Shown here piece by piece: positions 1 through 35,876 of a stretch of DNA of 35,876 nt; the first letter of the stretch is position 1, and each line of letters starts with the position of its first letter. The notes under the pieces were generated by a model. That model saw only the letters and a list, made by a program, of their open reading frames with translations, did not search any database and was not told the DNA's origin. Made by a program: the position numbers and the translations under genes. Location: NCBI GenBank assembly GCA_002189035.1, contig NEEC01000298.1, positions 1 through 35,876 of the forward strand, written 5' to 3'. This DNA comes from Utricularia gibba. Taxonomy: Eukaryota; Streptophyta; Magnoliopsida; Lamiales; Lentibulariaceae.

Positions 1-680
1 CGTGCCGGTCAGCTTCCGTGTTGAAAGCATCTTCGTCCGAGGATGCATCAGAGCTCGAATTATCGCCTTATATTAGCCTTCAGATGTGCCACAAATTGGC
101 CACCACGTTCGCGACGATGAGTTCGGAACACGAGAATCGACGCGATTGTGATTTTCGGCTTGCAAAAGATCTGGTTTTATTGGATGACGTGAAGTATGGG
201 TTTTCGAGGCGATCTCTGAACAAGCTCTGGGTGTGTCCTACCGCAGCCTCATGGTGGCCTCGCACACGTTCGGTATTTCGGCGATATCCTGAAATGATGA
301 GTCACGCTGCGCTCGCACCGTTTCGAACCCCTTTCCGTGCCGGTCAGCTTCCGTGTTGAAAGCATCTTCGTCCGAGGATGCATCAGAGCTCGAATTATCG
401 CCTTATATTAGCCTTCAGATGTGCCACAAATTGGCCACCACGTTCGCGACGATGCGACTCGGAACACGAGAATCGACGCGATTGTGATTTTCGCTTGCAA
501 AACATCTGTGTTTTATTGGGTGACGTGAAGTATGGGTTTTCGAGGCGATCTCTGAACAAGCTCTGGGTGTGTCCTACCCGCAGCCCTCATGGTGGCCTCG
601 CACACCGTTCGGCATCTCGTCGATATCTTGAAGATCAAGATGAGTCACGCTGCGCCCGGCATACCGTTTCGAACCCTTTC

Positions 681-1004
681 CGTGCCGGTCAGCTTCCGTG
701 TTGAAAGCATCTTCGTCCGAGGATGCATCAGAGCTCGAATTATCGCCTTATATTAGCCTTCAGATGTGCACAAATTGGCCACCACGTTCGCGACGATGAG
801 TTCGGAACACGAGAATCGACGCGATTGTGATTTTCGCTTGCAAAACATCTGCGTTTTATTGGGTGACGTGAAGTATGGGTTTTCGAGGCGATCTCTGAAC
901 AAGCTCTGGGTCCCTACCCCTATCAGCGACACCGTTCGGCATCTCGTCGATATCTTGAAGATCAAGATGAGTCACGCTGCGCCGGCATCCGTTTCGAACC
1001 CTTC
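681..1004 (+). repeat. Short monomer (324 bp) with an altered CCGCAGCC block
   Basis: Near 909-930 the usual GTGTGTCCCTACCCGCAGCC plus CATGGTGGCCTCGC block is replaced by GTCCCTACCCCTATCAGCGA before CACCGTTCGGC resumes. This otherwise near-invariant block is rarely disturbed in the regular arrays. Confidence 0.75.
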
Positions 1005-2022
1005 CGTGCCGGTCAGCTTCCGTGTTGAAAGCATCTTCGTCCGAGGATGCATCAGAGCTCGAATTATCGCCTTATATTAGCCTTCAGATGTGCCACAAAT
1101 TGGCCACCACGTTCGCGACGATGAGTTTTCGGAACACGAGAATCGACGCGATTGTGATTTTCGGCTTGCAAAAGATCTGCGTTTTATTGGATGACGTGAA
1201 GTATGGGTTTTCGATGCGATCTCTGAACAAGCTCTGGGTGTGTCCCCGCAGCCTCATGGTGGCTCGCGTTCGGTATTTTCGGCGATATCCTGAAAACCGT
1301 GATGAGTCACGCTGCGCCGGCATACCGTTTCGAACCCCTTTCCGTGCCGGTCAGCTTCCGTGTTGAAAGCATCTTCGTCCGAGGATGCATCAGAGCTCGA
1401 ATTATCGCCTTATAGCCTTCAGATGTGCCACAAATTGGCCACCACGTTCGCGACGATGCGACTCGGAACACGAGAATCGACGCGATTGTGATTTTCGCCT
1501 TGCAAAACATCTGCGTTTTATTGGGTGACGTGAAGTATGGGTTTTCGAGGCGATCTCTGAACAAGCTCTGGTGTGTCCCTACCGCAGCCTCATGGTGGCC
1601 TCGCACACCGTTCGGCATTCGTCGATATCTTGAAGATCAAGATGAGTCACGCTGCGCCCGGCATACCGTTTCGAACCCTTTCCGTGCCGGTCAGCTTCCG
1701 TGTTGAAAGCATCTTCGTCCGAGGATGCATCAGAGCTCGAATTATCGCCTTATATTAGCCTTCAGATGTGCCACAAATTGGCCACCACGTTCGCGACGAT
1801 GCGACTCGGAACACGAGAATCGACGCGATTGTGATTTTCGGCTTGCAAAATCTGCGTTTTATTGGGTGACGTGAAGTATGGGTTTTCGAGGCGATCTCTG
1901 AACAAGCTCTGGTGTGTCCTACCCGCAGCCTCATGGTGGCCTCGCACACCGTTCGGTATTTCGGCATATCCTGAAAACCGTGATGAGTCACGCTGCGCCG
2001 GCATACCGTTTCGAACCCTTTC

Positions 2023-2338
2023 CGTGCCGGTCAGCTTCCGTGTTGAAAGCATCTTCGTCCGAGGATGCATCAGAGCTCGAATTATCGCCTTATATTAGCC
2101 TTCAGATGTGCCACAAATTGGCCACCACGTTCGCGACGATGCGTTTCGGAACACGAGAATCGACGCGATTGTGATTTTCGCTTGCAAAACATCTGCGTTT
2201 TATTGGGTGACGTGAAGTATGGGTTTTCGAGGCGATCTCTGAACAAGCTCTGGGTGTGTCCTACCCGCAGCCTCATGGTGGCCTCGCACACCGTTCGGGC
2301 GATATCTGAAATTGAGTCATACCGTTTCGAACCCTTTC
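2023..2338 (+). repeat. Short monomer (316 bp) with a collapsed tail
   Basis: At about 2298-2325 the tail reads TTCGGGCGATATCTGAAATT then GAGTCATACCGTTTCG. The CGCTGCGCCCGGC segment is deleted between GAGTCA and TACCG. The TGAGTCA heptamer itself is kept. Confidence 0.8.
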
Positions 2339-3674
2339 CGTGCCGGTCAGCTTCCGTGTTGAAAGCTTCTTCGTCCGAGGATGCATCAGAGCTCGAATTA
2401 TCGCCTTAAGATGTGCCACAAATTGGCCACCACGTTCGCGACGATGCGACTCGGAACACGAGAATCGACGCGATTGTGATTTTCGCTTGCAAAATCTGCG
2501 TTTTATTGGGTGACGTGAAGTATGGGTTTTCGAGCGATCTCTGAACAAGCTCTGGGTGTGTCCCTACCAGCCTCATGGTGGCCTCGCACACCGTTCGGTA
2601 TTCGCGATATCTTGAAAAAGTGATGAGTCACGCTGCGCCGGCATACCGTTTCGAACCCCTTTCCGTGCCGGTCAGCTTCCGTGTTGAAAGCATCTTCGTC
2701 CGAGGATGCATCAGAGCTCGAATTATCGCCTTATATTAGCCTTCAGATGTGCCACAAATTGGCCACCACGTTCGCGACGATGCGACTCGGAACACGAGAA
2801 TCGACGCGATTGTGATTTTCGCCTTGCAAAACATCTGTTTTATTGGGTGACGTGAAGTATGGGTTTTCGAGGCGATCTCTGAACAAGCTCTGGTGTGTCC
2901 TACCCGCAGCCTCATGGTGGCCTCGCACACCGTTCGGCATTCGTCGATATCTTGAAAGATGAGTCACGCTGCGCCCGGCATACCGTTTCGAACCCTTCCG
3001 TGCCGGTCAGCTTCCGTGTTGAAAGCATCTTCGTCCGAGGATGCATCAGAGCTCGAATTATCGCCTTATATTAGCCTTCAGATGTGCCACAAATTGGCCA
3101 CACGTTCGCGACGATGAGTTTCGGAACACGAGAATCGACGCGATTGTGATTTTCGCTTGCAAAATCTGTTTTTATTGGATGACGTGAAGTATGGGTTTTC
3201 GAGCGATCTCTGAACAAGCTCTGGGTGTGTCCTACCCGCAGCCTCATGGTGGCCTCGCACACCGTTCGGTATTTCGATATCCTGAAAACCGTGATGAGTC
3301 ACGCTGCGCCGGCATACCGTTTCGAACCCCTTTCCGTGCCGGTCAGCTTCCGTGTTGAAAGCATCTTCGTCGAGGATGCATCAGAGCTCGAATTATCGCC
3401 TTATATTAGCCTTCAGATGTGCCACAAATTGGCCACCACGTTCGCGACGATGCGACTCGGAACACGAGAATCGACGCGATTGTGATTTTCGCTTGCAAAA
3501 CATCTGCGTTTTATTGGGTGACGTGAAGTATGGGTTTTCGAGGCGATCTCTGAACAAGCTCTGGGTGTGTCCCTACCCGCAGCCTCATGGTGGCCTCGCA
3601 CACGTTCGGTATTCGTCGATATCTTGAAATCAAGATGAGTCACGCTGCGCCGGCATACCGTTTCGAACCCTTTC

Positions 3675-3976
3675 CGTGCCGGTCAGCTTCCGTGTTGAAA
3701 GCTTCTTCGTCCGAGGATGCATCAGAGCTCGAATTATCGCCTTATATTAGCCTTCAGATGTGCCACAAATTGGCCACCACGTTCGCGACGATGCGTTGAC
3801 GACATACCGCGGAAAAGCGTTTTATTGGGTGACGTGAAGTATGGGTTTTCGATGCGATCTCTGAACAAGCTCTGGGTGTGTCCTACCCGCAGCCTCATGG
3901 TGGCCTCGCACACCGTTCGGTCGATATCTTGAAAGATGAGTCACGCTGCGCCCGGCATACCGTTTCGAACCCTTTC
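3675..3976 (+). repeat. Short monomer (302 bp) with a replaced middle segment
   Basis: After GCGACGATGCG, at about 3794-3818, the expected segment from ACTCGG to the AACATCTG block is replaced by roughly 20 bases (TTGACGACATACCGCGGAAA). The unit then resumes at AGCGTTTTATTGGG. About 45 bases are lost. The replacement is not obviously another part of the monomer. Confidence 0.85.
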
Positions 3977-6900
3977 CGTGCCGGTCAGCTTCCGTGTTGA
4001 AAGCATCTTCGTCCGAGGATGCATCAGAGCTCGAATTATCGCCTTATATTAGCCTTCAGATGTGCCACAAATTGGCCACCGTTCGCGACGATGCGACTCG
4101 GAACACGAGAATCGACGCGATTGTGATTTTCGCTTGCAAAAGATCTGCGTTTTATTGGTGACGTGAAGTATGGGTTTTCGAGCGATCTCTGAACAAGCTC
4201 TGGTGTGTCCCTACCCGCAGCCTCATGGTGGCCTCGCACACCGTTCGGTATTTCGGCGATATCCTGAAACCGTGATGAGTCACGCTGCGCCGGCATACCG
4301 TTTCGAACCCCTTTCCGTGCCGGTCAGCTTCCGTGTTGAAAGCATCTTCGTCCGAGGATGCATCAGAGCTCGAATTATCGCCTTATATTAGCCTTCAGAT
4401 GTGCCACAAATTGGCCACCACGTTCGCGACGATGCGACTCGGAACACGAGAATCGACGCGATTGTGATTTTCGCTTGCAAAACATCTGCGTTTTATTGGG
4501 TGACGTGAAGTATGGGTTTTCGAGGCGATCTCTGAACAAGCTCTGGTGTGTCCTACCCGCAGCCTCATGGTGGCCTCGCACACCGTTCGGCATCTCGTCG
4601 ATATCTTGAAGATCAAGATGAGTCACGCTGCGCCCGGCATACCGTTTCGAACCCTTTCCGTGCCGGTCAGCTTCCGTGTTGAAAGCATCTTCGTCCGAGG
4701 ATGCATCAGAGCTCGAATTATCGCCTTATATTAGCCTTCAGATGTGCCACAAATTGGCCACCACGTTCGCGACGATGCGACTCGGAACACGAGAATCGAC
4801 GCGATTGTGATTTTCGGCTTGCAAAACATCTGCGTTTTATTGGGTGACGTGAAGTATGGGTTTTCGAGGCGATCTCTGAACAAGCTCTGGTGTGTCCCTA
4901 CCCGCAGCCTCATGGTGGCCTCGCACACCGTTCGGTATTTCGGCGATATCCTGAAAACCGTGATGAGTCACGCTGCGCCGGCATACCGTTTCGAACCCCT
5001 TTCCGTGCCGGTCAGCTTCCGTGTTGAAAGCATCTTCGTCCGAGGATGCATCAGAGCTCGAATTATCGCCTTATATTAGCCTTCAGATGTGCCACAAATT
5101 GGCCACCACGTTCGCGACGATGCGACTCGGAACACGAGAATCGACGCGATTGTGATTTTCGCTTGCAAAACATCTGCGTTTTATTGGATGACGTGAAGTA
5201 TGGGTTTTCGAGCGATCTCTGAACAGCTCTGGGTGTGTCCTACCCGCAGCCTCATGGTGGCCTCGCACACCGTTCGGCATTCGTCGATATCTTGAAATCA
5301 AGATGAGTCACGCTGCGCCGGCATACCGTTTCGAACCCCTTCCGTGCCGGTCAGCTTCCGTGTTGAAAGCATTTCGTCCGAGGATGCATCAGAGCTCGAA
5401 TTATCGCCTTATATTAGCCTTCAGATGTGCCACAAATTGGCCACCACGTTCGCGACGATGCGTTTCGGAACACGAGAATCGACGCGATTGTGATTTTCGG
5501 CTTGCAAAAGATCTGCGTTTTATTGGATGACGTGAAGTATGGGTTTTCGAGCGATCTCTGAACAAGCTCTGGGTGTGTCCCTACCCGCAGCCTCATGGTG
5601 GCCTCGCACACCGTTCGGTATTTCGGCGATATCTGAAAACCGTGATGAGTCACGCTGCGCCGGCATACCGTTTCGAACCCCTTTCCGTGCCGGTCAGCTT
5701 CCGTGTTGAAAGCATCTTCGTCCGAGGATGCATCAGAGCTCGAATTATCGCCTTATATAGCCTTCAGATGTGCCACAAATTGGCCACCACGTTCGCGACG
5801 ATGCGACTCGGAACACGAGAATCGACGCGATTGTGATTTTCGGCTTGCAAAAATCTGCGTTTTATTGGATGACGTGAAGTATGGGTTTTCGAGCGATCTC
5901 TGAACAAGCTCTGGTGTGTTCCTACCCGCAGCCTCATGGTGGCCTCGCACACCGTTCGGTATCGGATATCCTGAAAACTGATGAGTCACGCTGCGCCCGG
6001 CATACCGTTTCGAACCCCTTTCCGTGCCGGTCAGCTTCCGTGTTGAAAGCATCTTCGTCCGAGGATGCATCAGAGCTCGAATTATCGCCTTATATTAGCC
6101 TTCAGATGTGCCACAAATTGGCCACCACGTTCGCGACGATGCGACGGAACACGAGAATCGACGCGATTGTGATTTTCGCTTGCAAAAATCTGCGTTTTAT
6201 TGGATGACGTGAAGTATGGGTTTTCGAGGCGATCTCTGAACAAGCTCTAGGTGTGTTCCTACCGCAGCCTCATGGTGGCCTCGCACACCGTTCGGCATTC
6301 GTCGATATCTTGAAGATCATGATGAGTCACGCTGCGCCGGCATACCGTTTCGAACCCTTTCCGTGCCGGTCAGCTTCCGTGTTGAAAGCATCTTCGTCCG
6401 AGGATGCATCAGAGCTCGAATTATCGCCTTATTTAGCCTTCAGATGTGCCACAAATTGGCCACCACGTTCGCGACGATGCGACTCGGAACACGAGAATCG
6501 ACGCGATTGTGATTTTCGCTTGCAAAACATCTGCGTTTTATTGGATGACGTGAAGTATGGGTTTTCGAGGCGATCTCTGAACAAGCTCTGGGTGTGTCCT
6601 ACCCGCAGCCTCATGGTGGCCTCGCACACCGTTCGGTATTTCGGCGATATCCTGAAATCGTGATGAGTCACGCTGCGCCGGCATACGTTTCGAACCCTTC
6701 CGTGCCGGTCAGCTTCCGTGTTGAAAGCATCTTCGTCCGAGGATGCATCAGAGCTCGAATTATCGCCTTATATTAGCCTTCAGATGTGCCACAAATTGGC
6801 CACCTTCGCGACGATGCGTTCGGAACACGAGAATCGACGCGATTGTGATTTTCGGCTTGCAAAAGATCTGCGTTTTATTGGATGACGTGAAGTATGGGTT

Positions 6901-8065
6901 TTCGAGCGATCTCTGAACAAGCTCTGGTGTGTCCCTACCCGCAGCCTCATGGTGGCCTCGCACACCGTTCGGTATTCGTCGATATCTTGAAAACCGTGAT
7001 GAGTCACGCTGCGCCGGCATACCGTTTCGAACCCTTTCCGTGCCGGTCAGCTTCCGTGTTGAAAGCATCTTCGTCCGAGGATGCATCAGAGCTCGAATTA
7101 TCGCCTTATATAGCCTTCAGATGTGCCACAAATTGGCCACCACGTTCGCGACGATGCGACTCGGAACACGAGAATCGACGCGATTGTGATTTTCGCCTTG
7201 CAAAACATCTGCGTTTTATTGGGTGACGTGAAGTATGGGTTTTCGAGGCGATCTCTGAACAAGCTCTGGTGTGTTCCCTACCCGCAGCCTCATGGTGGCC
7301 TCGCACACCGTTCGGCATTCGTCGATATCTGAAATCAAGATGAGTCACGCTGCGCCCGGCATACCGTTTCGAACCCTTCCGTGCCGGTCAGCTTCCGTGT
7401 TGAAAGCATCTTCGTCCGAGGATGCATCAGAGCTCGAATTATCGCCTTATATTAGCCTTCAGATGTGCCACAAATTGGCCACCACGTTCGCGACGATGCG
7501 ACTCGGAACACGAGAATCGACGCGATTGTGATTTTCGCTTGCAAAACATCTGCGTTTTATTGGATGACGTGAAGTATGGGTTTTCGAGGCGATCTCTGAA
7601 CAAGCTCTGGGTGTGTCCTACCCGCAGCCTCATGGTGGCCTCGCACACCGTTCGGTATTTCGGATATCTGAAAACCGTGATGAGTCACGCTGCGCCGGCA
7701 TACCGTTTCGAACCCCTTTCCGTGCCGGTCAGCTTCCGTGTTGAAAGCATCTTCGTCCGAGGATGCATCAGAGCTCGAATTATCGCCTTATATTAGCCTT
7801 CAGATGTGCCACAAATTGGCCACCACGTTCGCGACGATGCGACTCGGAACACGAGAATCGACGCGATTGTGATTTTCGCTTGCAAAACACTGTGTTTTAT
7901 TGGGTGACGTGAAGTATGGGTTTTCGAGGCGATCTCTGAACAAGCTCTGGGTGTGTTCCTACCCGCAGCCTCATGGTGGCCTCGCACACCGTTCGGTATC
8001 TCGTCGATATCTTGAAGATCAAGATGAGTCACGCTGCGCCCGGCATACCGTTTCGAACCCGTTTC

Positions 8066-8384
8066 CGTGCCGGTCAGCTTCCGTGTTGAAAGCATCTTCG
8101 TCCGAGGATGCATCAGAGCTCGAATTATCGCCTTATATAGCCTTCAGATGTGCCACAAATTGGCCACCACGTTCGCGACGATGCGGAACACGAGAATCGA
8201 CGCGATTGTGATTTTCGGCTTGCAAAACTGCGTTTTATTGACCGTTTTATCGATCCCTCTCTGAACAAGCTCTGGGTGTGTCCCTACCCGCAGCCTCATG
8301 GTGGCCTCGCACACCGTTCGGCATCTCGTCGATATCTGAAATGATGAGTCACGCTGCGCCGGCATACCGTTTCGAACCCCTTTC
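8066..8384 (+). repeat. Short monomer (319 bp) with an altered centre
   Basis: At about 8226-8262 the usual TGACGTGAAGTATGGG and TTTTCGAGGCG segment is replaced by TTGACCGTTTTATCGATCCC before CTCTGAACAAGC resumes. The ACTC of GCGACTCGG is also missing near 8184. The rest of the unit is normal. Confidence 0.8.
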
Positions 8385-11300
8385 CGTGCCGGTCAGCTTC
8401 CGTGTTGAAAGCATCTCGTCCGAGGATGCATCAGAGCTCGAATTATCGCCTTATATAGCCTTCAGATGTGCCACAAATTGGCCACGTTCGCGACGATGAG
8501 TTTCGGAACACGAGAATCGACGCGATTGTGATTTTCGGCTTGCAAAAGATCTGCGTTTTATTGGATGACGTGAAGTATGGGTTTTCGAGCGATCTCTGAA
8601 CAAGCTCTGGGTGTGTCCCTACCCGCAGCCTCATGGTGGCCTCGCACACCGTTCGGTATTTCGGCGATATCTGAAAATGATGAGTCACGCTGCGCCGGCA
8701 TACCGTTTCGAACCCTTTCCGTGCCGGTCAGCTTCCGTGTTGAAAGCATCTTCGTCCGAGGATGCATCAGAGCTCGAATTATCGCCTTATATTAGCCTTC
8801 AGATGTGCCACAAATTGGCCACCACGTTCGCGACGATGCGACTCGGAACACGAGAATCGACGCGATTGTGATTTTCGCTTGCAAAACATCTGCGTTTTAT
8901 TGGGTGACGTGAAGTATGGGTTTTCGAGGCGATCTCTGAACAAGCTCTAGGTGTGTTCCTACCCGCAGCCTCATGGTGGCCTCGCACACCGTTCGGCATT
9001 CGTCGATATCTTGAATCAAGATGAGTCACGCTGCGCCCGGCATACCGTTTCGAACCCTTTCCGTGCCGGTCAGCTTCCGTGTTGAAAGCATCTTCGTCCG
9101 AGGATGCATCAGAGCTCGAATTATCGCCTTATATTAGCCTTCAGATGTGCCACAAATTGGCCACCACGTTCGCGACGATGCGACTCGGAACACGAGAATC
9201 GACGCGATTGTGATTTTCGCCTTGCAAAACATCTGCGTTTTATTGGGTGACGTGAAGTATGGGTTTTCGAGGCGATCTCTGAACAAGCTCTGGTGTGTCC
9301 TACCCGCAGCCTCATGGTGGCCTCGCACACCGTTCGGCATTCGTCGATATCTTGAAAGATGAGTCACGCTGCGCCCGGCATACCGTTTCGAACCCTTCCG
9401 TGCCGGTCAGCTTCCGTGTTGAAAGCATCTTCGTCCGAGGATGCATCAGAGCTCGAATTATCGCCTTATATTAGCCTTCAGATGTGCCACAAATTGGCCA
9501 CCACGTTCGCGACGATGCGTTTCGGAACACGAGAATCGACGCGATTGTGATTTTCGGCTTGCAAAAGATCTGCGTTTTATTGGATGACGTGAAGTATGGG
9601 TTTTCGAGCGATCTCTGAACAAGCTCTGGGTGTGTCCCTACCCGCAGCCTCATGGTGGCCTCGCACACCGTTCGGTATTTCGGCGATATCCTGAAAACCG
9701 TGATGAGTCACGCTGCGCCCGGCATACGTTTCGAACCCCTTTCCGTGCCGGTCAGCTTCCGTGTTGAAAGCATCTTCGTCCGAGGATGCATCAGAGCTCG
9801 AATTATCGCCTTATATTAGCCTTCAGATGTGCCACAAATTGGCCACCACGTTCGCGACGATGCGACTCGGAACACGAGAATCGACGCGATTGTGATTTTC
9901 GCCTTGCAAAACATCTGCGTTTTATTGGGTGACGTGAAGTATGGGTTTTCGAGGCGATCTCTGAACAAGCTCTAGGTGTGTTCCTACCGCAGCCTCATGG
10001 TGGCCTCGCACACCGTTCGGCATCTCGTCGATATCTTGAGATCAAATGAGTCACGCTGCGCCGGCATACCGTTTCGAACCCTTTCCGTGCCGGTCAGCTT
10101 CCGTGTTGAAAGCATCTTCGTCCGAGGATGCATCAGAGCTCGAATTATCGCCTTATATTAGCCTTCAGATGTGCCACAAATTGGCCACCACGTTCGCGAC
10201 GATGCGACTCGGAACACGAGAATCGACGCGATTGTGATTTTCGCCTTGCAAAACATCTGCGTTTTATTGGGTGACGTGAAGTATGGGTTTTCGAGGCGAT
10301 CTCTGAACAAGCTCTGGGTGTCCTACCCGCAGCCTCATGGTGGCCGCACACCGTTCGGCATTCGTCGATATCTTGAAATCAAGATGAGTCACGCTGCGCC
10401 CGGCATACCGTTTCGAACCCCTTTCCGTGCCGGTCAGCTTCCGTGTTGAAAGCTTCTTCGTCCGAGGATGCATCAGAGCTCGAATTATCGCCTTATATTA
10501 GCCTTCAGATGTGCCACAAATTGGCCACCACGTTCGCGACGATGCGACGGAACACGAGAATCGACGCGATTGTGATTTTCGGCTTGCAAAAATCTGCGTT
10601 TTATTGGATGACGTGAAGTATGGGTTTTCGAGCGATCTCTGAACAAGCTCTGGGTGTGTCCCTACCGCAGCCTCATGGTGGCCTCGCACACCGTTCGGTA
10701 TTTCGATATCTGAATGAGTCACGCTGCGCCCGGCATACCGTTTCGAACCCCTTTCCGTGCCGGTCAGCTTCCGTGTTGAAAGCATCTTCGTCCGAGGATG
10801 CATCAGAGCTCGAATTATCGCCTTATATTAGCCTTCAGATGTGCCACAAATTGGCCACCACGTTCGCGACGATGCGGAACACGAGAATCGACGCGATTGT
10901 GATTTTCGGCTTGCAAAACATCTGCGTTTTATTGGGTGACGTGAAGTATGGGTTTTCGAGGCGATCTCTGAACAAGCTCTGGGTGTGTCCCTACCCGCAG
11001 CCTCATGGTGGCCTCGCACACGTTCGGCATTCGTCGATATCTTGAAATGATGAGTCACGCTGCGCCGGGCATACGTTTCGAACCCTTTCCGTGCCGGTCA
11101 GCTTCCGTGTTGAAAGCATCTTCGTCCGAGGATGCATCAGAGCTCGAATTATCGCCTTATATAGCCTTCAGATGTGCCACAAATTGGCCACCACGTTCGC
11201 GACGATGCGACTCGGAACACGAGAATCGACGCGATTGTGATTTTCGCTTGCAAAACATCTGCGTTTTATTGGATGACGTGAAGTATGGGTTTTCGAGCGA

Positions 11301-13120
11301 TCTCTGAACAAGCTCTGGGTGTGTCCCTACCCGCAGCCTCATGGTGGCCTCGCACACCGTTCGGCATTTCGGCGATATCTGAAAACCGTGATGAGTCACG
11401 CTGCGCGGCATACCGTTTCGAACCCTTTCCGTGCCGGTCAGCTTCCGTGTTGAAAGCATCTTCGTCCGAGGATGCATCAGAGCTCGAATTATCGCCTTAT
11501 ATTAGCCTTCAGATGTGCCACAAATTGGCCACCACGTTCGCGACGATGCGACTCGGAACACGAGAATCGACGCGATTGATTTTCGCTTGCAAAACATCTG
11601 CGTTTTATTGGGTGACGTGAAGTATGGGTTTTCGAGGCGATCTCTGAACAAGCTCTGGTGTGTTCCTACCCGCAGCCTCATGGTGGCCTCGCACACCGTT
11701 CGGTATTCGTCGATATCCTGAAATGATGAGTCACGCTGCGCCCGGCATACCGTTTCGAACCCTTTCCGTGCCGGTCAGCTTCCGTGTTGAAAGCATCTTC
11801 GTCCGAGATGCATCAGAGCTCGAATTATCGCCTTATATTAGCCTTCAGATGTGCCACAAATTGGCCACCACGTTCGCGACGATGCGACTCGGAACACGAG
11901 AATCGACGCGATTGTGATTTTCGCCTTGCAAAACATCTGCGTTTTATTGGGTGACGTGAAGTATGGGTTTTCGAGGCGATCTCTGAACAAGCTCTGGTGT
12001 GTCCTACCCGCAGCCTCATGGTGGCCTCGCACACCGTTCGGTATTTCGGATATCTGAAAACCGTGATGAGTCACGCTGCGCCCGGCATACCGTTTCGAAC
12101 CCCTTTCCGTGCCGGTCAGCTTCCGTGTTGAAAGCATCTTCGTCCGAGGATGCATCAGAGCTCGAATTATCGCCTTATATTAGCCTTCAGATGTGCCACA
12201 AATTGGCCACCACGTTCGCGACGATGTTTCGGAACACGAGAATCGACGCGATTGTGATTTTCGCTTGCAAAAGATCTGCGTTTTATTGGATGACGTGAAG
12301 TATGGGTTTTCGAGGATCTCTGAACAAGCTCTGGGTGTGTCCCTACCCGCAGCCTCATGGTGGCCTCGCACACCGTTCGGTATTTCGGCGATATCTGAAA
12401 ACCGTGATGAGTCACGCTGCGCCGGCATACCGTTTCGAACCCTTTCCGTGCCGGTCAGCTTCCGTGTTGAAAGCTCTTCGTCCGAGGATGCATCAGAGCT
12501 CGAATTATCGCCTTATTTAGCCTTCAGATGTGCCACAAATTGGCCACCACGTTCGCGACGATGCGACTCGGAACACGAGAATCGACGCGATTGTGATTTT
12601 CGCCTTGCAAAATCTGTTTTATTGGGACGTGAAGTATGGGTTTTCGAGGCGATCTCTGAACAAGCTCTGGTGTGTCCCTACCCGCAGCCTCATGGTGGCC
12701 TCGCACACCGTTCGGCATTCGTCGATATCTTGAAGATCAAGATGAGTCACGCTGCGCCCGGCATACCGTTTCGAACCCTTTCCGTGCCGGTCAGCTTCCG
12801 TGTTGAAAGCATCTTCGTCCGAGGATGCATCAGAGCTCGAATTATCGCCTTATATTAGCCTTCAGATGTGCCACAAATTGGCCACCACGTTCGCGACGAT
12901 GCGACTCGGAACACGAGAATCGACGCGATTGTGATTTTCGCCTTGCAAAACATCTGCGTTTTATTGGGTGACGTGAAGTATGGGTTTTCGAGGCGATCTC
13001 TGAAAGCTCTGGTGTGTCCTACCCGCAGCCTCATGGTGGCCTCGCACACCGTTCGGCATTCGGCGATATCTGAAATGTGATGAGTCACGCTGCGCCCGGC
13101 ATACCGTTTCGAACCCTTTC

Positions 13121-13445
13121 CGTGCCGGTCAGCTTCCGTGTTGAAAGCTTCGTCGAGCTCGAATTATCGCCTTATATTAGCCTTCAGATGTGCCACAAAT
13201 TGGCCACCACGTTCGCGACGATGCGACTCGGAACACGAGAATCGACGCGATTGTGATTTTCGGCTTGCAAAAGATCTGCGTTTTATTGGATGACGTGAAG
13301 TATGGGTTTTCGAGGCGATCTCTGAACAAGCTCTGGGTGTGTCCCTACCCGCAGCCTCATGGTGGCCTCGCACACCGTTCGGTATTCGTCGATATCTGAA
13401 AGTGATGAGTCACGCTGCGCCGGCATACCGTTTCGAACCCCTTTC
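13121..13445 (+). repeat. Short monomer (325 bp) with a ~20-bp deletion near its start
   Basis: The start reads GTTGAAAGCTTCGTCGAGCTCG, so the CTTCGTCCGAGGATGCATCA segment is mostly gone at about 13148-13155. Repeated TTCGTC and GAGC-like sequence at the join allows a slippage explanation. The remainder is intact. Confidence 0.8.
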
Positions 13446-16400
13446 CGTGCCGGTCAGCTTCCGTGTTGAAAGCATCTTCGTCCGAGGATGCATCAGAGCT
13501 CGAATTATCGCCTTATATTAGCCTTCAGATGTGCCACAAATTGGCCACCACGTTCGCGACGATGCGACTCGGAACAGAATCGACGCGATTGTGATTTTCG
13601 CCTTGCAAAACATCTGTTTTATTGGGTGACGTGAAGTATGGGTTTTCGAGGCGATCTCTGAACAAGCTCTAGGTGTGTTCCTACCCGCAGCCTCATGGTG
13701 GCCTCGCACACCGTTCGGCATTCGTCGATATCTTGAAGATCATGATGAGTCACGCTGCGCCCGGCATACCGTTCGAACCCTTTCCGTGCCGGTCAGCTTC
13801 CGTGTTGAAAGCTTCTTCGTCCGAGGATGCATCAGAGCTCGAATTATCGCCTTATATTAGCCTTCAGATGTGCCACAAATTGGCCACCACGTTCGCGACG
13901 ATGCGGAACACGAGAATCGACGCGATTGTGATTTTCGCTTGCAAAACATCTGCGTTTTATTGGATGACGTGAAGTATGGGTTTTCGAGCGATCTCTGAAC
14001 AAGCTCTGGGTGTGTCCCTACCCGCAGCCTCATGGTGGCCTCGCACACCGTTCGGTATTCGGCGATATCTGAAAACCGTGATGAGTCACGCTGCGCCGGC
14101 ATACGTTTCGAACCCCTTTCCGTGCCGGTCAGCTTCCGTGTTGAAAGCATCTTCGTCCGAGGATGCATCAGAGCTCGAATTATCGCCTTATATTAGCCTT
14201 CAGATGTGCCACAAATTGGCCACCACGTTCGCGACGATGCGACTCGGAACACGAGAATCGACGCGATTGTGATTTTCGGCTTGCAAAACATCTGCGTTTT
14301 ATTGGGTGACGTGAAGTATGGGTTTTCGAGGCGATCTCTGAACAAGCTCTGGGTGTGTCCTACCGCAGCCTCATGGTGGCCTCGCACACCGTTCGGCATT
14401 CGTCGATATCTTGAAGATCAAGATGAGTCACGCTGCGCCCGGCATACCGTTTCGAACCCCTTTCCGTGCCGGTCAGCTTCCGTGTTGAAAGCATCTTCGT
14501 CCGAGGATGCATCAGAGCTCGAATTATCGCCTTATATTAGCCTTCAGATGTGCCACAAATTGGCCACCACGTTCGCGACGATGCGACTCGGAACACGAGA
14601 ATCGACGCGATTGTGATTTTCGCCTTGCAAAACATCTGCGTTTTATTGGGTGATGACGTGAAGTATGGGTTTTTCGAGGCGATCTCTGAACAAGCTCTGG
14701 GTGTGTCCCTACCCGCAGCCTCATGGTGGCCTCGCACACCGTTCGGTATTCGTCGATATCTGAAATCAAGATGAGTCACGCTGCGCCGGCATACCGTTTC
14801 GAACCCTTTCCGTGCCGGTCAGCTTCCGTGTTGAAAGCATCTTCGTCCGAGGATGCATCAGAGCTCGAATTATCGCCTTATATTAGCCTTCAGATGTGCC
14901 ACAAATTGGCCACCACGTTCGCGACGATGCGACTCGGAACACGAGAATCGACGCGATTGTGATTTTCGCTTGCAAAACATCTGCGTTTTATTGGATGACG
15001 TGAAGTATGGGTTTTCGAGGCGATCTCTGAACAAGCTCTGGGTGTGTCCCTACCCGCAGCCTCATGGTGGCCTCGCACACCGTTCGGTATTTCGGCGATA
15101 TCCTGAAATGATGAGTCACGCTGCGCCGGCATACCGTTTCGAACCCCTTTCCGTGCCGGTCAGCTTCCGTGTTGAAAGCATCTTCGTCCGAGGATGCATC
15201 AGAGCTCGAATTATCGCCTTATATTAGCCTTCAGATGTGCCACAAATTGGCCACCACGTTCGCGACGATGCGACTCGGAACACGAGAATCGACGCGATTG
15301 TGATTTTCGCTTGCAAAACATCTGCGTTTTATTGGGTGACGTGAAGTATGGGTTTTCGAGGCGATCTCTGAACAAGCTCTAGGTGTGTTCCTACCGCGCC
15401 TCATGGTGGCCTCGCACACGTCGGCATTTCGTCGATATCTTGAAGATCAAGATGAGTCACGCTGCGCCCGGCATACCGTTTCGAACCCTTTCCGTGCCGG
15501 TCAGCTTCCGTGTTGAAAGCTTCTTCGTCCGAGGATGCATCAGAGCTCGAATTATCGCCTTATCTTAGCCTTCAGATGTGCCACAAATTGGCCACCACGT
15601 TCGCGACGATGAGTTTCGGAACACGAGAATCGACGCGATTGTGATTTTCGGCTTGCAAAAGATCTGCGTTTTATTGGATGACGTGAAGTATGGGTTTTCG
15701 AGCGATCTCTGAACAAGCTCTGGGTGTGTCCTACCCGCAGCCTCATGGTGGCCTCGCACACCGTTCGGTATTTCGGCGATATCCTGAAAACCGTGATGAG
15801 TCACGCTGCGCTCGGCATACCGTTTCGAACCCTTTCCGTGCCGGTCAGCTTCCGTGTTGAAAGCATCTTCGTCCGAGGATGCGAGCTCGAATTATCGCCT
15901 TATATTAGCCTTCAGATGTGCCAAAATTGGCCACCACGTTCGCGACGATGCGACTCGGAACACGAGAATCGACGCGATTGTGATTTTCGCTTGCAAAACA
16001 TCTGCGTTTTATTGGGTGACGTGAAGTATGGGTTTTCGAGGCGATCTCTGAACAAGCTCTGGTGTGTTCCTACCCGCAGCCTCATGGTGGCCTCGCACCG
16101 TTCGGCATCTCGTCGATATCTGAAGATCAAGATGAGTCACGCTGCGCCCGGCAGTTTCGAAGCCCGTTGTGCCGGTCAGCTTCCGTGTTGAAAGCATCTT
16201 CGTCCGAGGATGCATCAGAGCTCGAATTATCGCCTTATATTAGCCTTCAGATGTGCCACAAATTGGCCACCACGTTCGCGACGATGCGACTCGGAACACG
16301 AGAATCGACGCGATTGTGATTTTCGCCTTGCAAAACATCTGCGTTTTATTGGGTGACGTGAAGTATGGGTTTTCGAGGCGATCTCTGAACAAGCTCTGGT

Positions 16401-18862
16401 GTGTCCTACCCGCAGCCTCATGGTGGCCTCGCACACCGTTCGGTATTCGTCGATATCTTGAAATCCGTGATGAGTCACGCTGCGCTTACGTTTCGAACCC
16501 CTTTCGTGCCGGTCAGCTCCCGTGTTGAAAGCATTTCGTCCGAGGATGCATCAGAGCTCGAATTATCGCCTTATATTAGCCTTCAGATGTGCCACAAATT
16601 GGCCACCACGTTCGCGACGATGCGTTTCGGAACACGAGAATCGACGCGATTGTGATTTTCGCTTGCAAAAATCTGCGTTTTATTGGATGACGTGAAGTAT
16701 GGGTTTTCGAGCGATCTCTGAACAAGCTCTGGGTGTGTCCCTACCCGCAGCCTCATGGTGGCCTCGCACACCGTTCGGTATTCGGCGATATCCTGAAAAT
16801 GTGATGAGTCACGCTGCGCCGGCATACCGTTTCGAACCTTTCCGTGCCGGTCAGCTTCCGTGTTGAAAGCATCTTCGTCCGAGGATGCATCAGAGCTCGA
16901 ATTATCGCCTTATATTAGCCTTCAGATGTGCCACAAATTGGCCACCACGTTCGCGACGATGCGACTCGGAACACGAGAATCGACGCGATTGTGATTTTCG
17001 CCTTGCAAAACATCTGCGTTTTATTGGTGACGTGAAGTATGGGTTTTCGAGCGATCTCTGAACAAGCTCTAGGTGTGTTCCTACCCGCAGCCTCATGGTG
17101 GCCTCGCACACCGTTCGGTATTCGTCGATATCTTGAAATGATGAGTCACGCTGCGCCCCATACCGTTTCGAACCCCTTTCCGTGCCGGTCAGCTTCCGTG
17201 TTGAAAGCATCTTCGTCCGAGGATGCATCAGAGCTCGAATTATCGCCTTATATTAGCCTTCAGATGTGCCACAAATTGGCCACCACGTTCGCGACGATGA
17301 CTCGGAACACGAGAATCGACGCGATTGTGATTTTCGCTTGCAAAACATCTGCGTTTTATTGGGTGACGTGAAGTATGGGTTTTCGAGGCGATCTCTGAAC
17401 AAGCTCTGGGTGTGTCCCTACCCGCAGCCTCATGGTGGCCTCGCACACCGTTCGGTATTTATCTTGAAAAAGATGAGTCACGCTGCGCCGGCATACCGTT
17501 TCGAACCCCTTCCGTGCCGGTCAGCTTCCGTGTTGAAAGCCGTCCGAGGATGCATCAGAGCTCGAATTATCGCCTTATATAGCCTTCAGATGTGCCACAA
17601 ATTGGCCACCACGTTCGCGACGATGCGTTTCGGAACACGAGAATCGACGCGATTGTGATTTTCGCCTTGCAAAAATCTGCGTTTTATTGGATGACGTGAA
17701 GTATGGGTTTTCGAGCGATCTCTGAACAAGCTCTGGGTGTGTCCTACCCGCAGCCTCATGGTGGCCTCGCACACCGTTCGGTATTTCGGCGATATCCTGA
17801 AAAGTGATGAGTCACGCTGCGCCGGCATACCGTTTCGAACCCCTTTCCGTGCCGGTCAGCTTCCGTGTTGAAAGCATCTTCGTCCGAGGATGCATCAGAG
17901 CTCGAATTATCGCCTTATATTAGCCTTCAGATGTGCCACAAATTGGCCACCACGTTCGCGACGATGCGACTCGGAACACGAGAATCGACGCGATTGTGAT
18001 TTTCGGCTTGCAAAACATCTGCGTTTTATTGGGTGACGTGAAGTATGGGTTTTCGAGGCGATCTCTGAACAAGCTCTGGTGTGTCCTACCCGCAGCCTCA
18101 TGGTGGCCTCGCACACCGTTCGGTATTTCGATATCTTGAAAAGATGAGTCACGCTGCGCCCGGCATACCGTTTCGAACCCGTTCCGTGCCGGTCAGCTTC
18201 CGTGTTGAAAGCATCTTCGTCCGAGGATGCATCAGAGCTCGAATTATCGCCTTATATTAGCCTTCAGATGTGCCACAAATTGGCCACCACGTTCGCGACG
18301 ATGCGACTCGGAACACGAGAATCGACGCGATTGTGATTTTCGCTTGCAAAACATCTGTTTTATTGGGTGACGTGAAGTATGGGTTTTCGAGCGATCTCTG
18401 AACAAGCTCTGGTGTGTCCTACCCGCAGCCTCATGGTGGCCTCGCACACCGTTCGGTATTCGTCGATATCTTGAAATCAAATGAGTCACGCTGCGCCGGC
18501 ATACCGTTTCGAACCCTTTCCGTGCCGGTCAGCTTCCGTTTGAAAGCATCTTCGTCCGAGGATGCATCAGAGCTCGAATTATCGCCTTATATTAGCCTTC
18601 AGATGTGCCACAAATTGGCCACCACGTTCGCGACGATGCGACTCGGAACACGAGAATCGACGCGATTGTGATTTTCGCCTTGCAAAACATCTGCGTTTTA
18701 TTGGGTGACGTGAAGTATGGGTTTTCGAGGCGATCTCTGAACAAGCTCTGGTGTGTCCTACCCGCAGCCTCATGGTGGCCTCGCACACCGTTCGGCATCT
18801 CGTCGATATCTTGAAGATCAAGATGAGTCACGCTGCGCCCGGCATACCGTTTCGAACCCTTC

Positions 18863-19170
18863 CGTGCCGGTCAGCTTCCGTGTTGAAAGCTCTTCGTCCG
18901 AGGATGCATCAGAGCTCGAATTATCGCCTTATTAGCCTTCAGATGTGCCACAAATTGGCCACCACGTTCGCGACGATGCTCGGAACACGAGAATCGACGC
19001 GATTGTGATTTTCGCCTTGCAAAACATCTGCGTTTTATTGGGTGACGTGAAGTATGGGTTTTCGAGGCGATCTCTGAACAAGCTCTGGGTGTGTCCCCCG
19101 CAGCCTCATGGTGGCCTCGCACACCGTTCGGCATTCGATCCTGAAAATGAGTCTCGTTTCGAACCCCTTC
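18863..19170 (+). repeat. Short monomer (308 bp) lacking most of its 3' segment
   Basis: Near 19130-19160 the tail reads CGGCATTCGATCCTGAAAAT then GAGTCTCGTTTCGAACC. The ACGCTGCGCCCGGCATACC block and part of the gate between TCG and GATATC are missing. CCTA is also missing from the GTGTGTCCCTACCC block near 19094. This is one of the few copies that loses the TGAGTCA motif. Confidence 0.8.
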
Positions 19171-22100
19171 CGTGCCGGTCAGCTTCCGTGTTGAAAGCTT
19201 CTTCGTCCGAGGATGCATCAGAGCTCGAATTATCGCCTTATATTAGCCTTCAGATGTGCCACAAATTGGCCACCACGTTCGCGACGATGCGACTCGGAAC
19301 ACGAGAATCGACGCGATTGTGATTTTCGGCTTGCAAAATCTGCGTTTTATTGGATGACGTGAAGTATGGGTTTTCGAGCGATCTCTGAACAAGCTCTGGG
19401 TGTGTCCCTACCCGCAGCCTCATGGTGGCCTCGCACACCGTTCGGTATTCGGCGATATCTGAAAGTGATGAGTCACGCTGCGCCGGCATACCGTTTCGAA
19501 CCCTTTCCGTGCCGGTCAGCTTCCGTGTTGAAAGCATCTTCGTCCGAGGATGCATCAGAGCTCGAATTATCGCCTTATATTAGCCTTCAGATGTGCCACA
19601 AATTGGCCACCACGTTCGCGACGATGCGACTCGGAACACGAGAATCGACGCGATTGTGATTTTCGCCTTGCAAAACATCTGCGTTTTATTGGGTGACGTG
19701 AAGTATGGGTTTTCGAGCGATCTCTGAACAAGCTCTGGTGTGTTCCTACCCGCAGCCTCATGGTGGCCTCGCACACCGTTCGGCATTCGTCGATATCTTG
19801 AAGATCATGATGAGTCACGCTGCGCCCGCATACCGTTTCGAACCCTTTCCGTGCCGGTCAGCTTCCGTGTTGAAAGCTTCTTCGTCCGAGGATGCATCAG
19901 AGCTCGAATTATCGCCTTATATTAGCCTTCAGATGTGCCACAAATTGGCCACCACGTTCGCGACGATGACTCGGAACACGAGAATCGACGCGATTGTGAT
20001 TTTCGCCTTGCAAAACATCTGCGTTTTATTGGGTGACGTGAAGTATGGGTTTTCGAGGCGATCTCTGAACAAGCTCTGGTGTGTTCCTACCCGCAGCCTC
20101 ATGGTGGCCTCGCACACCGTTCGGCATTCGTCGATATCTTGAAATCAAGATGAGTCACGCTGCGCCCGGCATACCGTTTCGAACCCCTTTCCGTGCCGGT
20201 CAGCTTCCGTGTTGAAAGCATCTTCGTCCGAGGATGCATCAAGCTCGAATTATCGCCTTATATAGCCTTCAGATGTGCCACAAATTGCCACCACGTTCGC
20301 GACGATGACTCGGAACACGAGAATCGACGCGATTGTGATTTTCGCTTGCAAAACATCTGCGTTTTATTGGGTGACGTGAAGTATGGGTTTTCGAGGCGAT
20401 CTCTGAACAAGCTCTGGTGTGTCCTACCCGCAGCCTCATGGTGGCCTCGCACACCGTTCGGCATTCGTCGATATCTTGAAATCAATGAGTCACGCTGCGC
20501 CGGCATACCGTTTCGAACCCTTTCCGTGCCGGTCAGCTTCCGTGTTGAAAGCATCTTCGTCCGAGGATGCATCAGAGCTCGAATTATCGCCTTATAGCCT
20601 TCAGATGTGCCACAAATTGGCCACCACGTTCGCGACGATGCGACTCGGAACACGAGAATCGACGCGATTGTGATTTTCGCCTTGCAAAACATCTGCGTTT
20701 TATTGGGTGACGTGAAGTATGGGTTTTCGAGGCGATCTCTGAACAAGCTCTGGGTGTGTCCCTACCCGCAGCCTCATGGTGGCCTCGCACACCGTTCGGC
20801 ATCTCGTCGATATCTGAAGATCAAGATGAGTCACGCTGCGCACCGTTTCGAACCCGTTCCGTGCCGGTCAGCTTCCGTGTTGAAAGCTTCTTCGTCCGAG
20901 GATGCATCAGAGCTCGAATTATCGCCTTATATTAGCCTTCAGATGTGCCACAAATTGGCCACCACGTTCGCGACGATGAGTTTCGGAACACGAGAATCGA
21001 CGCGATTGTGATTTTCGCTTGCAAAACTGCGTTTTATTGGATGACGTGAAGTATGGGTTTTCGATGCGATCTCTGAACAAGCTCTGGGTGTGTCCCTACC
21101 CGCAGCCTCATGGTGGCCTCGCACACCGTTCGGTATTTCGGCGATATCCTGAAACCGTGATGAGTCACGCTGCGCCGGCATACCGTTTCGAACCCCTTTC
21201 CGTGCCGGTCAGCTTCCGTGTTGAAAGCATCTTCGTCCGAGGATGCATCAGAGCTCGAATTATCGCCTTATATTAGCCTTCAGATGTGCCACAAATTGGC
21301 CACCACGTTCGCGACGATGCGACTCGGAACACGAGAATCGACGCGATTGTGATTTTCGCCTTGCAAACATCTGCGTTTTATTGGTGACGTGAAGTATGGG
21401 TTTTCGAGGCGATCTCTGAACAAGCTCTGGTGTGTCCTACCCGCAGCCTCATGGTGGCCTCGCACACCGTTCGGCATCTCGTCGATATCTGAAATCTGAT
21501 GAGTCACGCTGCGCCCGGCATACCGTTTCGAACCCTTTCCGTGCCGGTCAGCTTCCGTGTTGAAAGCTTCTTCGTCCGAGGATGCATCAGAGCTCGAATT
21601 ATCGCCTTATATTAGCCTTCAGATGTGCCACAAATTGGCCACCACGTTCGCGACGATGCGACTCGGAACACGAGAATCGACGCGATTGTGATTTTCGCCT
21701 TGCAAAACATCTGCGTTTTATTGGTGACGTGAAGTATGGGTTTTCGAGGCGATCTCTGAACAAGCTCTGGTGTGTCCTACCCGCAGCCTCATGGTGGCCT
21801 CGCACACCGTTCGGCATTCGTCGATATCTTGAAAAATGAGTCACGCTGCGCCGGCATACCGTTTCGAACCCCTTTCCGTGCCGGTCAGCTTCCGTGTTGA
21901 AAGCATCTTCGTCCGAGGATGCATCAGAGCTCGAATTATCGCCTTATATTAGCCTTCAGATGTGCCACAAATTGGCCACCACGTTCGCGACGATGCGACT
22001 CGGAACACGAGAATCGACGCGATTGTGATTTTCGCCTTGCAAAACATCTGCGTTTTATTGGGTGACGTGAAGTATGGGTTTTCGAGGCGATCTCTGAACA

Positions 22101-23206
22101 AGCTCTGGGTGTGTCCCCTACCCGCAGCCTCATGGTGGCCTCGCACACCGTTCGGCATTCGTCGATATCTTGAAGATCAAGATGAGTCACGCTGCGCCCG
22201 GCATACCGTTTCGAACCCCTTCCGTGCCGGTCAGCTTCCGTGTTGAAAGCATCTTCGTCCGAGGATGCATCAGAGCTCGAATTATCGCCTTATATTAGCC
22301 TTCAGATGTGCCACAAATTGCCACCACGTTCGCGACGATGCGACTCGGAACACGAGAATCGACATCGATTGTGATTTTCGCCTTGCAAAACATCTGCGTT
22401 TTATTGGGTGACGTGAAGTATGGGTTTTCGAGGCGATCTCTGAACAAGCTCTGGTGTGTCCTACCCGCAGCCTCATGGTGGCCTCGCACACCGTTCGGTA
22501 TTCGGCGATATCCTGAAAATGATGAGTCACGCTGCGCCCGGCATACCGTTTCGAACCCCTTTCCGTGCCGGTCAGCTTCCGTGTTGAAAGCATCTTCGTC
22601 CGAGGATGCATCAGAGCTCGAATTATCGCCTTATATTAGCCTTCAGATGTGCCACAAATTGGCCACCACGTTCGCGACGATGCGACTCGGAACACGAGAA
22701 TCGACGCGATTGTGATTTTCGCCTTGCAAAACATCTGCGTTTTATTGGGTGACGTGAAGTATGGGTTTTCGAGGCGATCTCTGAACAAGCTCTGGGTGTG
22801 TCCCTACCCGCAGCCTCATGGTGGCCTCGCACACCGTTCGGCATCTCGTCGATATCTTGAAGATCTGATGAGTCACGCTGCGCCCGGCATACCGTTTCGA
22901 ACCCTTTCCGTGCCGGTCAGCTTCCGTGTTGAAAGCATCTTCGTCCGAGGATGCATCAGAGCTCGAATTATCGCCTTATATTAGCCTTCAGATGTGCCAC
23001 AAATTGGCCACCACGTTCGACGATGCGACTCGGAACGAGAATCGACGCGATTGTGATTTTCGCCTTGCAAAACATCTGCGTTTTATTGGGTGACGTGAAG
23101 TATGGGTTTTCGAGGCGATCTCTGAACAAGCTCTGGTGTGTTCCTACCCGCAGCCTCATGGTGGCCTCGCACACCGTTCGGCATTTCGGATATCTTGAAG
23201 ATCAAG

Positions 23207-23344
23207 TTATGAGTATATGCGCCCGGCATGTGCCACAAATTGGCCACCACGTTCGCGACGATGCGAACTCTTTCACGCCGTCGAGCGCGATTGTGTGATT
23301 TTCGCATTGCGTCCGAACATGCATGCGTTTTAGCTCGACGTGAT
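23207..23344 (+). repeat. First breakpoint cluster of the scrambled segment
   Basis: The unit tail TTATGAGTATATGCGCCCGG runs to GGCAT at 23229 and then jumps to the core GTGCCACAAATTGG, omitting the anchor and about 100 bases. After GACGATGCG the sequence degenerates (AACTCTTTCACGCCGTCGAG) and then contains a partial echo of the GCGATTGTGATTTTCG block with inserted bases. The normal order resumes at ATCGCCTTATATTAGCC. Confidence 0.85.
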
Positions 23345-23550
23345 CGCCTTATATTAGCCTTCAGATGTGCCACAAATTGGCCACACGTTCGCGACGATGC
23401 GACTCGGAACACGAGAATCGACGCGATTGTGATTTTCGCCTTGCAAAAATCTGCGTTTTATTGGTGACGTGAAGTATGGGTTTTCGAGGCGATCTCTGAA
23501 CAAGCTCTGGTGTGTCCCTACCCGCAGCCTCATGGTGGCCTCGCACACCG

Positions 23551-23841
23551 TTCGGCATATCTCGCGCGATATTTCGAACCCTTGAAAAGATCAAGATGAG
23601 TCACGCTGCGCCGGCATACCGACTCGGAACACGAGAATCGACGCGATTGTGATTTTCGCTTGCAAAACATCTGCGTTTTATTGGGTGACGTGAAGTATGG
23701 GTTTTCGAGGCGATCTCTGAACAAGCTCTGGTGTGTTCCTACCCGCAGCCTCATGGTGGCCTCGCACACCGTTCGGCATTCGTCGATATCTGAAATCAAG
23801 ATGAGTCACGCTGCGCCCGGCATACCGTTTCGAACCCTTTC
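23551..23841 (+). repeat. Out-of-register joins, partial monomer lacking its anchor
   Basis: Near 23561-23588 a TTTCGAACCCTT fragment, normally at the end of the unit, is embedded inside the CTCGTCGATATC tail. At 23620 GGCATACC joins directly to GACTCGGAACACG, skipping the anchor through the core. The remaining 220 bases are an ordinary B-like unit. The fragments read like copies aligned to each other at the wrong offset. Confidence 0.8.
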
Positions 23842-24171
23842 CGTGCCGGTCAGCTTCCGTGTTGAAAGCATCTTCGTCCGAGGATGCATCAGAGCTCGAA
23901 TTATCGCCTTATTAGCCTTCAGATGTGCCACAAATTGGCCACCACGTTCGCGACGATGCGACTCGGAACACGAGAATCGACGCGATTGTGATTTTCGCTT
24001 GCAAAACATCTGCGTTTTATTGGTGACGTGAAGTATGGGTTTTCGAGGCGATCTCTGAACAAGCTCTGGTGTGTCCCTACCGCAGCCTCATGGTGGCCTC
24101 GCACACCGTTCGGTATTCGTCGATATCTTGAAATCGATGAGTCACGCTGCGCCGGCATACCGTTTCGAACC

Positions 24172-24562
24172 CTGATTTGTCGTCCTTCAGAGCAAAACAT
24201 CTGCGTTTTATTTTGGTGAAAACGTTTTATTGGGTGACGTGAAGTATGGGTTTTCGAGGCGATCTCTGAACAAGCTCTGGGTGTGTCCCTACCTCATGGT
24301 GGCCCGCAGTTCCGGCGATCATGAGTGCTGCGCTCCGTTTCACAGCCGTGTTGAAAGCATCTTCGGCATCTCGAATCGATATCTTGATGTGCCAGATCAC
24401 GATGCGATGAGAGAATCGACGCGATTGTGATTTTCGCTTGCAAAACATCTGCGTTTTATTGGGTGACGTGAAGTACCGATTTCAAGACCCGCACCTCCTT
24501 TCGGCGGCGATATCTTGAAATCGATGAGTCACGCTGCGCCCGGCATACCGTTTCGAGCTTCC
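24172..24562 (+). repeat. Heavily scrambled satellite fragments
   Basis: CGTTTCGAACCCTGATTTGT leads into a local double copy of the GTTTTATT element (about 24204-24234). Then ACCTCATGGTGGCCCGCAG has its blocks in inverted order, and GTGTTGAAAGCATCTTCGGC blends the head and tail of the monomer. At 24474 GAAGTACCGATTTCAAGACC is not recognisable satellite for about 25 bases. Register returns at GCTTCCGTGTTGAAAGC near 24557. Confidence 0.8.
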
Positions 24563-25184
24563 GTGTTGAAAGCTCTTCGTCCGAGGATGCATCAGAGCTC
24601 GAATTATCGCCTATATTAGCCTTCAGATGTGCCACAAATTGGCCACCACGTTCGCGACGATCGGAACACGAGAATCGACGCGATTGTGATTTTCGCTTGC
24701 AAAACATCTGCGTTTTATTGGATGACGTGAAGTATGGGTTTTCGAGCGATCTCTGAACAAGCTCTGGTGTGTCCTACCCGCAGCTCATGGTGGCCTCGCA
24801 CACCGTTCGGTATTCGGCGATATCTGGCCACCACGTTCGCGACGATGCATCAGTTTCGGAACACGACCACGACGATCGACGCGATTGTGATTTTCGCCTT
24901 GCAAAACATCTGCGTTTTATTGGATGACGTGAAGTATGGGTTTTCGAGGCGATCTCTGAACAAGCTCTATTGGCATGACGTTCGAAGTCCGATGGTCACG
25001 CTTTTTCGAGTGCCGGTCAGCTTCCGTGTTGAAAGCATCTTCGTCCGAGGATGCATCAGAGCTCGAATTATCGCCTTATATTAGCCTTCAGATGTGCCAC
25101 AAATTGGCCACCACGTTCGCGACGATGCGACTCGGAACACGAGAATCGACGCGATTGTGATTTTCGCCTTGCAAAACATCTGCG

Positions 25185-25660
25185 TGGGTGACCTCGCAAG
25201 CACCCGTCATCGGTATCTCGTCGATATCTTGATGATCTGATAAACGTGAGCTGAGCATCACGCTGAATTATCGCCTTATATTAGCCTTCAGATGTGCCAC
25301 AAATTGGCCACCACGTTCGCGACGATGCGAACACCGACGCGATTTCGGCGCAAAAGATCTGCCGTGTCAGCGATTCCAAGCTCTGTTGTCCCTACCCGCA
25401 GCCTCATGGTGGCCTCGCACACCGTTCGGTATCGTATCCGAGTGATGCACGCTGCGCCGGCATACCGAGTGCTCAGAATTATCGAGCTCGAATTATCGCC
25501 TTATAGCCTTCAGATGTGCCACAAATTGGCCACCACGTTCGCGACGATGCGACTCGGAACACGAGAATCGACGCGATTGTGATTTTCGCTTGCAAAACAT
25601 CTGCAAAACTCTGCGCCCGGCATACGTTTCGAACCCCTTTTTCGAGTGCCGGTCAGCTTC
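25185..25660 (+). repeat. Compressed cores ~200-220 bp apart in the scrambled segment
   Basis: Core motifs at about 25094, 25294, 25516 and 25730 are only 200-222 bp apart because different portions between them are missing or blended. Examples are CATCTGCGTGGGTGACCTCG at 25178, ATCTGCCGTGTCAGCGATTC at 25357, and a doubled GCAAAACATCTGCAAAACTC near 25590. The core itself and the ACGAGAATCGACGCGATTG block are mostly untouched. Confidence 0.75.
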
Positions 25661-25921
25661 CGTGTTGAAAGCATCTTCGTCCGAGGATGCATCAGAGCTC
25701 GAATTATCGCCTTATATTAGCCTTCAGATGTGCCACAAATTGGCCACCACGTTCGCGACGATGCGACTCGGAACACGAGAATCGACGCGATTGTGATTTT
25801 CGCCTTGCAAAACATCTGGTTTTATTGGTGACGTGAAGTATGGGTTTTCGAGGCGATCTCTGAACAAGCTCTAGGTGTGTTCCTACCCGCAGCCTCATGG
25901 TGGCCTCGCACACCGTTCGGC

Positions 25922-26095
25922 ATTCTCGTATCGAAAAATGATGAGTCAAGAGCTCAAGATGAGTCGTTTCGCTGCCCCCCGGCATCCGTGCGTTCAGCTT
26001 CGAACCCGTTGAAAGCGTCTTCGTCCGCAGGATGCATAAGCATCGATTTTCGTCCGAGGATATTAGAGCTCGAATTATCGCCTATATTAGCCTTC
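25922..26095 (+). repeat. Blended satellite with duplicated motif fragments
   Basis: GATGAGTCAAGAGCTCAAGA followed by TGAGTCGTTTCGCTGCCCCC contains two partial copies of the tail. Further on there are two partial copies of the TTCGTCCGAGGATG block (near 26020 and 26049). Interleaving of two copies at an offset gives this appearance. Confidence 0.75.
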
Positions 26096-26602
26096 AGATG
26101 TGCCACAAATTGGCCACCACGTTCGCGACGATGCGACTCGGAACACGAGAATCGACGCGATTGTGATTTTCGCCTTGCAAAACATCTGCGTTTTATTGGG
26201 TGACGTGAAGTATGGGTTTTCGAGGCGATCTCTGAACAAGCTCTGGTGTGTCCTACCCGCAGCCTCAAGTGGTATGGCCTCGCAGGCCGTTCGGCATCTC
26301 GTCGAACATCAGCTCTGGATGTTCCTACCACGCAGCCGCCATGCGTGGCCGTCGCACACCGTCCTTTCATCGTGTCGATACAGCTTCCGTGTTGAAAGCA
26401 TCTTCGTCCGAGGATGCATCAGAGCTCGAATTATCGCCTTATATTAGCCTTCAGATGTGCCACAAATTGGCCACCACGTTCGCGACGATGCGACTCGGAA
26501 CACGAGAATCGACGCGATTGTGATTTTCGCCTTGCAAAACATCTGCGTTTTATTGGGTGACGTGAAGTATGGGTTTTCGAGGCGATCTCTGAACAAGCTC
26601 TG

Positions 26603-27004
26603 GTCAGCTTCCTTGTTGACCCGCAGTTCGTCCGAGGGTGGCCTCGCAGAGCTCGAATTATCGCCTTATCTTAGCCTTCGTCGATGTCTTGATTGGCAGT
26701 TCGCGACGATGCAAGACTCGGAACATTTCGAGAATCACGATACCGTTTCGATTGTGAGCTTTTCGTCCGAGGATGCATTCGCATATTAGCCTTCAGATGT
26801 GCCACAAATTGGCCACCACGTTCGCGACGATGCGACTCGGAACACGAGAATCGACGCGATTGTGATTTTCGGCATCTGACGTGAAGTATGGGTTTTCGAT
26901 GCTCTGATCTCTGCAACAATATCTTGAAATGATGAGTCACGCTGCTGTTTCGAACCCTTTCCGTGCCGGTGTTCCGTGTTGAAAGCATACCCGCATAGCC
27001 TCAT
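26603..27004 (+). repeat. Chimeric satellite fragments
   Basis: GGTCAGCTTCCTTGTTGACC is fused after CAAGCTCT, so mid-monomer joins a slightly altered head. Then GTCCGAGGGTGGCCTCGCAG merges the GAGGATG and GGTGGCC blocks. Around 26676-26790 diverged motifs appear, including TCTTGATTGGCAGTTCGCGA. At 26876-27004 the unit skips from TTTTCGGCATC to GACGTGAAG and later merges ACCCGCATAGCCTCATGTGC into the core. Confidence 0.75.
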
Positions 27005-27528
27005 GTGCCACAAATTGGCCACCACGTTCGCGACGATGACTCGGAACACGAGAATCGACGCGATTGTGATTTTCGCCTTGCAAAACATCTGCGTTTTATT
27101 GGTGACGTGAAGTATGGGTTTTCGAGCGATCTCTGAACAAGCTCTGGGTGTGTCCTACCCGCAGCCTCATGGTGGCCTCGCACACCGTTCGGTATTTCGA
27201 TATCTGAAAACCGTGATGAGTCACGCTGCGCCGGCATACCGTTTCGAACCCCTTTCCGTGCCGGTCAGCTTCCGTGTTGAAAGCATCTTCGTCCGAGGAT
27301 GCATCAGAGCTCGAATTATCGCCTTATATTAGCCTTCAGATGTGCCACAAATTGGCCACCACGTTCGCGACGATGCGACTCGGAACACGAGAATCGACGC
27401 GATTGTGATTTTCGCCTTGCAAAACATCTGCGTTTTATTGGGTGACGTGAAGTATGGGTTTTCGAGGCGATCTCTGAACAAGCTCTGGTGTGTCCTACCG
27501 CAGCCTCATGGTGGCCTCGCACACCGTT

Positions 27529-28450
27529 CGGATCTCGATATCTTGAAGATGATGAGTCACGCTGCATGTTTCGAACCCTTCCGTGCCGGTCGCAAAGCAC
27601 ATCGTTCGGCATGTGCCACAAATTGGCCACCACGTTCGCGACGATGCGATCTCGACGCGATTGTGAAGATCTGCGTTTAAGACGTGAGTCACGCTCTGAA
27701 CAAGCCCCCTACCCGCAGCCTCATGGTGGCCTCGCACACCGTTCGGTATTTCGATATCCCCGTTTCCGCTGCGCCGGTACCGTTTCGAGTGCTTTCCGTG
27801 TTGAAAGCATCTTCGTCCGAGGATGCATCAGAGCTCGAATTATCGCCTTATCTTAGCCTTCTGCGATGCGGCATACCGAATTGGCAACACCCGTTCGCGA
27901 TGATGGTCGCTCGGAACACGAGAATCATCTTCGATTTCCGTGAGGATGGCAGAGCTCGAATTATCGCCTTATAAGCCTTCTGTGTTTTATTGGATTGGCC
28001 ACGTATGGGTTTTCGATGCGATCTCGACACAAGCTCTGCGGTGTGATTGTGATTCCGCAGCCTCATGGTGGCCTCGCACACCGTTCGGTATTGTCGGCCA
28101 TATTGAAGTATGGGTTTTCGAGGCGATCTCTGAACAAGCTCTGGTGTGTCCTACCCGCAGCCTCATGGTGGCCTCGCACACCGTTCGGCATTCGTCGATA
28201 TCTTGAAATCGCTCGCCCCGGCAGCTTCCGTGTTGAAAGCATCTTCGTCCGAGGATGCATCAGAGCTCGAATTATCGCCTTATATTAGCCTTCAGATGTG
28301 CCACAAATTGGCCACCACGTTCGCGACGATGCGACTCGGAACACGAGAATCGACGCGATTGTGATTTTCGGCTTGTCTGTTGACGTGAAGCGATCTTCAA
28401 GCTCCGCAGGATGGTATTCGGCGATATCTGAGTGATGAGTCACGCTGCGC
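27529..28450 (+). repeat. Last scrambled stretch before the regular array resumes
   Basis: The tail CGGTCGCAAAGCACATCGTT joins the core at 27613. Then CGATCTCGACGCGATTGTGA and a GACGTGAGTCACGCTCTG fusion follow. Two unusually diverged units occupy about 27757-28110 (for example AATTGGCAACACCCGTTCGC and TTGGATTGGCCACGTATGGG). A shortened tail near 28375-28432 (CTTGTCTGTTGACGTGAAGC) precedes the first clean anchor at 28475. Confidence 0.8.
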
Positions 28451-28474
28451 CCGGCATCCGTTTCGAACCCTTTC

Positions 28475-30533
28475 CGTGCCGGTCAGCTTCCGTGTTGAAA
28501 GCTTCTTCGTCCGAGGATGCATCAGAGCTCGAATTATCGCCTTATATTAGCCTTCAGATGTGCCACAAATTGGCCACCACGTTCGCGACGATGCGACTCG
28601 GAACACGAGAATCGACGCGATTGTGATTTTCGCTTGCAAAACATCTGTTTTATTGGATGACGTGAAGTATGGGTTTTCGAGGCGATCTCTGAACAAGCTC
28701 TGGGTGTGTCCCTACCCGCAGCCTCATGGTGGCCTCGCACACCGTTCGGTATTTCGGCCATATCCTGAAAACCGTGATGAGTCACGCTGCGCCGGCATAC
28801 CGTTTCGAACCCCTTTCCGTGCCGGTCAGCTTCCGTGTTGAAAGCATCTTCGTCCGAGGATGCATCAGAGCTCGAATTATCGCCTTATATTAGCCTTCAG
28901 ATGTGCCACAAATTGGCCACCACGTTCGCGACGATGCGACTCGGAACACGAGAATCGACGCGATTGTGATTTTCGCTTGCAAAACATCTGCGTTTTATTG
29001 GTGACGTGAAGTATGGGTTTTCGAGGCGATCTCTGAACAAGCTCTGGGTGTGTCCTACCCGCAGCCTCATGGTGGCCTCGCACACCGTTCGGCATTTCGT
29101 CGATATCCTGAAATCAAGATGAGTCACGCTGCGCCCGGCATACCGTTTCGAACCCTTTCCGTGCCGGTCAGCTTCCGTGTTGAAAGCTTCTTCGTCCGAG
29201 GATGCATCAGAGCTCGAATTATCGCCTTATATTAGCCTTCAGATGTGCCACAAATTGGCCACCACGTTCGCGACGATGCGACTCGGAACACGAGAATCGA
29301 CGCGATTGTGATTTTCGCTTGCAAAACATCTGCGTTTTATTGGATGACGTGAAGTATGGGTTTTCGAGGCGATCTCTGAACAAGCTCTGGGTGTGTCCTA
29401 CCCGCAGCCTCATGGTGGCCTCGCACACCGTTCGGTATTTCGGCCATATCTGAAAACCGTGATGAGTCACGCTGCGCCGGCATACCGTTTCGAACCCTTT
29501 CCGTGCCGGTCAGCTTCCGTGTTGAAAGCTCTTCGTCCGAGGATGCATCAGAGCTCGAATTATCGCCTTATATTAGCCTTCAGATGTGCCACAAATTGGC
29601 CACCACGTTCGCGACGATGCGACTCGGAACACGAGAATCGACGCGATTGTGATTTTCGCCTTGCAAAACATCTGCGTTTTATTGGGTGACGTGAAGTATG
29701 GGTTTTCGAGGCGATCTCTGAACAAGCTCTGGGTGTGTCCCTACCCGCAGCCTCATGGTGGCCTCGCACACCGTTCGGCATTCGTCGATATCCTGAAATC
29801 AAGATGAGTCACGCTGCGCCGGCATACCGTTTCGAACCCCTTTCCGTGCCGGTCAGCTTCCGTGTTGAAAGCATCTTCGTCCGAGGATGCATCAGAGCTC
29901 GAATTATCGCCTTATATTAGCCTTCAGATGTGCCACAAATTGGCCACCACGTTCGCGACGATGCGACTCGGAACACGAGAATCGACGCGATTGTGATTTT
30001 CGCCTTGCAAAACATCTGCGTTTTATTGGGTGACGTGAAGTATGGGTTTTCGAGGCGATCTCTGAACAAGCTCTGGTGTGTCCTACCCGCAGCCTCATGG
30101 TGGCCTCGCACACCGTTCGGTATTTCGGCCATATCCTGAAAACCGTGATGAGTCACGCTGCGCGGCATACCGTTTCGAACCCCTTTCCGTGCCGGTCAGC
30201 TTCCGTGTTGAAAGCATCTTCGTCCGAGGATGCATCAGAGCTCGAATTATCGCCTTATATTAGCCTTCAGATGTGCCACAAATTGGCCACCACGTTCGCG
30301 ACGATGCGACTCGGAAACACGAGAATCGACGCGATTGTGATTTTCGCCTTGCAAAACATCTGCGTTTTATTGGGTGACGTGAAGTATGGGTTTTCGAGGC
30401 GATCTCTGAACAAGCTCTGGTGTGTTCCTACCCGCAGCCTCATGGTGGCCTCGCACACCGTTCGGCATCTCGTCGATATCTTGAAATCAAGATGAGTCAC
30501 GCTGCGCCCGGCATACCGTTTCGAACCCCTTTC
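28475..30533 (+). repeat. Dimeric higher-order stretch, A-B-A-B-A-B
   Basis: Six consecutive monomers alternate strictly. Units 1, 3 and 5 carry the A-type tail with a private variant, TTCGGCCATATC (GGCCA at 28756, 29442 and 30127, so 686 and 685 bp apart). Units 2, 4 and 6 carry B-type tails containing TCGTCGATATC and ATCAAGATGAG. A private variant present in every second unit is what amplification of a two-monomer block would leave. Confidence 0.75.
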
Positions 30534-33500
30534 CGTGCCGGTCAGCTTCCGTGTTGAAAGCATCTTCGTCCGAGGATGCATCAGAGCTCGAATTATCGCC
30601 TTATATTAGCCTTCAGATGTGCCACAAATTGGCCACCACGTTCGCGACGATGCGACTCGGAACACGAGAATCGACGCGATTGTGATTTTCGCCTTGCAAA
30701 ACATCTGCGTTTTATTGGGTGACGTGAAGTATGGGTTTTCGAGGCGATCTCTGAACAAGCTCTGGGTGTGTCCCTACCCGCAGCCTCATGGTGGCCTCGC
30801 ACACCGTTCGGTATTTCGGCGATATCTTGAAATGATGAGTCACGCTGCGCCGGCATACCGTTTCGAACCCTTTCCGTGCCGGTCAGCTTCCGTGTTGAAA
30901 GCATCTTCGTCCGAGGATGCATCAGAGCTCGAATTATCGCCTTATATTAGCCTTCAGATGTGCCACAAATTGGCCACCACGTTCGCGACGATGCGACTCG
31001 GAACACGAGAATCGACGCGATTGTGATTTTCGCTTGCAAAATCTGCGTTTTATTGGATGACGTGAAGTATGGGTTTTCGAGCGATCTCTGAACAAGCTCT
31101 GGGTGTGTCCTACCCGCAGCCTCATGGTGGCCTCGCACACCGTTCGGTATTTCGATATCCTGAAAACCGTGATGAGTCACGCTGCGCCGGCATACCGTTT
31201 CGAACCCCTTTCCGTGCCGGTCAGCTTCCGTGTTGAAAGCATCTTCGTCCGAGGATGCATCAGAGCTCGAATTATCGCCTTATATTAGCCTTCAGATGTG
31301 CCACAAATTGGCCACCACGTTCGCGACGATGCGACTCGGAACACGAGAATCGACGCGATTGTGATTTTCGCCTTGCAAAACATCTGCGTTTATTGGGTGA
31401 CGTGAAGTATGGGTTTTCGAGGCGATCTCTGAACAAGCTCTGGTGTGTCCTACCCGCAGCCTCATGGTGGCCTCGCACACCGTTCGGTATTCGTCGATAT
31501 CTTGAAATCGATGAGTCACGCTGCGCCCGGCATACCGTTTCGAACCCCTTTCCGTGCCGGTCAGCTTCCGTGTTGAAAGCATCTTCGTCCGAGGATGCAT
31601 CAGAGCTCGAATTATCGCCTTATATTAGCCTTCAGATGTGCCACAAATTGGCCACCACGTTCGCGACGATGCGACTCGGAACACGAGAATCGACGCGATT
31701 GTGATTTTCGCCTTGCAAAACATCTGCGTTTTATTGGTGACGTGAAGTATGGGTTTTCGAGGCGATCTCTGAACAAGCTCTGGGTGTGTTCCTACCCGCA
31801 GCCTCATGGTGGCCTCGCACACCGTTCGGTATTTCGTCGATATCTTGAAAACCGTGATGAGTCACGCTGCGCCCGGCATACCGTTTCGAACCCTTTCCGT
31901 GCCGGTCAGCTTCCGTGTTGAAAGCTTCTTCGTCCGAGGATGCATCAGAGCTCGAATTATCGCTTATATTAGCCTTCAGATGTGCCACAAATTGGCCACC
32001 ACGTTCGCGACGATGCGACTCGGAACACGAGAATCGACGCGATTGTGATTTTCGGCTTGCAAAATCTGCGTTTTATTGGATGACGTGAAGTATGGGTTTT
32101 CGATGCGATCTCTGAACAAGCTCTGGGTGTGTCCCTACCCGCAGCCTCATGGTGGCCTCGCACACCGTTCGGTATTTCGATATCCTGAAAACCGTGATGA
32201 GTCACGCTGCGCCGGCATACCGTTTCGAACCCCTTTCCGTGCCGGTCAGCTTCCGTGTTGAAAGCATCTTCGTCCGAGGATGCATCAGAGCTCGAATTAT
32301 CGCCTTATATTAGCCTTCAGATGTGCCACAAATTGGCCACCACGTTCGCGACGATGCGACTCGGAACACGAGAATCGACGCGATTGTGATTTTCGCCTTG
32401 CAAAACATCTGCGTTTTATTGGGTGACGTGAAGTATGGGTTTTCGAGGCGATCTCTGAACAAGCTCTGGTGTGTCCCTACCCGCAGCCTCATGGTGGCCT
32501 CGCACACCGTTCGGTATTCGTCGATATCCTGAAATGATGAGTCACGCTGCGCCCGGCATACCGTTTCGAACCCTTTCCGTGCCGGTCAGCTTCCGTGTTG
32601 AAAGCTTCTTCGTCCGAGGATGCATCAGAGCTCGAATTATCGCCTTATATTAGCCTTCAGATGTGCCACAAATTGGCCACCACGTTCGCGACGATGACTC
32701 GGAACACGAGAATCGACGCGATTGTGATTTTCGGCTTGCAAAAGATCTGCGTTTTATTGGATGACGTGAAGTATGGGTTTTCGAGCGATCTCTGAACAAG
32801 CTCTGGGTGTGTCCTACCCGCAGCCTCATGGTGGCCTCGCACACCGTTCGGTATTTCGGCGATATCCTGAAAACCGTGATGAGTCACGCTGCGCCGGCAT
32901 ACCGTTTCGAACCCCTTTCCGTGCCGGTCAGCTTCCGTGTTGAAAGCATCTTCGTCCGAGGATGCATCAGAGCTCGAATTATCGCCTTATATTAGCCTTC
33001 AGATGTGCCACAAATTGGCCACCACGTTCGCGACGATGCGACTCGGAACACGAGAATCGACGCGATTGTGATTTTCGCCTTGCAAAACATCTGCGTTTTA
33101 TTGGGTGACGTGAAGTATGGGTTTTCGAGGCGATCTCTGAACAAGCTCTGGTGTGTTCCTACCCGCAGCCTCATGGTGGCCTCGCACACCGTTCGGTATT
33201 CGGATATCCTGAAATGATGAGTCACGCTGCGCCCGGCATACCGTTTCGAACCCTTTCCGTGCCGGTCAGCTTCCGTGTTGAAAGCATCTTCGTCCGAGGA
33301 TGCATCAGAGCTCGAATTATCGCCTTATATTAGCCTTCAGATGTGCCACAAATTGGCCACCACGTTCGCGACGATGCGACTCGGAACACGAGAATCGACG
33401 CGATTGTGATTTTCGCCTTGCAAAACATCTGCGTTTTATTGGGTGACGTGAAGTATGGGTTTTCGAGGCGATCTCTGAACAAGCTCTAGGTGTGTTCCTA

Positions 33501-33603
33501 CCCGCAGCCTCATGGTGGCCTCGCACACCGTTCGGCATCTCGTCGATATCTTGAAGATCATGATGAGTCACGCTGCGCCCGGCATACCGTTTCGAACCCT
33601 TTC

Positions 33604-33748
33604 CGTGCCGGTCAGCTTCCGTGTTGAAAGCTTCTTCGTCCGAGGATGCATCAGAGCTCGAATTATCGCCTCGCACACCGTTCGGTATTTCGATATCCTG
33701 AAAGTGATGAGTCACGCTGCGCCCGGCATACCGTTTCGAACCCCTTTC
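33604..33748 (+). repeat. Truncated monomer (145 bp) with ~200-bp internal deletion
   Basis: The unit starts normally through GAATTATCGCCT and then jumps directly to CGCACACCGTTCGG, omitting the middle from the core block to just before the GGCCTCGC block. The joined sequences share GCCT (ATCGCCT and GGCCT) at the breakpoint near 33670, consistent with a short-homology deletion. Flanking units are intact and full length. It is the only clean deletion of this size in the regular blocks. Confidence 0.9.
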
Positions 33749-34092
33749 CGTGCCGGTCAGCTTCCGTGTTGAAAGCATCTTCGTCCGAGGATGCATCAGA
33801 GCTCGAATTATCGCCTTATATTAGCCTTCAGATGTGCCACAAATTGGCCACCACGTTCGCGACGATGCGACTCGGAACACGAGAATCGACGCGATTGTGA
33901 TTTTCGGCTTGCAAAAACATCTGTGTTTTATTGGTGATGTGAAGTATGGGTTTTCGAGGCGATCTCTGAACAAGCTCTAGGTGTGTTCCTACCCGCAGCC
34001 TCATGGTGGCCTCGCACACCGTTCGGCATCTCGTCGATATCTTGAAATCAAGATGAGTCACGCTGCGCCGGCATACCGTTTCGAACCCTTTC

Positions 34093-34439
34093 CGTGCCGG
34101 TCAGCTTCCGTGTTGAAAGCATCTTCGTCCGAGGATGCATCAGAGCTCGAATTATCGCCTTATATTAGCCTTCAGATGTGCCACAAATTGGCCACCACGT
34201 TCGCGACGATGCGACTCGGAACACGAGAATCGACGCGATTGTGATTTTCGCCTTGCAAAACATCTGCGTTTTATTGGGTGACGTGAAGTATGGGTTTTCG
34301 AGGCGATCTCTGAACAAGCTCTAGGTGTGTTCCTACCCGCAGCCTCATGGTGGCCTCGCACACCGTTCGGCATCTCGTCGATATCTTGAAGATCATGATG
34401 AGTCACGCTGCGCCCGGCATACCGTTTCGAAGCCCGTTC
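34093..34439 (+). repeat. Reference full-length monomer (B form, 347 bp)
   Basis: This is the longest unit and shows no missing base relative to the others, so it is the best template for the family. Near-invariant blocks, in order, are the anchor; GAGGATGCATCAGAGCTCG; the core GTGCCACAAATTGGCC with CACGTTCGCGACGATG; ACGAGAATCGACGCGATTG; GACGTGAAGTATGGGTTTTC; GCAGCCTCATGGTGGCCTCG; and TGAGTCACGCTGCG. Two-state positions counted from the unit start are approximately 29, 72, 120, 122, 123, 159, 169, 186, 210, 231, 239, 279, 282, 286, 294, 299, 301, 303, 304 and 322. This copy has the less common ending GAAGCCCGTTCC followed by GAGCCGG in place of GTGCCGG. Confidence 0.9.
34115..34284 (+). repeat. 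Half-unit 1 of the monomer (putative ancestral ~173-bp repeat)
   Basis: This half aligns loosely but collinearly with half-unit 2. Paired motifs, with first-half position and offset, are: GAAAG/GAAGT (34115, +170); TTCG (34124, +173); AGCTC (34144, +173); AGCCTTCA/AGCCTCA (34167, +174); GTGCC/GTGGCC (34178, +172); CGTTCG (34198, +166); CGACGAT/CGTCGAT (34204, +172); GAGAATCGACGCG/GATGAGTCACGCTGCG (34225, +172); and TTTCG (34246, +179). The serial order and near-constant offset suggest an old duplication. Overall identity is low and I could not score it by alignment. Confidence 0.55.
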
Positions 34440-34461
34440 CGAGCCGGTCAGCTTCCGTGTT
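34285..34461 (+). repeat. Half-unit 2 of the monomer (putative ancestral ~173-bp repeat)
   Basis: This is the partner of the preceding half; it runs through the monomer boundary to the next GAAAG. It contains the second copies of the paired motifs: AGCTC at 34317, AGCCTCA at 34341, CGTTCG at 34364, CGTCGAT at 34376, the GAGTCACGCTGCG segment at 34400, and TTTCG at 34425. At 177 bp, against 170 bp for the first half, each half is close to one nucleosome repeat. Most of the diagnostic A/B differences lie in this half. Confidence 0.55.
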
Positions 34462-35876
34462 GAAAGCTTCTTCGTCCGAGGATGCATCAGAGCTCGAATT
34501 ATCGCCTTATATTAGCCTTCAGATGTGCCACAAATTGGCCACCACGTTCGCGACGATGCGACTCGGAACACGAGAATCGACGCGATTGTGATTTTCGGCT
34601 TGCAAAAATCTGCGTTTATTGGATGACGTGAAGTATGGGTTTTCGAGCGATCTCTGAACAAGCTCTGGGTGTGTCCCTACCCGCAGCCTCATGGTGGCCT
34701 CGCACACCGTTCGGTATTTCGATATCCTGAAAACCGTGATGAGTCACGCTGCGCCGGCATACCGTTTCGAACCCCTTTCCGTGCCGGTCAGCTTCCGTGT
34801 TGAAAGCATCTTCGTCCGAGGATGCATCAGAGCTCGAATTATCGCCTTATATAGCCTTCAGATGTGCCACAAATTGGCCACCACGTTCGCGACGATGCGA
34901 CTCGGAACACGAGAATCGACGCGATTGTGATTTTCGCCTTGCAAAACATCTGCGTTTTATTGGGTGACGTGAAGTATGGGTTTTCGAGGCGATCTCTGAA
35001 CAAGCTCTAGGTGTGTCCCTACCCGCAGCCTCATGGTGGCCTCGCACACCGTTCGGCATCTCGTCGATATCTTGAAGATCAAGATGAGTCACGCTGCGCC
35101 GGCATACCGTTTCGAACCCGTTCCGAGCCGGTCAGCTTCCGTGTTGAAAGCTTCTTCGTCCGAGGATGCATCAGAGCTCGAATTATCGCCTTATATTAGC
35201 CTTCAGATGTGCCACAAATTGGCCACCACGTTCGCGACGATGAGTTTCGGAACACGAGAATCGACGCGATTGTGATTTTCGGCTTGCAAAAGATCTGCGT
35301 TTTATTGGGACGTGAAGTATGGGTTTTCGATGCGATCTCTGAACAAGCTCTGGGTGTGTCCCTACCCGCAGCCTCATGGTGGCCTCGCACACCGTTCGGC
35401 ATTCGGCATATCCTGAAAACCGTGATGAGTCACGCTGCGCCGGCATACCGTTTCGAACCCTTTCCGTGCCGGTCAGCTTCCGTGTTGAAAGCATCTTCGT
35501 CCGAGGATGCATCAGAGCTCGAATTATCGCCTTATATTAGCCTTCAGATGTGCCACAAATTGGCCACCACGTTCGCGACGATGCGACTCGGAACACGAGA
35601 ATCGACGCGATTGTGATTTTCGCCTTGCAAAACATCTGCGTTTTATTGGTGACGTGAAGTATGGGTTTTCGAGGCGATCTCTGAACAAGCTCTAGGTGTG
35701 TTCCTACCCGCAGCCTCATGGTGGCCTCGCACACCGTTCGGCATCTCGTCGATATCTTGAAGATCAAGATGAGTCACGCTGCGCCCGGCATACCGTTTCG
35801 AACCCCTTTCCGTGCCGGTCAGCTTCCGTGTTGAAAGCATCTTCGTCCGAGGATGCATCAGAGCTCGAATTATCGC

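Follow-up and report, generated by a model that had tools for sequence, protein, structure and literature searches.

The window, meaning the whole stretch of DNA analysed here, is contig C53 of the Utricularia gibba assembly (35,876 bases, in an assembly of 100,091,633 bases and 516 contigs). It is a tandem satellite of 347-bp units arranged head to tail in two forms, A and B, and Tandem Repeats Finder recovers one family with a period of about 335-344 across most of its length. The forms are told apart by columns 234-259 of the unit and a few others. In 27 of the 35 pairs of neighbouring pure monomers the form differs, so that A and B mostly alternate as a loose dimer. On the forward strand the window divides into an array with a heavy load of deletions (1-22,908; 10.3 deleted bases per monomer over 61 scored monomers), a scrambled zone (23,207-28,412) in which monomer pieces are interrupted by strings foreign to the 12-mers of the scored monomers, and an array with a lighter load (28,432-35,876; 18 scored monomers, 4.7 deleted bases each). 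The only monomer in the window without any deletion or insertion relative to the 347-column unit is a B form at 34,137-34,483 (forward strand). The range is illustrated by an A-form monomer of 345 bases with two gaps (4,703-5,047, forward strand) and by a gapped monomer of 335 bases with 12 gaps, some of them at columns 237 and 254-258, where A and B differ (2,708-3,042, forward strand).

The satellite is also found on further contigs, and an exact 31-base core of it occurs 1,102 times in the genome (530 + 572). Among the matches listed, it runs on C244 (3,405,668 bases) from 3,294,300 to near the contig end, and the stretches fetched from there are satellite. We scored 300 of 370 between-anchor intervals (79 in the window, 221 at other loci); intervals outside 300-355 bases, those starting at 22,600-28,520 of the window, and locus L007 were left unscored. 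Of the 347 columns, 49 have a minor base at 5% or more or gaps at 8% or more in either monomer set. The window monomers comprise 25 A, 30 B, and 24 with mixed markers (n = 79). On C32, three 10-kb pieces taken from within 1-38 kb hold 71 monomers, of which 2 have mixed markers.

Many sites were predicted to exist in three states (one base, another base, or none), and all 21 strings quoted in support are present in the window. Counted over the whole window and, after the slash, among strings starting before 22,908, the first site is represented by CTCTAGGTGTGTTCC (11/6), CTCTGGGTGTGTCCC (30/23), and CTCTGGTGTGTCC (28/19), the second by TTGGGTGACG (55/38), TTGGATGACG (31/23), and TTGGTGACG (11/4), and the third by TCGAGGCG (71/44), TCGATGCG (6/3), and TCGAGCG (25/19). 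Corresponding counts are 22/17 for CGGCTTGC, 45/24 for CGCCTTGC, and 35/26 for CGCTTGC at the fourth site, and 72/43 for CAAAACATCTG, 13/10 for CAAAAGATCTG, and 7/5 for CAAAATCTG at the fifth. The sixth site has GCGCCCGGC (43/28), GCGCTCGGC (1/1), and GCGCCGGC (45/30), and the seventh AGCATCTTC (76/52), AGCTTCTTC (16/9), and AGCTCTTC (4/2). Thus every quoted variant exists, but GCGCTCGGC occurs just once in the window. The gapped form was also said to be the commonest at the first site, which it is not: it accounts for 28 copies against 30 and 11 (28 of 69 window copies when these three shorter strings are counted), and genome-wide for 114 against 657 and 123, with other intermediate forms uncounted. 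Example strings for the three forms of a site are CTCTGGTGTGTCCTAC versus CTCTAGGTGTGTTCCTAC and CTCTGGGTGTGTCCCTAC.

Length changes in the satellite are strongly one-sided, as had been claimed. The 61 monomers of 1-22,908 have lost 628 bases and gained 11, the 79 monomers of the window 713 and 13, and those of the other loci 1388 and 55, with deletions outnumbering insertions at each of the 11 other scored loci. The pattern is therefore present in 1-22,908 but is not confined to it, since deletions continue at 4.7 per monomer (n = 18) in 28.5-35.9 kb, against 10.3 (n = 61) in the first part. Load also varies along C32: three 10-kb pieces from within 1-38 kb carry 2.8-4.4 deletions per monomer, and the stretch at 40-50 kb carries 6.8.

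The deletions fall preferentially on sites where the copies differ. Monomers were aligned to a column-wise allele set because MAFFT placed the gaps of column 249 elsewhere, and 24 biallelic columns were defined from the 221 monomers outside the window. Per-base placement depends on the tie rule: of the 713 deleted bases, 29 sit on biallelic columns if ties are broken against such columns and 355 if ties are broken in their favor; an alignment-only count was dropped, as tie-breaking decides its outcome. Because the missing base within a slidable run is not identifiable by alignment, the claim is carried by an event-level null in which ties favor biallelic columns in observed and simulated data alike. 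In 1-22,908, 219 of 352 single-base events (62%) touch a biallelic column, compared with 733 of 6003 (12%) for uniform simulated single-base deletions and 1035 of 6232 (17%) for simulated deletions restricted to homopolymers. Longer events in the same interval behave similarly (19 of 49 two-base events versus 17-21% in the nulls; 32 of 44 events of at least three bases versus 28-31%). Not every biallelic column is affected, however: column 234, a T/C site with a minor allele at 45%, is absent from only 3% of the 79 window monomers.

Many gapped sites lie in or beside homopolymer runs, as would be expected if the gaps were long-read homopolymer deletions that polishing failed to remove in repeats. 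The residual consensus errors in the study of PMC6298384 are reported to have been mainly homopolymer deletions, in runs longer than 4. The homopolymer-only null of 17% is far from the observed 62%, however, and gap rate tracks run length only weakly (r 0.20). Moreover, seven unpolymorphic runs of 3-4 bases are shortened in 5 of 553 copies, while nine runs with a polymorphic column inside or adjoining are shortened in 6 to 46 of 79 copies each. We therefore regard homopolymer error as very improbable. One exception is the CCC at 276-278, which is shortened in 43 of 79 copies and has no second base at a frequency of at least 3%. A rarer T allele, which aligns at column 277, has 44 copies in its flanks genome-wide. 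In two stretches chosen for holding T, 15 of the 23 A copies carry it. The 36 A copies of the window have 1 T, 9 C, and 26 gaps at this site, and the T allele explains part of the shortening. But the copies of the all-A stretches L006 and L008 have 36 C, 16 gaps, and no T at this position, so T cannot explain the gaps there.

Loss of the diagnostic bases depends on which forms are present locally. Bases that distinguish A from B are absent from A monomers in 83 of 384 cells in mixed arrays (the window, C244, and C32 at 40-50 kb) but in only 5 of 222 cells in all-A arrays (37 scored monomers of C82 and C102; Fisher p 1e-12). Column 199 is the converse case, missing in 23 of the 37 all-A monomers versus 1 of 64 in mixed arrays. 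Monomers with mixed markers are also richer in other deletions (medians 9 versus 4; 43 versus 220 monomers from ten sources, pooled without L006 and L008, which have zero mixed-marker monomers; p 8e-7). Within the window alone the enrichment is weak (medians 8 versus 7; 24 versus 55 monomers; p 0.06).

These distributions also bear on the possibility that the gaps are real satellite deletion variants, inherited and spread by unequal exchange. Indels do occur in satellites, and columns 120, 194, and 276 stand apart from the dependence on local mixture, with gaps in 16, 15, and 10, respectively, of the 37 all-A monomers, among which a second base at these columns was not seen. A mixed-copy consensus does not predict these gaps unless the second allele has been erased completely or the length variation is true, and a minority of the deletions may be true length variants. 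For the deletions as a whole, descent within the plant is highly unlikely: the changes are one-sided (713 deleted versus 13 inserted bases), and the A/B-diagnostic gaps of A monomers are almost confined to mixed arrays. Closer relatives among the window monomers are no more alike in their gap states (300 pairs within A, 435 within B; Spearman -0.08 and -0.03, neither significant), though this is a weak test with few informative sites.

The original prediction traced the missing bases to a consensus built from mixed copies, in which disputed bases are left out. This explanation is supported by the comparison of mixed with all-A arrays, by the homopolymer control, and by simulation of a graph consensus. 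Noisy long reads of several satellite copies would be averaged into one sequence, the mixture arising either from A and B units laid one unit out of register or from reads of different arrays. The aligner would turn a mismatch into an insertion plus a deletion and then slide the gaps, which could leave two separate optional bases, each supported by about half of the reads. The shorter path without both would often win, and both alleles would be lost; where neither allele equals the neighboring base, the two would remain alternative branches and one would be retained.

We coded our own approximation of a pbdagcon-type graph consensus, in which each mismatch is recast as one insertion and one deletion, gaps are shifted to the right, and edges are scored as read count minus half the depth. 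As input it received 19 monomers carrying no more than one deletion each (7 A, 12 B), drawn from the same assembly. Single trials with pure A and with pure B returned the input unchanged, and a single trial with an even mix returned a sequence four bases shorter. Uneven mixes yielded 2.54 deletions per monomer in an initial simulation, and even mixes with higher error (30 reads, 400 consensuses) gave 5.69 bases lost and 0.15 gained per monomer, fewer deletions than the 9.0 of the window. The simulated column profile resembles that of the window (r 0.78 across all 347 columns; Spearman 0.68 for 23 biallelic columns). It also retains column 234 (gapped 0.02, observed 0.03), even though this site has the most evenly balanced alleles; the reason is that T and C both differ from the bases beside them. 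A plain majority vote was rejected as a model, with 12.79 deletions per monomer, a Spearman of 0.44, and column 234 emptied (0.55). Across the 300 monomers, the 15 columns at which an allele equals its neighbor are gapped more than the 8 others (means 0.188 versus 0.057, p 0.0025); columns 258 and 124 are exceptions, gapped though not slidable. A disputed base thus tends to be lost where one allele equals the neighbor, and otherwise one allele is usually kept.

One-sided deletions at A/B-different bases, and in mixed arrays only, would also result if pairing of A with B repeat strands during recombination led to excision of mismatched bases without replacement in the plant, in which case the satellite would shrink exactly at the sites that distinguish its subfamilies. 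Such excision gives no reason for the sparing of column 234, the most balanced, while slidable sites are hit, nor does it predict a scrambled zone or a change of load along one contig such as C32 (2.8-4.4 versus 6.8 per monomer). We consider it extremely unlikely.

Between the intact monomer pieces of the scrambled zone (23,207-28,412) lie short strings that do not occur among the 12-mers of the 300 scored monomers. A first score, covering 23 of 35 strings, differs little from shuffles (425 of 435 versus 402 of 435). For a subset of 12 strings, each with a span between one and three times its own length and picked after the first score had been seen, the score is 235 of 245 versus 214.8 (sd 2.9) for shuffles. 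Nine of these 12 are complete in-order subsequences of the stretch that they replace (mean 0.8 and maximum 4 in 300 shuffles). Nine of the 35 strings exceed their span in length, so the zone has gained bases too. Badly registered copies could produce such a zone, and from the makeup of these strings it is probably a consensus of such copies. Locus L007 (C372, 30-40 kb) is similar in look, with known 12-mers covering 31-94% of the bases per kb.

Coding sequences of the same assembly provide a further control. A published description of U. gibba reports a 101-Mb genome, a LAGLIDADG intron in cox1, and a mitochondrial contig, unitig_87, that closes into a circle at 270,037 bases (PMC5516982). The best RPB2 match, an exon, lies inside a 509-aa open frame, and the two mitochondrial cox1 matches on C515 (267,500 bases), into which cox1 is split, are free of stops. 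At the satellite's deletion rate of about 1 base in 40, these open frames could not survive. Stops are present in 5 of 12 RPB2-family matches and in all 5 cox1-family matches outside C515 (7 in total); these were left out of the control because the search runs through introns and the cox1 ones resemble nuclear copies.

Taken together, most of the small deletions are, with high probability, a product of assembly through a mixed-copy consensus and absent from the plant; real deletions in the plant are unlikely. We infer a pipeline of the pbdagcon/HGAP type and mixed reads as the cause; that HGAP made the assembly is a guess from the name "unitig". In assemblies of noisy reads, satellite sequence can thus miss bases at precisely the informative sites, and repeat studies on such assemblies can be misled, with bias in consensus monomers, subfamily trees, probe design, and estimates of indel evolution. 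Other assemblies can be searched for the signature even where no reads are at hand: deletions that far outnumber insertions, lie on variable columns, and appear only where both forms co-occur.

Collapsed alleles have been described as yielding a mosaic consensus with frameshifting errors (PMC7545148). The present case resembles such mosaic consensus of collapsed alleles or repeats, as from tools of the pbdagcon/HGAP type, in that mixed monomers coincide with missing bases. It differs in that the mixed copies are satellite units and the losses follow the slidable-mismatch rule, of which a literature search at record level found no statement. The satellite itself is real and ordinary. Its head-to-tail 347-bp units, mostly alternating forms, and matches near the end of a 3.4-Mb contig are those of plant tandem satellites with alternating subfamilies, from which, the artefact aside, the satellite of the window departs in no unusual feature.

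Form A of the 347-bp satellite occurs alone in two stretches on other contigs of the assembly, L006 (C82:18,000-27,999) and L008 (C102:8,000-17,999), where all 37 scored monomers are of this form. Columns 120, 194, and 276 of the aligned unit are gapped in these stretches, yet no second base was seen at any of the three columns in the 37 monomers. Two further stretches, L009 and L010 (C32:18,000-37,999), are cleaner, with 2.8 and 3.4 deletions per monomer, respectively, making them better source material for a satellite reference. Columns 295 and 299 are occupied by G in most form B monomers of three pieces of C32, a state that is rare in the window.

Between positions 23,207 and 28,412 of the window, monomer fragments follow one another in order with unique strings at their joins, and this scrambled zone is probably a consensus built from misregistered copies. 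A single 145-base unit lies between anchors at 33,649-33,793, in a stretch that is otherwise regular. Satellite sequence is also irregular in L007 (C372:30,000-39,999), where known satellite 12-mers cover 31% to 94% of the bases per kilobase.

Outside contig C515, five weaker matches to the cox1 family (C213, C409, C505, C244, and C1) contain internal stops and are probably nuclear copies of mitochondrial DNA.

Among the matches listed, those to the satellite span approximately 111 kb of C244 (3,294,300-3,405,668), a region that reaches the end of this 3.4-Mb contig and includes loci L001 to L003, L012, L017, and L020. One published account (PMC8333044) describes satellite repeats as absent from the putative centromeres of U. 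gibba; should this species be the host, the 347-bp family is worth examining at these centromeres.
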